From the IMG/VR virus record IMGVR_UViG_3300037508_000246, positions 1 to 41,252 of that record: a stretch of DNA of 41,252 nt; one strand, written 5' to 3'. Positions within the stretch are counted from its first letter, which is position 1. Every line of letters begins with the position of its first letter. The notes under the pieces are model-generated. The model ran no database searches, was not told where the DNA came from, and saw only the letters and a program-made list of their open reading frames with translations. This document shows positions 1 through 41,252 of this stretch, in pieces. Origin of the DNA: a virus. Position numbers and translations under genes: made by a program.

Positions 1-186
1 ATTAATACCAATGATAGCAAGTCCAATTGGTGGAGGATTTAAAGGGCTATAAGAAGGAACCATAATATTGGTTACCCTAATATAAAACGGTAAATCAGAA
101 ATAACAACTGCTTTTCTAGATCTACAAGTTTCAATTACCTCAATGACTCTTTTACTGTCAGTAGGTATGACAGTTGATGTAGCCAT
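1..186 (-). CDS. Partial tail-region protein, C-terminus outside window
   Basis: The first 62 codons of a minus-strand gene that runs off the left edge. It begins MATSTVIPTDSKRVIEV and continues with a beta-rich, proline-containing stretch (NPPPIGLAIIGI). Its ATG overlaps the stop codon of the upstream gene as TAATG, so it is probably translationally coupled to the small baseplate-like gene before it. I do not recognise a family. Its place in the tail module suggests a virion structural protein. Confidence 0.6.
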   Translation of the reverse strand, partial: MATSTVIPTDSKRVIEVIETCRSRKAVVISDLPFYIRVTNIMVPSYSPLNPPPIGLAIIGIN

Positions 187-563
187 TAGTCTGTAATATC
201 CTCAATCATATTTACAGTACCCTGTAAAACTGTCCATACAATAGTATTGGCTGTAGTAGCCATTTGAATATCAAATTCATCATCTGTTTCCAATAATTCT
301 GTTTCATCATATTCTAGATATACGGTGAATTCTCCTGGACCATCGTCTTCATCTGCTTCTGGAGTAACTGTCAAAACAACGCTGCTAGTTGAAGGACGAT
401 AAAAATCCATTTCAATTGTCCAATCAGAAATTTCTAAAGGTTCTCCTGCATCATCTTGGACATACATCTTAAAAGAAGCAGTATCGCCTCTTACAATTGT
501 CCATACAGATTGTGGTGGCTCAGAACCAATTTGATATGGTGATTGATTTCTATATTGTGCCAT
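186..563 (-). CDS. Small baseplate/tail beta-domain protein (BppU N-terminal-like)
   Basis: A 125-aa protein starting MAQYRNQSPYQIG. The ATG at 563 overlaps the upstream stop as TAATG, which favours it over a longer start at 593. Residues 20-60 carry the pattern RGDTASFKMYV...LEISDWTIEMDFYRP, and the C-terminus has the GTVNMI-type strand. The same layout appears in the genes at 13394-13804 and 12949-13296. The pattern (charged-GDT, then a D/S-W or G-Y strand) resembles the N-terminal domain of phage upper baseplate proteins. The role as an adaptor holding a fiber is inferred. Confidence 0.6.
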   Translation of the reverse strand: MAQYRNQSPYQIGSEPPQSVWTIVRGDTASFKMYVQDDAGEPLEISDWTIEMDFYRPSTSSVVLTVTPEADEDDGPGEFTVYLEYDETELLETDDEFDIQMATTANTIVWTVLQGTVNMIEDITD

Positions 564-1096
564 TATGATAATCCTGTCTTTATTGATCCCCAAGTGCCGT
601 TGCCTTTGGTCATTCCTACAAGTATAATTCCATTTACAGCAACATATGCAACAACGCCAACTGCGCCAGAACCTGAACTTGGTTGAACATCTGTAAGACC
701 CCCACCATCGGCGGTATACAAAATAGTACTAGAAGTAAAAGCAGAAGTATCAACTCCTGAAAATACACCAGATAAAACAATTACTCCACTAGATCCATCT
801 GCTATTGCTGTTTGAGCTAATCCTGCTACAGGAAAAGTATCTATATCTGTTGAATCACATTTAGATATTTCTGGTTTATTTTCTACAGAATCATATCCAG
901 ATATAAATACAGGATCACCTTTATCAATATTATCTCCACTATTGTTTGAGATTTCTAGAGTATGTAAAGGAAGTCCAATAGAAGGCAAAACATTTTCAAT
1001 TTGTTCTGCTAATGCTTGTATATCACTAGATACTGCTACAGGATCAGATAATACTGGATAAGGTAGATCGTATACGGGAGTTGAGCCAGATGACAT
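563..1096 (-). CDS. Tail fiber-like virion protein with decoration-type domain
   Basis: A 177-aa protein beginning MSSGSTPVYDLPYPVL. The N-terminal DLPYP...DIQALAEQIE motif (residues 8-30) is typical of actinophage tail-fiber starts. The remainder is a beta domain with KGDPVFISGYD, a GVFSGVDTS turn and a GGLTDVQP segment, a layout seen in small phage surface proteins. The start at 1096 lies 9 nt from an extended -10 (TGGTATAAT) and has no Shine-Dalgarno, so it may be near-leaderless. That -10 includes the stop codon of the HNH gene just upstream. Confidence 0.65.
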   Translation of the reverse strand: MSSGSTPVYDLPYPVLSDPVAVSSDIQALAEQIENVLPSIGLPLHTLEISNNSGDNIDKGDPVFISGYDSVENKPEISKCDSTDIDTFPVAGLAQTAIADGSSGVIVLSGVFSGVDTSAFTSSTILYTADGGGLTDVQPSSGSGAVGVVAYVAVNGIILVGMTKGNGTWGSIKTGLS

Positions 1097-1106
1097 AGTT
1101 ATTCCA

Positions 1107-1670
1107 TTATACCATTTGTCGTGGTTTTTTCTTAAGATTGCAGATAGCATGTGCTGGTTTTACATTGGCCAGGGTATCTGGTCCGCCAAGGGCTATATCT
1201 ATAACATGCTCTATATTAAGGCCCATTTCCCATCCTGGCTCACCACACCTGCGAGTAGCGGTCATATTAATTGGGACATTGCAAAGATAACAATTGGATC
1301 CATATAAAGCCAAAACTTGTTCCTCTGTATAGTACTCATAGCCGTTATTCTTTATCTTAGCCCTTCTTCTTCTCTTTGAGATTCTAGAATACTCTGGGTG
1401 CTTTTTGTGATATAACTTAAATGATTCTAGCCTTTTTTCTTTATTATTAATATACGAATTTGCTCTATATCTTTTTAATTTTTCGGGGTATTTTTTAAAA
1501 TATTCTTTTTGGTACTCTTCAATTTTTTCTTTATTTTTTTTATAATATTCTTTTCTTTTAATTCTTGACTTTTCTTTATTTTTACTATAGTAATAAGACT
1601 GATAGTGTTTATTACACATGCCTCGTTTTATAGCCTTTATATCACAGCCATCACTAGAGCAGATTTTCAT
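1107..1670 (-). CDS. Free-standing HNH endonuclease
   Basis: A 187-aa protein in three parts: an N-terminal Cys/His finger (CSSDGCDIKAIKRGMCNKHY), a long Lys/Tyr/Glu-rich helical linker (residues about 28-105), and a C-terminal HNH nuclease with CYLC, then IEHVIDIALGGPDTLANVKP and HAICN. Enzymes of this type nick or cut DNA and are often mobile, moving into intergenic sites. It interrupts the tail module between virion genes. The start appears leaderless (TATATT, six bases, ATG). The stop codon lies inside the -10 of the next gene. Confidence 0.88.
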   Translation of the reverse strand: MKICSSDGCDIKAIKRGMCNKHYQSYYYSKNKEKSRIKRKEYYKKNKEKIEEYQKEYFKKYPEKLKRYRANSYINNKEKRLESFKLYHKKHPEYSRISKRRRRAKIKNNGYEYYTEEQVLALYGSNCYLCNVPINMTATRRCGEPGWEMGLNIEHVIDIALGGPDTLANVKPAHAICNLKKKPRQMV

Positions 1671-1692
1671 ATATCAAATATACCACACCTGC

Positions 1693-1722
1693 TTGCTATA
1701 TTACCCATAAGTATGCTATTAT
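1693..1722 (+). promoter_or_regulatory. Promoter of the lysozyme-like gene
   Basis: TTGCTA, an 18-bp spacer, then TATTAT, placed about 48 nt before the TTG start at 1770. A short inverted repeat TATGGC...GCCATA follows in the leader (about 1729-1750). This promoter would let the lysin be expressed independently of the opposing tail operon. Confidence 0.5.
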
Positions 1723-1769
1723 AGTTCTATGGCGCTGCAAGGTGCCATATGCATTTTAGGAGGATAAAC

Positions 1770-2321
1770 TTGACAAATAATAAAATGCTTGTAGGGGTAA
1801 TAGGTGGTGCGTTTCTGTTGGTATCTATTTTAGGTTCTATACCGTCTCATGCTACCAAAAACAATTTATCAAAATCAGAAGGAATAGTACTTGCCACCCC
1901 AAAGGTGGCTTTTCTGCTTTCTGAGGATAAAAATGAAAAAATACTTTCTAAGTATAAAAATATGACAAGTTTGACTGACAGCCAGTTGGTTGAATTACTT
2001 AAAGCAGTGGGATTTGAGGGTAAGGCTTTAAAGGTTGCTTGGGCAATTGCTAAAGCTGAATCTAATGGTCGCCCATTTGCTTATAATGGAAACACCAGTA
2101 CTGGAGATTCCTCTTTCGGTATCTTTCAGATCAATATGCTAGGTGGATTAGGTCCAGATCGTAGAGATAAATATGATCTTGATTTCAATGCCGCCTTATT
2201 TAACCCAGTTATGAATGCTCAAATTACATACCGCATGACAAAACGCGGTACTGATTGGAGTTCCTGGACATCATACACAAAAGGTGCCCATTATAAATGG
2301 TTAGATAAATTTCCTGAATAA
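1770..2321 (+). CDS. Exported lysozyme-like transglycosylase (candidate endolysin)
   Basis: A 183-aa protein. The start is TTG at 1770 because AGGAGG (1758-1763) sits six bases before it; an upstream ATG at 1749 is less likely. Residues about 6-29 form a signal-like segment (MLVGVIGGAFLLVSILG then SHA), so the protein is probably exported or membrane-tethered. The C-terminal part has a lysozyme-fold signature: a Glu in AKAESNGRP, then SFGIFQINM. It would cut peptidoglycan. The gene lies head-on against the tail genes, with a terminator between them. Whether it is the endolysin or a virion-associated enzyme cannot be settled here. Confidence 0.75.
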   Translation: MTNNKMLVGVIGGAFLLVSILGSIPSHATKNNLSKSEGIVLATPKVAFLLSEDKNEKILSKYKNMTSLTDSQLVELLKAVGFEGKALKVAWAIAKAESNGRPFAYNGNTSTGDSSFGIFQINMLGGLGPDRRDKYDLDFNAALFNPVMNAQITYRMTKRGTDWSSWTSYTKGAHYKWLDKFPE

Positions 2322-2329
2322 TAATTAGG

Positions 2330-2373
2330 GAAATAAAAATACCCCCAGGTTTTTGACTTGGGGGTTATTTTTT
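2330..2373. terminator. Bidirectional intrinsic terminator
   Basis: An A-run, ACCCCCAGG (2341-2349), a short loop, CTTGGGGGT (2357-2365), then a T-run. The A-tract before and T-tract after let it work on both strands. It separates the convergent lysin and glycine-rich adhesin genes. Confidence 0.85.
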
Positions 2374-2382
2374 TATATAAAA

Positions 2383-3747
2383 TTATTTAGCGTATCTAAC
2401 TATTACGATTCCTGAACCGCCAGTTGCTCCAGTTCGCCCGCCGCCGTCGCCGCCGCCTCCACCACCAGTGTTGGCAGTACCACTTGTTGCAGGTAGGCCA
2501 CCAGAACCAATTCCACCATTACCGCCGCCGCCTGAACCACCAGTTCCTGCCACACCTCCTGTTCCATAAGGAGCGTAAAGACCACCGCCGCCTCCACCAG
2601 CATAAGTAGCAGAAGAACCACTGATAATTGTAGTTACGCCATTGCCTCCATTGCCACCAGTTGATGAGTTAGGTGTATCTTGACCGACACCGCCTGCACC
2701 ACCACCTCCTGCGCCTGGATATTTCTGCGCTCCTAAGCCATTTATAACTGAACCGCCTGCATAACCTTGATTAGCAGTTCCAGCACCACCACTAGAAGTA
2801 GTCGTGCCGTTACCAGCACCACCACCGCTTCCGCCGCTTACGCCTGACGCAGAGCCACTACCAGCACCTCCGCCGCCGCCGCCTTCTGAAGTGATTGTTG
2901 AAAATACTGAATTAGAACCGTTATTACCGTCTGCTCCACCTGATGATGAGCCAGTACCGCCAGCGCCAACAGTTACAGTATAAGCCTGAGCAGTTAGAGA
3001 TAAAGCAGATTCAAGACTTCCGCCACCACCTGTAGCAGTTACAGTACAGCGAAGACCACCTGCACCCCCAGCACCCATTGCATAATCACCTGCTGCACCA
3101 CCACCACCGCCAGCAACTACTAAGTAGTCAGCCGTTAGGCTTTGAGTAGGTGTAAATGTTCCTGAAGCAAAGAAGGTATGATAAACATAATTATCATCAA
3201 AAGTAACAGCTCCACCAAAAGCCTTGGCGCCAGCAGCAATAGTATTAGAAACACCATATAGGGTAGCTGTGGAGTGTTGGACAAATGAACCCGCGTTAGG
3301 TGTTAGCGTGATTCCAGAGATAGCAGTTGCATCAGACCATAAACCAGCAGCAAGGTAAGCATAAGCCTCGGTAGCATTATTTTCGGTTACTGCATCTACA
3401 GAATAAGATTTATTATTACTGCCAGTGTAATTAGGAATATATAATTCTATGTTTGAAAATGTACTAGCTGTTGCGGTTGAACCAGGTTGTGAACCAGCAT
3501 AACGAGCTTGAGTAAAACTTGAAGCAGATGAACCGCTACCATACAAAATCCTGGAACTAAAATTAGAAGTAGAACTATTAAATGTAAAATAAATAGAATC
3601 TGCTACAGAAGCATTAGTTGTTCTACCTGATAAAACAATCTTCAAGTCAGTATAGGTCTGCGGAATAGAAGTGAATTGAATATTTGCAGCACTTGTTGCT
3701 GATACTGTTACTGTTTGTATTGCTTCCATATTTGGATTAGTTGCCAT
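2383..3747 (-). CDS. Tail adhesin with glycine-rich tip domain (copy 1)
   Basis: A 454-aa protein. Residues 1-170 are the adhesin module repeated in this region: SIPQTYTDL, IPNYTGSNNKS, ENNATEAYAYL, GLWSDATAI, TATLYGVS. After VYHTFFASGTFTP and DYLVVAGGGGG, the protein becomes Gly/Ser/Ala-rich for about 240 residues and ends GGSGIVIVRYAK. That closing signature marks the glycine-rich phage domain family (Gly_rich_2 type), thought to fold as bundles of polyglycine II helices at tail tips. Role: host recognition (inferred). The opposite strand shows long open frames caused by GGN codons; they are not genes. Confidence 0.8.
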   Translation of the reverse strand: MATNPNMEAIQTVTVSATSAANIQFTSIPQTYTDLKIVLSGRTTNASVADSIYFTFNSSTSNFSSRILYGSGSSASSFTQARYAGSQPGSTATASTFSNIELYIPNYTGSNNKSYSVDAVTENNATEAYAYLAAGLWSDATAISGITLTPNAGSFVQHSTATLYGVSNTIAAGAKAFGGAVTFDDNYVYHTFFASGTFTPTQSLTADYLVVAGGGGGAAGDYAMGAGGAGGLRCTVTATGGGGSLESALSLTAQAYTVTVGAGGTGSSSGGADGNNGSNSVFSTITSEGGGGGGAGSGSASGVSGGSGGGAGNGTTTSSGGAGTANQGYAGGSVINGLGAQKYPGAGGGGAGGVGQDTPNSSTGGNGGNGVTTIISGSSATYAGGGGGGLYAPYGTGGVAGTGGSGGGGNGGIGSGGLPATSGTANTGGGGGGDGGGRTGATGGSGIVIVRYAK

Positions 3748-3763
3748 TTTTTATATACCGCCC

Positions 3764-5047
3764 TTATACCGCATACCTGATAACAACAATGCCTGAACCG
3801 CCTACGCCGCCGTTACCAGCATTAAAACCACCAGCACCACCACCAGTATTGGCAACTCCATTTTTATTTGTGGAACTTCCACCTGTACCGCCTCCACCTG
3901 TTCCAGCAGTTCCGCTACTTCCTGTTCCATAACCTGAACCACCACCTGCATAGGTAACAGATGAACCAGTGATAGATGATGCAAGACCATTACCACCATT
4001 ACCACCAGCCGAACTAGCCGCAGCACTACCAGCCACACTTGCACCGCCTCCGCCGCCGCCAGCAGTACTAGTTGAAGAAGCACCACCTGCTAAACCTTGA
4101 TTGGCAGTTCCTGAACCAGCAATACCGCTATTGAAAGCACCACCGCCAGATCCACCAGTATTACCGTCTAAGCCACCATCTGCACTACCGCCACCACCTG
4201 TTGAGGTAATTGTTGTTATACCTGTTCCAGAAATAGAAGAATTAGAACCATTGCCACTCGGTCCAGAAGGACCATTAACCCCACCAGCGCCTACAGTAAT
4301 TGCGTAAGCAACGTTTGCAGAAACATTTATTTTAGATTCAGCACTTGAGTTAGCACCAGAAGTGCCAGCAGAAGTTCTGAAACCACCAGCACCGCCGCCT
4401 TGAACATATCCACCACCACCACCTGCAACTACTAAATAATCAACATTTGATAAATTGTCGGTAGGTGTAAAAGTACCTGAAGAATAAAATGTATGATACC
4501 AATATGATCCATCTGTAACAATAGTATCTCCACCATATGCCTTGGCTTGTGCTGATAATTCAGCATCTATGCCATATAGGTTGAAGGTTGAGCCTGAAGA
4601 ATAAGTACGAGAAGAATCTAAAGAAATCTCAATGGCAGTAATAGCAGATGTGCTACGCCATAGACCAACTGTTGCTGCTGTTTCAGTTCCAGCATCAGAC
4701 TCTCTCCATAATACTGTTTTATATGTTGTTGTGTTTGAATAATTATTAAAATTCCAAATTACATTTTGCACATTATTTTGTATAGTAGAGATAGCGCTGT
4801 AATAAAGTTTAGAGTTATTTGTTCCGCGCTCACTATAAGCAGTGCTTCCGTTTCCTGCTAACCAAGTCCAAGAATAGTTAGAAGCGGTATCGCTATTTAT
4901 TCTTATCCAAGGATCTGTGGCAGCAGATACGCCAGTAATATTAGCAACCATAACCAAATCAGTATATGTCTGTGGAATATTAGCAAATGTAACAGAAGAA
5001 GTAGCAGCAGATAAAGTAATAGATGCTATTGGTGTTTGGGTACTCAT
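3764..5047 (-). CDS. Tail adhesin with glycine-rich tip domain (copy 2)
   Basis: A 427-aa paralogue of the neighbour at 2383. The N-terminal module has NIPQTYTDLVMVAN, NYSNTTTYKTVLW, TVGLWRSTSAIT and FNLYGIDA. It is followed by WYHTFYSSGTFTP, DYLVVAGGGGGY, a long Gly-rich region and the same GGSGIVVIRYAV ending. Start at 5047, a few bases after the stop of the preceding gene. The two copies differ mainly inside the Gly-rich loops, as expected if that part contacts variable receptors (inferred). Confidence 0.8.
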   Translation of the reverse strand: MSTQTPIASITLSAATSSVTFANIPQTYTDLVMVANITGVSAATDPWIRINSDTASNYSWTWLAGNGSTAYSERGTNNSKLYYSAISTIQNNVQNVIWNFNNYSNTTTYKTVLWRESDAGTETAATVGLWRSTSAITAIEISLDSSRTYSSGSTFNLYGIDAELSAQAKAYGGDTIVTDGSYWYHTFYSSGTFTPTDNLSNVDYLVVAGGGGGYVQGGGAGGFRTSAGTSGANSSAESKINVSANVAYAITVGAGGVNGPSGPSGNGSNSSISGTGITTITSTGGGGSADGGLDGNTGGSGGGAFNSGIAGSGTANQGLAGGASSTSTAGGGGGGASVAGSAAASSAGGNGGNGLASSITGSSVTYAGGGSGYGTGSSGTAGTGGGGTGGSSTNKNGVANTGGGAGGFNAGNGGVGGSGIVVIRYAV

Positions 5048-5048
5048 T

Positions 5049-5603
5049 TTATGCCGCCTTTATTCCGTAGAGGGCGAACTGGGAGTATTGATTTAAGTTT
5101 CCAGAAAAACCAGTAAATTTAATTGAAGTTATTGCGTTTGTATTTCTCCACAAACCTGAAGTAACAGCAATAACTCCTGAACCGTTTGAATCGTACCCAT
5201 CTAAACATCTTGTAGTCTTATATTTATTTGTGTTTGCATAATCAAGTATGTCAATGACGCACACAGCAAAAGTGCTAGTGGCTGTTCCTGTGTTATTACC
5301 CCAAATTGGAATATTCGCCCTATCTCCATAACTTGAAGCGGTTGCAGATGAACCCTCTCCATAAATAATATGTGAGTTGTAATTTGTTCCAGTATCACTA
5401 TTTATTTCCATCTTTACAAATTGACCAGCGCCTGCGGTTTGGGCTATTGCTCTAACCTGCAAATGCGTATAAGTATTAGGAATATTTGAAAATGTAACAG
5501 ATGAAGCACCAGATGGACCTACAGTGACAACCTGCAATGGAAACATTGCACCAGTGTCAGAAACTTTTAATATAGAAGAAGCAGTTATTCCAAGTATTGG
5601 CAT
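5049..5603 (-). CDS. Adhesin-module paralogue without glycine-rich tip
   Basis: A 184-aa protein with the shared module: NIPNTYTHLQVRAIAQ, ILDYANTNKYKT, GLWRNTNAITSI and a YSQFALYGIKAA ending. It stops where the two larger paralogues continue into glycine-rich tips. It is closest to the gene at 8485-9057 (same THLQVR, ILDYANTNKYKT and QYSQFALYGI strings). TAATG overlap with the stop of the upstream fiber gene suggests coupled translation. Predicted virion surface protein. Confidence 0.7.
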   Translation of the reverse strand: MPILGITASSILKVSDTGAMFPLQVVTVGPSGASSVTFSNIPNTYTHLQVRAIAQTAGAGQFVKMEINSDTGTNYNSHIIYGEGSSATASSYGDRANIPIWGNNTGTATSTFAVCVIDILDYANTNKYKTTRCLDGYDSNGSGVIAVTSGLWRNTNAITSIKFTGFSGNLNQYSQFALYGIKAA

Positions 5604-6502
5604 TAGGCAATATCCCCTACTACATACCAGAGATCCGTGCCACCCTTTAGCAATGTTGCTGATGAGTATTGAGCACGTAACGCTGGAGCAGTAGGAGTGG
5701 CACCAGTAGAAGATACTGTAGTTGTGCCTGATGATGCTGCTTGAATTGTTACCTGCCCTGCACCAATCTGAATAATATTAATCTGTGTTCCAACTGGGAA
5801 GGCAGTTGTAGCATTTGTTGGAATAGAATATGTTTGTGTTGCTGATGTTGAAGCAGTAACTAATTTATCTTTATCACCTAAAACAAATGTATATGTTGTA
5901 CCTGTTTGTGCATTAAGTTGTAAAGTAGAAGAAGCATAGTCTAATGAATTAGTACCGTCGCCAACTTTAATCTTTTTATTTGAAGAATCATAAGAAATTA
6001 TTCCGCTTGTTACAGAAGATGTTGTAGATAAAGAAATTACAGGAGTTGTTAATGTTTTTCCTGTCATTGTTAAAGTGTTGTTTGTTGTTGCAACTACCGT
6101 CGTGTCTACGGAAAGTGTAATTGTTCCAGCGGTGCCACCTCCGCTTAAGCCTGTGCCAGCGGTAACTCCAGAAATATCTCCATCATTTGCTACCCATGCA
6201 GATCCATTATAAAATTGAATCTGATTTAAAGGATTTCCACCAGCATCTTGTCTAACAAAACAGATTGTTCCATGTACAGCAGATGTTATTGCTGCGTCTC
6301 TTGCTGCGGGATTTAAAAAATTATTCCATCCATCTTTTGCTACTACAGCATCATCAAAATAAACATCATTAAGAAATGTTTGGGTATTTGTCCATTCATA
6401 TGCAGAAGCAGTATCTATCTTTGCACCAAAGGCATACCATGTATCTCCTACTGAATCATACATGTAAGCGGGTTTTCCGCTATCGTTAAATGATGCTGGC
6501 AT
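5603..6502 (-). CDS. Tail fiber protein (shaft plus C-terminal beta domain)
   Basis: A 299-aa fiber. The N-terminus GKPAYMYDSVGDTWYAFGAK resembles the start of the fiber at 9068 (PGYVYDTGTDTWYPL). The centre has the shared shaft string DISGVTAGTGLSGGG...VVATTNNTLTMTGKTLTTP. The C-terminus (YTFVLGDKDKLVT, then FPVGTQINIIQIGAGQVTI and DLWYVVGDIA) is a domain common at the ends of phage fibers. Promoter AATCTGCTATAAT and a GAGGAG site precede the ATG. Confidence 0.75.
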   Translation of the reverse strand: MPASFNDSGKPAYMYDSVGDTWYAFGAKIDTASAYEWTNTQTFLNDVYFDDAVVAKDGWNNFLNPAARDAAITSAVHGTICFVRQDAGGNPLNQIQFYNGSAWVANDGDISGVTAGTGLSGGGTAGTITLSVDTTVVATTNNTLTMTGKTLTTPVISLSTTSSVTSGIISYDSSNKKIKVGDGTNSLDYASSTLQLNAQTGTTYTFVLGDKDKLVTASTSATQTYSIPTNATTAFPVGTQINIIQIGAGQVTIQAASSGTTTVSSTGATPTAPALRAQYSSATLLKGGTDLWYVVGDIA

Positions 6503-6519
6503 AATATCTCCTCTGTGTT

Positions 6520-6532
6520 ATTATAGCAGATT
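6520..6532 (-). promoter_or_regulatory. Extended -10 promoter AATCTGCTATAAT, copy 1
   Basis: Minus-strand AATCTGCTATAAT immediately follows the stop codon of the gene at 6531-6761, whose TAA is built into the motif. The predicted start of transcription is just ahead of GAGGAG and the fiber ATG at 6502. Identical 13-mers occur at 7147-7159 and 9842-9854. Confidence 0.6.
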
Positions 6533-6761
6533 AGTTAATTAATAGAGCTGCTTCTTCAGCAGTTAATGGTTCTCCAGAAACTAATTTTGCTTTTGCAGAT
6601 TCTTTAAGTGCCGTTTTTTCAGCAGCCTCTGCTTCACGTGCAGCCTGTGCTTCCGCAGCAGCAGCAGCATCTTGATCACGCTGTGCAATTTCGGCGGCAG
6701 TCAAAGCAATATACTCTTGTTTTCCAGTAGCACAATCTGCTACTAGTTTATATTCAGTCAT
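6531..6761 (-). CDS. Small fiber-associated helical protein (copy 1)
   Basis: A 76-aa protein: a short beta N-terminus (MTEYKLVADCATGKQEYI), then LTAAEIAQRDQDAA and an Ala/Glu-rich helix ending LTAEEAALLIN. It is paralogous to the 77-aa protein at 7178 (LTAEEIAQREVDAA...LTEEEANALVK). Small proteins of this shape next to fibers are often fiber assembly chaperones or minor tail parts; which one this is cannot be decided. Its start overlaps the end of the gene at 6754. Confidence 0.6.
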   Translation of the reverse strand: MTEYKLVADCATGKQEYIALTAAEIAQRDQDAAAAAEAQAAREAEAAEKTALKESAKAKLVSGEPLTAEEAALLIN

Positions 6762-7128
6762 TTACAACCTCATCCCAAGATTGATTATCTTCATTCCATG
6801 TATATAGTTTTCCATCTGTTGGATATGCAACAGGAGATTCCCATAAACATGAATCTTCATTTAATAACCATGAATTAAAAGGTTTTGGTGGTATGAATGC
6901 ATCTTTTCCTGAATCATATGTATAACCAATACCTGCATAATTTTTTCTTAATGGTGTACCGCCATTTGCATGTACTCCACCATTAGTATTATATGATGTT
7001 TGAATCCATGTACCGCCAAGACCTAAATCGTTAGCAAGAAAATTTTGTCCACGAGTTGCATCTTGATCGGACACAACTAAAACTTGTGTGACGATATTAT
7101 TTTCGTCAATTTGTGCAAAATGTGCCAT
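6754..7128 (-). CDS. Conserved tail-fiber-region protein (aquatic-phage type)
   Basis: A 124-aa protein starting MAHFAQIDENNIVTQVLVV. The middle holds GGTPLRKNYAGIGYTYDSGK, then AFIPPKPFNSWLL and CLWESPVAYP. I recognise this pattern from small proteins beside tail fibers in marine and freshwater myo- and podoviruses. Function is not established; a structural or assembly role is inferred from context. Preceded by the AATCTGCTATAAT promoter and an AAGGAG site. Confidence 0.65.
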   Translation of the reverse strand: MAHFAQIDENNIVTQVLVVSDQDATRGQNFLANDLGLGGTWIQTSYNTNGGVHANGGTPLRKNYAGIGYTYDSGKDAFIPPKPFNSWLLNEDSCLWESPVAYPTDGKLYTWNEDNQSWDEVVND

Positions 7129-7146
7129 TGTTTTCTCCTTTGTGTA

Positions 7147-7159
7147 ATTATAGCAGATT
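7147..7159 (-). promoter_or_regulatory. Extended -10 promoter AATCTGCTATAAT, copy 2
   Basis: Second identical 13-mer. It is followed on the minus strand by TACACA, AAGGAG and the ATG at 7128. No convincing -35 is shared by the three copies, so the TGC extension probably compensates. Confidence 0.6.
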
Positions 7160-7177
7160 TATTTTTGCTATACCGCC

Positions 7178-7411
7178 CTATTTTACTAGTGCGTTTGCTT
7201 CTTCTTCTGTAAGTCCTAGAGCAAGTAATTTTGCAATACCGCTGGCTTTCACGGCTGCTGCCGCTTCTGCTGCTGCTAGTCGCTCTGCTTCTGCTACAGC
7301 AAATGCTGCTGCGTCTACTTCGCGTTGTGCGATTTCTTCGGCGGTAAGGGGAATAACCTCTTGTACCTTAGTCTCACAATTTATTACAACTTTTGTTAAT
7401 GTTTCTGACAT
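7178..7411 (-). CDS. Small fiber-associated helical protein (copy 2)
   Basis: A 77-aa paralogue of the gene at 6531: MSETLTKVVINCETKVQEVIP, then LTAEEIAQREVDAA, an Ala-rich helix, and LTEEEANALVK. Preceded by TATAAT (7435-7440) and a strong AAGGAGG about seven bases before ATG. Two copies flanking the 124-aa protein suggest a duplicated fiber-assembly unit. Confidence 0.6.
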   Translation of the reverse strand: MSETLTKVVINCETKVQEVIPLTAEEIAQREVDAAAFAVAEAERLAAAEAAAAVKASGIAKLLALGLTEEEANALVK

Positions 7412-7442
7412 TTTTCTACCTCCTTTTTATATTTATTATACA

Positions 7443-7970
7443 TTATGACTTTTTGATTCCGTATAGGGTAACAGTGGAGTGTTGGGCAAAATTGTTTGCG
7501 TGATAACCTAATAATCTAATGCTAGTAATATTCGAAGAATTAGACCATACAGAAGCCGTTATTTCCGCGTTGGCTCCTGTTGCATTATTTTCATCTACGC
7601 TTTCGCAAATAACACTTTTATTGTTTGAGCCAGTATAATTTGGAATATAAACTAACTGATTGCCAAAAGTATTGACAGTTTGAGATGTGCCAGGAATAGC
7701 ACCGCAAAGAGCAGCCGTACCAGGACTACCCGAAATTCCCGAAGTTGTATCACCACTTGCAGAAGAGCCATTGCCCAATAATCTGACAGTTGAATAAGAT
7801 GAAGTGTTGCTATTAAATCTTATAGAAACATTATCATAACTACCAGCAGAACGAATAGAATAAAGAAGTAGCAAATCAGTATAAGTCGCAGGTATGCTAG
7901 TAAAATCTATGTTAGCCACACTAGTAGTCGCAGTATATGTGGCTATTGGTATATATGTGTTAGCCATCAT
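7443..7970 (-). CDS. Adhesin-module paralogue
   Basis: A 175-aa protein with the shared module: VANIDFTSIPATYTDLLLLY, RFNSNTSSYSTVRLLGNGSS, VYIPNYTGSNNKSVI, VDENNATGANAEI, SVWSNSSNITSI and STVTLYGIKKS. It is most like the N-terminal half of the 454-aa protein (same IPNYTGSNNKS and ENNAT strings) but lacks the glycine-rich tip. Start at 7970 or the next ATG at 7967; ATGA overlap with the upstream stop. Confidence 0.7.
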   Translation of the reverse strand: MMANTYIPIATYTATTSVANIDFTSIPATYTDLLLLYSIRSAGSYDNVSIRFNSNTSSYSTVRLLGNGSSASGDTTSGISGSPGTAALCGAIPGTSQTVNTFGNQLVYIPNYTGSNNKSVICESVDENNATGANAEITASVWSNSSNITSIRLLGYHANNFAQHSTVTLYGIKKS

Positions 7971-8485
7971 GCCGCCTTTATTCCGTAAAGAGTGAAAGTT
8001 GTTCCAACATCATATAACCCAGACTCTCCTATTGCTTGCTTAAAGTTTATTTGAGTAATTGCTGCGGTATTTCGCCATAGCGCAACGATTACCTGAAGGT
8101 CAGTAACAGGGCCAGTTAAAGTAAATGCTTTTGTTATGACCGTTTTATAGGTATTTGATTGGGAATAATTCATATAATTGATAATGGCTACAGATCTACT
8201 ATCACGAGCAAATGTTCCTATATTAAGTCCATTGTTGCCAACCCCTCTGCTTGAAGTGGGAGTTGACCCAGCTGTTGATAAAACGGTGCTTGAGTAGTTG
8301 CCTCCTGGTGTAGTTACATCTCCATTCAAAGAACATTGATTACTCATAGCAGTAGTTGCATTTGTATTTTGTCCTTCCACCACCGCGACTATATCTGTAT
8401 AGGTTTGTGGCAAATTTGCAAATTGTACAAGGGCAGAAGAAGAACTCAGCGTTGTAGTTGCTATCGGTTCATAAGTTATAGGCAT
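7967..8485 (-). CDS. Adhesin-module paralogue
   Basis: A 172-aa protein starting MPITYEPIATTTLSSSSALV. Key strings are FANLPQTYTDIVAVVEG, NYMNYSQSNTYKTVI, VALWRNTAAITQI and FTLYGIKAA. The ATG at 8485 overlaps the preceding stop as TAATG and is preferred over an upstream start at 8587 inside the neighbouring gene. Predicted virion surface protein. Confidence 0.7.
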   Translation of the reverse strand: MPITYEPIATTTLSSSSALVQFANLPQTYTDIVAVVEGQNTNATTAMSNQCSLNGDVTTPGGNYSSTVLSTAGSTPTSSRGVGNNGLNIGTFARDSRSVAIINYMNYSQSNTYKTVITKAFTLTGPVTDLQVIVALWRNTAAITQINFKQAIGESGLYDVGTTFTLYGIKAA

Positions 8486-9057
8486 TATGCGCTCCGTATT
8501 CCGTAGAGGGCGAATTGGCTGTACTGTTGAAATGTAGAAGTATTTGGTTCTATTTTGAAACTTGTAACAGCAGAAGTGCTTTGCCATAAACCGCTATTCA
8601 GTTGCAAACCACCTGAACCATTAACATCGTAACCAGAAAGCATACGCAATGTTTTATATTTATTTGTATTTGCGTAATCCAATATGTCTATTACACCAAC
8701 GCCAAATGTATTAGAAGTTGCTGAAAAACCATTTGAATAAGCTCCATACATAAATGCGGCAGAGGAACCAGCATTAGCAGTAACTGAACTGCCATTTCCT
8801 TGAATTTCGTGCCAAGCATAATTACTTCCATTATCAGAATTGAAAGTCATTTTGAAAACTGCAACACTTCCAAAACGAGTCATAAACCTTACCTGCAAAT
8901 GACTATAAGTATTAGGAATAGAAGTAAACTCCACATTGGCAGCACCACCGCCACCAACAGAATAAGTAGCAATAGATTCAAATGGACCAGTTTCAACAAG
9001 TTTTCCCCACCCAAAACCTTTTGCTGGAGATACCCCACTTAAACCAATATATGGCAT
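8485..9057 (-). CDS. Adhesin-module paralogue
   Basis: A 190-aa protein whose first 25 residues (MPYIGLSGVSPAKGFGWGKL) are a separate leader. The shared module follows: FTSIPNTYSHLQVRFM, NGSNYAWHEIQGNGSS, ILDYANTNKYKTLRM, GLWQSTSAVTSF and QYSQFALYGIRSA. Closest to the 184-aa paralogue at 5049. At DNA level the 3' ends share an ATTCCGTAGAGGGCGAA stretch (near 5060 and 8499), a possible recombination seam. Confidence 0.7.
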   Translation of the reverse strand: MPYIGLSGVSPAKGFGWGKLVETGPFESIATYSVGGGGAANVEFTSIPNTYSHLQVRFMTRFGSVAVFKMTFNSDNGSNYAWHEIQGNGSSVTANAGSSAAFMYGAYSNGFSATSNTFGVGVIDILDYANTNKYKTLRMLSGYDVNGSGGLQLNSGLWQSTSAVTSFKIEPNTSTFQQYSQFALYGIRSA

Positions 9058-9067
9058 TTGTTACCCC

Positions 9068-9823
9068 TTATGCAAACTTAGTCTGACTTGCCAATACTGT
9101 ATAAGTAGCAGATCCTGATTTCATTATTGTAATGACATATGCATCAATGCTATTTGTGTTACCGCTTGAAGGCGCTGTTCCACCTTGCCATTTTGGAGTT
9201 ACTGATGATCCATCAACTTGTACTGCAGTAGGATAATAAGCAGTAGATCCATTTTGAATCAATACAACTGCTGTAATAGTATCATTTGTAGCAAGAATTG
9301 TGTTTAATGATGTTGTTGCGCTACCCCGCAAATTAATAACTTGATTGCCTGTAGCATTTGAATTGAAAAAATGTGTATTTGCTGTTAATAAATCAATAGC
9401 AATTGTGCCTGTTGCGGCGGTACCTGTAAATACCATTCTTTCTTCACCAGATACAAGTACTGGAGAAGATAATGTTGATGTATTTATTGTAGGAGAAGTT
9501 AATGTTTTATTTGTTAGTGTTTGAGCAGTAGTAAGATCTGCTGTTACTGTTGTATCAATTGCTACCGTTGGAATTGGGCCAGTACCGTTTGTTACGGTAA
9601 TACCAGTACCTGCTGTTACAGCTGATACATCTCCAGCCTCAGAAGAGTTTACCCAGTTTGTTCCATTATATGCAAGAACCTGGTTTGTAGCAGGGGTAGT
9701 TATAACAACATCTGTTAATTCATCCAAAGACTGTGTAGCTAGTCCTAATAGGGGGTACCATGTATCAGTACCAGTATCATATACATACCCTGGTTTTGGA
9801 TCTGTGGTATTAATGGTTGCCAT
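9068..9823 (-). CDS. Tail fiber protein sharing shaft and C-terminal modules
   Basis: A 251-aa fiber. The N-terminus has PGYVYDTGTDTWYPLLG, the shaft has DVSAVTAGTGITVTNGTGP and TLTNKTLTSPTI, and the C-terminal domain ends SATYTVLASQTKFA. The 379-aa fiber at 11180 ends almost identically (SATFTVLASQTKFA), and the shaft string also appears in the fiber at 5603. Promoter AATCTGCTATAAT and AAGGAG precede the ATG. Confidence 0.75.
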   Translation of the reverse strand: MATINTTDPKPGYVYDTGTDTWYPLLGLATQSLDELTDVVITTPATNQVLAYNGTNWVNSSEAGDVSAVTAGTGITVTNGTGPIPTVAIDTTVTADLTTAQTLTNKTLTSPTINTSTLSSPVLVSGEERMVFTGTAATGTIAIDLLTANTHFFNSNATGNQVINLRGSATTSLNTILATNDTITAVVLIQNGSTAYYPTAVQVDGSSVTPKWQGGTAPSSGNTNSIDAYVITIMKSGSATYTVLASQTKFA

Positions 9824-9841
9824 ATTTACTCCTTATGGTTT

Positions 9842-9854
9842 ATTATAGCAGATT
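9842..9854 (-). promoter_or_regulatory. Extended -10 promoter AATCTGCTATAAT, copy 3
   Basis: Third identical 13-mer. As with copy 1 the stop codon TAA of the upstream gene (9853-10260) is joined directly to TCTGCTATAAT. AAGGAG and the ATG at 9823 follow on the minus strand. Confidence 0.6.
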
Positions 9855-10260
9855 ACTCAGTTAAACCAAGTTCTGATAAGACTCCTTGGATTATTTCATT
9901 TTTTGCCATATCTTCCGCCAAAGAGTCTGCGTGATTATTGCCGATATTCTCGCAATTCTCTAGGGTCATTGGAACATATCCGTCAACAAAAGGTTCGTGA
10001 GATTGCATATAGGTAATTCTGCCATCAACTAAAATTAAATATATTTTATCAGCCCAAGGATTTGTCTCTCTGATATATTCGGGCGTTGCATTATTTACAT
10101 TACTTATGCCATCCCACACTCTAACTTCAAGCCTTCCGCGATGAGAATTGGTTATCTCTAATTCGTTGAAGGTTGATAACGCGGCATCAATCTCTTCGGA
10201 AGATGGGATTGGCTTTTGAAGATATCTAGCCCTGTCAATAAATATTTTATGCTCTATCAT
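9853..10260 (-). CDS. Tail-region protein of unknown function
   Basis: A 135-aa acidic protein starting MIEHKIFIDRARYLQKPIPSS. It has SSEEIDAALSTFNELEI, a beta stretch RLEVRVWDGISN, then ADKIYLILVDGRITYMQSHEPFVDGYVP and a helical C-terminus ending LSELGLTE. I do not recognise the family. The ATG at 10260 has AGGAG upstream. It sits between a Kelch protein and a fiber, so a structural or fiber-assembly role is possible. Confidence 0.55.
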   Translation of the reverse strand: MIEHKIFIDRARYLQKPIPSSEEIDAALSTFNELEITNSHRGRLEVRVWDGISNVNNATPEYIRETNPWADKIYLILVDGRITYMQSHEPFVDGYVPMTLENCENIGNNHADSLAEDMAKNEIIQGVLSELGLTE

Positions 10261-10268
10261 TTTATCTC

Positions 10269-11171
10269 CTATGTTTGGTAAACGTAAACTCGTTTTGCGC
10301 CTGTGCCACCCGAATCGCCAACGGCATAGTATATCTTAGTCCCTATGACTCCAGCAATAAAGGCTGATTGTTTTATTGGGGATGAAGTTTTTTGGCTCCA
10401 AGAATCAGTTGCAATAGTATAAGCGTAGTTGGTGTCTGTATAGTAAGGTGGGGTATTTTCAGTTCCACCTATGTAGTAAATCTTTCCATTTACATATCCT
10501 CCACTTCCAACGCCCCGCACAACAGGCATTGATGTAAGAGTGGTGTAATTGTTAGCTGCAACGTTATATCTTCTTACTACATCTGATCTAGTAGGATTAT
10601 CCCCCGCAACCATATAAATATTTGTGCCATCGGTAACAGTAAGTGCCCAAGTTACTCCGCTTGGAAAAGTTGCTTTAGTTGACCAAGTATCTGTAACAGT
10701 ATCATAGGCTTCGTTAGGGCCAGGATTTATCAATGAGCCAGTGTAGCCACCTAACACATAGCACACTGAACCAACCGCTACGGCCATCAAATAGCTTCTA
10801 CCTGTTGGCATAGCAGTTTTGGTTGTCCAAGTATTAGCGCTTACACTGTAAGCTGTATTCTGAGTACCAGCAATATAGTCTCCAAAAGCGTAAATTGTTC
10901 CTGAAACTTCTGCACAAGCGAGAGCATCTCTTTTTGCTGGAAGAGCGGCTTTTTGTGTCCAAGTATCAGTCGCTGGGTCGTATTGTTGCGTAAAGGTGTT
11001 GGTAGCACCTCCTCCAATTACATAATATTTTCCACCCGAAACTGCTCCACCAAAATAGCCAGCATCATTAGTAATATCAGCAAGACGAGTGTATGTGTCA
11101 GGAATAACAGTTGGACTTGATGCCCACCCATAAACCTTGGCACCACCTATGAGTTCTATTAATGGACTCAT
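10269..11171 (-). CDS. Kelch-repeat beta-propeller protein in the tail module
   Basis: A 300-aa protein with about six Kelch-type blades from residue 27. Each blade pairs a W/Y-T/S-x-K/L-x-x-x-P strand with an aromatic/GG strand: YDPATDTWTQKAALP, VSANTWTTKTAMP, YDTVTDTWSTKATFP, NYTTLTSMP and DSWSQKTSSP, alternating with YYVIGG, CYVLGG and KIYYIGG. A six-bladed propeller is predicted. Kelch propellers bind proteins or glycans; in a phage tail a receptor-binding role is inferred. The leader of about 25 residues (MSPLIELIGGAKVYGWASS) resembles that of the adhesin at 8485. Confidence 0.8.
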   Translation of the reverse strand: MSPLIELIGGAKVYGWASSPTVIPDTYTRLADITNDAGYFGGAVSGGKYYVIGGGATNTFTQQYDPATDTWTQKAALPAKRDALACAEVSGTIYAFGDYIAGTQNTAYSVSANTWTTKTAMPTGRSYLMAVAVGSVCYVLGGYTGSLINPGPNEAYDTVTDTWSTKATFPSGVTWALTVTDGTNIYMVAGDNPTRSDVVRRYNVAANNYTTLTSMPVVRGVGSGGYVNGKIYYIGGTENTPPYYTDTNYAYTIATDSWSQKTSSPIKQSAFIAGVIGTKIYYAVGDSGGTGAKRVYVYQT

Positions 11172-11179
11172 ATTATGAC

Positions 11180-12319
11180 CTACGCAAACTTAGTCTGAGA
11201 TGCTAATACTGTAAATGTAGCAGATGCTGTTTTAATAATGTTGTAAAGATATACATCAATACCGCTTGCATTACCCGCCGCTGGCGCAGTGCCACCTTGC
11301 CACTCTACTGTAACCCCAGAAGTTGTACCATCAACTTGCAAAGATGTGTTGTAATAAGGTGTAGCTCCTTGTGTTGCTAAAAACGCAACGGTAAGAGAAT
11401 CACCTGTTGTTAAAATTGAATTAAGAGAAGTAGAAGAACTTGCTCTTACATTCAATACCCAGTTTCCTGTAGCATTTGAAGTGTAATACCAAGAACCTGA
11501 TGTATCAGTATCTAGATTAATTGTTCCTGTTGCAGCAGATGCAACAATATTCATTCTTTCTTCTGGAGATACTAATACTGGTTGATTAATAATTGGGGTT
11601 GTTAATGTTTTACCGCTCATTGTAAGAGTATTATTTGTTGTTGCAACTACCGCCGTGTCTACGGCAACTGAAGGAATAGGACCTGTTGAACTTGTAACAG
11701 AAATACCTGTTCCAGATGTTACTGCAGTGATATCGCCTTGATCATTTACAATCCACTCAAGGCCAGATGTAGTTGAGGAGTTAACTGCAAGAATATATCC
11801 ATTTGTTGATGCAGCATTTAAAACTGAAGCGGTATCATTAGCAGTTCCTACTAAAATATCTCCCTTAGCAGAAATAACTGCTTGTGGAATAAAAGGATTT
11901 GCTGTAATTGATGTTGGATCTTTATCTACCCAAATAACACCAGTTGAAAGATCTGAAGTTGGAACACTGTTTGTAAATACCGCGGTAGCAGAAACTGGTT
12001 GTCCACCAATTGTTCCATCTTGATCTACCCAAATATATCCATTAGGAATCTCAGCTGGTGAAAAGTCTTCTGGAACTGGAGCGGTATTAGCAACATCTCC
12101 ACCAGATGATGGACGATTTTCTAGATCAACAATGTCTTGCTGAATATCATAAATAGTTTTAGCCATTGAGGGTGAAACTAAAGATCCAGGTGAGGTATTT
12201 GCTGGGCTATACTCGTATGATCCGTAGTGATATGCTCTTAGGGCTGCTTGAATATCTGCAGCATCAGCATATCCTGGGATTGCTGTTGGAATTAATACTC
12301 CAATTGATTCTGTTGCCAC
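11180..12319 (-). CDS. Long tail fiber protein
   Basis: A 379-aa fiber starting at a GTG codon (12319) six bases after GAGGAG. The N-terminal 60 residues (TAIPGYADAADIQAALRAYHYG) look like a fiber-attachment region. Two IWVDQDG/VIWVDKDP repeats follow, then the shaft string DITAVTSGTGISVTSSTGP, TNNTLTMSGKTLTTP and the C-terminal domain ending ASQTKFA. Promoter TGGTATAAT lies at 12341-12349. Closely related to the fibers at 9068 and 5603. Confidence 0.75.
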   Translation of the reverse strand: MATESIGVLIPTAIPGYADAADIQAALRAYHYGSYEYSPANTSPGSLVSPSMAKTIYDIQQDIVDLENRPSSGGDVANTAPVPEDFSPAEIPNGYIWVDQDGTIGGQPVSATAVFTNSVPTSDLSTGVIWVDKDPTSITANPFIPQAVISAKGDILVGTANDTASVLNAASTNGYILAVNSSTTSGLEWIVNDQGDITAVTSGTGISVTSSTGPIPSVAVDTAVVATTNNTLTMSGKTLTTPIINQPVLVSPEERMNIVASAATGTINLDTDTSGSWYYTSNATGNWVLNVRASSSTSLNSILTTGDSLTVAFLATQGATPYYNTSLQVDGTTSGVTVEWQGGTAPAAGNASGIDVYLYNIIKTASATFTVLASQTKFA

Positions 12320-12340
12320 GGTATCTCCTCGTTAACCAAA

Positions 12341-12349
12341 ATTATACCA
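12341..12349 (-). promoter_or_regulatory. Extended -10 promoter of the 379-aa fiber
   Basis: Minus-strand TGGTATAAT, about 22 nt before the GTG start. GAGGAG lies between, so this mRNA would carry a short leader with a ribosome-binding site. Confidence 0.5.
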
Positions 12350-12352
12350 TAG

Positions 12353-12949
12353 TTATGAGACTATGGTAATCTGTAAATGCGTTGTAACTTGTACTCCGCT
12401 AGTGTATGTTCCTGTGTCTCCAAGTGGTAGCCAACTAGAGGAGTCATATTCTACGGCGTTTAAATTTATTATTAAATTGCTACCCGCTAAAGCAGGAATC
12501 TGCATGGAAGAAGCAATAGGGTTTTCATATGCAATGCTATATTTAACATTAAAATTTTCTGCAGTTAGCGGGGTACCAGAAATAGTAACAATATCCTCTA
12601 CAGGTATTACTATCTGAGCATCTCCATCTTCAAAGGTAGTTAAATGATTCTCTGAATAAATAGTAGGATTTATATCTAATACTTCTACCCAGACATTTCC
12701 ACCAGGTTCTGCTACATATTGAAAGATATATCCATAGGTAGCGCTTGGAGAAACGTTTACATAAAGATCATTAAGAAGTAGGGTTTGTCCACCTAGTTGT
12801 CCACTAGAGGTTTGAAGATTTGGATCGCCAGATCCTACAAAGAATTTACTACCACGAGTACCTTGGGCTCCAATATCAAGTTGGAGTTCAATTACACTTG
12901 GGGGTCCAAGAACGGTGACGTCATCGTTAGATAATAATACTTCTGGCAT
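12353..12949 (-). CDS. Minor tail / fiber-base protein
   Basis: A 198-aa beta-rich protein. The N-terminal part DVTVLGPPSVIELQLDIGAQ, GTRGSKFFVGSGDPN is of a kind I associate with actinophage minor tail proteins upstream of fibers. The rest is beta-strand sequence without catalytic motifs. The ATG at 12949 overlaps the stop of the preceding small gene as TAATG. Likely a structural adaptor (inferred). Confidence 0.6.
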   Translation of the reverse strand: MPEVLLSNDDVTVLGPPSVIELQLDIGAQGTRGSKFFVGSGDPNLQTSSGQLGGQTLLLNDLYVNVSPSATYGYIFQYVAEPGGNVWVEVLDINPTIYSENHLTTFEDGDAQIVIPVEDIVTISGTPLTAENFNVKYSIAYENPIASSMQIPALAGSNLIINLNAVEYDSSSWLPLGDTGTYTSGVQVTTHLQITIVS

Positions 12950-13296
12950 TATGCCGCACCTGTAACCTGCTCAGTTACTGTTATAGTTCCAGTAATCAAG
13001 GTAAATACAAGCGATGCACCACTAGTAATTTCTACGTCATACACATATGTTCCAGCATCTAATGTTCCACCAACGCCTGGCAAAATTGTGCAAGTAACAG
13101 TATCATTTACTGCGCTAACTACAGCCTGTGCTTCAACGCTAAATGTTGGATTATCTCCACGACTTGATGCAATAAAAAAATCGGCGGTATAACCAGTTAA
13201 ATCAAATGCTCCACCATTAGAAGTCTTTGGACGAATAACAAATTCATTTGTATCACCCTTGTAATAATTAAAATTATATGTTCCTGGAAATGCCAT
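12949..13296 (-). CDS. Small baseplate/tail beta-domain protein (BppU N-terminal-like)
   Basis: A 115-aa protein: YYKGDTNEFVIRPKT, GGAFDLTGYTADFFIASSRGD, then DAGTYVYDVEITSGASLVFT and GTITVTEQV. The GDT-x-x-F and F-D-L-T-G-Y pattern is the best match in this window to upper baseplate protein N-terminal domains. One of three paralogues here (also 186-563 and 13394-13804). Coupled by TAATG to the 33-aa gene upstream. Confidence 0.65.
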   Translation of the reverse strand: MAFPGTYNFNYYKGDTNEFVIRPKTSNGGAFDLTGYTADFFIASSRGDNPTFSVEAQAVVSAVNDTVTCTILPGVGGTLDAGTYVYDVEITSGASLVFTLITGTITVTEQVTGAA

Positions 13297-13397
13297 TATG
13301 CTTCTACCTTAAATACTTCGTCGTTAACTTTAATAAGCGGCGGAAGTAAATCGTTGCTATCATCAATCTTAATTACGGGCGGTAGCGAAACTGTCAT
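13296..13397 (-). CDS. 33-aa tail-operon peptide
   Basis: A small ORF: MTVSLPPVIKIDDSNDLLPP and on to KVEA. A strong AGGAGG lies six to seven bases before the ATG at 13397. It overlaps the upstream gene as ATGA and the downstream gene as TAATG, so a coding role is well supported despite its size. It has a repeated PPVIKIDDS / PPLIKVNDE pattern. Function unknown. Confidence 0.7.
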   Translation of the reverse strand: MTVSLPPVIKIDDSNDLLPPLIKVNDEVFKVEA

Positions 13398-13804
13398 AAA
13401 CTTCCTCCTGGAGTTACATCACCTAGTACACTAATTGTACCAATAACTGGTGTCCAAATTGTCGGATTTGCTAAATTATTTCCAATTTGTACAGATAGAT
13501 CAAAAGATAATTCTGCAACAATACTTTTATACCCTGTTCCCCATCTTTGGGTAATATCACATTCGGCGGTAATCACGACAGATCCCGTTGTGGCGGTTAC
13601 ATCAAGGTTATCTAGCACATCACCTAGGGGATCATAAACTGTGGCCTTATAGGTCCAGTCAGAGGTGTCAAAAGGGGTAGTCTCATCAAGTTCTAGAAAG
13701 TCAACTGTCAAAGTTGCGGTATCGCCACGAACCACTCGCCACTGAATGTTAGCAGGATTAGCGCCATATTTTTCTATATCATTTGAACAGCAGGAGTTGG
13801 CCAT
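13394..13804 (-). CDS. Small baseplate/tail beta-domain protein, first gene of the tail operon
   Basis: A 136-aa protein: WRVVRGDTATLTVDFLELD, PFDTSDWTYKATVYDP, a middle of beta strands and WTPVIGTISVLGDV near the end. It parallels the genes at 186 and 12949. The N-terminus carries a CC pair (MANSCCSND). There is no Shine-Dalgarno; TATAAT (13813-13818) lies eight bases before the ATG, so the transcript starting there should be leaderless. Confidence 0.65.
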   Translation of the reverse strand: MANSCCSNDIEKYGANPANIQWRVVRGDTATLTVDFLELDETTPFDTSDWTYKATVYDPLGDVLDNLDVTATTGSVVITAECDITQRWGTGYKSIVAELSFDLSVQIGNNLANPTIWTPVIGTISVLGDVTPGGSL

Positions 13805-13812
13805 AATATTTG

Positions 13813-13821
13813 ATTATATCA
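13813..13821 (-). promoter_or_regulatory. Leaderless promoter of the tail operon
   Basis: Minus-strand TGATATAAT, eight bases before ATG 13804, with no ribosome-binding site between. The same TGATATAAT arrangement precedes the genes starting at 14328 and 15137, each with seven intervening bases. Confidence 0.6.
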
Positions 13822-13824
13822 TAA

Positions 13825-13885
13825 AATAAGGCTGAAACCCGCTAGGAGCAGTGGGGTGGGTAGAGAGCAACCTAGCGGGCCAGCA
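13825..13885 (-). ncRNA. Candidate small RNA or 5' hairpin upstream of the tail operon
   Basis: An extended -10 (TGTTATAAT, 13891-13899) would start a minus-strand transcript almost exactly at a 9-bp perfect stem, CCCGCTAGG (13871-13879) with CCTAGCGGG (13838-13846). The stem encloses a 24-nt C-rich loop and is flanked by a weaker GCTG/CAGC pairing, then TTATTTT. It could be a small RNA or a structured leader. No ORF is seen inside. Confidence 0.35.
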
Positions 13886-14100
13886 TATTGATTATAACAT
13901 TTCTTTATTATGAAAACGGACAAAAGGTATAAAAACTATTAAACCAGGCAGTATTTCTAAATTGTTATCAAATCGTTATAAAGAAAAAACGGTATAAAGT
14001 TGAAAACTACAAAACCAGAGTGTATAATTAAAATATATAAAGAAAAGAATACATTAACTATTAAGATATCTTTTAATATATTATATATAGGTAAAAAATA
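13886..14100. other. AT-rich intergenic region with promoter and imperfect direct repeat
   Basis: No gene is supported. It holds the extended -10 at 13891-13899 with a TGTCCGTTTT box just upstream (13913-13922, minus strand). It also has an imperfect direct repeat beginning GGTATAAA and containing AAACCAG (about 13927 and 13991), and a palindromic ATTAAGATATCTTTTAAT near 14060. It separates the fiber operon from the 14101 gene. Confidence 0.5.
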
Positions 14101-14328
14101 TTAGTTCTTAGAATGATCTTTAAGGTGTTCAATCATCATATCAAAGACTTTATCCATTTTATCCTCAAGCCTGGTTACTTGATCTTTCATTGAACTTCCA
14201 CTATTTGGCTTCAATTCGGACATAATATCCTCAACGTATTTTTTCACAATCCACCTTCCGACAAGTCCGACGGCGCCAAGAATGGATATAAGTGTTAATA
14301 TAAATCCAGCCCAGTCCTGTGCAGTCAT
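14101..14328 (-). CDS. Single-pass membrane protein with C-terminal coiled coil (holin candidate)
   Basis: A 75-aa protein. Residues 8-29 (FILTLISILGAVGLVGRWIV) form one membrane helix, followed by a charged coiled coil (EDIMSELKP, TRLEDKMDKVFDMMIEHLK). This layout is common among small actinophage lysis-region proteins, so a holin or accessory lysis role is possible. The start is leaderless: TATAAT (14336-14341), seven bases, ATG. Confidence 0.6.
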   Translation of the reverse strand: MTAQDWAGFILTLISILGAVGLVGRWIVKKYVEDIMSELKPNSGSSMKDQVTRLEDKMDKVFDMMIEHLKDHSKN

Positions 14329-14335
14329 GAAATGA

Positions 14336-14344
14336 ATTATATCA
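14336..14344 (-). promoter_or_regulatory. Leaderless promoter TGATATAAT
   Basis: The -10 lies seven bases before ATG 14328 with no Shine-Dalgarno between. Confidence 0.55.
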
Positions 14345-14358
14345 TTATTTGAGATTGA

Positions 14359-14856
14359 TTATTCACAAATATATGTAAATAACATATGGAACTTATCTGC
14401 CGTTGCTAAGTTAAAGGGGCTGTTATGGTCAAATGGCTCATCTTTGGCAGAACTTCCAATACTCCAAATTGTCATAGATGTACTAGAATCTGTTAAATGA
14501 CCTTTTATGCTAAAGTGATGTACTCCTTGGTTTACAACGTCATGGACTGAACCACCATAAACATCTGTGTGGTATTTTGATGCAACAGGAATTGTTACTG
14601 AATATTGACCAGTTCCAAAATTAGTAACATTTGTACAATCAACATCAATCTGGACTGTTATTAGGTTTCCTAATTTAATATAATATCCTGCGGCTGGTGT
14701 TCCAGTAAATGTTAATCCAGTACCTGACCAAACTGGAGTGTACGTGAGAATTGTTGTTGTGCCATTATCTAAATCCCCTACAGGCCCCTGCGGTCCTTCA
14801 GGTCCAGTCGGTCCTGGTATTGCTCCACCGTCTGGGGGTGTATAAAATCTAGCCAT
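14359..14856 (-). CDS. Collagen-like tail fiber protein
   Basis: A 165-aa protein with a short collagen-type repeat at residues 12-27 (PGPTGPEGPQGPVG), which forms triple helices in phage fibers, followed by a beta-sandwich head: YTPVWSGTGLTFTG, GNLITVQIDVDCTNV, YSVTIPV and MLFTYICE. Probably a trimeric host-binding fiber. The ATG overlaps the stop of the preceding gene as TAATG. Confidence 0.75.
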   Translation of the reverse strand: MARFYTPPDGGAIPGPTGPEGPQGPVGDLDNGTTTILTYTPVWSGTGLTFTGTPAAGYYIKLGNLITVQIDVDCTNVTNFGTGQYSVTIPVASKYHTDVYGGSVHDVVNQGVHHFSIKGHLTDSSTSMTIWSIGSSAKDEPFDHNSPFNLATADKFHMLFTYICE

Positions 14857-15137
14857 TATGAACCTTGTTCAAGAGCGGTACTTAAAACCGATACAGACAA
14901 ATTGCTAGTAGATCCAATAGCATATATAGCGTCTTTGCCGTTAAGTTCAAGCGAAATTGCATGGCTTGGATCAATTCGAAATCCGTAATTTGAAGATGTT
15001 AAGTTCGCCGCACCGATATAGATATATCCTTCGGCATTTACATTTTGCATTGTAATGTCTACTCCTGAGTGAGTTCCTGGTGGACTCAAAAGGATCGGCG
15101 ATGTTGTACTTAAAATTACTACTTTGTGTGCTGTCAT
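14856..15137 (-). CDS. Small virion-type beta protein
   Basis: A 93-aa protein: MTAHKVVILSTTSPILLSPP, then VDITMQNVNAEGYIYIGAANL and a tail of beta strands ending ALEQGS. The pattern (IxxxN, GYIYIG) is that of small phage surface or head-tail proteins that report position-like values, but no named family is certain. Leaderless start: TATAAT (15145-15150), seven bases, ATG. Co-transcribed with the collagen-like fiber. Confidence 0.6.
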   Translation of the reverse strand: MTAHKVVILSTTSPILLSPPGTHSGVDITMQNVNAEGYIYIGAANLTSSNYGFRIDPSHAISLELNGKDAIYAIGSTSNLSVSVLSTALEQGS

Positions 15138-15144
15138 AAAATGT

Positions 15145-15153
15145 ATTATATCA
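15145..15153 (-). promoter_or_regulatory. Leaderless promoter TGATATAAT
   Basis: Seven bases separate the -10 from ATG 15137. It forms a divergent pair with the promoter of the gene at 15285; a palindrome ATGAATG-AAG-CATTCAT (15228-15244) between them is a possible operator. Confidence 0.55.
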
Positions 15154-15284
15154 TTTTAAATACGATTTTATGCGGCGGTATACAACAAAGCCGAAAATGG
15201 ATATTCAAACCACACCCTAGACAATCTATGAATGAAGCATTCATTATGTCTGAATATGTAGGTGTCTAAGGTATAATGGCATAT

Positions 15285-15491
15285 ATGGAAAATAACCAGG
15301 ATGATGTTAAGCCATGGGATTTAATAAATGGATCTCCTAGATCATCAGAAGAATTGTCTGAATACCGTTTGGAAATTTGTAGGAGTTGTCCTATGTACCG
15401 TCCAAAAACCAATACCTGTAAAAAATGTAATTGTTTTATGAAGTTAAAGACTACTCTGGAACATGCTAAATGTCCTATTGGGAAATGGTAG
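15285..15491 (+). CDS. DUF6171-like Cys-rich phage protein
   Basis: A 68-aa protein with CRSCPMYRPKTNTCKKCNCF, then MKLKTTLEHAKCPIGKW. The spacing CxxC...CxxCxC...CP-x-G-K-W is diagnostic of a small zinc-binding family widespread in phages of aquatic bacteria. The start at 15285 is preferred over an ATG at 15276: TATAAT (15272-15277) lies exactly seven bases before it, so the mRNA is predicted leaderless. Function unknown. Confidence 0.75.
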   Translation: MENNQDDVKPWDLINGSPRSSEELSEYRLEICRSCPMYRPKTNTCKKCNCFMKLKTTLEHAKCPIGKW

Positions 15492-15514
15492 ATTTTTTAT
15501 ATACCGCTTGAAAA

Positions 15515-15640
15515 TTACTCTTTGTAGATTATAGATTTGATCCAATGCCAGATAATAAGCAATGTTATATATCCAAGAGCAATACCTAAACCATAAAACC
15601 AGAAATACATTAATTCGGCAAATAGATCTATATAGACCAC
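15515..15640 (-). CDS. Small single-pass membrane peptide
   Basis: An ORF of 41 codons from GTG at 15640, or 31 from ATG at 15610. The ATG form reads MYFWFYGLGIALGYITLLII and ends KSIIYKE: one membrane helix followed by a short basic tail. The GTG start overlaps the end of the gene at 15628. The hydrophobic pattern supports coding, but it is short. Confidence 0.45.
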   Translation of the reverse strand: MVYIDLFAELMYFWFYGLGIALGYITLLIIWHWIKSIIYKE

Positions 15641-15813
15641 CAGCCTCTTATAGTACCCCCATCTATTGGGCATATATACTCTTTAGGTTTATCTGATTTA
15701 TAATATTCTACAAATAGTTTATGTTGTAGTTCTAGATTGGTTTCATGAGTATACCGCCCACAATATGGACATGTTTCATGATGAACATATTGGAAGATAT
15801 GGATACAGGTCAT
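15628..15813 (-). CDS. Small zinc-ribbon protein
   Basis: A 61-aa protein: MTCIHIFQYVHHETCPYCGR, then YTHETNLELQHKLFVEYYKS and EYICPIDGGTIRGWWSI. CPYC plus a later Cys and His residues suggest metal binding. Leaderless start: TATAAT (15820-15825), six bases, ATG. Upstream lies a directly repeated AATATTCAGATTTTCC motif (15830-15875). Confidence 0.55.
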   Translation of the reverse strand: MTCIHIFQYVHHETCPYCGRYTHETNLELQHKLFVEYYKSDKPKEYICPIDGGTIRGWWSI

Positions 15814-15829
15814 GATTTTATTATACCCT

Positions 15830-15875
15830 GGAAAAATCTGAATATTTTTTCATTTTGGGAAAATCTGAATATTTT
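15830..15875. repeat. Direct repeat upstream of the 15813 promoter
   Basis: GGAAAAATCTGAATATTTTT (15830-15849) and GGGAAAATCTGAATATTTT (15857-15875), 27 bases apart, just upstream of the minus-strand -10. On the minus strand each contains the ATTTTCC string that also occurs in early promoter spacers. Possible operator pair. Confidence 0.5.
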
Positions 15876-15959
15876 GCTAAGATGTATGATGCAGCATTTT
15901 GAAAAAAAATAATAAAATAATTAGTGAGCACACCCTAGGAGATCCCACAAGGGGGGACA

Positions 15960-16142
15960 TCAGCGCATAGGCGCTGTGCCCTGTAAATATCCATCTATCC
16001 CTAATAAATCACAAGTAATTTTAACTCTTTGATTTTTCTTTAGAGATGATTTATACATGTCTATAAAGTAATAGACATTTTCTTTAGTAGGTAATTCCAT
16101 GTCATGGGTTTTGCCACTCATGCTAGTTATTGTTAGTTTCAT
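15960..16142 (-). CDS. Small beta-domain protein, paralogue of the gene at 17474
   Basis: A 60-aa protein starting MKLTITSMSGKTHDMELPTK, then ENVYYFIDMYKSSL, RVKITCDLLGIDGYLQGTAP. It aligns along its length with the plus-strand gene at 17474 (LTLETFNG, KVSCDTLGIRGTIRG). Start 16142 is chosen because AAAGGG lies just ahead; a longer start at 16199 has no such support. Function unknown. Confidence 0.6.
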   Translation of the reverse strand: MKLTITSMSGKTHDMELPTKENVYYFIDMYKSSLKKNQRVKITCDLLGIDGYLQGTAPMR

Positions 16143-16247
16143 CTGATACCCTTTCGTTTTCGTAATGTGTTCTGTCATAGTTAGCAAGTGTCCCACCATT
16201 GGCTAGGTGGGCTATCCTGCGTAATTGTTCATCTGAGTAGGTAGCCA

Positions 16248-16358
16248 CTAGGCTACACACTCACAAGGCTCAACGCCATAATCGTCATTGTCACCATAGA
16301 ATATAACTCCATGTCCATGACACTCATCACAATTTATTCTTTCTATTGCGTTTATCAT
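16248..16358 (-). CDS. 36-aa zinc-finger peptide (CxxCxGxG type)
   Basis: A small ORF, MINAIERINCDECHGHGVIF, ending YGVEPCECVA. CDECHGHG and CEC repeat the CxxCxGxG...CxC arrangement of DnaJ-type zinc centres and match the larger protein at 20074 (CNACEGKG...CEC). AAAGGA precedes the ATG. The TGG-TGG-free spacing and ribosome-binding site support coding. Confidence 0.6.
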   Translation of the reverse strand: MINAIERINCDECHGHGVIFYGDNDDYGVEPCECVA

Positions 16359-16360
16359 TT

Positions 16361-16519
16361 TTACTTATCCTTTCTTACTGTTAATACATTGTAGGTAGCG
16401 TCTTTCTCTACTACCTGTAATTCTTTCATAAAGTCTAATAACTCTTTGGTAGAGTTAAAGGTTTCTACACCTAACACTTTAGTTTTCTTACTATTCCATA
16501 TTGCTATTTCTATTTTCAT
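16361..16519 (-). CDS. Small hypothetical protein
   Basis: A 52-aa ORF: MKIEIAIWNSKKTKVLGVET, then FNSTKELLDFMKEL and a C-terminus NVLTVRKDK. A beta start followed by a helix resembles the small proteins at 15960 and 16550. An A/G-rich ribosome site (AGAAAGAAAAAAAG) lies upstream. It ends next to the start of the 36-aa gene, so both are likely one operon. Confidence 0.5.
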   Translation of the reverse strand: MKIEIAIWNSKKTKVLGVETFNSTKELLDFMKELQVVEKDATYNVLTVRKDK

Positions 16520-16549
16520 TTTCTTTTTTTCTTTCTGTTAGTTTAATTC

Positions 16550-16708
16550 TTAAAGTGTAGCAGGGGCTACTGACATAGCCTCTACTGTAAATCCGTTAGC
16601 CACTAGGCTATCCATTAGGTCATTTATCATTGACTCATTTATCATAAGTCTATCTGAGATGGAAACTAGAGAGCCATCTTTCTCTACTGTATAACTTAGG
16701 TTTAGCAT
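16550..16708 (-). CDS. Small hypothetical protein
   Basis: A 52-aa ORF starting MLNLSYTVEKDGSLVSISDR, with SMINDLMDSLVANGF and ending APATL. The ATG at 16708 follows AGAAGG at good spacing; a longer form from 16765 is possible but lacks a site. A beta hairpin then helix is likely. Function unknown. Confidence 0.5.
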   Translation of the reverse strand: MLNLSYTVEKDGSLVSISDRLMINESMINDLMDSLVANGFTVEAMSVAPATL

Positions 16709-16812
16709 TTTGCTACCTTCTTTCTTTCTGTTTAATACTGTAAGTCTATCTGTTGCCACTGACATTTTGAGGGTGTCTATGGGTTAGTTCCCTGTGAGAT
16801 ACCTCACATTTT

Positions 16813-16902
16813 CTAGCCTCTTAGTAGTCCTACTGCCCACACGATAAAGGCTGGGATTTGAATACATAGTGCAATCGCTGCGACCATTTCATACTCTGTC
16901 AT
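16813..16902 (-). CDS. 29-aa membrane peptide
   Basis: A small ORF, MTEYEMVAAIALCIQIPAFI, ending VGLLRG: one hydrophobic helix. AAAGGATAAC lies seven to eight bases before the ATG, the same site used by the divergent plus-strand genes, and the promoter at 16938-16966 points at it. First gene of the minus-strand early block. Confidence 0.5.
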   Translation of the reverse strand: MTEYEMVAAIALCIQIPAFIVWAVGLLRG

Positions 16903-16937
16903 TTTTAGTTATCCTTTCTTTAGTTTCTATACTGCGT

Positions 16938-16966
16938 ATTCTACACGCTATCACTGACAAAATCAA
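16938..16966 (-). promoter_or_regulatory. Promoter of the minus-strand small-gene block
   Basis: Minus-strand TTGATT, 17 bp beginning TTGTCAGTGATAG, then TAGAAT. The TTGTCAGT box right after the -35 is shared with the promoters at 19251 and others. Divergent from the promoter at 17132. Confidence 0.6.
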
Positions 16967-16996
16967 ATCTAAACGCGGCGTGTCGCAAACAATTTT

Positions 16997-17012
16997 TGTG
17001 GTGTTGGTCACA
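16997..17012. promoter_or_regulatory. Degenerate TGTGA-N6-TCACA palindrome
   Basis: TGTGG-TGTTGG-TCACA, one mismatch in the left half. It lies 30 bp upstream of the minus-strand promoter at 16938-16966, where the perfect sites serve plus-strand promoters. Confidence 0.4.
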
Positions 17013-17017
17013 CCTGG

Positions 17018-17038
17018 TTATCCACATAGTTATCCACA
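17018..17038 (+). promoter_or_regulatory. Pair of DnaA boxes
   Basis: TTATCCACA at 17018-17026 and 17030-17038, 12 bp start to start. Both match the consensus DnaA box exactly. They lie in the divergent early control region. Confidence 0.7.
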
Positions 17039-17049
17039 GGCCTCGGGCG

Positions 17050-17061
17050 TGTCCGTTTTGT
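17050..17061 (+). promoter_or_regulatory. TGTCCGTTTT box
   Basis: TGTCCGTTTTGT, repeated at 17107-17118 and in related form at 17784, 19981 (reverse), 21060 and 24126. Always in an early spacer near a promoter. Confidence 0.45.
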
Positions 17062-17073
17062 ACCATTTAAGTA

Positions 17074-17089
17074 TGTGACTTAATTCACA
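17074..17089. promoter_or_regulatory. TGTGA-N6-TCACA palindrome, perfect
   Basis: TGTGA-CTTAAT-TCACA, the CRP/GlxR consensus. Its centre lies 73.5 bp before the -10 of the promoter at 17132-17160, exactly the distance seen at the next cassette. Confidence 0.65.
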
Positions 17090-17131
17090 AAAATAGTTTT
17101 TCCCAATGTCCGTTTTGTCATACTTACTGGC

Positions 17132-17160
17132 TAGTAGATGTCAGTGCCCCCTGTTATACT
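17132..17160 (+). promoter_or_regulatory. Early promoter
   Basis: TAGTAG, a 17-bp spacer beginning ATGTCAGTGCCCCC, then TATACT. The -35 is weak, as expected for an activator-dependent promoter. A second TGTCCGTTTT box starts 25 bp before the -35. Confidence 0.55.
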
Positions 17161-17196
17161 TCCAGTATAGAAAATAAAGAAAGGTTGGTAAATAAA

Positions 17197-17385
17197 ATGA
17201 CTAACACTAAAAAATGTAAATGTGAAAAAGCACATCTCCTAACTGATGTGCTAACTACTGAGGATAATCTCAGAGTAGTAAATGTCCAGAAATGGCATAA
17301 ATGCTTTAACTGTGGAAAGTTCCAAATCTCTAAGTGGATTAGACTTCACGAGTTTAGATGTAATCCTTCTTACTTCGTAAAGTAA
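17197..17385 (+). CDS. Small Cys-rich early protein
   Basis: A 62-aa protein, MTNTKKCKCEKAHLLTDVLT, with KWHKCFNCGKFQISKW and FRCNPSYFVK. CKC, CFNC and a late Cys suggest one zinc site. The ATG at 17197 follows AAAGG with the roughly 10-12 base spacing used by the other early genes. First gene downstream of the divergent control region. Confidence 0.6.
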   Translation: MTNTKKCKCEKAHLLTDVLTTEDNLRVVNVQKWHKCFNCGKFQISKWIRLHEFRCNPSYFVK

Positions 17386-17473
17386 GTAAATAAAAATCCT
17401 AGTGAGCCTCACTAAATAAGTGAGCAAATAATCTAGGTCAGCAAAACAAATTTCTTAGAAAGGAAATAAATAA

Positions 17474-17659
17474 ATGACTTACACACTAACACTAGAAACC
17501 TTCAATGGTTCTACTAAAAAAATAAACTTGTCATCTAAAGGTCAAGTTGCTGAATTTATAAATACTTATCCTGCTAAATTACCAGTAGGAATTTCAGTAA
17601 AAGTTTCTTGCGATACTCTTGGAATTCGTGGAACAATTCGTGGAAATAAAAATTTGTAA
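17474..17659 (+). CDS. Small beta-domain protein, paralogue of the gene at 15960
   Basis: A 61-aa protein: MTYTLTLETFNGSTKKINLS, GQVAEFINTYPAKLP, VGISVKVSCDTLGIRGTIRG. It matches the minus-strand protein at 15960 in length and in the C-terminal (C-D-x-L-G-I-x-G) string. AGAAAGGA lies ten bases before the ATG. Function unknown. Confidence 0.6.
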   Translation: MTYTLTLETFNGSTKKINLSSKGQVAEFINTYPAKLPVGISVKVSCDTLGIRGTIRGNKNL

Positions 17660-17671
17660 ATAAATAAAAAG

Positions 17672-17719
17672 TTTTCTACTAATAAAAAATTGGTAGAAAA
17701 TTCCCGAGGATCTCGGGGA
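17672..17719 (+). terminator. Two adjacent hairpins after the 17474 gene
   Basis: TTTTCTACTAAT (17672-17683) pairs with ATTGGTAGAAAA (17689-17700); then TCCCGAG-GAT-CTCGGGGA (about 17702-17719). The second is the fullest version of the CCCCGAG block that recurs in early spacers. Likely terminator. Confidence 0.55.
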
Positions 17720-17720
17720 G

Positions 17721-17741
17721 TTATCCACAGGCTTATCCACA
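17721..17741 (+). promoter_or_regulatory. Pair of DnaA boxes
   Basis: TTATCCACA at 17721-17729 and 17733-17741, 12 bp start to start, as at 17018. Confidence 0.7.
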
Positions 17742-17750
17742 GGTTTAAGA

Positions 17751-17766
17751 TGTGAGATTTATCACA
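17751..17766. promoter_or_regulatory. TGTGA-N6-TCACA palindrome, perfect
   Basis: TGTGA-GATTTA-TCACA. Centre 73.5 bp before the -10 at 17832, identical to the upstream cassette. Confidence 0.65.
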
Positions 17767-17808
17767 AAAATTCTTTTTAAGAATGTCCGTTTTATACACA
17801 TACTGACG

Positions 17809-17837
17809 AGTAGAATGTCAGACCCCCCTGTTATACT
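17809..17837 (+). promoter_or_regulatory. Early promoter
   Basis: A weak -35 (AGTAGA), a 17-bp spacer beginning ATGTCAGACCCC, then TATACT. Nearly identical to the promoter at 17132, with TGTCCGTTTTAT at 17784 again 25 bp before the -35. Confidence 0.55.
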
Positions 17838-17857
17838 TCTAGTATAAGAATTAAATA

Positions 17858-17919
17858 GTGGTTAGTGAGCCTAGCAAATAAGTCTAGAAATAGAATGAGC
17901 CTAGCAAATAAATAACCAC
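17858..17919 (+). promoter_or_regulatory. Structured leader RNA with duplicated internal motif
   Basis: GTGGTTA (17858-17864) pairs with TAACCAC (17913-17919), enclosing two copies of TGAGCCTAGCAAATAA (17866-17881 and 17896-17911). It lies between the promoter and the ATG at 17945. A related CTCACT-AAATA-AGTGAG hairpin precedes the gene at 17474. Confidence 0.45.
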
Positions 17920-17944
17920 ACTAAAAAGAAAGGTAGGTCAGAAA

Positions 17945-18142
17945 ATGACTACACTAGATAAAAATCAAGTAATAGAATACTTAATTGAAAATAACTTTAA
18001 TTTTCAAGATAAAATCTGCGTATTCTGCTCAACTACTTATGATCGTTGGAACGCCATATGCGTATCTTGTCGTGAGTATAAGGGTATGACTAATATAGTT
18101 GAAGCCGTAGAATACTACGGAATAGACATTCTCCCTAACTAG
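17945..18142 (+). CDS. Small zinc-ribbon early protein
   Basis: A 65-aa protein: MTTLDKNQVIEYLIENNFNF, then KICVFCSTTYDRWNAICVSCRE and a helical end. CVFC and CVSC, 17 residues apart, form a zinc ribbon. A short helix precedes it. AGAAAGG lies upstream. Function unknown; small ribbon proteins of early phage genes often bind host proteins. Confidence 0.6.
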   Translation: MTTLDKNQVIEYLIENNFNFQDKICVFCSTTYDRWNAICVSCREYKGMTNIVEAVEYYGIDILPN

Positions 18143-18150
18143 GGGGAGGG

Positions 18151-18166
18151 TGTGACTAACCTCACA
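18151..18166. promoter_or_regulatory. TGTGA-N6-TCACA palindrome, perfect
   Basis: TGTGA-CTAACC-TCACA, extended to GGTGTGA...TCACACC. It lies just after the stop of the 17945 gene and about 51.5 bp before the -10 at 18211. Confidence 0.6.
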
Positions 18167-18187
18167 CCTACCAAGCGTGGGTCTAAT

Positions 18188-18216
18188 TTGACTTTCACGC
18201 TAAAAAATGAAATAAT
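18188..18216 (+). promoter_or_regulatory. Early promoter
   Basis: TTGACT, 17 bp, AATAAT, ahead of AGAAAGGA and the ATG at 18255. Confidence 0.55.
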
Positions 18217-18254
18217 AGCACTATTAGAAAGTATCTTAGAAAGGATAACTTAAA

Positions 18255-18452
18255 ATGAAATCATATTCAATTCCAGACCTATTAGTAGGTCAGACTTATT
18301 ACCCTCGCTCTCTTGCGAGAAAATACCAATACGGAGAAATAACTTTCGCTGAAAAGCGTGAGGATATTTATCTATCTGAAGGCTATGAGGCTTTCGCAAT
18401 TCGCTTTAATGGTGACAGGTGGGCAACTGTCGCAGTAAAGGTGGCAGACTAA
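18255..18452 (+). CDS. Small early protein of unknown function
   Basis: A 65-aa protein: MKSYSIPDLLVGQTYYPRSL, ARKYQYGEITFAEKREDIYL, and RFNGDRWATVAVKVAD. The mixed alpha/beta sequence with no motif I recognise resembles small DNA-mimic or host-takeover proteins only in size. It opens a five-gene operon with overlapping or adjacent junctions to 19115. Confidence 0.6.
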   Translation: MKSYSIPDLLVGQTYYPRSLARKYQYGEITFAEKREDIYLSEGYEAFAIRFNGDRWATVAVKVAD

Positions 18453-18571
18453 TGAAATTAGACGAATTCAAGGCTCTTATTGAGAGCCAGCGCAAGGCGC
18501 AACAATTGACAAACTTAGAGAAAATCGCTAAAATAGTAAATAACACAAACACCATGAAAGGTAAAAACTAA
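18452..18571 (+). CDS. 39-aa early peptide
   Basis: MKLDEFKALIESQRKAQQLT, then LEKIAKIVNNTNTMKGKN. Predicted amphipathic helix. Its ATG overlaps the stop of the previous gene as TAATG, which supports coding by translational coupling. Confidence 0.55.
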   Translation: MKLDEFKALIESQRKAQQLTNLEKIAKIVNNTNTMKGKN

Positions 18572-18573
18572 CT

Positions 18574-18780
18574 ATGAAAACTATAACACACTCACTACAC
18601 TTCGTCACAGAATTAGACGAAGCACACCCAACCGCTAAACAATTTCTTTCTCTTGATGAGATAGAGCAAATCGCTCTACTAGAAAGTATGCTAAAAGAAG
18701 TCCTTGCGCCTGCTATCAAACCTGCTCTTGATGAAATCAATGAGGGCAATTCTTGGGCTCTACTAAAGGTGGCTGAATAA
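18574..18780 (+). CDS. Small acidic early protein
   Basis: A 68-aa protein: MKTITHSLHFVTELDEAHPT, SLDEIEQIALLESMLKEV, and a helical C-terminus ending LLKVAE. Mostly helical and acidic. Three bases after the 39-aa gene and directly followed by the next ATG, so in one operon. Function unknown. Confidence 0.6.
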   Translation: MKTITHSLHFVTELDEAHPTAKQFLSLDEIEQIALLESMLKEVLAPAIKPALDEINEGNSWALLKVAE

Positions 18781-18972
18781 ATGATGACACGAAAAGACTA
18801 TGTCAAGACCGCTGAAATTCTAAAAGCATTTAGCGAGGAAATTCACCCGCAAGTTTTTGAGGATTTGGTAGAGGAGTTTTCACAATTCTTCAAATCTGAC
18901 AATGATAGATTTGACTTCGCAAGATTTGAGAAGGCTTGCGGAATTGATGAGTTAGGACTAATTCCAGTATGA
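18781..18972 (+). CDS. Conserved actinophage small protein (MTRKDY type)
   Basis: A 63-aa protein: MMTRKDYVKTAEILKAFSEE, VFEDLVEEFSQFFKSDNDRFD, FARFEKACGI. The M-T-R-K-D-Y-V start and the D-N-x-R-F-D-x-x-R-F-x-x-A-C end form a pattern I know from many actinobacteriophage early regions. No function is established. Start at 18781, or the second ATG at 18784. Confidence 0.7.
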   Translation: MMTRKDYVKTAEILKAFSEEIHPQVFEDLVEEFSQFFKSDNDRFDFARFEKACGIDELGLIPV

Positions 18973-19115
18973 CAAATTTAATTTTGACTATCGCTATAAT
19001 TTCTTTTGGAACACTTTTCGGAATGAGTTTAATTACTCTAAGAAAATTAGAAATTGAAAATAAAAAACTTAGAAAAGAAAATGCTGAAATAAAATGGAAT
19101 CAAATAAAAGTTTGA
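18969..19115 (+). CDS. 48-aa membrane peptide with coiled coil
   Basis: MTNLILTIAIISFGTLFGMS (one membrane helix), then a charged coiled coil, LEIENKKLRKENAEIK. ATGA overlap with the previous gene supports coding. The layout (anchor plus coiled coil) recurs in the 14101 and 40635 proteins. Confidence 0.55.
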   Translation: MTNLILTIAIISFGTLFGMSLITLRKLEIENKKLRKENAEIKWNQIKV

Positions 19116-19169
19116 TTTAAAAATTTGCAACTTTAATTTAAATAGTTAGGGTTGCAAAATCCCGAGGGG

Positions 19170-19189
19170 TTTTCCACAGGTTATCCACA
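19170..19189 (+). promoter_or_regulatory. DnaA-box pair (one variant)
   Basis: TTTTCCACA (19170-19178, one mismatch) and TTATCCACA (19181-19189). They follow a CCCGAGG block and precede the palindrome at 19203. Confidence 0.6.
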
Positions 19190-19202
19190 GGGGTGTTTAA
19201 GA

Positions 19203-19218
19203 TGTGATTATAATCACT
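19203..19218. promoter_or_regulatory. TGTGA-N6-TCACA palindrome, one mismatch
   Basis: TGTGA-TTATAA-TCACT, centre 63.5 bp before the -10 at 19274. Confidence 0.6.
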
Positions 19219-19250
19219 CCAAAAATTTTCCAGATTTATGGCGTGTCGTT

Positions 19251-19279
19251 TTGATTTTGTCAGTAGAAAATGATAGGAT
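19251..19279 (+). promoter_or_regulatory. Early promoter
   Basis: TTGATT, 17 bp beginning TTGTCAGT, then TAGGAT. A variant TGTCGTTTTG lies seven bases upstream. Confidence 0.6.
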
Positions 19280-19315
19280 TACAGAGTAATAAAATGAAAG
19301 AAAGGATAACTTAAA

Positions 19316-19480
19316 ATGACAGTTATTGAAAAAATGGAAAGAATTGCTAATATTGAAAAATTAGCGAAAGAAAAATATGGTGATAACTATATTTATGGCT
19401 TATGGGGAAGCGCACAGAGTTTTCTAACAGAGGAAAACTTAAATATAATGGAAAGAGTATTTGGAAAGGAAGAAAACTAA
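19316..19480 (+). CDS. Small early protein
   Basis: A 54-aa ORF: MTVIEKMERIANIEKLAKEK, YGDNYIYGLWGSAQSFL, and a helical end RVFGKEEN. AGAAAGGATAAC lies before the ATG. It is followed one base after its stop by the next ATG. Function unknown. Confidence 0.55.
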   Translation: MTVIEKMERIANIEKLAKEKYGDNYIYGLWGSAQSFLTEENLNIMERVFGKEEN

Positions 19481-19481
19481 A

Positions 19482-19979
19482 ATGGGATTAGATATGTATA
19501 TGAGTGCTAGAAAGCACATAAATAAAATTAATTGGGATTTACTTGATCGTGATAGCGATACTAAGTATTCACAGGCTACTTATCCTCAATGGGATAATGT
19601 AGTAGATAGTGCTGGTTTGGCTACCCTCGCAGATAGAGAAGGTATCTATGGTGTAGATGTGTCAGTAAATGTCTGCTATTGGCGCAAGTGTAATCAGATA
19701 CACAATTGGTTTGTAAAGAATATTCAAGGTGGCGAGGATAATTGTGGAGAATACTATGTATCCAATACTAAGATAAGAGAATTAGAAACACTTTGTACTT
19801 TGGCTATAACTAATAAAGACCCTAATTTGCTACCGCCAAGAGAAGGATTTTTCTTTGGTGGAACAGATATTGATGAGTGGTATTGGCGAGATATTGAGGA
19901 TACTAGAAAGCAATTGAGAAGGCTAATTAATCTGCCTGAGTTTGAGGAATTGTCTTTCTACTATCAGAGTTCTTGGTAG
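19482..19979 (+). CDS. Conserved MGLDMY-type phage protein
   Basis: A 165-aa protein starting MGLDMYMSARKHINK, with SVNVCYWRKCNQIHNWFVKN, GGEDNCGEYYVS and GFFFGGTDIDEWYWRDIEDT. This combination is a common family in phages of many bacteria; its role is not established. The start at 19482 is preferred over 19461 because AAAGGAAG sits upstream and the family begins MGLDMY. The opposite strand shows no supported gene. Confidence 0.75.
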   Translation: MGLDMYMSARKHINKINWDLLDRDSDTKYSQATYPQWDNVVDSAGLATLADREGIYGVDVSVNVCYWRKCNQIHNWFVKNIQGGEDNCGEYYVSNTKIRELETLCTLAITNKDPNLLPPREGFFFGGTDIDEWYWRDIEDTRKQLRRLINLPEFEELSFYYQSSW

Positions 19980-19980
19980 G

Positions 19981-19992
19981 ACAAAACGGACA
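19981..19992 (-). promoter_or_regulatory. TGTCCGTTTT box, reverse orientation
   Basis: ACAAAACGGACA directly after the stop of the 19482 gene, reverse complement of the early TGTCCGTTTTGT box, 23 bp before the next -35. Confidence 0.4.
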
Positions 19993-20014
19993 TATTGGAC
20001 AGGGCGTGGCAGAT

Positions 20015-20043
20015 TTGGAAATGTCAGCCCTATCTGATAGGAT
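20015..20043 (+). promoter_or_regulatory. Early promoter
   Basis: TTGGAA, 17 bp beginning ATGTCAGCCC, then TAGGAT. Same class as 17132 and 19251. Confidence 0.6.
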
Positions 20044-20073
20044 TTCAGTATGAACAGAAAGAAGGAAAGAAAA

Positions 20074-20313
20074 ATGGATAAAGTAGAATACGCGTTAAAC
20101 ACAATTCGCAATTGTAATGCTTGCGAAGGTAAAGGTAATCTCTATTGGGGAATTGGAGAGGACTTTGATTTTGAGGTTTGCGAGTGTAATCCCTATGAAC
20201 TAATCTTAGATGATGACGGAGATGTAATTTGGGATAATGGTTTGCTAAGCGAGCCTGAACTAATTAAAGATTTTTTTAATCTTAGCATATTCGCAAGTCA
20301 GGAGGCTAAATAA
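20074..20313 (+). CDS. Small DnaJ-type zinc-centre protein
   Basis: A 79-aa protein: MDKVEYALNTIRNCNACEGK, GNLYWGIGEDFDFEVCECNPYE, then an acidic tail, DDDGDVIWDNGL. CNACEGKG and CEC give the CxxCxGxG...CxC arrangement of one DnaJ-type zinc centre. The start at 20074 follows GAAGGAAAG; a longer in-frame start at 20050 is less likely. Paralogue of the 36-aa ORF at 16248. Confidence 0.65.
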   Translation: MDKVEYALNTIRNCNACEGKGNLYWGIGEDFDFEVCECNPYELILDDDGDVIWDNGLLSEPELIKDFFNLSIFASQEAK

Positions 20314-20314
20314 T

Positions 20315-20593
20315 ATGGGAAGCAATTTTGCTCACGATTTAGCCCTTGCTGATAATCTTGAAATTGAAAGTCAGATAGCAATTCACCTATCTGCTAATCA
20401 CTACCCACCAATTCCACGCTCTATGGTTGCTCCTTGCGTTGAAGCCATAGACGCAGTTAATGACGCTGGACTTTGGGAGTTAGAAATACCTATGCCTGAA
20501 GGAATAACCTATAAGGGTTTGACTACCGCCCCTGCTTGGGCTATTATTGAGCAACACCACCTAAATGCGTGGCTTATTGAAAGGGAATACTAA
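20315..20593 (+). CDS. Conserved actinophage protein (PPIPRSM / HHLNAW type)
   Basis: A 92-aa protein: MGSNFAHDLALADNLEIESQ, then HYPPIPRSMVAPCVEAIDAV, LEIPMPEGITYKG, APAWAIIEQHHLNAWLIE. The PP-x-P-x-x-M-x-x-P-C, I-x-x-P-E-G-x-x-Y and HHL-x-A-W elements match a small family common in actinobacteriophage early operons. Function unknown. Confidence 0.7.
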   Translation: MGSNFAHDLALADNLEIESQIAIHLSANHYPPIPRSMVAPCVEAIDAVNDAGLWELEIPMPEGITYKGLTTAPAWAIIEQHHLNAWLIEREY

Positions 20594-20594
20594 A

Positions 20595-20810
20595 ATGGAA
20601 TACTTATACGCAATTACCGCAACCTATGATAACGATAAAGCCCCTCATTGGGTTGGTCGTTATTCTGACGCAATTAGCGCAGTTGGCGAGTGGAATAAAA
20701 TAACGGATTGGGGATTTGCTAATGAATACGCAACCTACAATTTTTCAGAGCCATCAGGTAAAATGATTACTAAGATTTTTTATCGTGACGGAAGGGTATC
20801 AGGTAAATAA
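20595..20810 (+). CDS. Small early protein of unknown function
   Basis: A 71-aa protein: MEYLYAITATYDNDKAPHWV, GRYSDAISAVGEWNKI, KIFYRDGRVSGK. A beta-alpha-beta pattern with an aromatic start. AAAGGGAA precedes the ATG at 20595, two bases after the previous stop; a longer start at 20565 is unlikely. No family recognised. Confidence 0.6.
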   Translation: MEYLYAITATYDNDKAPHWVGRYSDAISAVGEWNKITDWGFANEYATYNFSEPSGKMITKIFYRDGRVSGK

Positions 20811-21038
20811 ATGTCTGATACACTAATTTCTATGGATTACAGATTTGTAGATATTCTTAATGCTGACCAATTAGAAGTAGGAGATCTAATTGGTTTAGGC
20901 ATTATTGGTATTGTAAAAATTGTTTCAATTACTCCAACTAAAGATGGATTCGCTCTTGTCATTGATAATGAGTTTAATGAAAAAGAAGATGTTGAAATTC
21001 TTGATGATGAAAAATTTGAATTCTTTATTTTAGAATAA
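20811..21038 (+). CDS. Small acidic early protein
   Basis: A 75-aa protein: MSDTLISMDYRFVDILNADQ, LEVGDLIGLGIIGIVKIVSI, DEKFEFFILE. Beta-rich with an L-x-V-G-D turn as in small SH3-like barrels, and an acidic C-terminus. The ATG directly abuts the previous stop. Function unknown. Confidence 0.6.
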   Translation: MSDTLISMDYRFVDILNADQLEVGDLIGLGIIGIVKIVSITPTKDGFALVIDNEFNEKEDVEILDDEKFEFFILE

Positions 21039-21059
21039 AGGCCCCCGAGGCGCCCTATT

Positions 21060-21071
21060 TGTCCGTTTTGC
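21060..21071 (+). promoter_or_regulatory. TGTCCGTTTT box
   Basis: TGTCCGTTTTGC after a CCCCCGAGG block, 26 bp before the -35 at 21086. Confidence 0.45.
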
Positions 21072-21085
21072 CCTTTACGTAGGAC

Positions 21086-21114
21086 TTGATATTTTTCCTA
21101 ATTTATGATAAGAT
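21086..21114 (+). promoter_or_regulatory. Leaderless early promoter
   Basis: TTGATA, 17 bp beginning TTTTTCCTAATTT, then TAAGAT, six bases before the ATG at 21121. Confidence 0.65.
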
Positions 21115-21120
21115 TATTTC

Positions 21121-21249
21121 ATGTGGAAAAAACCTAAAGAGCAATTACGTAGATTACAAGAATTACGTAGATCTAACGCTGCCACCCCATTACGTAGTAA
21201 GAAAATTTATTCACGAAAACCCAAGCATAAAAATTTGACACAAGACTAG
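21121..21249 (+). CDS. 42-aa basic peptide
   Basis: MWKKPKEQLRRLQELRRSNA, then ATPLRSKKIYSRKPKHKN. Very basic, with Leu-Arg repeats: three copies of TTACGTAG encode the L-R-R/S steps. Predicted leaderless. Basic peptides of this kind may bind nucleic acid, but no function is known. Confidence 0.55.
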   Translation: MWKKPKEQLRRLQELRRSNAATPLRSKKIYSRKPKHKNLTQD

Positions 21250-21263
21250 AAAAATGTTATTAT
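21235..21263 (+). promoter_or_regulatory. Promoter of the GP88-type gene
   Basis: TTGACA, 17 bp, TATTAT, ahead of AGAAAGGA and ATG 21285. The -35 lies inside the end of the 42-aa gene. Confidence 0.65.
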
Positions 21264-21284
21264 AGAAGTTCAGAAAGGAACCCC

Positions 21285-22004
21285 ATGAAACTAAAACGCT
21301 CTAACGATAGAAAGGTTGCTAATGCCGTATCGCCAAATGGAAAAACCGCAACAATTGCCAACACTTTTGGACTGCCTGCTGGAAAGAATTACTCATGCCC
21401 TGGTGCCACCAGTATTTGTGAAAGTGTATGCTACGCAGGAAAACTTGAAAAGATATACAAGGGAGTAAGAGATAACCTGCTCCATAATTGGAACCTGCTA
21501 AAAGACGCAGACCATGACACTATGGAAAACTTATTGCAGGATATGATTAATGATTTTAAGATTGATTGTGATAAACGAAATGCTCCTAAACTATTCCGCA
21601 TTCATTGGGATGGCGACTTCTTCAATGATACTTATACTTTTGCATGGAAGCATGTCATTCTTAATAATACAGATATTCAATTTTGGGTTTATACTCGTGT
21701 GGCTACCGCCGCAGATATGCTAAAGGATATTGATAACCTATCTCTCTACTTCTCAACAGATAAAGAGAATAAGGATATTGCTATTAATCTTAATAAAGAT
21801 AAGGGGATTAGATTAGCGTACCTTGCTGATACCTTCGCAATTGGGCAGGCAGACTTAAAGGCAATGATAGGAAGACCTGGCGCTAAGTGTCCTGAAAACC
21901 TAAAGGCTATTCCCCTAATTGACAAACAGGGCTCCGCATGTGTAAAATGTAGTCTATGTGTCTATAACAAGGCGGACATAGTCTTCTCTGCTAAAAAGAA
22001 ATAG
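21285..22004 (+). CDS. GP88-family Cys-rich protein
   Basis: A 239-aa protein with CPGATSICESVCYAGKLE near residue 37, RIHWDGDFFNDTYTFAW near 100, WVYTRVATA, and a C-terminal CVKCSLCVYN. These match the actinophage GP88 family: a Cys cluster (C-x6-C-x3-CYA), an R-I-H-W-x-G-D-F motif and a final C-x2-C-x2-C. The Cys clusters suggest a metal or iron-sulfur site; the biochemical role is unknown. AGAAAGGA precedes the ATG. Confidence 0.8.
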   Translation: MKLKRSNDRKVANAVSPNGKTATIANTFGLPAGKNYSCPGATSICESVCYAGKLEKIYKGVRDNLLHNWNLLKDADHDTMENLLQDMINDFKIDCDKRNAPKLFRIHWDGDFFNDTYTFAWKHVILNNTDIQFWVYTRVATAADMLKDIDNLSLYFSTDKENKDIAINLNKDKGIRLAYLADTFAIGQADLKAMIGRPGAKCPENLKAIPLIDKQGSACVKCSLCVYNKADIVFSAKKK

Positions 22005-22014
22005 AAAGGGAATA

Positions 22015-22083
22015 ATGGAACTACTAATTATCTTATTAATCTTATCTACCCTGCTATTTGCGGGTATGGGTCATAGAAAGTGA
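22015..22083 (+). CDS. 22-aa membrane peptide
   Basis: MELLIILLILSTLLFAGMGH, ending RK. It is one hydrophobic helix with a basic end. GAAAGGG sits five to six bases before ATG. Its stop codon overlaps the palindrome at 22079. Short, but site and hydrophobic pattern support it. Confidence 0.45.
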   Translation: MELLIILLILSTLLFAGMGHRK

Positions 22084-22094
22084 TTTATCTCACA
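22079..22094. promoter_or_regulatory. TGTGA-N6-TCACA palindrome, one mismatch
   Basis: AGTGA-TTTATC-TCACA, centre 65.5 bp before the -10 at 22152. Confidence 0.6.
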
Positions 22095-22128
22095 AATCTC
22101 AAATAATGAGATTTTTATAGGAAAGGAT

Positions 22129-22157
22129 TTGACATTTTTCCAAAGAAATGTCATAAT
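22129..22157 (+). promoter_or_regulatory. Early promoter
   Basis: TTGACA, 17 bp beginning TTTTTCCAAAG, then CATAAT. Confidence 0.65.
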
Positions 22158-22196
22158 AATACAGTAATGAAAAACCAACAGAAAAAGGAGAAAGTA

Positions 22197-22361
22197 ATGT
22201 CAGTAGCAAACGCACTATACAAAGTAGGAGATACCTACACTTCACAAAAGTCTAAGGTGACAGGTGTTATCAAGGAAATTGTGCCAACTGCCAAAAACAC
22301 AGTAAGAGTTAAGTTAGATGTAAATGGCGCAACTCGCTGGACTACTTGGACAAGCAAGTAA
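22197..22361 (+). CDS. Small early protein, paralogue of the gene at 22964
   Basis: A 54-aa protein: MSVANALYKVGDTYTSQKSK, VTGVIKEIVPTAKNTVRVKL, ATRWTTWTSK. It aligns with the 55-aa protein at 22964 (YQLGDLFTTSKTGITGRIEK). Both look like small beta barrels that could bind nucleic acid or another protein. Start 22197 is chosen after AAGGAG; 22167 is less likely. Confidence 0.65.
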   Translation: MSVANALYKVGDTYTSQKSKVTGVIKEIVPTAKNTVRVKLDVNGATRWTTWTSK

Positions 22362-22365
22362 TCTT

Positions 22366-22410
22366 AGCCTAATGGCTAAAAGTCCTGAGTATGACTACTA
22401 AAACTGCTCA
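22366..22410 (+). promoter_or_regulatory. 3' hairpin element, copy A
   Basis: A TTAGCC-TAAT-GGCTAA hairpin, then TGAGTA (22386-22391), 13 bases, TGCTCA (22405-22410). First of six copies of the TGAGYA...TGCTCA element, each 15-60 bp after a stop codon. Confidence 0.5.
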
Positions 22411-22412
22411 AC

Positions 22413-22441
22413 TTGATTTCCTATCGTAGAAATGCTATGAT
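22413..22441 (+). promoter_or_regulatory. Early promoter
   Basis: TTGATT, 17 bp beginning TCCTATCG, then TATGAT, ahead of AGAAAGGA and ATG 22469. Confidence 0.6.
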
Positions 22442-22468
22442 TAGAAATAACCCAATAGAAAGGAAGTT

Positions 22469-22894
22469 ATGTCAAGAGGAAAAGCAATTAGCGTAAAGAT
22501 ACCTACACAGAGAGTTATCACCGCACTAGAAACAAAGTTAGCAGAACTAGAGGCTAATTACAAAACACAAGATGAGAACGAAGCAAAGTTCCAAGAAGCA
22601 CTAAAGGCTTGGAACGAGGAATTAGTAAAGTATGCTATTAGTCAAATCTCAAAAGCAGAAAATCTACGCACTAACTATCGTGAGTGGAACAAAACTCTCA
22701 ATGTTGATTTTGACATCAAGGTAGAAAGCGGAACAAACTTTCCTGCTGAACCTGAGCGTAATTTTGAGCAAATCCATAATCACAACTATCGTGAGCAGAA
22801 AGACGAAATGTCTAACGCAATTCGTATTCTGAAAATGACAGATGAGGAAGTAGTTAATACCTCAACTTACAATGCGGTTGCTCGTTATCTATAA
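22469..22894 (+). CDS. Conserved actinophage early protein, helical
   Basis: A 141-aa protein. Residues 5-75 are largely helical (TQRVITALETKLAELEANYK, then EALKAWNEELVKYA); a beta stretch DFDIKVESGTNFP follows; the C-terminus is SNAIRILKMTDEEVVNTST, NAVARYL. This pattern is familiar from actinobacteriophages without known function. A DNA- or protein-binding coiled coil is possible. Confidence 0.65.
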   Translation: MSRGKAISVKIPTQRVITALETKLAELEANYKTQDENEAKFQEALKAWNEELVKYAISQISKAENLRTNYREWNKTLNVDFDIKVESGTNFPAEPERNFEQIHNHNYREQKDEMSNAIRILKMTDEEVVNTSTYNAVARYL

Positions 22895-22910
22895 TTAGAT
22901 AATACTTTCC

Positions 22911-22933
22911 TGAGCATGAAATAAAACTGCTCA
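22911..22933 (+). promoter_or_regulatory. 3' hairpin element, copy B
   Basis: TGAGCA-N11-TGCTCA, a perfect 6-bp inverted repeat. No U-run follows and no promoter is evident before the next gene, so it may not stop transcription. Confidence 0.5.
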
Positions 22934-22963
22934 ACAAAAAACCCTAACAGAAAGGAAAAGTAA

Positions 22964-23131
22964 ATGACACTTGGAGGATACAGATACCAACTTGGTGATT
23001 TATTTACAACAAGCAAAACAGGTATTACAGGTCGCATTGAAAAGTTTGTTCCACAAACTCGTAATGTAACTAAAGTAATGTTACGCTTGGCAAATAATCA
23101 AACAAGATTTGCTATGGTAAAAACAAACTAA
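22964..23131 (+). CDS. Small early protein, paralogue of the gene at 22197
   Basis: A 55-aa ORF: MTLGGYRYQLGDLFTTSKTG, ITGRIEKFVPQTRNVTKVML, TRFAMVKTN. AGAAAGGAAAAG precedes the ATG. The Y-x-x-G-D-x-[FY]-T-[TS] and V/I-T-G-x-I-x-x-x-V-P strings are common to both paralogues, which flank the 141-aa gene. Confidence 0.6.
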   Translation: MTLGGYRYQLGDLFTTSKTGITGRIEKFVPQTRNVTKVMLRLANNQTRFAMVKTN

Positions 23132-23171
23132 TAGATGTCCCTGCCAGTGCTATAGCGAGGCATACAGTTCC

Positions 23172-23194
23172 TGAGTATGAACTAAAACTGCTCA
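23172..23194 (+). promoter_or_regulatory. 3' hairpin element, copy C
   Basis: TGAGTA-N11-TGCTCA followed by TCTTTTTTT, so this copy could terminate. A nested TGCC-GCTATAGC-GGCA palindrome precedes it near 23142. Confidence 0.5.
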
Positions 23195-23218
23195 TCTTTT
23201 TTTGCGCCCCCCGAGAAA

Positions 23219-23234
23219 TGTGATTAGGATCACA
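23219..23234. promoter_or_regulatory. TGTGA-N6-TCACA palindrome, perfect
   Basis: TGTGA-TTAGGA-TCACA, following CCCCCCGAG. Centre 51.5 bp before the -10 at 23278. Confidence 0.65.
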
Positions 23235-23254
23235 AAGCTGGTTTACGACACGAC

Positions 23255-23283
23255 TTGTATTTTTCCTATATTTTTGATAGACT
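23255..23283 (+). promoter_or_regulatory. Early promoter
   Basis: TTGTAT, 17 bp beginning TTTTCCTATATTT, then TAGACT. Confidence 0.6.
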
Positions 23284-23312
23284 TGGGTATAACCAAAAGA
23301 AAGGAACGCCCC

Positions 23313-23594
23313 ATGATAGCAACCGCTATTAAATTACAAGAAGCGTCAAGAGACGCAGTTCATGATGACATGATAATGGAAATTGTCAAACACATTGTCA
23401 GTATCAGAAATGAAGTAGATGATGAAAGTTTTATCAGAGAAATGTTTAACTATTCTGCTATGCTCTCTGCTATGACAACAACCTTAGTGACCCACGCACT
23501 ATTGACAGAGGAACAGTTAAACGACATGATGGATACCATTAAAGAAATGGATACAGTAGGAGAGGAACTCTTAAATGAATACAGAAACAACTAA
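23313..23594 (+). CDS. Helical early protein
   Basis: A 93-aa protein: MIATAIKLQEASRDAVHDDM, IVSIRNEVDDESFIREMFNY, and TEEQLNDMMDTIKEMD. All-helical and acidic. AGAAAGGA lies ahead of ATG 23313, which is preferred over an upstream start inside the control region. It overlaps the next gene by 20 bases. No family recognised. Confidence 0.6.
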   Translation: MIATAIKLQEASRDAVHDDMIMEIVKHIVSIRNEVDDESFIREMFNYSAMLSAMTTTLVTHALLTEEQLNDMMDTIKEMDTVGEELLNEYRNN

Positions 23595-24039
23595 TGAAAT
23601 AGTAGTGCCAAACCACTACAACCCAAATCAAATCGTGACCTATAAGGTTATTGATTCTGAAGCGCACGAATCAGATATTGCAAACTGGTATCCCACAGTA
23701 AAGGTTAGCGACCTTGAATGGGAATTACACCAATACCGCAGAGAAAGACGAGAACTTAACAGATATACTCAGCATGTAAACATGCTAGAGAGTCGCCTAC
23801 CTGATTACCTTGATATGGATTCAGAGGAAATCGTTGCTGATATTTGTAGTATCTTTGGATTTAATCCTACTAAGGAAATTCAATTTGAGGCTACCGCCAC
23901 AATCACAGGAACAATATTAGTTCCGTTAGATGAAATTGCTAACTTTGATGTTAGCGACATTGACTTAAATGTTTATGCTGAACTAAATTCATATGACGGA
24001 GAAGCAGATGTTGAGATAGATAATATCTATAAAGTGTGA
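23575..24039 (+). CDS. Early protein of unknown function
   Basis: A 154-aa protein: MNTETTNEIVVPNHYNPNQI, VKVSDLEWELHQYRRERREL, DMDSEEIVADICSIFGF, then a beta C-terminus, ATATITGTILVPLDEIANFD. A helical centre flanked by beta sequence. The C-terminal FEATATITGTILVP-type strand resembles that of other actinophage proteins of similar size. Start overlaps the previous gene. Confidence 0.6.
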   Translation: MNTETTNEIVVPNHYNPNQIVTYKVIDSEAHESDIANWYPTVKVSDLEWELHQYRRERRELNRYTQHVNMLESRLPDYLDMDSEEIVADICSIFGFNPTKEIQFEATATITGTILVPLDEIANFDVSDIDLNVYAELNSYDGEADVEIDNIYKV

Positions 24040-24059
24040 TAGTGGGGCTATCCAAGACC

Positions 24060-24082
24060 TGAGCATGTCTTAAAACTGCTCC
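24060..24082 (+). promoter_or_regulatory. 3' hairpin element, copy D
   Basis: TGAGCA-N11-TGCTCC, one mismatch at the end of the right arm. Confidence 0.45.
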
Positions 24083-24098
24083 ACAAAAATCTCGGGGG

Positions 24099-24114
24099 CG
24101 TGATCTTAATCACA
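24099..24114. promoter_or_regulatory. TGTGA-N6-TCACA palindrome, one mismatch
   Basis: CGTGA-TCTTAA-TCACA after CTCGGGGG. Centre 75.5 bp before the -10 at 24182. Confidence 0.6.
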
Positions 24115-24125
24115 CTTTAAGAAGG

Positions 24126-24137
24126 TGTCCGTTTTAT
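24126..24137 (+). promoter_or_regulatory. TGTCCGTTTT box
   Basis: TGTCCGTTTTAT, 33 bp before the -35 at 24159. Confidence 0.45.
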
Positions 24138-24158
24138 CCAGATTCTTAATAGTATGAA

Positions 24159-24187
24159 TTGACATTGTCACCCCCACCTGATATGAT
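24159..24187 (+). promoter_or_regulatory. Strong early promoter
   Basis: TTGACA, 17 bp beginning TTGTCACCCCC, then TATGAT. Same TGTCA box as 17132, 17809, 19251 and 20015, but with a consensus -35. Confidence 0.7.
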
Positions 24188-24215
24188 TGTCTAAACAAAT
24201 AGAAAGGAAATAAAA

Positions 24216-25226
24216 ATGGCACATGAGTTAGAAACGCAAAATGGCGTTGCTTCTTTTGCTTCATTGCGTGAGCCTGCTTGGCATGGTCTAGGCACAGTAT
24301 TCACAGATGAAAAAACCACAGCAGAAATGCTTGCTGCTGCTAATCTAAATAATTGGAATGTTAGATTGGTTGATGTTGAGATTCCAAATACTTTATCATC
24401 AGATAAAGAATATCAATATGTTGTTAGGACAAATCCTACAAATAACTCTCAGACAGATATTTTAGGTGTTGTTGGTGAGCGTTATCATGTTTTACAAAAT
24501 GAGGACTTATTCTCATTTGGTGATAATATCCTAGATGGTGGAGGCAGATGGGAAACCGCTGGCTCTATTCGTGGAGGGCGTGTTGTATTTGGCTCTCTTG
24601 CTCTTGAGCGTGAAACAGTATTAGACCCTAATGGTGTAGCGGATAAGGTAAAAACTTATTTGCTTATCAATACATCACACGATGGCTCTATTGCTATTCA
24701 AGCAAGTATAACGCCAGTGCGTGTTGTATGCGCTAACACTCTTAATCTTGCGCTTGGTTCTAAGAAGAATAAAATCAAGCAATCTTTCAAGATTCGCCAC
24801 ACACAGACCGCTAATGGTAAAGTCCAAATTGCTCGTGAGGCTCTTGGTCTTGCTAATGCTTATATGGATTCTTTTGATGTTATGGCTAAGGCTATGATTG
24901 AAAAAGAAATCACAGCGCAACAGTTTAATGATATTGTTCTTGCTGCTTATCCTAAGCCTGAAAAAGATTCTAAGGGTGCGGTAAAGAAATGGGAAAATAA
25001 AGTTGATGTTATCAATGATATTTACACAGGGCAATTTAACGGAATGATTGCTGGTTCTGCTTGGGGTGCTTTCAATGCTCTAACTGAACGCCTTGATTGG
25101 CACAGAAATGCTCGTGGTGGTTCTAACGAATCTCTACTCGCTGCTGCTTCTGGTTTTGACGCAACAATTACAGCAGAAAAAAATCGTCTGCTAGGTATTG
25201 TAAAAAATACTTTAGAATTAGTTTAA
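24216..25226 (+). CDS. TIGR03299/DUF932-like phage-plasmid protein
   Basis: A 336-aa protein: MAHELETQNGVASFASLREP, AWHGLGTVFTDEKT, GVVGERYHVLQNED, GGRWETAGSIRGGRVVFGS, LLINTSHDGSIAIQ, TPVRVVCANTLNLAL. These are hallmark strings of the TIGR03299/DUF932 family found on phages and plasmids. It is about the usual length. Proposed roles in replication or anti-restriction are not proven. AGAAAGGA lies upstream; the spacer holds a full control cassette. Confidence 0.85.
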   Translation: MAHELETQNGVASFASLREPAWHGLGTVFTDEKTTAEMLAAANLNNWNVRLVDVEIPNTLSSDKEYQYVVRTNPTNNSQTDILGVVGERYHVLQNEDLFSFGDNILDGGGRWETAGSIRGGRVVFGSLALERETVLDPNGVADKVKTYLLINTSHDGSIAIQASITPVRVVCANTLNLALGSKKNKIKQSFKIRHTQTANGKVQIAREALGLANAYMDSFDVMAKAMIEKEITAQQFNDIVLAAYPKPEKDSKGAVKKWENKVDVINDIYTGQFNGMIAGSAWGAFNALTERLDWHRNARGGSNESLLAAASGFDATITAEKNRLLGIVKNTLELV

Positions 25227-25240
25227 TCTAATTCAACTCC

Positions 25241-25263
25241 TGAGTAAGAGTATAAACTGCTCA
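25241..25263 (+). promoter_or_regulatory. 3' hairpin element, copy E
   Basis: TGAGTA-N11-TGCTCA followed by ACTTTTTTTT. A likely weak terminator. Confidence 0.5.
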
Positions 25264-25292
25264 ACTTTTTTTTAAAATCCCCCCCGAGGCCA

Positions 25293-25308
25293 TGTGATTT
25301 TTGTCACA
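25293..25308. promoter_or_regulatory. TGTGA-N6-TCACA palindrome, perfect
   Basis: TGTGA-TTTTTG-TCACA, after CCCCCCGAGG. Centre 80.5 bp before the -10 at 25381. Confidence 0.65.
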
Positions 25309-25357
25309 AATTCTTTACGATCATGTAAGATTTTTCCCAAAAATTCTTTAAGATAAC

Positions 25358-25386
25358 TTGTTTTTTTTCCCATATTTTGCTATAAT
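25358..25386 (+). promoter_or_regulatory. Early promoter
   Basis: TTGTTT, 17 bp beginning TTTTTCCCATATTTT, then TATAAT, ahead of AGAAAGGG and ATG 25411. Confidence 0.65.
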
Positions 25387-25410
25387 TTATTTACCACAGA
25401 AAGGGTAAAT

Positions 25411-25569
25411 ATGTTAGGTTATATTAGGGAAGATTTAGATGATATGGTTTATGCTCTTGATTCTGTACTTACCACGATAAATTCAGATGATGACCCATGG
25501 CTATATAACAATACATGGAGAGCCAAGGAATTTCTTCAAGGCCTATTGGCAGAAGGGTACTTTGACTAA
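25411..25569 (+). CDS. 52-aa acidic early protein
   Basis: MLGYIREDLDDMVYALDSVL, TTINSDDDPWLYNNTW, ending LLAEGYFD. Acidic and helical. AAAGGG precedes the ATG. It overlaps the 26-aa gene as TAATG, and that gene overlaps the next one the same way, so the three form a coupled operon. Confidence 0.55.
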   Translation: MLGYIREDLDDMVYALDSVLTTINSDDDPWLYNNTWRAKEFLQGLLAEGYFD

Positions 25570-25649
25570 TGGGAATGTATGATGAATCCTGGTGCTCTGA
25601 CTGTGGAGTATCTATTACCTATGGCGATACTACTTGTGAGGACTGCTAA
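25569..25649 (+). CDS. 26-aa mini zinc ribbon
   Basis: MGMYDESWCSDCGVSITYGD, then TTCEDC. Two CxxC knuckles 11 residues apart make a complete zinc ribbon and nothing else. TAATG overlaps at both ends support translation despite its size. Confidence 0.6.
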   Translation: MGMYDESWCSDCGVSITYGDTTCEDC

Positions 25650-25798
25650 TGAGCCTAGCATGGGAATTTAAAGTGACTTCTAATATGATCAGTCATATGG
25701 ATGATAATGAGGCAAGTTTATTCTTTAATGCCCTGGAAGATAGCATAGAAGAGATCTGCGGTAACTATAATGTAGAGCCATGGGAAATGCAACTGTGA
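25649..25798 (+). CDS. 49-aa early protein
   Basis: MSLAWEFKVTSNMISHMDDN, then ASLFFNALEDSIEEICGNY, ending EPWEMQL. The W-E-F-x-V-T / H-M-D-D-N-E-A pattern suggests a beta-alpha fold. Its stop codon lies inside the TGTGA palindrome at 25794. Function unknown. Confidence 0.5.
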   Translation: MSLAWEFKVTSNMISHMDDNEASLFFNALEDSIEEICGNYNVEPWEMQL

Positions 25799-25809
25799 CC
25801 AACATCACA
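25794..25809. promoter_or_regulatory. TGTGA-N6-TCACA palindrome, perfect
   Basis: TGTGA-CCAACA-TCACA, extended to CTGTGA...TCACAG. It overlaps the end of the 25649 gene and lies about 51.5 bp before the -10 at 25853. Confidence 0.65.
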
Positions 25810-25829
25810 GAAAAGCCTTTACGAAGGGA

Positions 25830-25858
25830 TTGACAAATTCCCATATTTTTGGGAAAAT
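25830..25858 (+). promoter_or_regulatory. Early promoter with spacer palindrome
   Basis: TTGACA, 17 bp, then GAAAAT (a poor -10). The spacer carries TTCCCA-TATTTT-TGGGAA (25838-25855), a full palindrome of the TTTTTCCC half-box found in other early promoters. Possible repressor site. Confidence 0.5.
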
Positions 25859-25886
25859 AGTATTACGACAAACAGAAAGGACCCCC

Positions 25887-26639
25887 ATGCCTAATTGGGT
25901 ATTTAACGGACTAACAATAGAAGGTAATCCGTCAGAGGTCGATGACCTTGTAGCACAACTTAATAAGCCATTCAAACAAGTTAATGATTCATGGAATATA
26001 GAATCAGGACAAATGGAAAAGAAATTAACAACTTATCCAAATCCTGTATTCGCATTCTATAATATCTATAACTATATTGAGGACGGTGTTACTGAGTATG
26101 AGTATTTAGGGCAACCTGACCATAAATTACCAATGGCAGAACAAATGAAATTTGCAACCAATGACTGGTATTCATGGAATGTCCGCAACTGGGGAACTAA
26201 ATGGGAAGTTGCTGTATCCTCAGATGATAAACATCCTGAAACATATACTGAGGGGCCTACTCCTAATGGGGAGAATCTAGTAGTTTATTATAATTTCAAT
26301 ACCGCTTGGTCGCCGCCACACCCTGCCATTGCTAAACTATCTAGTCAGTATCCAACATTATTATTTACCTTATCTTATGAGGAAGAGACAGGTTGGGGTG
26401 GTGAGTGTGAGTTCTTGCGTGGTGAAATGATTTCTGATTCTGGATATGAAAATATGTGCAGAGATTGTGAAGCAACCAACACACTAGATTATTGTGAGAG
26501 TGAATGTGGTCAGATATGTGAATCGTGTAACTGGCTAGGCGAGGCAGACCTAGAGGCAGTTGCAGAATGTGATACCCATAAAGTATACTTAGACGAAGCA
26601 CACCTACCAGAATATAGAAGGGACCAACTAAATGTCTAG
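25887..26639 (+). CDS. Api92-like (DUF1281-type) protein with Cys-rich C-terminus
   Basis: A 250-aa protein beginning MPNWVFNGLTIEGN. Diagnostic Api92-like strings: WNVRNWGTKWEVAV, then YYNFNTAWSPPHPAIAKLS and FTLSYEEETGWGGEC. These suit the ferredoxin-like fold assigned to that family. A Cys-rich C-terminus follows (CRDCEATNTLDYCESECGQI, CESC), probably binding zinc. Start at 25887 after AGAAAGGA; the longer frame from 25830 crosses the promoter. Confidence 0.8.
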   Translation: MPNWVFNGLTIEGNPSEVDDLVAQLNKPFKQVNDSWNIESGQMEKKLTTYPNPVFAFYNIYNYIEDGVTEYEYLGQPDHKLPMAEQMKFATNDWYSWNVRNWGTKWEVAVSSDDKHPETYTEGPTPNGENLVVYYNFNTAWSPPHPAIAKLSSQYPTLLFTLSYEEETGWGGECEFLRGEMISDSGYENMCRDCEATNTLDYCESECGQICESCNWLGEADLEAVAECDTHKVYLDEAHLPEYRRDQLNV

Positions 26640-26841
26640 TTACTTATTAGAATATATGAAGATACATATAATTAGTCTAATGCAAGACTTAGAAGGACTA
26701 GAGGATGAAATGGAGAAGTTAGATGAGAATTCTAAGGAGTATAGGGAATTAGATTTTGAGTTTAATCATCTATCAGGACAGATTTTAATTACCCGCTATT
26801 TTATCAAGATTGGGGAGGAACATGCAGCCAATAACAAATGA
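26632..26841 (+). CDS. Coiled-coil early protein
   Basis: A 69-aa helical protein: MSSYLLEYMKIHIISLMQDL, EGLEDEMEKLDENSKEYREL, LSGQILITRYFIKIGEEH. Predicted coiled coil. It overlaps the preceding gene by eight bases and the following one by 20. Function unknown. Confidence 0.55.
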   Translation: MSSYLLEYMKIHIISLMQDLEGLEDEMEKLDENSKEYRELDFEFNHLSGQILITRYFIKIGEEHAANNK

Positions 26842-27100
26842 GTTAGAGCCACATCTGCAGAAACAGGTAGACATTGGTAGTTCTGGTTTAGATATTATGC
26901 ATGGGTACCTTAAGGTGTTAATGCTAGAGGCTGAACAAGAGTTAGATAAGGCCTGTCAAATTGAAGAAGCCAGTGGCTACAGCGACGCTATGGAATCTAT
27001 GGAGCGTAAATATTGGGAGGGGCAGGCAGACGCCCTAGGAAACCTATATGCATTAACATATGCACTATCATTTGCTATCGCAGAAAGGGACGGTACATGA
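26822..27100 (+). CDS. Helical early protein
   Basis: A 92-aa protein: MQPITNELEPHLQKQVDIGS, LKVLMLEAEQELDKACQIEE, MESMERKYWEGQADALGNLY. GGGGAGG lies just before the ATG at 26822 (short spacing), and a TTG at 26810 is an alternative start. Mostly helical. No family recognised. Confidence 0.55.
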   Translation: MQPITNELEPHLQKQVDIGSSGLDIMHGYLKVLMLEAEQELDKACQIEEASGYSDAMESMERKYWEGQADALGNLYALTYALSFAIAERDGT

Positions 27101-27252
27101 TAATAATAGAATCATTAGATGTATTAAAGGCAAAGCAACAGCTGAGTCTATTAATGATCTACGAGCAATTGACATTACCGCTGGATTTTGATAGAATTGA
27201 TACAAACCCAAGAAAGGAAAGAAATGCCACTATACAGAATAACCGCAACTAG
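27097..27252 (+). CDS. Possible 51-aa early protein
   Basis: MIIIESLDVLKAKQQLSLLM, then IYEQLTLPLDFDRIDTNP. It overlaps the upstream stop (ATGA) and runs 29 bases into the next gene, and the promoter at 27169-27197 lies inside it. Coding is therefore uncertain. Confidence 0.35.
   Translation: MIIIESLDVLKAKQQLSLLMIYEQLTLPLDFDRIDTNPRKERNATIQNNRN
27169..27197 (+). promoter_or_regulatory. Internal early promoter
   Basis: TTGACA, 17 bp, TAGAAT, ahead of AGAAAGGAAAG and ATG 27224. It would start a second transcript for the last genes of the block. Confidence 0.65.
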
Positions 27253-27406
27253 AGAAACTCACTATGAGTTTGACATTGAGGCAAAGTCAGAGGCGGAAGC
27301 CATTGAGGAAATGCTAAAAATAGAACTCACTAAAGATTTAGAGCAGTATGCTTATGACTGGTTTCCACTAGAAATCACAGACATTGAAGAAGAGGAGGCT
27401 AAGTAA
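27224..27406 (+). CDS. 60-aa early protein
   Basis: MPLYRITATRETHYEFDIEA, KSEAEAIEEMLKIELTKDLE, PLEITDIEEEEAK. It resembles the small DpnD/PcfM-like family (Y-x-I-x-x-x-x-x-x-Y-x-V-x-A-x-x-x-x-E-A), which is helix plus sheet, but the match is weak. AGAAAGGAAAGAA precedes the ATG. Confidence 0.6.
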   Translation: MPLYRITATRETHYEFDIEAKSEAEAIEEMLKIELTKDLEQYAYDWFPLEITDIEEEEAK

Positions 27407-27771
27407 TGGGAGATAGAATTATATATTCAATCAAACAAGATAAAGATTTATCTGTTAACCTTTATAGTCATTGGGGTGGATATGATAGATTTGTTACCCT
27501 CGCTAAAGCACTAAAGGCTGCAGAGCCTAGGTGGCAAGATACATCCTATGCAGCACGTATCATTGTGTCTCAGTTGATTGGTACTGACTGGGCAGATGAG
27601 ACAGGCTTTGGTCTATGGGCCAGTAATGGCGACGGTATGGACTATGGTGGAGACCATCCAGATATCACTATTGATTTAGTTAATAAGACTGTAGAAGATG
27701 AAACAGGAATACATTCATTTAATAGTTTTATTGAATATCACTCACTTAAGGATTCATATTTAAATGCTTAA
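27406..27771 (+). CDS. Conserved phage protein (SHWGGY / TGFGLW type)
   Basis: A 121-aa protein: IKQDKDLSVNLYSHWGGYDR, ALKAAEPRWQDTSYAARIIV, ADETGFGLWASNGDG, HPDITIDLVNKTVEDE. This combination is a widespread small protein of actinobacteriophages. Function unknown. TAATG coupled to the previous gene. Confidence 0.7.
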   Translation: MGDRIIYSIKQDKDLSVNLYSHWGGYDRFVTLAKALKAAEPRWQDTSYAARIIVSQLIGTDWADETGFGLWASNGDGMDYGGDHPDITIDLVNKTVEDETGIHSFNSFIEYHSLKDSYLNA

Positions 27772-27776
27772 CTGAG

Positions 27777-27825
27777 AGCCTAGAGTGGTGACCTAGGCTG
27801 AATGCGTGAGGTGGGGTCCCTCACG
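27777..27825 (+). terminator. Tandem hairpins after the early operon
   Basis: AGCCTAG...CTAGGCT (27777-27799) and CGTGAGG...CCTCACG (27805-27825), seven perfect pairs each, directly after the stop at 27771. No long U-run follows, so processing or pausing is as likely as termination. Confidence 0.5.
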
Positions 27826-27858
27826 TTATATAAGGGTGGGGCGCAGGTATTCTTAAAC

Positions 27859-27887
27859 TTGCGCTCCCCCAACATCTTTGATACAAT
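27859..27887 (+). promoter_or_regulatory. Promoter upstream of the last early genes
   Basis: TTGCGC, 17 bp, TACAAT. It overlaps a GGGGCGCA / TGCGCTCCCC inverted repeat (about 27839-27870). Confidence 0.5.
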
Positions 27888-27900
27888 GAGAGGAACTATG

Positions 27901-28134
27901 ATGAGAGCACTTAGACTTGGTATTTCTAAAGAGGAGAAGGTCGCTTGCGCTATTGGCAAGTTGCTATCTGATTTTTCTTTAGACTTAGAAGCGGTAGGAA
28001 AATACCTTGCGCTCTCTCAACCATATGTAGTTTATAGTCGTGCTGTTGAAGTATTAGAAGCAACTCACTATAACAAAACAGTAGCAGAATATAGAGAAAT
28101 AGGACAATACTATGGCAACGACACCCTTTTCTAA
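27901..28134 (+). CDS. Early protein with helical C-terminus
   Basis: A 77-aa protein starting MRALRLGISKEEKVACAIGK, with SLDLEAVGKYLALSQPYVVY and a tail YREIGQYYGNDTLF. GAGAGGA sits six bases before ATG 27901; the next ATG upstream (27898) has short spacing. The LEAVGKYLALSQPYV helix-turn-helix-like layout suggests DNA binding but is not certain. Confidence 0.6.
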   Translation: MRALRLGISKEEKVACAIGKLLSDFSLDLEAVGKYLALSQPYVVYSRAVEVLEATHYNKTVAEYREIGQYYGNDTLF

Positions 28135-28381
28135 CAAGGTAGCAATAATAGCAGACCTATGGATAAACTATAGGGATGATGAACACTTTAAAGATTTTAT
28201 TGAATACAATGATTTAGGGCTACCCCTGGGGTATTTAATAAATACAGAATTGGCTACACCTACAGATCAAGGTGAGATGTATATAACAGAAACCTTTGAT
28301 CTTTTATGTGCTGCTTTAGAAATAGATCTAGATAGAAACTATGATTCATTAGCAGAAATGTTTGGTTTGAGTAATAAATAA
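28112..28381 (+). CDS. Conserved actinophage small protein (NDLGLPLGYL type)
   Basis: An 89-aa protein: NKVAIIADLWINYRDDEHF, IEYNDLGLPLGYLINTELAT, YITETFDLLCAALEID. The F-I-x-x-N-D-L-G-L-P-L-x-Y-L motif is typical of a small actinobacteriophage family. Function unknown. Overlaps the previous gene by 23 bases. Confidence 0.7.
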   Translation: MATTPFSNKVAIIADLWINYRDDEHFKDFIEYNDLGLPLGYLINTELATPTDQGEMYITETFDLLCAALEIDLDRNYDSLAEMFGLSNK

Positions 28382-28908
28382 ATCCCCGAGCAAACCATAA
28401 CAAATAGGACATTAAGGACAAACTAGATTTTTCCAAAAAATCATTAAGAACCTTCTTAAAAAAATCCCAGAAGTTTTTATCAAACCATATATCAAACCTT
28501 TATATCTTTGTCAAATCATATCCTATAGGTATATACTATTAGGGGATATGGGTATTCTTTTATATACCGTTTTATTTTTCTGCCGCCCCGCTGCGGCGCT
28601 GTCTAACTATCTTATTAACCATTACGAAGGGGATCAAAAAATCCCAGGGTATACAAACAATACCCCTGATACCTATAGATATACAAACCATTTCTCAAAA
28701 AAACATTAAGAACCCTTTCTAAAAAATCCCTGAAAGTTTTTGAATATTTTCTGGATATTTCTCATATGTTTTATAACTTTTTGTTATAGTTTTCCACAGT
28801 TTTGGACAGGTTTTATAACATTTTCTATATCAAATATTGAGATGATTTTGTCCATATTGTGGATATAAATTGGTTTGACAATATGAATTTTATATGGTAT
28901 AAGGTTTG
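28382..28908. other. AT-rich non-coding region, candidate origin of replication
   Basis: No gene is supported on either strand. It contains a 44-45 bp imperfect direct repeat (28435-28478 and 28697-28741, both with ATTAAGAACC and AGTTTTT), a GCCGC-CCCGCT-GCGGC hairpin near 28582, long A/T tracts, a TTTTCCACA variant box (28790-28798), and a TGTGGATAT variant at 28858. Together with the DnaA boxes beyond it this is the best origin candidate in the window. Confidence 0.45.
28875..28903 (+). promoter_or_regulatory. Promoter facing non-coding DNA
   Basis: TTGACA, 17 bp, TATAAG. The downstream 100 bp are structured and have no convincing ORF. Confidence 0.6.
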
Positions 28909-29015
28909 GGAAGGGTTGGTTTGAACTGCCAGCATTACGAACGCACTCTAGAAAGTGCATTATCCCCCATTTCCCTCCACTTTCCTCCACCATTGATATA
29001 ACATTTTTATATCAG
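28909..29015 (+). ncRNA. Candidate structured RNA beside the origin
   Basis: Transcript expected from about 28910. GGGAA (28908-28912) can pair with TTCCC (near 28972); GCACT-N6-AGTGC forms an inner hairpin (about 28950-28965); a CCTCCACCA run follows and a GATATA...TATATC hairpin ends it. It has tRNA-like fragments but no cloverleaf. A role as origin-associated RNA is possible. Confidence 0.3.
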
Positions 29016-29026
29016 TAAGATTTATC

Positions 29027-29089
29027 TGTGGATAAACCTGTGGATAACTATCTAAAATATGTGGATAAATCCTATTTACCTGTGGATAA
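29027..29089 (-). promoter_or_regulatory. Four DnaA boxes
   Basis: TGTGGATAA at 29027, 29039, 29060 and 29081 (exact reverse complements of TTATCCACA). Start-to-start distances are 12, 21 and 21 bp, close to whole helical turns. Best evidence for DnaA binding at this origin candidate. Confidence 0.75.
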
Positions 29090-29125
29090 CTTTACAAATC
29101 CAGGCATATCTGATATACTTTTTAT

Positions 29126-29305
29126 ATGAATAATGATGATTTTTTAGCCAAAAGAGAAGAGTTCTTCAGGCGTGTAGAGGAAGCCAGAAACACTCCACAT
29201 GAGTGTGATTGGCAATATTCTTTTGTGCCTGATATAGGCAATGGTGCTTTCTTTGAAACCTGTAAAATATGTATGGATACAAAAGGGGTAATTGAACTTG
29301 CCTAG
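29126..29305 (+). CDS. 59-aa Cys-containing protein
   Basis: MNNDDFLAKREEFFRRVEEA, then PHECDWQYSFVPDIGNG, CKICMDTKGVIELA. A helix followed by a C...CxxC pattern with a His nearby. Leaderless start: TGATATACT, six bases, ATG. It overlaps the next gene by eight bases. Confidence 0.6.
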   Translation: MNNDDFLAKREEFFRRVEEARNTPHECDWQYSFVPDIGNGAFFETCKICMDTKGVIELA

Positions 29306-29513
29306 TCAACATACAAAATGGTATAAGGATAAACGCCTAGTAGAGGCTTTAGACGATATGCGCCAACGCAATCTGGAATTTATGTCCAAGTGTTATTATT
29401 GTGGCGCAGAAGCGGTAGCCATAAAATCTATAGGCGAAAGACTATATCCAGCCTGTGATATTCATCCAGGAGTAAATGAACTTATTCAATCTGAGTCTTT
29501 TTTTAAGGATTAA
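29298..29513 (+). CDS. Small zinc-binding protein
   Basis: A 71-aa protein from TTG at 29298 (MPSQHTKWYKDKRLVEALDD), with MSKCYYCGAEAVAI and LYPACDIHPGVNEL. CYYC plus C and H residues form a plausible zinc site. AAGGGG lies nine bases before this TTG; a second TTG at 29292 is an alternative. Confidence 0.55.
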   Translation: MPSQHTKWYKDKRLVEALDDMRQRNLEFMSKCYYCGAEAVAIKSIGERLYPACDIHPGVNELIQSESFFKD

Positions 29514-29522
29514 CCTTTAAGG

Positions 29523-29738
29523 CTAAATTTTAGGCGGTATACCCAAAGGCATATCCGTAACATTATCAAATGCCTCTTCACATAATGGGCAATATGAATT
29601 AGGCAATCTTCCACTTCTTAAAGTTGATCCACCCAATAATATCAAACCTGCTTCACTCATATCCAGGGTTCTCTGGCTTACTACTCCATAGACTATAGGT
29701 ATTAACTTTGTTTTACATCTATTGCATATACTACTCAT
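29523..29738 (-). CDS. Zinc-ribbon protein
   Basis: A 71-aa protein: MSSICNRCKTKLIPIVYGVV, LRSGRLPNSYCPLCEEAFDN. CNRC and CPLC give a two-knuckle zinc ribbon. TATACT lies eight bases before the ATG with no ribosome site, so likely leaderless. It is convergent with the preceding gene. Confidence 0.6.
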   Translation of the reverse strand: MSSICNRCKTKLIPIVYGVVSQRTLDMSEAGLILLGGSTLRSGRLPNSYCPLCEEAFDNVTDMPLGIPPKI

Positions 29739-29796
29739 ATAAGGTTAGTATAGCAGTTCTTGGTATACCGTGGTATTTTTTGATATACCCTTTGAC

Positions 29797-29825
29797 TTGC
29801 ATACCTGCCCATAGTTGTGTATAAT
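29797..29825 (+). promoter_or_regulatory. Promoter facing the candidate small RNA
   Basis: TTGCAT, 17 bp, TATAAT. No ORF begins in the next 150 bases. Confidence 0.6.
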
Positions 29826-29831
29826 TGGATA

Positions 29832-29942
29832 TAGAAGGGCCTAGAAACCCTTCTCATCGTCCCCTTTCTGGCGATGCAAGTCGTCCCTCCCTTTCTGGGG
29901 ATGCGCTCCTGAGTATGAGCCCTAAACTGCTCATCTTTCTTT
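29832..29942 (+). ncRNA. Candidate small RNA with duplicated motif and terminator-like end
   Basis: From the predicted start at about 29832: a perfect hairpin AGAAGGG-N8-CCCTTCT (29833-29854), then a tandem motif TCGTCCC...TTTCTGG...GATGC in two copies (29857-29877 and 29881-29904), then the element TGAGTA-N12-TGCTCA (29910-29933) followed by TCTTTCTTTATT. Promoter, structure and ending suit a 110-nt RNA. Confidence 0.45.
29910..29933 (+). promoter_or_regulatory. 3' hairpin element, copy F
   Basis: TGAGTA-N12-TGCTCA, the only copy not following a protein gene; it ends the candidate small RNA. Confidence 0.5.
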
Positions 29943-29943
29943 A

Positions 29944-29972
29944 TTGACAGATCTAGCCATAGATGGGATAAT
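29944..29972 (+). promoter_or_regulatory. Leaderless promoter
   Basis: TTGACA, 17 bp, GATAAT, six bases before ATG 29979. A complete consensus -35 makes this the clearest leaderless promoter here. Confidence 0.75.
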
Positions 29973-29978
29973 TGAGAT

Positions 29979-30113
29979 ATGAAACTAACTAATGAATATA
30001 TCAAGTCAGAACTTATTAAGATCAATGAGTTATTACTATCAGGCTCTCTTCATGATATAGATGAGGCTAGTCATGTATCAGCAAGGTTAATAGGGGAATT
30101 AAGTTCTTCTTGA
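29979..30113 (+). CDS. 44-aa helical protein, leaderless
   Basis: MKLTNEYIKSELIKINELLL, SGSLHDIDEASHVSARLIGE, ending LSSS. Helical. No Shine-Dalgarno. The -35 of the SSB promoter overlaps its stop codon. Function unknown. A minus-strand ORF over the same DNA is not supported. Confidence 0.55.
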   Translation: MKLTNEYIKSELIKINELLLSGSLHDIDEASHVSARLIGELSSS

Positions 30114-30138
30114 CATACCGCCGAATTTCTGATACACT
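30110..30138 (+). promoter_or_regulatory. SSB promoter
   Basis: TTGACA, 17 bp, TACACT; about 40 nt before ATG 30180. The -35 starts on the stop codon of the preceding gene. Confidence 0.7.
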
Positions 30139-30179
30139 AAAAGTACGTGGATTATAAATCGTAGAAAAGTGAGAATAAC

Positions 30180-30557
30180 ATGAATCCAAAAATGACAATC
30201 GTAGGGCGCTTAGGAAAAGATCCTGAGACAATTGGAACGACAGGTGCTCGTTTTAGTGTAGTAACACAAGACCGTGTAAAAAATGACAAGGGCGAATGGG
30301 AAGACCGTGATACCACTTGGCATAATATCAAGGCTTGGAAGACGCTAGGACAGCAGGCTCTATCTACTTTGAAAAAGGGTCAAGAAGTAATTGTATATGG
30401 AACATTTAGTGCAGATGAGTGGATTGATAAAGAAGGCCAGAAGCGTATCACAAATGAAGTGACCGCCGAAAGCATTGCCGTTACGGTATATACTTTATCT
30501 AAGATGAACACAACTCCTGTAAATGATCCTTGGGTCAAGGAAACAGTAAACGCATAA
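30180..30557 (+). CDS. ssb: Single-stranded DNA-binding protein
   Basis: A 125-aa OB-fold protein: MTIVGRLGKDPETIGTTGAR, FSVVTQDR, DTTWHNIKAWKTLGQQALST, LKKGQEVIVYGTFSADEW. The G-R-L-G-x-D-P-E, W-x-x-x-x-W and KG-x-x-V-x-V-x-G strings are those of SSB. It ends PVNDPWVKETVNA and lacks the usual acidic D-D-x-I-P-F tip that recruits host partners. Coats ssDNA in phage replication or recombination. Confidence 0.88.
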   Translation: MNPKMTIVGRLGKDPETIGTTGARFSVVTQDRVKNDKGEWEDRDTTWHNIKAWKTLGQQALSTLKKGQEVIVYGTFSADEWIDKEGQKRITNEVTAESIAVTVYTLSKMNTTPVNDPWVKETVNA

Positions 30558-30808
30558 TGTTTGACGATGATGCTACTGAGTGGGAGACGAAGCGTATTGA
30601 TAACTCTCGTCCCCCACTTCGGTGGATAGCAAACCTAGCAGGACACTTTGCATCAAATGCAATGATCCGTATGTTTAACAGAGAAGAAGATGGTGTAGGT
30701 TTTTCTTTGGGGTATGAAATAGACAAAATCATCTGGGATAAAATTTGGCCTATCTATGAAAAATATGGCACAACATATGAAATGAAGTTTGAGCAAGACA
30801 ATGAATGA
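30557..30808 (+). CDS. Protein of unknown function in the SSB operon
   Basis: An 83-aa protein: MFDDDATEWETKRIDNSRPP, LRWIANLAGHFASNAMIRMF, GFSLGYEIDKIIWDKIWPIY. Helical, with no motif I recognise. TAATG overlap with ssb suggests a partner in the same process (inferred). Confidence 0.6.
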   Translation: MFDDDATEWETKRIDNSRPPLRWIANLAGHFASNAMIRMFNREEDGVGFSLGYEIDKIIWDKIWPIYEKYGTTYEMKFEQDNE

Positions 30809-30932
30809 GCAAGAACTAAGAGATAAGATAGCCAAAGAGATTCAAGACTTTGATTTAAGTGAGGGTAGCAATATTCATTTAAATGCTTTGGGTATGAAAA
30901 TGATTGCTATAAACATAGTTAGAGGAAAATAA
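30801..30932 (+). CDS. 43-aa protein
   Basis: MNEQELRDKIAKEIQDFDLS, then NIHLNALGMKMIAINIVRGK. Helical. Overlaps both neighbours (eight bases upstream; TAATG downstream), which supports translation. Function unknown. Confidence 0.55.
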   Translation: MNEQELRDKIAKEIQDFDLSEGSNIHLNALGMKMIAINIVRGK

Positions 30933-31120
30933 TGGAAGACACAAGTGAAACAACAAGTTGTTTCTCATACAAGGTAGAAATGGTAGTTCAGATTCTAGCC
31001 AAAGATGAGAAAACAGCAAAAGAACAATTAGATAAAAGCGGAGGATATGTTTCTTCTCGTAATGTAACTTTAGTGGATTCTGTAACTCTTTATACAGAGG
31101 CTAAAGAAGAAGATATTTAA
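30932..31120 (+). CDS. 62-aa protein
   Basis: MEDTSETTSCFSYKVEMVVQ, ILAKDEKTAKEQLDKSGGYV, TLVDSVTLYTEAKEEDI. A beta-alpha-beta pattern like the small protein at 27224. Last gene of the SSB operon. Confidence 0.55.
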   Translation: MEDTSETTSCFSYKVEMVVQILAKDEKTAKEQLDKSGGYVSSRNVTLVDSVTLYTEAKEEDI

Positions 31121-31125
31121 CCAGA

Positions 31126-31144
31126 TTGCCCCGCAAAGGGGCAA
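31126..31144 (+). terminator. Hairpin after the SSB operon
   Basis: TTGCCCC-GCAAA-GGGGCAA, seven perfect pairs with a 5-nt loop, just after the stop at 31120. The following sequence is only moderately T-rich. Confidence 0.6.
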
Positions 31145-31186
31145 ATGGTGGTTTTGTTGTTCTATTTTGCGCCGAAGTTAATGGAG

Positions 31187-31192
31187 TATAAT
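31187..31192 (+). promoter_or_regulatory. Leaderless -10 of the 254-aa gene
   Basis: TATAAT, seven bases before ATG 31200; no clear -35 or ribosome site. Confidence 0.55.
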
Positions 31193-31199
31193 TGATAGT

Positions 31200-31964
31200 A
31201 TGCCAGAGTTAAATGCTAATATACCGCCGATTGAATGCTATGTCCGTGGTAATTTTTTGCGGAACCAAAAGGATAGCCACGATCAATACTTTCCATGTGT
31301 GATCTTTGGCGTATCCAGCGTACCAAACCGAAGTCCATTGTTCCACTTTATGATGGAAGATGGAGGTATCTGGTGGAGAATGCCTATCAATGCTTTCTGT
31401 ACTGAGCCTGGTGTTAAGGAAGAAGATATACATAATTTAGTATTGTGGAATTCATTTAGTCCTTTTGTTACCGTCACAAAATTCTCAAACCTTGCAAACC
31501 TTCGCATGTTCTATATGGATAGAACTAAGACCAAAATATCTGGTAAGTATCTATTTACTTTAGATTGGTATAGCGGAGATGCAAACAGTCTTGATGATGG
31601 CTACTCTGAAAATCCTGGTCAACATAAGTGTGGCCATGTTATTGAACGTGATGATGGTAACTTTGCTATCCAACCTAACAACCGTATCTTTGCTTTAGAA
31701 CCTTCCTTTACTACAAAGCCTGGTAAACCTGTTATACATCGCCTCATCAATACCCGCAAATGGGATGTAGAAGATGCTGCCAAGTGGGTCACAGAAGATT
31801 CAGATGCTTATCATTACGATATTTCTAATATGGAAAATGAAGGTGGCCCTGCAGTTGATGAGATGCGCCCAGTAGTTAAGGAGGCCCTTGACAAGTTCTT
31901 GGCTGATCCAAACACTGATGTTATTATGGAAAGATTAAAGTATATGGAAGATAATGGTGTATGA
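31200..31964 (+). CDS. Conserved phage protein of unknown function
   Basis: A 254-aa protein: ECYVRGNFLRNQKDSHDQYF, CVIFGVSSVPNRSPLFHFMM, GIWWRMPINAFC, FTLDWYSGDANSLDDGYSEN, CGHVIERDDGNFAIQPNNRI. It resembles large hypothetical proteins of aquatic phages but I cannot assign a function. Start is leaderless. It overlaps the 53-aa gene, which overlaps the first glycosyltransferase, so it may belong to the glycan operon. Confidence 0.65.
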   Translation: MPELNANIPPIECYVRGNFLRNQKDSHDQYFPCVIFGVSSVPNRSPLFHFMMEDGGIWWRMPINAFCTEPGVKEEDIHNLVLWNSFSPFVTVTKFSNLANLRMFYMDRTKTKISGKYLFTLDWYSGDANSLDDGYSENPGQHKCGHVIERDDGNFAIQPNNRIFALEPSFTTKPGKPVIHRLINTRKWDVEDAAKWVTEDSDAYHYDISNMENEGGPAVDEMRPVVKEALDKFLADPNTDVIMERLKYMEDNGV

Positions 31965-32122
31965 GAGAGTCTTTTGAATTCCCTGAAACTTTAAGCGAAG
32001 TAGTTCTAGTTGTACAAACATTATCTCCAACAAAATGGTTGCTTATAGACAGAGAAACTGGACAGATGTATCAGGGGAGTCCTTCTGGCAACTGGGACAA
32101 GTTAGAGCCTAAACAAAGATGA
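31961..32122 (+). CDS. 53-aa protein
   Basis: MRESFEFPETLSEVVLVVQT, LSPTKWLLIDRETGQMYQGS, ending LEPKQR. Beta-rich; the L-I-D-R-E-T-G-Q-x-Y-x-G-x-P-x-G-x-W pattern suggests a small barrel. ATGA overlaps at both ends. Function unknown. Confidence 0.6.
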   Translation: MRESFEFPETLSEVVLVVQTLSPTKWLLIDRETGQMYQGSPSGNWDKLEPKQR

Positions 32123-32844
32123 ACAAATTGGGTGGGTTTGGTCCTATTTATGTAATCAATTTGCCACGCAGAACTGATAGGCGTGAGCATATGGAAAAAT
32201 TATTTAAAGATCATGATATAACTAATTATACCTTTATAGATGCCTTTGATGGACAAGAAAATATTCATCAGCATATGCATGAAGGGGAAAGAAAGAATGA
32301 TAAGGCTGCAAAAAGAGCGGAAACTGCTGCCTGTATGTCTCATCTTAAAGCCATTAAGCATTGGTTAGATACTAGTGATAGTGAGTATGCTATGTTCGCA
32401 GAAGATGATCTTTCTATGGATACCGTTCAATATTGGCCATGGACTTGGCAAGAATTTCTAGATGCAATATATTTTGATTACGATGTATTACAACTTTGTT
32501 TGACACAGTTTAATCAAAAAAAATTATCAATGCATAAAAGATACAGGACAGACTATAGTGCTGGGCTTTACATGTTAAAAAGATCTCATGCACAAAAAGT
32601 CATTAATAGGATGATTATTGATGGCAAATACAATGTTAATACAAAAAGAGATGATGTAATAGCAGACCATGGTGTTATTCTGGGCGGTACTGATAGAGCC
32701 TATGCTTGTGGATTATTTATATATGATGTTTCTATGCCGTCTGATATTAACCCATCTGGGCTTAGACTACACACTAAGTGTAGAGATTCTGTGATCACCT
32801 TTTGGAAACAAAATAAGATGTCACTTAAAGAGTTCATTGACTAA
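32119..32844 (+). CDS. Glycosyltransferase, GT25-like
   Basis: A 241-aa protein with the GT25 (lipooligosaccharide-type) signatures: IYVINLPRRTDRREHMEKLF near the N-terminus, AETAACMSHLKAIKHW near 80, and FAEDDLSM near 98, the acidic metal/nucleotide-sugar motif. It would transfer a sugar to a glycan or protein acceptor. First clear enzyme of the glycan module. Confidence 0.85.
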   Translation: MNKLGGFGPIYVINLPRRTDRREHMEKLFKDHDITNYTFIDAFDGQENIHQHMHEGERKNDKAAKRAETAACMSHLKAIKHWLDTSDSEYAMFAEDDLSMDTVQYWPWTWQEFLDAIYFDYDVLQLCLTQFNQKKLSMHKRYRTDYSAGLYMLKRSHAQKVINRMIIDGKYNVNTKRDDVIADHGVILGGTDRAYACGLFIYDVSMPSDINPSGLRLHTKCRDSVITFWKQNKMSLKEFID

Positions 32845-32871
32845 TGACATTTTGTTTGGTATCATAGAGTA

Positions 32872-32982
32872 ATGAAAAAAGAAAAACTTCCAGATTTGAC
32901 AGACGCAAGAACATTTCTTAAAGAAATTATTATTGCTGCATTTATTTTTGGCTTTATCCTAGGAGCGTTAATCGCACAATGA
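32872..32982 (+). CDS. 36-aa membrane peptide, leaderless
   Basis: MKKEKLPDLTDARTFLKEII, then IAAFIFGFILGALIAQ: one membrane helix. TTGACT, 17 bp, TATCAT and six bases to ATG form a leaderless promoter. ATGA overlap with the next gene. Confidence 0.55.
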   Translation: MKKEKLPDLTDARTFLKEIIIAAFIFGFILGALIAQ

Positions 32983-33203
32983 CAGAGAAAAGTTTTTTAG
33001 ATGAACTAACCGAAGATCAGCGCAACGAAGTATGGAAACTACTTGTGTACACCATAAAAGAAATGCGTGAAGAGATTGCAAAAGAAATTGAGAATACCGC
33101 AGCAGACTGGAAAATAGCTGGTAAAATAAAGAGTCGTAACACATTGAAAGCATTTAAGGCAGCAGCATCCATATCAAGAGGGGTAGAAGATGAAAATAAC
33201 TGA
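32979..33203 (+). CDS. Helical protein before the IscA-like gene
   Basis: A 74-aa protein: MTEKSFLDELTEDQRNEVWK, MREEIAKEIENTAADWKIAG, LKAFKAAASISRG. Helical and charged. It overlaps the next gene by 14 bases. No family recognised. Confidence 0.55.
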   Translation: MTEKSFLDELTEDQRNEVWKLLVYTIKEMREEIAKEIENTAADWKIAGKIKSRNTLKAFKAAASISRGVEDENN

Positions 33204-33513
33204 AGCAGCAAAAATTAAAATTGTTGAACTAATGGAAGCAAATAAAAAGATAATGCCAGAGCATATTTTCTTTTTAAGAATTACTGCAGATACTGATGCA
33301 GATGATAATTTAAAGCAGCAAACATATTTTGATTATGAAATTAGACCAAATGATCGTTTACTAAGATTTAAAGATTTTGATCTTAGAATAGATGAAGAGT
33401 CTTATCCACATTTAAAACATGCAACATTAGAATACTACGATGAAGAAAATAAAACAGGTTTCTTTTTAGATAATCCTGAGTTTCATGGTCACTCAGGTGA
33501 AAATGTGATTTGA
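33190..33513 (+). CDS. IscA/HesB-like protein lacking the metal-binding cysteines
   Basis: A 107-aa protein that follows the A-type Fe-S carrier fold: ITEAAKIKIVELMEANKKI, FFLRITADTDADD, DLRIDEESYPHLKHATLEYY, GFFLDNPEFHGHSGENVI. The D-x-x-S, L-x-x-A-x-x-x-Y and GF-x-x-x-NP positions match IscA. The three Cys that hold the cluster (one after the R-I-x-V strand, two in the C-G-C tail) are absent; there is no Cys in the protein. It may be a degenerate scaffold or bind metal otherwise. Confidence 0.65.
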   Translation: MKITEAAKIKIVELMEANKKIMPEHIFFLRITADTDADDNLKQQTYFDYEIRPNDRLLRFKDFDLRIDEESYPHLKHATLEYYDEENKTGFFLDNPEFHGHSGENVI

Positions 33514-33532
33514 TTTTTTCAGCCAACAGGTG

Positions 33533-33538
33533 TATAAT
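33533..33538 (+). promoter_or_regulatory. Leaderless -10
   Basis: TGTATAAT, with TATAAT six bases before ATG 33545. Confidence 0.55.
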
Positions 33539-33544
33539 GGTTGA

Positions 33545-33661
33545 ATGGACAAGGGTAGATTTATAGTTTGTGATTTATGCAATAAAGAAATTGAAGTGCG
33601 TTGGGGGATCTTTGCTCATCAGACACTTTCTCGTCATTTAAAGGAGCATGGCAATGGCTAA
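33545..33661 (+). CDS. 38-aa C2H2 zinc finger
   Basis: MDKGRFIVCDLCNKEIEVRW, GIFAHQTLSRHLKEHGNG. C-x2-C followed by L-S-R-H-L-K-E-H makes a C2H2 finger, though the spacing from Cys to His is longer than the classic 12. Leaderless start. It overlaps the next gene, whose Shine-Dalgarno AAGGAG is inside this ORF. Confidence 0.6.
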   Translation: MDKGRFIVCDLCNKEIEVRWGIFAHQTLSRHLKEHGNG

Positions 33662-34454
33662 GGGTAAACCAAAAAAGATAGTAGACAAACCAACATCTGG
33701 GCATAGCAATAAAGAAACAGTTAGCATTGGTTGGTGTGATAATGGAATGGTAGAAGGAAGATTTGCCACAGGAATTATTGCAACAATGACAGAAGGACAG
33801 AAGGCTGGAATTAATGTAGTAAACCATCTTCGTGTAAATGGTAATCAAATTGCTAGACAAAGACAAGCCTTGTTTGATGCATGGGAAGCAATGGGAACAG
33901 ATTGGTTATTGTGGGTTGATTCAGATATTATTGTTACCCCGCAAGTTTTTAAAATGATTTGGGATACAGCAGATAAGATTACGAAGCCAGTGGTTTCTGG
34001 ATTATATTTTGTTAGCAATGAAAACGAACAAACTCTTATGGAGCCTTTGCCTGCTATGTATAAAGAAACAGGCGATGAATTTTTAACTCAACCTATTCAT
34101 CCATTTCCACAAAATCAAGTAATACCAGTAGACATTACTGGGTTTGGTTTAATTCTTATGCACAAGTCTGTTATTCCAAAGGTAAAAGAAATAGCACAGG
34201 GACATTCTGTGTTTGGAGAAAAACAGAATCCTGGCAAGAAGTTTGTTAGTGAAGATGTTGCATTTTGTCGTTACCTGAAAAAAGCGGGTATTCAAATATA
34301 TGTCCACACTGGTGCAATGGTTCAACATATGAAGACATTTTCTTTTGATTTTAATTACTATTATGTATACTGGCGTGGAGTACAAGATAAGATAGTTAAC
34401 AGAAAGCCTAGGCCAGGAGCAGCACAACCAGAACAAGAGCAACCGCCCAAGTAG
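33654..34454 (+). CDS. Glycosyltransferase, GT-A fold (GT2-like)
   Basis: A 266-aa protein: SIGWCDNGMVEGRFATGIIA, NQIARQRQALFDAWEAMGTD, WLLWVDSDIIVTPQVF (D-S-D is the metal motif), PVVSGLYF, GFGLILMHKSVI and SEDVAFCRYLKKAGIQIYVH. Start at 33654: AAGGAG lies eight bases before it but only two before ATG 33648. C-terminal 20 residues are proline- and glutamine-rich. Confidence 0.8.
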   Translation: MAKGKPKKIVDKPTSGHSNKETVSIGWCDNGMVEGRFATGIIATMTEGQKAGINVVNHLRVNGNQIARQRQALFDAWEAMGTDWLLWVDSDIIVTPQVFKMIWDTADKITKPVVSGLYFVSNENEQTLMEPLPAMYKETGDEFLTQPIHPFPQNQVIPVDITGFGLILMHKSVIPKVKEIAQGHSVFGEKQNPGKKFVSEDVAFCRYLKKAGIQIYVHTGAMVQHMKTFSFDFNYYYVYWRGVQDKIVNRKPRPGAAQPEQEQPPK

Positions 34455-34459
34455 TTGCT

Positions 34460-34473
34460 TATAATGATATAAT
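34460..34473 (+). promoter_or_regulatory. Overlapping -10 elements before the 318-aa gene
   Basis: Two TATAAT hexamers (34460-34465 and 34468-34473), the second with a TGA extension; AAGGGG and a TTG start follow. Confidence 0.5.
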
Positions 34474-34491
34474 GGTTTAAAAGGGGTAATC

Positions 34492-35448
34492 TTGGCTAAA
34501 ATTGCTTTTCTGGGTAACTTTGAGGTTGAGTATAGCAGTGAGAATCATCATGCTAAGTCTTTGGAGTCTCTTGGGCATACCGTTGAAAAACTGCAAGAGC
34601 GTGTAGCACGAACTGAAGTTATCCTACATCATGCATTAAACAGTGACTTATTTATTTGGGTACACACTCATGGCTGGAAGACTACTGGAAAGATGACAAT
34701 GGATTCAGTATTGGCCAGATTAAAGAAGGCTGGTGTTCCAACAATGACATATCACCTTGATCTTTGGTTTGGTTTGCGTAGACAACAAGACCTACAGAAA
34801 GATAACTTTTATAAAACAATCGGACACTTCTTTACAGTAGACAAACTAATGGCTGATTGGTTCAATGAAAATACAGATGTAAAAGGACATTTCATACCTG
34901 CTGGGGTATATGATAAAGAATGTTACATACACGAAGATTATAATCCAAATAAATTTGAGCATGATGTTATATTTGTTGGAAGCAAGGGCTATCACCCAGA
35001 ACACCCATATAGACCGCAACTAATTGACTATTTAAAAGAAACTTACGGAAAAAGATTTTTACACGTGGGCGGAGATGGAGATACTGGAACTGTTCGTGGT
35101 GATAAATTAAATAAAATTTATGCTAATAGCAAAGTTGCAGTGGGAGATAGCTTAAACATTGGATTTAACTATCCATACTATACAAGCGATAGAATGTTTG
35201 AGAGTACTGGTCGTGGAGGATTTACTATCTACCCTCGCATCAAGGGGCTTGAAGATTACTTTGAAGATGGCAACGAGATTGTTTTCTATGAGCATGGTAA
35301 CCTAGAAGATCTAAAAACTAAGATAGATAAGTATCTTGAAGATAGCATTGATAGAGAGCGTATTAGATTAAATGGTCATGAAAGAACTAAGCAAGAACAC
35401 ACATATGTACATAGATGGGCAGCAATTATGAAAGATTTAGGTCTTTAA
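34492..35448 (+). CDS. Glycosyltransferase, GT-B fold (GT4/CgeB-like)
   Basis: A 318-aa protein starting at TTG 34492, five bases after AAGGGG. N-terminal Rossmann start AKIAFLGNFEVEYSSENHHA, then MTYHLDLWFG, VIFVGSKGYHPEHPYRPQLI, and a C-terminal donor-binding region: NSKVAVGDSLN, RMFESTGRGGFTIYPRIKGL, EIVFYEHGNLEDLK. The layout matches GT-B enzymes of the CgeB/GT4 type. Confidence 0.78.
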   Translation: MAKIAFLGNFEVEYSSENHHAKSLESLGHTVEKLQERVARTEVILHHALNSDLFIWVHTHGWKTTGKMTMDSVLARLKKAGVPTMTYHLDLWFGLRRQQDLQKDNFYKTIGHFFTVDKLMADWFNENTDVKGHFIPAGVYDKECYIHEDYNPNKFEHDVIFVGSKGYHPEHPYRPQLIDYLKETYGKRFLHVGGDGDTGTVRGDKLNKIYANSKVAVGDSLNIGFNYPYYTSDRMFESTGRGGFTIYPRIKGLEDYFEDGNEIVFYEHGNLEDLKTKIDKYLEDSIDRERIRLNGHERTKQEHTYVHRWAAIMKDLGL

Positions 35449-36113
35449 TGAAGTATGTAGTATGTCTACCATTTCGTGTGCAGGAGTTTCGTGATGAATT
35501 TATGTCTAATTGTAAGTTAGATAATATTTTAGAGATTGACAATACAGTTAATAATATTGGCATAATGGCTAGTCATAATCTTGGCATTAAAAAACTTTAT
35601 GAAGATAATGCTGATTGGCTGATTATAATGAGTGCAGCAATAAGGTTTGGTGATAAGGGTGGCTTAGATATCATTGAGCATTTAGAAAAAACTGATGCTC
35701 AAATTGTTGAAGGCTTCCAACTTTATGGTTGGCATTTAATGGCTTTTAAAAAAGATGTTATTAATACTGTTGGCGGATGGGATGAAAACTTTACACCATA
35801 TGGATATGATGATTTAGATTATAGTATTAGAATTAAAAAAGCAATGCCTAATGTTAAATGGGAAAAGATTTTATTTGATGTTTCAGATACTATTATGGGT
35901 CATAGCATTAAACTAGGTGGAGTAAGGTCAAATGACAACCTATTGCATCAATATTTCTACAATAAGTGGGGCCAATATCCTGGAGGTGGGCACAGTGTTG
36001 AGGAACTTTATCCAACTCCATTTAACTTACCAGATGTAGATTTTAAATACTGCCCAAAAGAAGATGATAAGAACCATGTTAGTTTTATTAAAAAAGTTAG
36101 ATACCAAGAATAG
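35448..36113 (+). CDS. Glycosyltransferase, GT2/GT7-like
   Basis: A 221-aa protein: MKYVVCLPFRVQEFRDEFMS, WLIIMSAAIRFGDKGGLDII, AFKKDVINTVGGWDENFTPY, GYDDLDYSIRIKKAMPNV. The G-G-W-D-E-x-F-x-x-x-G-Y-D-D-x-D segment is the C-terminal galactosyltransferase-type motif. N-terminal DxD is not obvious. Start by TAATG overlap, not at the upstream 35415. Confidence 0.72.
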   Translation: MKYVVCLPFRVQEFRDEFMSNCKLDNILEIDNTVNNIGIMASHNLGIKKLYEDNADWLIIMSAAIRFGDKGGLDIIEHLEKTDAQIVEGFQLYGWHLMAFKKDVINTVGGWDENFTPYGYDDLDYSIRIKKAMPNVKWEKILFDVSDTIMGHSIKLGGVRSNDNLLHQYFYNKWGQYPGGGHSVEELYPTPFNLPDVDFKYCPKEDDKNHVSFIKKVRYQE

Positions 36114-36125
36114 GATGTTTATAAA

Positions 36126-36839
36126 ATGACAGAAATGATAAAGTCAGTAATCAATGGAGAGTTTGAAATCTTTCTTCCAGAACATCGTGCCAACAGACCT
36201 GAGTGGTACACAGAAAAAGGATGGGAAAGAAAAAGATTGCAATCAATGCATAGCAATCTTGGACCTGGCGATGTAATCTATTATGTTGGTGGAGAAGAAG
36301 GGGAGATGGTTGCGCTTTGTCAAATATGGGGAGCAGAGACTGTAGTATTTGAACCAAACCCAAAAGTATGGTCACACTATCCATTATTATGGGAAAGTAA
36401 TAAACTAAATAAGCCAACCGCATGTATTCCTGGATTTGCATCTAATGAAAACAATAAACTTACAAGAATTTATCATAATGAGTTTCCACCAGAAGCGGAT
36501 TCAGTAATTGATGCTGCACATGGATTCAAAGAGTTACATACAGAGGGATCTACTTATGGACAAATAACAATTGATTCATGTGTTTACGATAAGGGTATCA
36601 AACCACCTACAGCAATAACTCTTGATGTAGAAGGAAGTGAGTGGGCTGTGCTAACTGGTGCAGAAAAAGTTTTAAAGGAATACAAACCAAAAATTTGGCT
36701 ATCTGGTCATCCAGAATTTATGATCATGTATTGGAACAAGTATCTTTGGGACCTTAGATATTGGATTATGGAACTTGGATACAAAGAAACAATACTAGAC
36801 TATCAGCATGAGGTGCATCTTTATTATGAATCATGCTAA
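36126..36839 (+). CDS. FkbM-like methyltransferase
   Basis: A 237-aa protein: PGDVIYYVGGEEGEMVALCQ (SAM-binding loop), VVFEPNPKVW, ITIDSCVYDKGIKPPTAITL, DVEGSEWAVLTGAEKVL. The E-P-N-P and D-V-E-G-x-E strings are the FkbM family signatures. These enzymes methylate sugars or other hydroxyls, which suits a glycan module. Confidence 0.82.
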   Translation: MTEMIKSVINGEFEIFLPEHRANRPEWYTEKGWERKRLQSMHSNLGPGDVIYYVGGEEGEMVALCQIWGAETVVFEPNPKVWSHYPLLWESNKLNKPTACIPGFASNENNKLTRIYHNEFPPEADSVIDAAHGFKELHTEGSTYGQITIDSCVYDKGIKPPTAITLDVEGSEWAVLTGAEKVLKEYKPKIWLSGHPEFMIMYWNKYLWDLRYWIMELGYKETILDYQHEVHLYYESC

Positions 36840-37374
36840 AACTTTTTGGGATAATGCTGCATCAGATCCCGAAGTAAGATATAAATATATTGCAGATGAG
36901 TGGGCATCCACTGAAAACTTTTTAGATCTTATAGAAAATAATAACAATCATTGGAATAATGTTCTAGAGATTGGGTGTGGAATAGGAAGATTACTTGATC
37001 CTCTTTCAGAAAAATATAAAGAATGTAATTTCTATGCAATAGATATCTCTGATGAGATGATAAAACTTGCACCTAAAAAAGATAATATAAAGTATCAAGA
37101 GGTTGCAAATAATCTTGACCTAGTATATTCGATGTTGGTTTTTCAGCATATTGAACATCAAGAAAAGATTAACTATATAAAACTTGCCTACGATAACTTA
37201 AAAAACGGTGGCAACATATATTTTCAATTTGTTATTGGAGAAGAAAATTCACCATACTCTTATCAAACATCTAAATTTGAAATTGAAAAAATGTTAATCA
37301 GTATAGGATTTAATAATTTAGTTTTTGAAAATCACATGCATCCGCAATGGATGTTTGTCAGGGCTACAAAATGA
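36826..37374 (+). CDS. Class I SAM-dependent methyltransferase
   Basis: A 182-aa protein: NNVLEIGCGIGRLLDPLSEK (motif I), FYAIDISDEMIKLAPKK, LVYSMLVFQHIEH, KLAYDNLKNGGNIYFQFVIG. The E-I-G-C-G-x-G loop is complete. Start 36826 after AGGTG; an ATG 18 bases upstream is possible. Ends by ATGA overlap with the next gene. Substrate unknown. Confidence 0.82.
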   Translation: MNHAKTFWDNAASDPEVRYKYIADEWASTENFLDLIENNNNHWNNVLEIGCGIGRLLDPLSEKYKECNFYAIDISDEMIKLAPKKDNIKYQEVANNLDLVYSMLVFQHIEHQEKINYIKLAYDNLKNGGNIYFQFVIGEENSPYSYQTSKFEIEKMLISIGFNNLVFENHMHPQWMFVRATK

Positions 37375-38219
37375 TTAAAGCATATATATATTCAACTAAT
37401 CCATTAGACTCTGCAAATGGCAAATGGGATTATGGATTACTTAAAGAAACATTTGAAAACAATAAGGTTGAACAAACTGTTGTAGAAAATATTCCACAAA
37501 CAGATCGTGCTTTTGTTATTATTCCTGGGCAAGGAAATGCAGGGGCAGAAGAAAAAATAAATCAACAATTATCTAATATACAAAGAGTAGTTTTATTTAT
37601 TACTGGTGACGAGTCTGCTAAGTTTAATGTAGATAAAATAAAACATCCTAATATTAGTATTTGGGTTCAATACCCTCATCAAAAACATGAAAAATATAAT
37701 AAGTTTTTTATAGGTGTTCCACAGCATTTAAAACAAAATCTTCCAGCCTATCCTAGCAAGAAATATGACGTTTATTTTGGTGGACAGATAACTCATCAGC
37801 GCCGTAAACAGTTAGCAGAGGCTATGCCAAGCCTTCAAAATGCCCTTTATAAGCCCACAGAAGGCTTTGCACAGGGAGATACACCCAAAGACTACTACCA
37901 ACACCTTTCTACAGCCAGAATCGCCCCCTGTCCTTCTGGAGCACAAGTTGTTGATACCTTTAGATTTTTTGAGGCAATAGAAATGTTAGCCCTACCAATA
38001 GGAGATCTTATAGATTCAAAGGGTATAGAAAATGATTATTTTCATTATATATATCAAGCAGATATGCCTATAGTAAAAGTTAAAGATTGGAATACCTTAT
38101 CTGATATAGTTCCAGCACTAATTAATCAATACCCTGCAAATATGCACAAAGTAGTGTGCTGGTGGATAAAATATAAAAGAGATTTTGGTATCAAAATAAT
38201 GGAGCAGGTAAATGGGTAA
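37371..38219 (+). CDS. Exostosin-like (GT47-type) glycosyltransferase
   Basis: A 282-aa protein: KAYIYSTNPLDSANGKWDYG, HPNISIWVQYPHQKH, KKYDVYFGGQITHQRRKQLA, STARIAPCPSGAQVVDTFRF, FEAIEMLALPIGD. The F-G-G-Q-x-x-H-x-R-R and P-C-P-x-G-x-x-x-x-T-F-R-x-F-E-A strings fit the exostosin-type C-terminal domain. Start by ATGA overlap at 37371. Confidence 0.65.
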   Translation: MIKAYIYSTNPLDSANGKWDYGLLKETFENNKVEQTVVENIPQTDRAFVIIPGQGNAGAEEKINQQLSNIQRVVLFITGDESAKFNVDKIKHPNISIWVQYPHQKHEKYNKFFIGVPQHLKQNLPAYPSKKYDVYFGGQITHQRRKQLAEAMPSLQNALYKPTEGFAQGDTPKDYYQHLSTARIAPCPSGAQVVDTFRFFEAIEMLALPIGDLIDSKGIENDYFHYIYQADMPIVKVKDWNTLSDIVPALINQYPANMHKVVCWWIKYKRDFGIKIMEQVNG

Positions 38220-38943
38220 AGACGATGTAACAATTATTGTGGTAACTTCTGTATTGCCAAGTCATCCAGATACAACAATTCTTGATGAAACCATTAGAGA
38301 AGTCAGAATGCATTTTCCAAAAAATGAAATCATTTTGCAAATTGACGGTCTGCGTGAAGAAAGATTAAATAGAAAAGCAGATTATGATGAGTTTAAAAAT
38401 CGTGTTCTTTGGAAGTGTTTACACGAATGGAAAAATGTTTTGCCAATAGTTTTTGATGAGCACAGTCATCAAACAACAATGATGAAAAAAACAATCGGCT
38501 TGATACAAACATCTGCAATGCTTTATGTTGAAGGTGATGCGCCAATTACTGGTGATAGGAATATTGACTGGCAACAATGCCTAGATATGTTGGAGTTTGG
38601 TAAAGCAAATACAATCAGGTTTCACTTTGAAGCATCAATTCCTGAAGACCATAAACATTTAATGCTTGGTAAAAAGGGAAACTTTTTAAAAACAATTCAG
38701 TGGAGCCAAAGACCACATCTATCTCTTGTTGATTATTATCGTGAGGAAGTGTTACGAGTTTCAGATGAAAAAACTTTTATTGAAGATAAGTTTCATGGAG
38801 TTGTTCAAGATGATGGCTGGTTTAAACATAAACTTTGGATATATCATCCAGAGGGTGACATTAAACGTTCTTACCATTTAGATGGACGTGCAGGAACTAA
38901 AAAATTTACAGCAGACGATGAAGCATGGGGATTAACTGAATGA
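38212..38943 (+). CDS. Glycosyltransferase-like protein, GT-A type
   Basis: A 243-aa protein: MGKDDVTIIVVTSVLPSHPD, NEIILQIDGLREERLNRKAD, QTSAMLYVEGDAPITGDRNI, IRFHFEASIPEDHKHLML, HGVVQDDGWFKHKLWIYHPE. The N-terminal beta strand with T-S-V-L-P-S-H-P and the acidic V-E-G-D-A-P resemble GT-A enzymes, but the family is not certain. Overlaps the previous gene by eight bases and the next by four. Confidence 0.6.
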   Translation: MGKDDVTIIVVTSVLPSHPDTTILDETIREVRMHFPKNEIILQIDGLREERLNRKADYDEFKNRVLWKCLHEWKNVLPIVFDEHSHQTTMMKKTIGLIQTSAMLYVEGDAPITGDRNIDWQQCLDMLEFGKANTIRFHFEASIPEDHKHLMLGKKGNFLKTIQWSQRPHLSLVDYYREEVLRVSDEKTFIEDKFHGVVQDDGWFKHKLWIYHPEGDIKRSYHLDGRAGTKKFTADDEAWGLTE

Positions 38944-39971
38944 GACTAGGAATTATTGCAAGATCAGATAACACTGGCCTTGGAAATCAAACAAGAGATC
39001 TTGTTACTATGCTTAATCCTCACAGCATTATGCTTGTTAATTCTACAAGGTTTAATAAAAATAAACAACATCCAGAATGGTACAAAGACTATAACTGTTT
39101 TCATGTTAGTGGTTTGCCAAAAAGTGGAGATTTTGATTCTTTTATTCGTAGCGTAGACACTGTATTAACCTGTGAAACATTTTATAATAATAGCTTTATT
39201 GAGCTGGCAAGAAGAAGAAATGTAAAAACAATACTTCAATATAATTATGAGTTTTTAGAATATCTTCACAATGAAAGATTGCCATTTCCAGACATTATGC
39301 TTGCCCCTAGTTTATGGAATTATGAAAGGGTTGCTGAAATTACTGAAGGTAAAACTAAATTATTTCATCTTCCTCCTCCAATAAATACATCAATGTTTGA
39401 TTATGTAAGAAAGATTAACCTATCAAAAGATCATGGCAGGTTGTTGCATGTAGCTGGTAATCCAGCAACAAAAGATCGCAATGGAACACATAGCATACTA
39501 GACATGTTAAAGTATTCTAAAACAGATTACGAACTTATCGTTACTGCTCAAAAAGATTTGGGCATTGTTCCTAAAGACTCTAGGTTGAAAATAGTTGTGG
39601 GAAACTCAGACAACAGACAAGATCTTTATTCTGGGTATGATGCTATGATTTTGCCTCGCAGATATGCAGGATTATGTCTTCCTATGAATGAGGCACTTAT
39701 AAGCGGACTGCCAGTTTTCATGACAAATATATCTCCAAACAATTCAATACTTCCTGAAGAATGGCTTGCGGCATCAGAAAAACATGATGAGTTTAAGGCA
39801 AGAACTACTATTGATGTATATAATGCGGATCCAAAACATTTGGCAAAAATTGTAGATAACTATATGCACTCTAGAAAAAAAGATGAGATCAAAGAACAAG
39901 CAGTTGACATTGGATTTAAAAACTTTAGTATGGAAAACCTAAAAGATAAGTATCTTGATATATTAAAATAA
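38940..39971 (+). CDS. Glycosyltransferase, GT4-like
   Basis: A 343-aa protein: MRLGIIARSDNTGLGNQTRD, LPFPDIMLAPSLWNYERVAE, RLLHVAGNPATKDRNGTHSI, RLKIVVGNSDNRQDLYSGYD, LPRRYAGLCLPMNEALISGL. The C-terminal domain with H-V-A-G-N-x-x-x-K-D-R-N-G and the G-L-C-L-P-x-N-E-A string is a GT4 signature (E-A of the E-x7-E type). Last gene of the module, followed by a strong terminator. Confidence 0.82.
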   Translation: MRLGIIARSDNTGLGNQTRDLVTMLNPHSIMLVNSTRFNKNKQHPEWYKDYNCFHVSGLPKSGDFDSFIRSVDTVLTCETFYNNSFIELARRRNVKTILQYNYEFLEYLHNERLPFPDIMLAPSLWNYERVAEITEGKTKLFHLPPPINTSMFDYVRKINLSKDHGRLLHVAGNPATKDRNGTHSILDMLKYSKTDYELIVTAQKDLGIVPKDSRLKIVVGNSDNRQDLYSGYDAMILPRRYAGLCLPMNEALISGLPVFMTNISPNNSILPEEWLAASEKHDEFKARTTIDVYNADPKHLAKIVDNYMHSRKKDEIKEQAVDIGFKNFSMENLKDKYLDILK

Positions 39972-40000
39972 GGCGAGCCCATTTCTAGACCCGCCTTATT
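39967..40000. terminator. Bidirectional terminator
   Basis: AATAAGGCG (39967-39975) and CGCCTTATT (39992-40000), nine perfect pairs with a 16-nt loop, A-rich before and T-containing after. It divides the plus-strand glycan module from the minus-strand cell-envelope genes. Confidence 0.75.
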
Positions 40001-40013
40001 ATGACTAACTAAA

Positions 40014-40268
40014 TTACTTAGCAGCCTTCTTCGTCTTAGCCTTTGCAGACTTAAGAGCCTGCTCAACAGCCTTTGCTGCTGGCATACGACCAAATGCTGG
40101 ATCGTTTGGATTAACTGCACGTGCTAGTACTGGGATAAGCGCTCCTACGAGTGCTGCCCATAGATCCTTTGGATCTGTTACTCCTGCAACGTATAATGCT
40201 GATGCTGCGCCTACAACTGAACGGCCATATGATGCAAGCATTGCCTTGTGTTCTTTTTTAAGTTCCAT
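40014..40268 (-). CDS. Small membrane protein, holin candidate
   Basis: An 84-aa protein: MELKKEHKAMLASYGRSVVG, AASALYVAGVTDPKDLWAAL, VGALIPVLARAVNPNDPAFG, then a Lys/Ala-rich tail (SAKAKTKKAAK). Two weak membrane segments and a basic tail fit small phage holin-like proteins. AGGAGG lies before the ATG. Role as holin is inferred. Confidence 0.6.
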   Translation of the reverse strand: MELKKEHKAMLASYGRSVVGAASALYVAGVTDPKDLWAALVGALIPVLARAVNPNDPAFGRMPAAKAVEQALKSAKAKTKKAAK

Positions 40269-40277
40269 TTTTTCCTC

Positions 40278-40436
40278 CTAGGGTAGAACCTTTATTAGTA
40301 TAGCATAGCCAGCCCAAAGGCCAACAATTCCTGCAACTCCTGCAAAAACTGGTGGCGCTGGGACTGGTAATTTGAATGCTGCGAAGATTACGCCACATCC
40401 AAAACCTGTTAACACTGATAAGATTATTTGATTCAA
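40278..40436 (-). CDS. XapX (DUF1427)-like membrane protein
   Basis: A 52-aa protein from TTG at 40436, with AGGAG upstream: MNQIILSVLTGFGCGVIFAA, FKLPVPAPPVFAGVAGIVGL, WAGYAILIKVLP. The G-F-x-x-G-x-x-F-x-x-x-x-L-P-x-P-A-P-P-x-x-x-G-x-x-G-I-x-G-L-x-x-G-Y pattern is the XapX domain, two short membrane helices. TTGA overlap with the upstream gene. Function of XapX proteins is unknown. Confidence 0.75.
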   Translation of the reverse strand: MNQIILSVLTGFGCGVIFAAFKLPVPAPPVFAGVAGIVGLWAGYAILIKVLP

Positions 40437-40648
40437 AACTTTTCTCCTTTGTTTTTAGCATCTGGATCTGCTTCAGGATTGTCTAGAGGAGTTGGGGCGG
40501 TAGCCAAAGCACCACACTCATGACACTGAATATCTAAATGATACATTCCTACAGTATATGTTTCAGAATCAAAAGACACAAGCGCTCTAAACAAAGTTCC
40601 ACCACAGTTTGGACATACACAAGTGGGGATTCCTCTAGCGTCTATCAT
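40433..40648 (-). CDS. Zinc-ribbon protein
   Basis: A 71-aa protein: MIDARGIPTCVCPNCGGTLF, HLDIQCHECGALATAPTP, then an acidic linker (NPEADPDAKNKG). CVCPNC and CHEC form a two-knuckle zinc ribbon. It overlaps the upstream membrane protein by 14 bases and is coupled to the XapX gene. Confidence 0.65.
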   Translation of the reverse strand: MIDARGIPTCVCPNCGGTLFRALVSFDSETYTVGMYHLDIQCHECGALATAPTPLDNPEADPDAKNKGEKF

Positions 40649-41054
40649 CTGATTCTTCTGGCAACATCTTCTTTAGTTCATCAAATTCTTTTGATATTTT
40701 CTTTAAAGCCTTATCGTGAGGGGCGACAGTTCCTTCAACAACAGCGCCATAGGAGTTGTAATATTTTAATTGTGGCTCTACTTCTTCTATAAACTTTGAC
40801 AATGCTTTTTGGACATCTTCAATATAATCAAATGCCCAGTCACGAGAATCTGATAGAAACTTTATAAAATTTTCTTTATGTATGTCGTCTTCTGTTTTTG
40901 TTGGTTGTGTATCAACCGCTTCTCTTAATGTATTATATGAGACAAAAAGTTGAGCAAATCCTTTATTTACAGAATTGAGTTTTTGTGAAACTACGAGGTA
41001 TGCTATTAAAAATGATATAGATAGTATACTTAAAACAACCAGAGCAAACTCCAT
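40635..41054 (-). CDS. Membrane-anchored coiled-coil protein
   Basis: A 139-aa protein. Residues 2-22 (EFALVVLSILSISFLIAYLV) form a membrane helix; the rest is charged and helical: KENFIKFLSDSRDWAFDYIE, DVQKALSKFIEEVEPQLKYY, EFDELKKMLPEES. Similar anchor-plus-coiled-coil proteins occur in many phages near holin or envelope genes. Function unknown. Confidence 0.6.
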   Translation of the reverse strand: MEFALVVLSILSISFLIAYLVVSQKLNSVNKGFAQLFVSYNTLREAVDTQPTKTEDDIHKENFIKFLSDSRDWAFDYIEDVQKALSKFIEEVEPQLKYYNSYGAVVEGTVAPHDKALKKISKEFDELKKMLPEESDDRR

Positions 41055-41055
41055 G

Positions 41056-41252
41056 CTAACTCTTTTCTCTCAATACTATTGTACTATCATTATCAGGATT
41101 TGTCAAACCATACATTTTTTTTAAGTCAAAGCCTATTAGTTTCTCATATGCTTTTAAATGTCTATAATTTCCAGCACCAAAGGTTCCCTTTTCTATACCG
41201 CACAAAACACGCTTTTGCTTATCTTTTGAAATATCTTCTATTTCTTTCCATG
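41056..41252 (-). CDS. Partial gene, C-terminal part only
   Basis: Runs in from the right edge and ends at 41056, immediately before ATG 41054. Readable C-terminus: KDKQKRVLCGIEKGTFGAGN, RHLKAYEKLIGFDLKKMYGL and STIVLREKS. I do not recognise it. Confidence 0.55.
   Translation of the reverse strand, partial: WKEIEDISKDKQKRVLCGIEKGTFGAGNYRHLKAYEKLIGFDLKKMYGLTNPDNDSTIVLREKS

Follow-up and report, generated by a model that had tools for sequence, protein, structure and literature searches.

Analysis of a virus record suggests that the phages of an uncultured freshwater family have as many as a dozen near-perfect candidate CRP sites. These palindromes (TGTGA-N6-TCACA) are probably operators for the host's own Crp, a protein of the GlxR/Mycobacterium tuberculosis Crp (Mtb Crp) type, which in helical phase with the early promoters would activate transcription for phages that encode no such protein. 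The window analysed is the entire record, a 41-kb fragment (41,252 nucleotides) in which tail, Gp88, DUF932, SSB and glycosyltransferase families are annotated; its right arm (33648-39971) contains a cluster of glycosyltransferase and methyltransferase genes.

When a single mismatch is allowed, a motif scan of the window yields 11 TGTGA-N6-TCACA sites (seven perfect and four with one mismatch), against an expectation of approximately 1.88, and this number was never attained in dinucleotide shuffles of the window (0/100). When all inverted repeats of 5-bp arm length and spacer 0-12 are ranked, TGTGA with a spacer of 6 comes first in the window with seven copies, the next having four. Neither chance nor low complexity explains the sites, as judged from the shuffles, from comparison with other spacers and with the reversed pattern, and from the ranking of all palindromes. 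The initial annotation listed nine sites, six perfect and three with one mismatch, plus a weaker tenth at 16997: all ten coordinates are exact on rescanning and the split is correct, 16997 also having one mismatch, but the perfect site at 16793 was overlooked. Its description of the sites as lying between genes or across a stop codon agrees with the position of all seven exact sites outside ORFs (7/7) and of 22079 over the stop of a small ORF.

Each site was paired with the highest-scoring promoter of sigma-70 or extended -10 type 30-120 bp downstream, and distances are measured from site centre to -10 centre. The perfect site at 16793-16808 (TGTGAGATACCTCACA) and the one-mismatch site at 16997-17012 (TGTGGTGTTGGTCACA) face leftward promoters with predicted -10 elements TAGACT (16743-16748; distance 55 bp) and TAGAAT (16938-16943; 64 bp), respectively, the first of these -10 elements being read from the sequence, so that the region is divergent and its two arms share the array; the activator-like placement upstream of early promoters in the initial annotation is refined in this respect. 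Between these two sites, a membrane-type peptide of 29 aa is predicted from a reading of the sequence (16817-16906, minus strand). The perfect sites at 17074-17089 and 17751-17766 precede rightward promoters with -10 TATACT (17155-17160 and 17832-17837), each at 76 bp; the 73.5 bp given previously for both, from the centre to the first base of the -10, is correct. The first rightward early gene is an ORF of no assigned function (17197-17385, plus strand; 62 aa from ATG). Further to the right are a perfect site at 18151-18166 (-35 TTGACT at 18188, -10 AATAAT at 18211-18216; 55 bp); a one-mismatch site at 19203-19218 (-10 TAGGAT at 19274-19279; 66 bp); an early gene that matches the Gene product 88 family (PF17338; 21285-22004, plus strand); the one-mismatch site over the small-ORF stop at 22079-22094 (-35 TTGACA at 22129, -10 CATAAT at 22152-22157; 68 bp); and a perfect site at 23219-23234 (-10 TAGACT at 23278-23283; 54 bp). 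A one-mismatch site at 24099-24114 (-35 TTGACA at 24159, -10 TATGAT at 24182-24187; 78 bp) precedes the DUF932 gene, identified by family match (phrog_1221; 24216-25226, plus strand). The last two sites are perfect, at 25293-25308 (-10 TATAAT at 25381-25386; 83 bp) and at 25794-25809 (-35 TTGACA at 25830, -10 GAAAAT at 25853-25858; 54 bp), with a DUF1281/Api92-like gene (family match; 25882-26639, plus strand) 3' of the latter.

Other elements are found near the sites. The -10 of several early promoters is part of an inverted repeat (TTATACT...AGTATAA type; 17154-17170 and 17831-17848) that might serve as an operator covering the transcription start. Perfect DnaA boxes (TTATCCACA), frequently in pairs, are located just 5' of candidate CRP sites (17018-17042, 17721-17745 and 19174-19196), and the same is true of the relatives. 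Sites 17074, 17751 and 24099 are separated from their promoters by TGTCCGTTTT and CGTGTCG, possibly recognized by a second regulator; CGTGTCG and TGTCCG, between site and promoter, hold preferred distances of their own from the -10. An intergenic hairpin, CCTGAGnATG...AAAACTGCTC, is repeated near 22386, 22910, 23170, 24061 and 25240, and GAGCA-N11-TGCTC is present in 176 copies in the relatives.

Two sets of relatives were assembled: 80 viral contigs found with the DUF932 protein of the window (83-97% identity), and 80 further loci found with the Gp88 protein, some of them on contigs of the first set. No close DNA relatives were found among isolated phages. Exact palindromes number 306 at spacer 6 in the first set versus 0-5 at each other spacer (0-14), and 364 versus 0-6 in the second (spacers 0-12); TGTGA with spacer 6 is the commonest 5-bp inverted repeat of the 80 relatives, the next having 176 copies (spacers 0-12). 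The composition of the spacer is non-random: it begins with T, ends with A and has A or T at its centre (T-n-T/A-A/T-n-A), which indicates a CRP-type consensus and supports the CRP/GlxR assignment made initially. The initial annotation would have been contradicted by sites equally frequent inside genes; only 29 of 313 exact sites in the relatives fall within ORFs, against a coding background of 52%. In each large relative (17 contigs, 62-120 kb), all perfect sites are held by a single early block. The palindrome is missing at the DUF932 promoter in many relatives.

The distance between site and promoter is quantised. Redundancy was cut to 321 greedy representatives with less than 75% identity (single-linkage clustering had merged nearly all cassettes), and a good promoter was found for 141 of these. 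Distances in this non-redundant set of relatives peak at 44, 54-55, 65 and 75-76 bp from the -10 (the third peak spanned 65-66 bp before the reduction), with a period of 10.4-10.5 bp (R = 0.63, n = 141; Rayleigh p ~1e-24, a nominal value because the representatives are not fully independent); the observed R at 10.5 bp was reached by none of 2000 jittered control sets. No 10.5-bp phase results when DnaA boxes (R 0.13-0.18) or an RBS-like word (R 0.10) serve as the anchor at the same loci in the same procedure. The promoter core (TTGA, TGTCAG, TGn, TAnaaT) is identical in all four distance classes, and the palindrome shifts by whole turns. Boxes resembling a -10 at 24-25 bp seemed to form a further class but were mostly spurious matches within the 44-bp class and were discarded. 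Reverse-side promoters in the family are at exactly 55 bp in 26 of 44 cases, like that of site 16793. Six rightward sites of the window deviate from the family phase by no more than approximately 1 bp, and the other three are about 2.5-3 bp off (22079 and 25293 by ~3 bp, 24099 by ~2.5 bp). The activator-like distances proposed initially are thus upheld by helical phasing across the family, and the phased geometry, as read from sequence, is that predicted for an activator touching RNA polymerase rather than a repressor.

This arrangement resembles the class I CRP promoters of Escherichia coli, in which the site is also upstream of the -35, at helically phased positions about one turn apart. Class I sites of E. 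coli are centred at -61.5, -71.5 and -82.5; those of the phages would be centred at about -53.5, -64, -74.5 and -85 relative to predicted starts, assumed to lie 7 nt after the -10. By these predicted starts, the phage sites would be offset by ~2-3 bp from those of the E. coli class. The phage promoters, as read from sequence, also differ in an extended -10 with a TGTCAG element.

Profile searches of large relatives led to the rejection of a phage-encoded CRP: the cNMP-binding domain PF00027 was found in 0 of 17 and HTH_Crp_2 above cut-off in 0 of 25, contrary to the initial suggestion that the phage might encode its own regulator elsewhere. The bacterial match to the DUF932 alignment is to one assembly, an Actinomycetota MAG, and the host assignment of the window's lineage rests on this one 4.7-kb contig, which is itself of phage origin and bears one perfect site; PF00027 has no match in the assembly that holds it. 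From this assignment we infer as host a family of small Actinomycetota genomes (0.9-2.2 Mb), which from genome size and habitat we take to be the Nanopelagicaceae. A PF00027 protein is present in 47 of 61 genomes of this family. All 15 proteins read are GlxR-type Crp and possess ASRETVNKALADFA, the recognition helix of Mtb Crp and GlxR, and the one host-family Crp compared finds its best PDB matches in structures of Mtb Crp and GlxR (E ~1e-77). Of possible binding proteins, host Crp is thus the most probable, and we infer that it binds and activates at the sites.

The 61 genomes of the candidate host family contain the perfect motif three times in all, one of these being on the phage contig, but it is present in 64 of 79 genomes drawn from the wider class. 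In one host-family genome, spacer 6 is depleted (9 sites with at most one mismatch, versus 14-43 at other spacers), and GTGA-N6-TCAC is rarer than its reversed control in ten of ten genomes. Depletion of exactly spacer 6 would be expected if stray binding by a protein resident in the cell were selected against. The connection to cAMP drawn in the initial annotation is unsupported, because class III adenylate cyclase (PF00211) was found in none of the 61 host-family genomes, the Corynebacterium glutamicum control being positive. Common Crp, absence of this cyclase and avoidance of perfect Crp sites together describe the host-family genomes (G018-G078).

Scans of viral contigs revealed arrays of the same palindrome in unrelated phages of GC 44-48% (L284 type), located 10-11 bp ahead of TTGACA, with the geometry and phase of the 44-bp class. 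This second site-bearing lineage of freshwater actinophages comprises L284, L415, L406 and others, together with OX376640 and OX376641, to both of which the L284 terminase is 83% identical. The latter two are LanE43-AprE7 and LanE43-AprF5 (phages E7 and F5), which were isolated on Ca. Planktophila (PMC10202952). E7 and F5 have only two exact sites each at spacer 6, and none at other spacers of 0-12. No clear palindrome excess over control is seen in 11 isolated DUF932 phages (ten infect other Actinomycetota, one a methylotroph), so that the sites are not a general trait of DUF932 phages. Absence of the palindromes from related phages, which the initial annotation would have counted against the regulon, is therefore the case for distant isolated phages but not for the close family, which carries them.

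In the explanation that we consider probable, a Crp dimer would bind upstream, at 44, 54-55, 65 or 75-76 bp from the centre of the -10, share a helix face with RNA polymerase, and recruit or activate the polymerase at sigma-70 extended -10 early promoters in a class I-like manner. With Crp so positioned, the phage would start its early transcription units by means of an activator already in the cell, supplying none itself. Against this explanation stand the ~2-3 bp offset from the E. coli positions, the three window sites that are out of phase, the relatives without a palindrome at the DUF932 promoter, a host assignment based on one contig whose assembly has no PF00027 match, and the presence of only two exact sites in each of E7 and F5. 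The same promoters might be activated by a phage-encoded, non-CRP DNA-binding protein that recognizes the palindrome, and the many early genes without family match could include one; we regard this as unlikely, since the inner bases fit the CRP consensus, an unrelated phage lineage has the same site at the same phase, and avoidance of exactly spacer 6 in the host family points to a host protein of this specificity. Many repeated intergenic palindromes recall the stoperators of cluster A mycobacteriophages, as if the sites were phage repressor operators for stoperator-like immunity. Stoperators are asymmetric, however, and the phage sites are phased upstream of the -35 instead of overlapping the promoter, at distances quantised by helical turn, which leaves this reading very improbable.

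Titration is a further conceivable role, as the phage has more perfect sites than the 61 host-family genomes together and might act as a sponge that draws Crp off the host genome. A sponge needs no promoter phasing, intergenic preference or fixed distance, and there is little likelihood that this is what the sites are for, although titration could still be a side effect. It is hardly credible that the sites are replication-origin or partition repeats: perfect DnaA boxes do lie 20-50 bp 5' of many of them, but the sites are phased to promoters and the DnaA boxes are not.

Activation by host Crp would be in keeping with known regulators that have the motif TGTGA-N6-TCACA in common with the phages, namely GlxR of C. 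glutamicum and Mtb Crp (Rv3676), whose recognition helix the candidate host family shares. GlxR activates ldhA from an upstream site with this motif (PMC7999487), and upstream binding by Mtb CRP is associated with activation (PMC4117774). The sites of these two regulons are in host genes, whereas those of the phage family are in early promoters, the host family being nearly without perfect sites and class III cyclase not having been found in it. Host CRP control of phage genes already has precedent: in coliphage T1, where host CRP likewise acts on phage promoters, cAMP-CRP represses pir, dam and recE (PMC6737242). T1 is a case of repression, whereas the geometry described here predicts activation of many early units. 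Cluster A stoperators, too, are operators repeated many times along an actinophage genome; the present sites differ from them in being palindromic, upstream of promoters and CRP-like. A limited literature search gave no earlier description of a phage family with a phased array of multiple CRP activator sites, and the predicted CRP regulon, activating, phased and spanning phage lineages, appears to be new.

A broader proposal, which we offer tentatively and consider rather doubtful, is that streamlined freshwater actinobacteria exclude perfect Crp sites from the chromosome, leaving them almost only in phages, and that host Crp, in cells lacking a class III adenylate cyclase, is an activator largely independent of cAMP that several unrelated phage lineages have come to need for early transcription. 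If host Crp does activate the phage promoters, a single host activator would be needed for the early genes of phages whose hosts are probably the most abundant bacteria of fresh water, and this single-point dependency would recur in at least two phage lineages. The phage sites would then offer a route to the study of Crp in hosts whose own Crp targets are unknown, and the phased sites may serve as a set of natural variants for working out how spacing governs activation in Actinomycetota.
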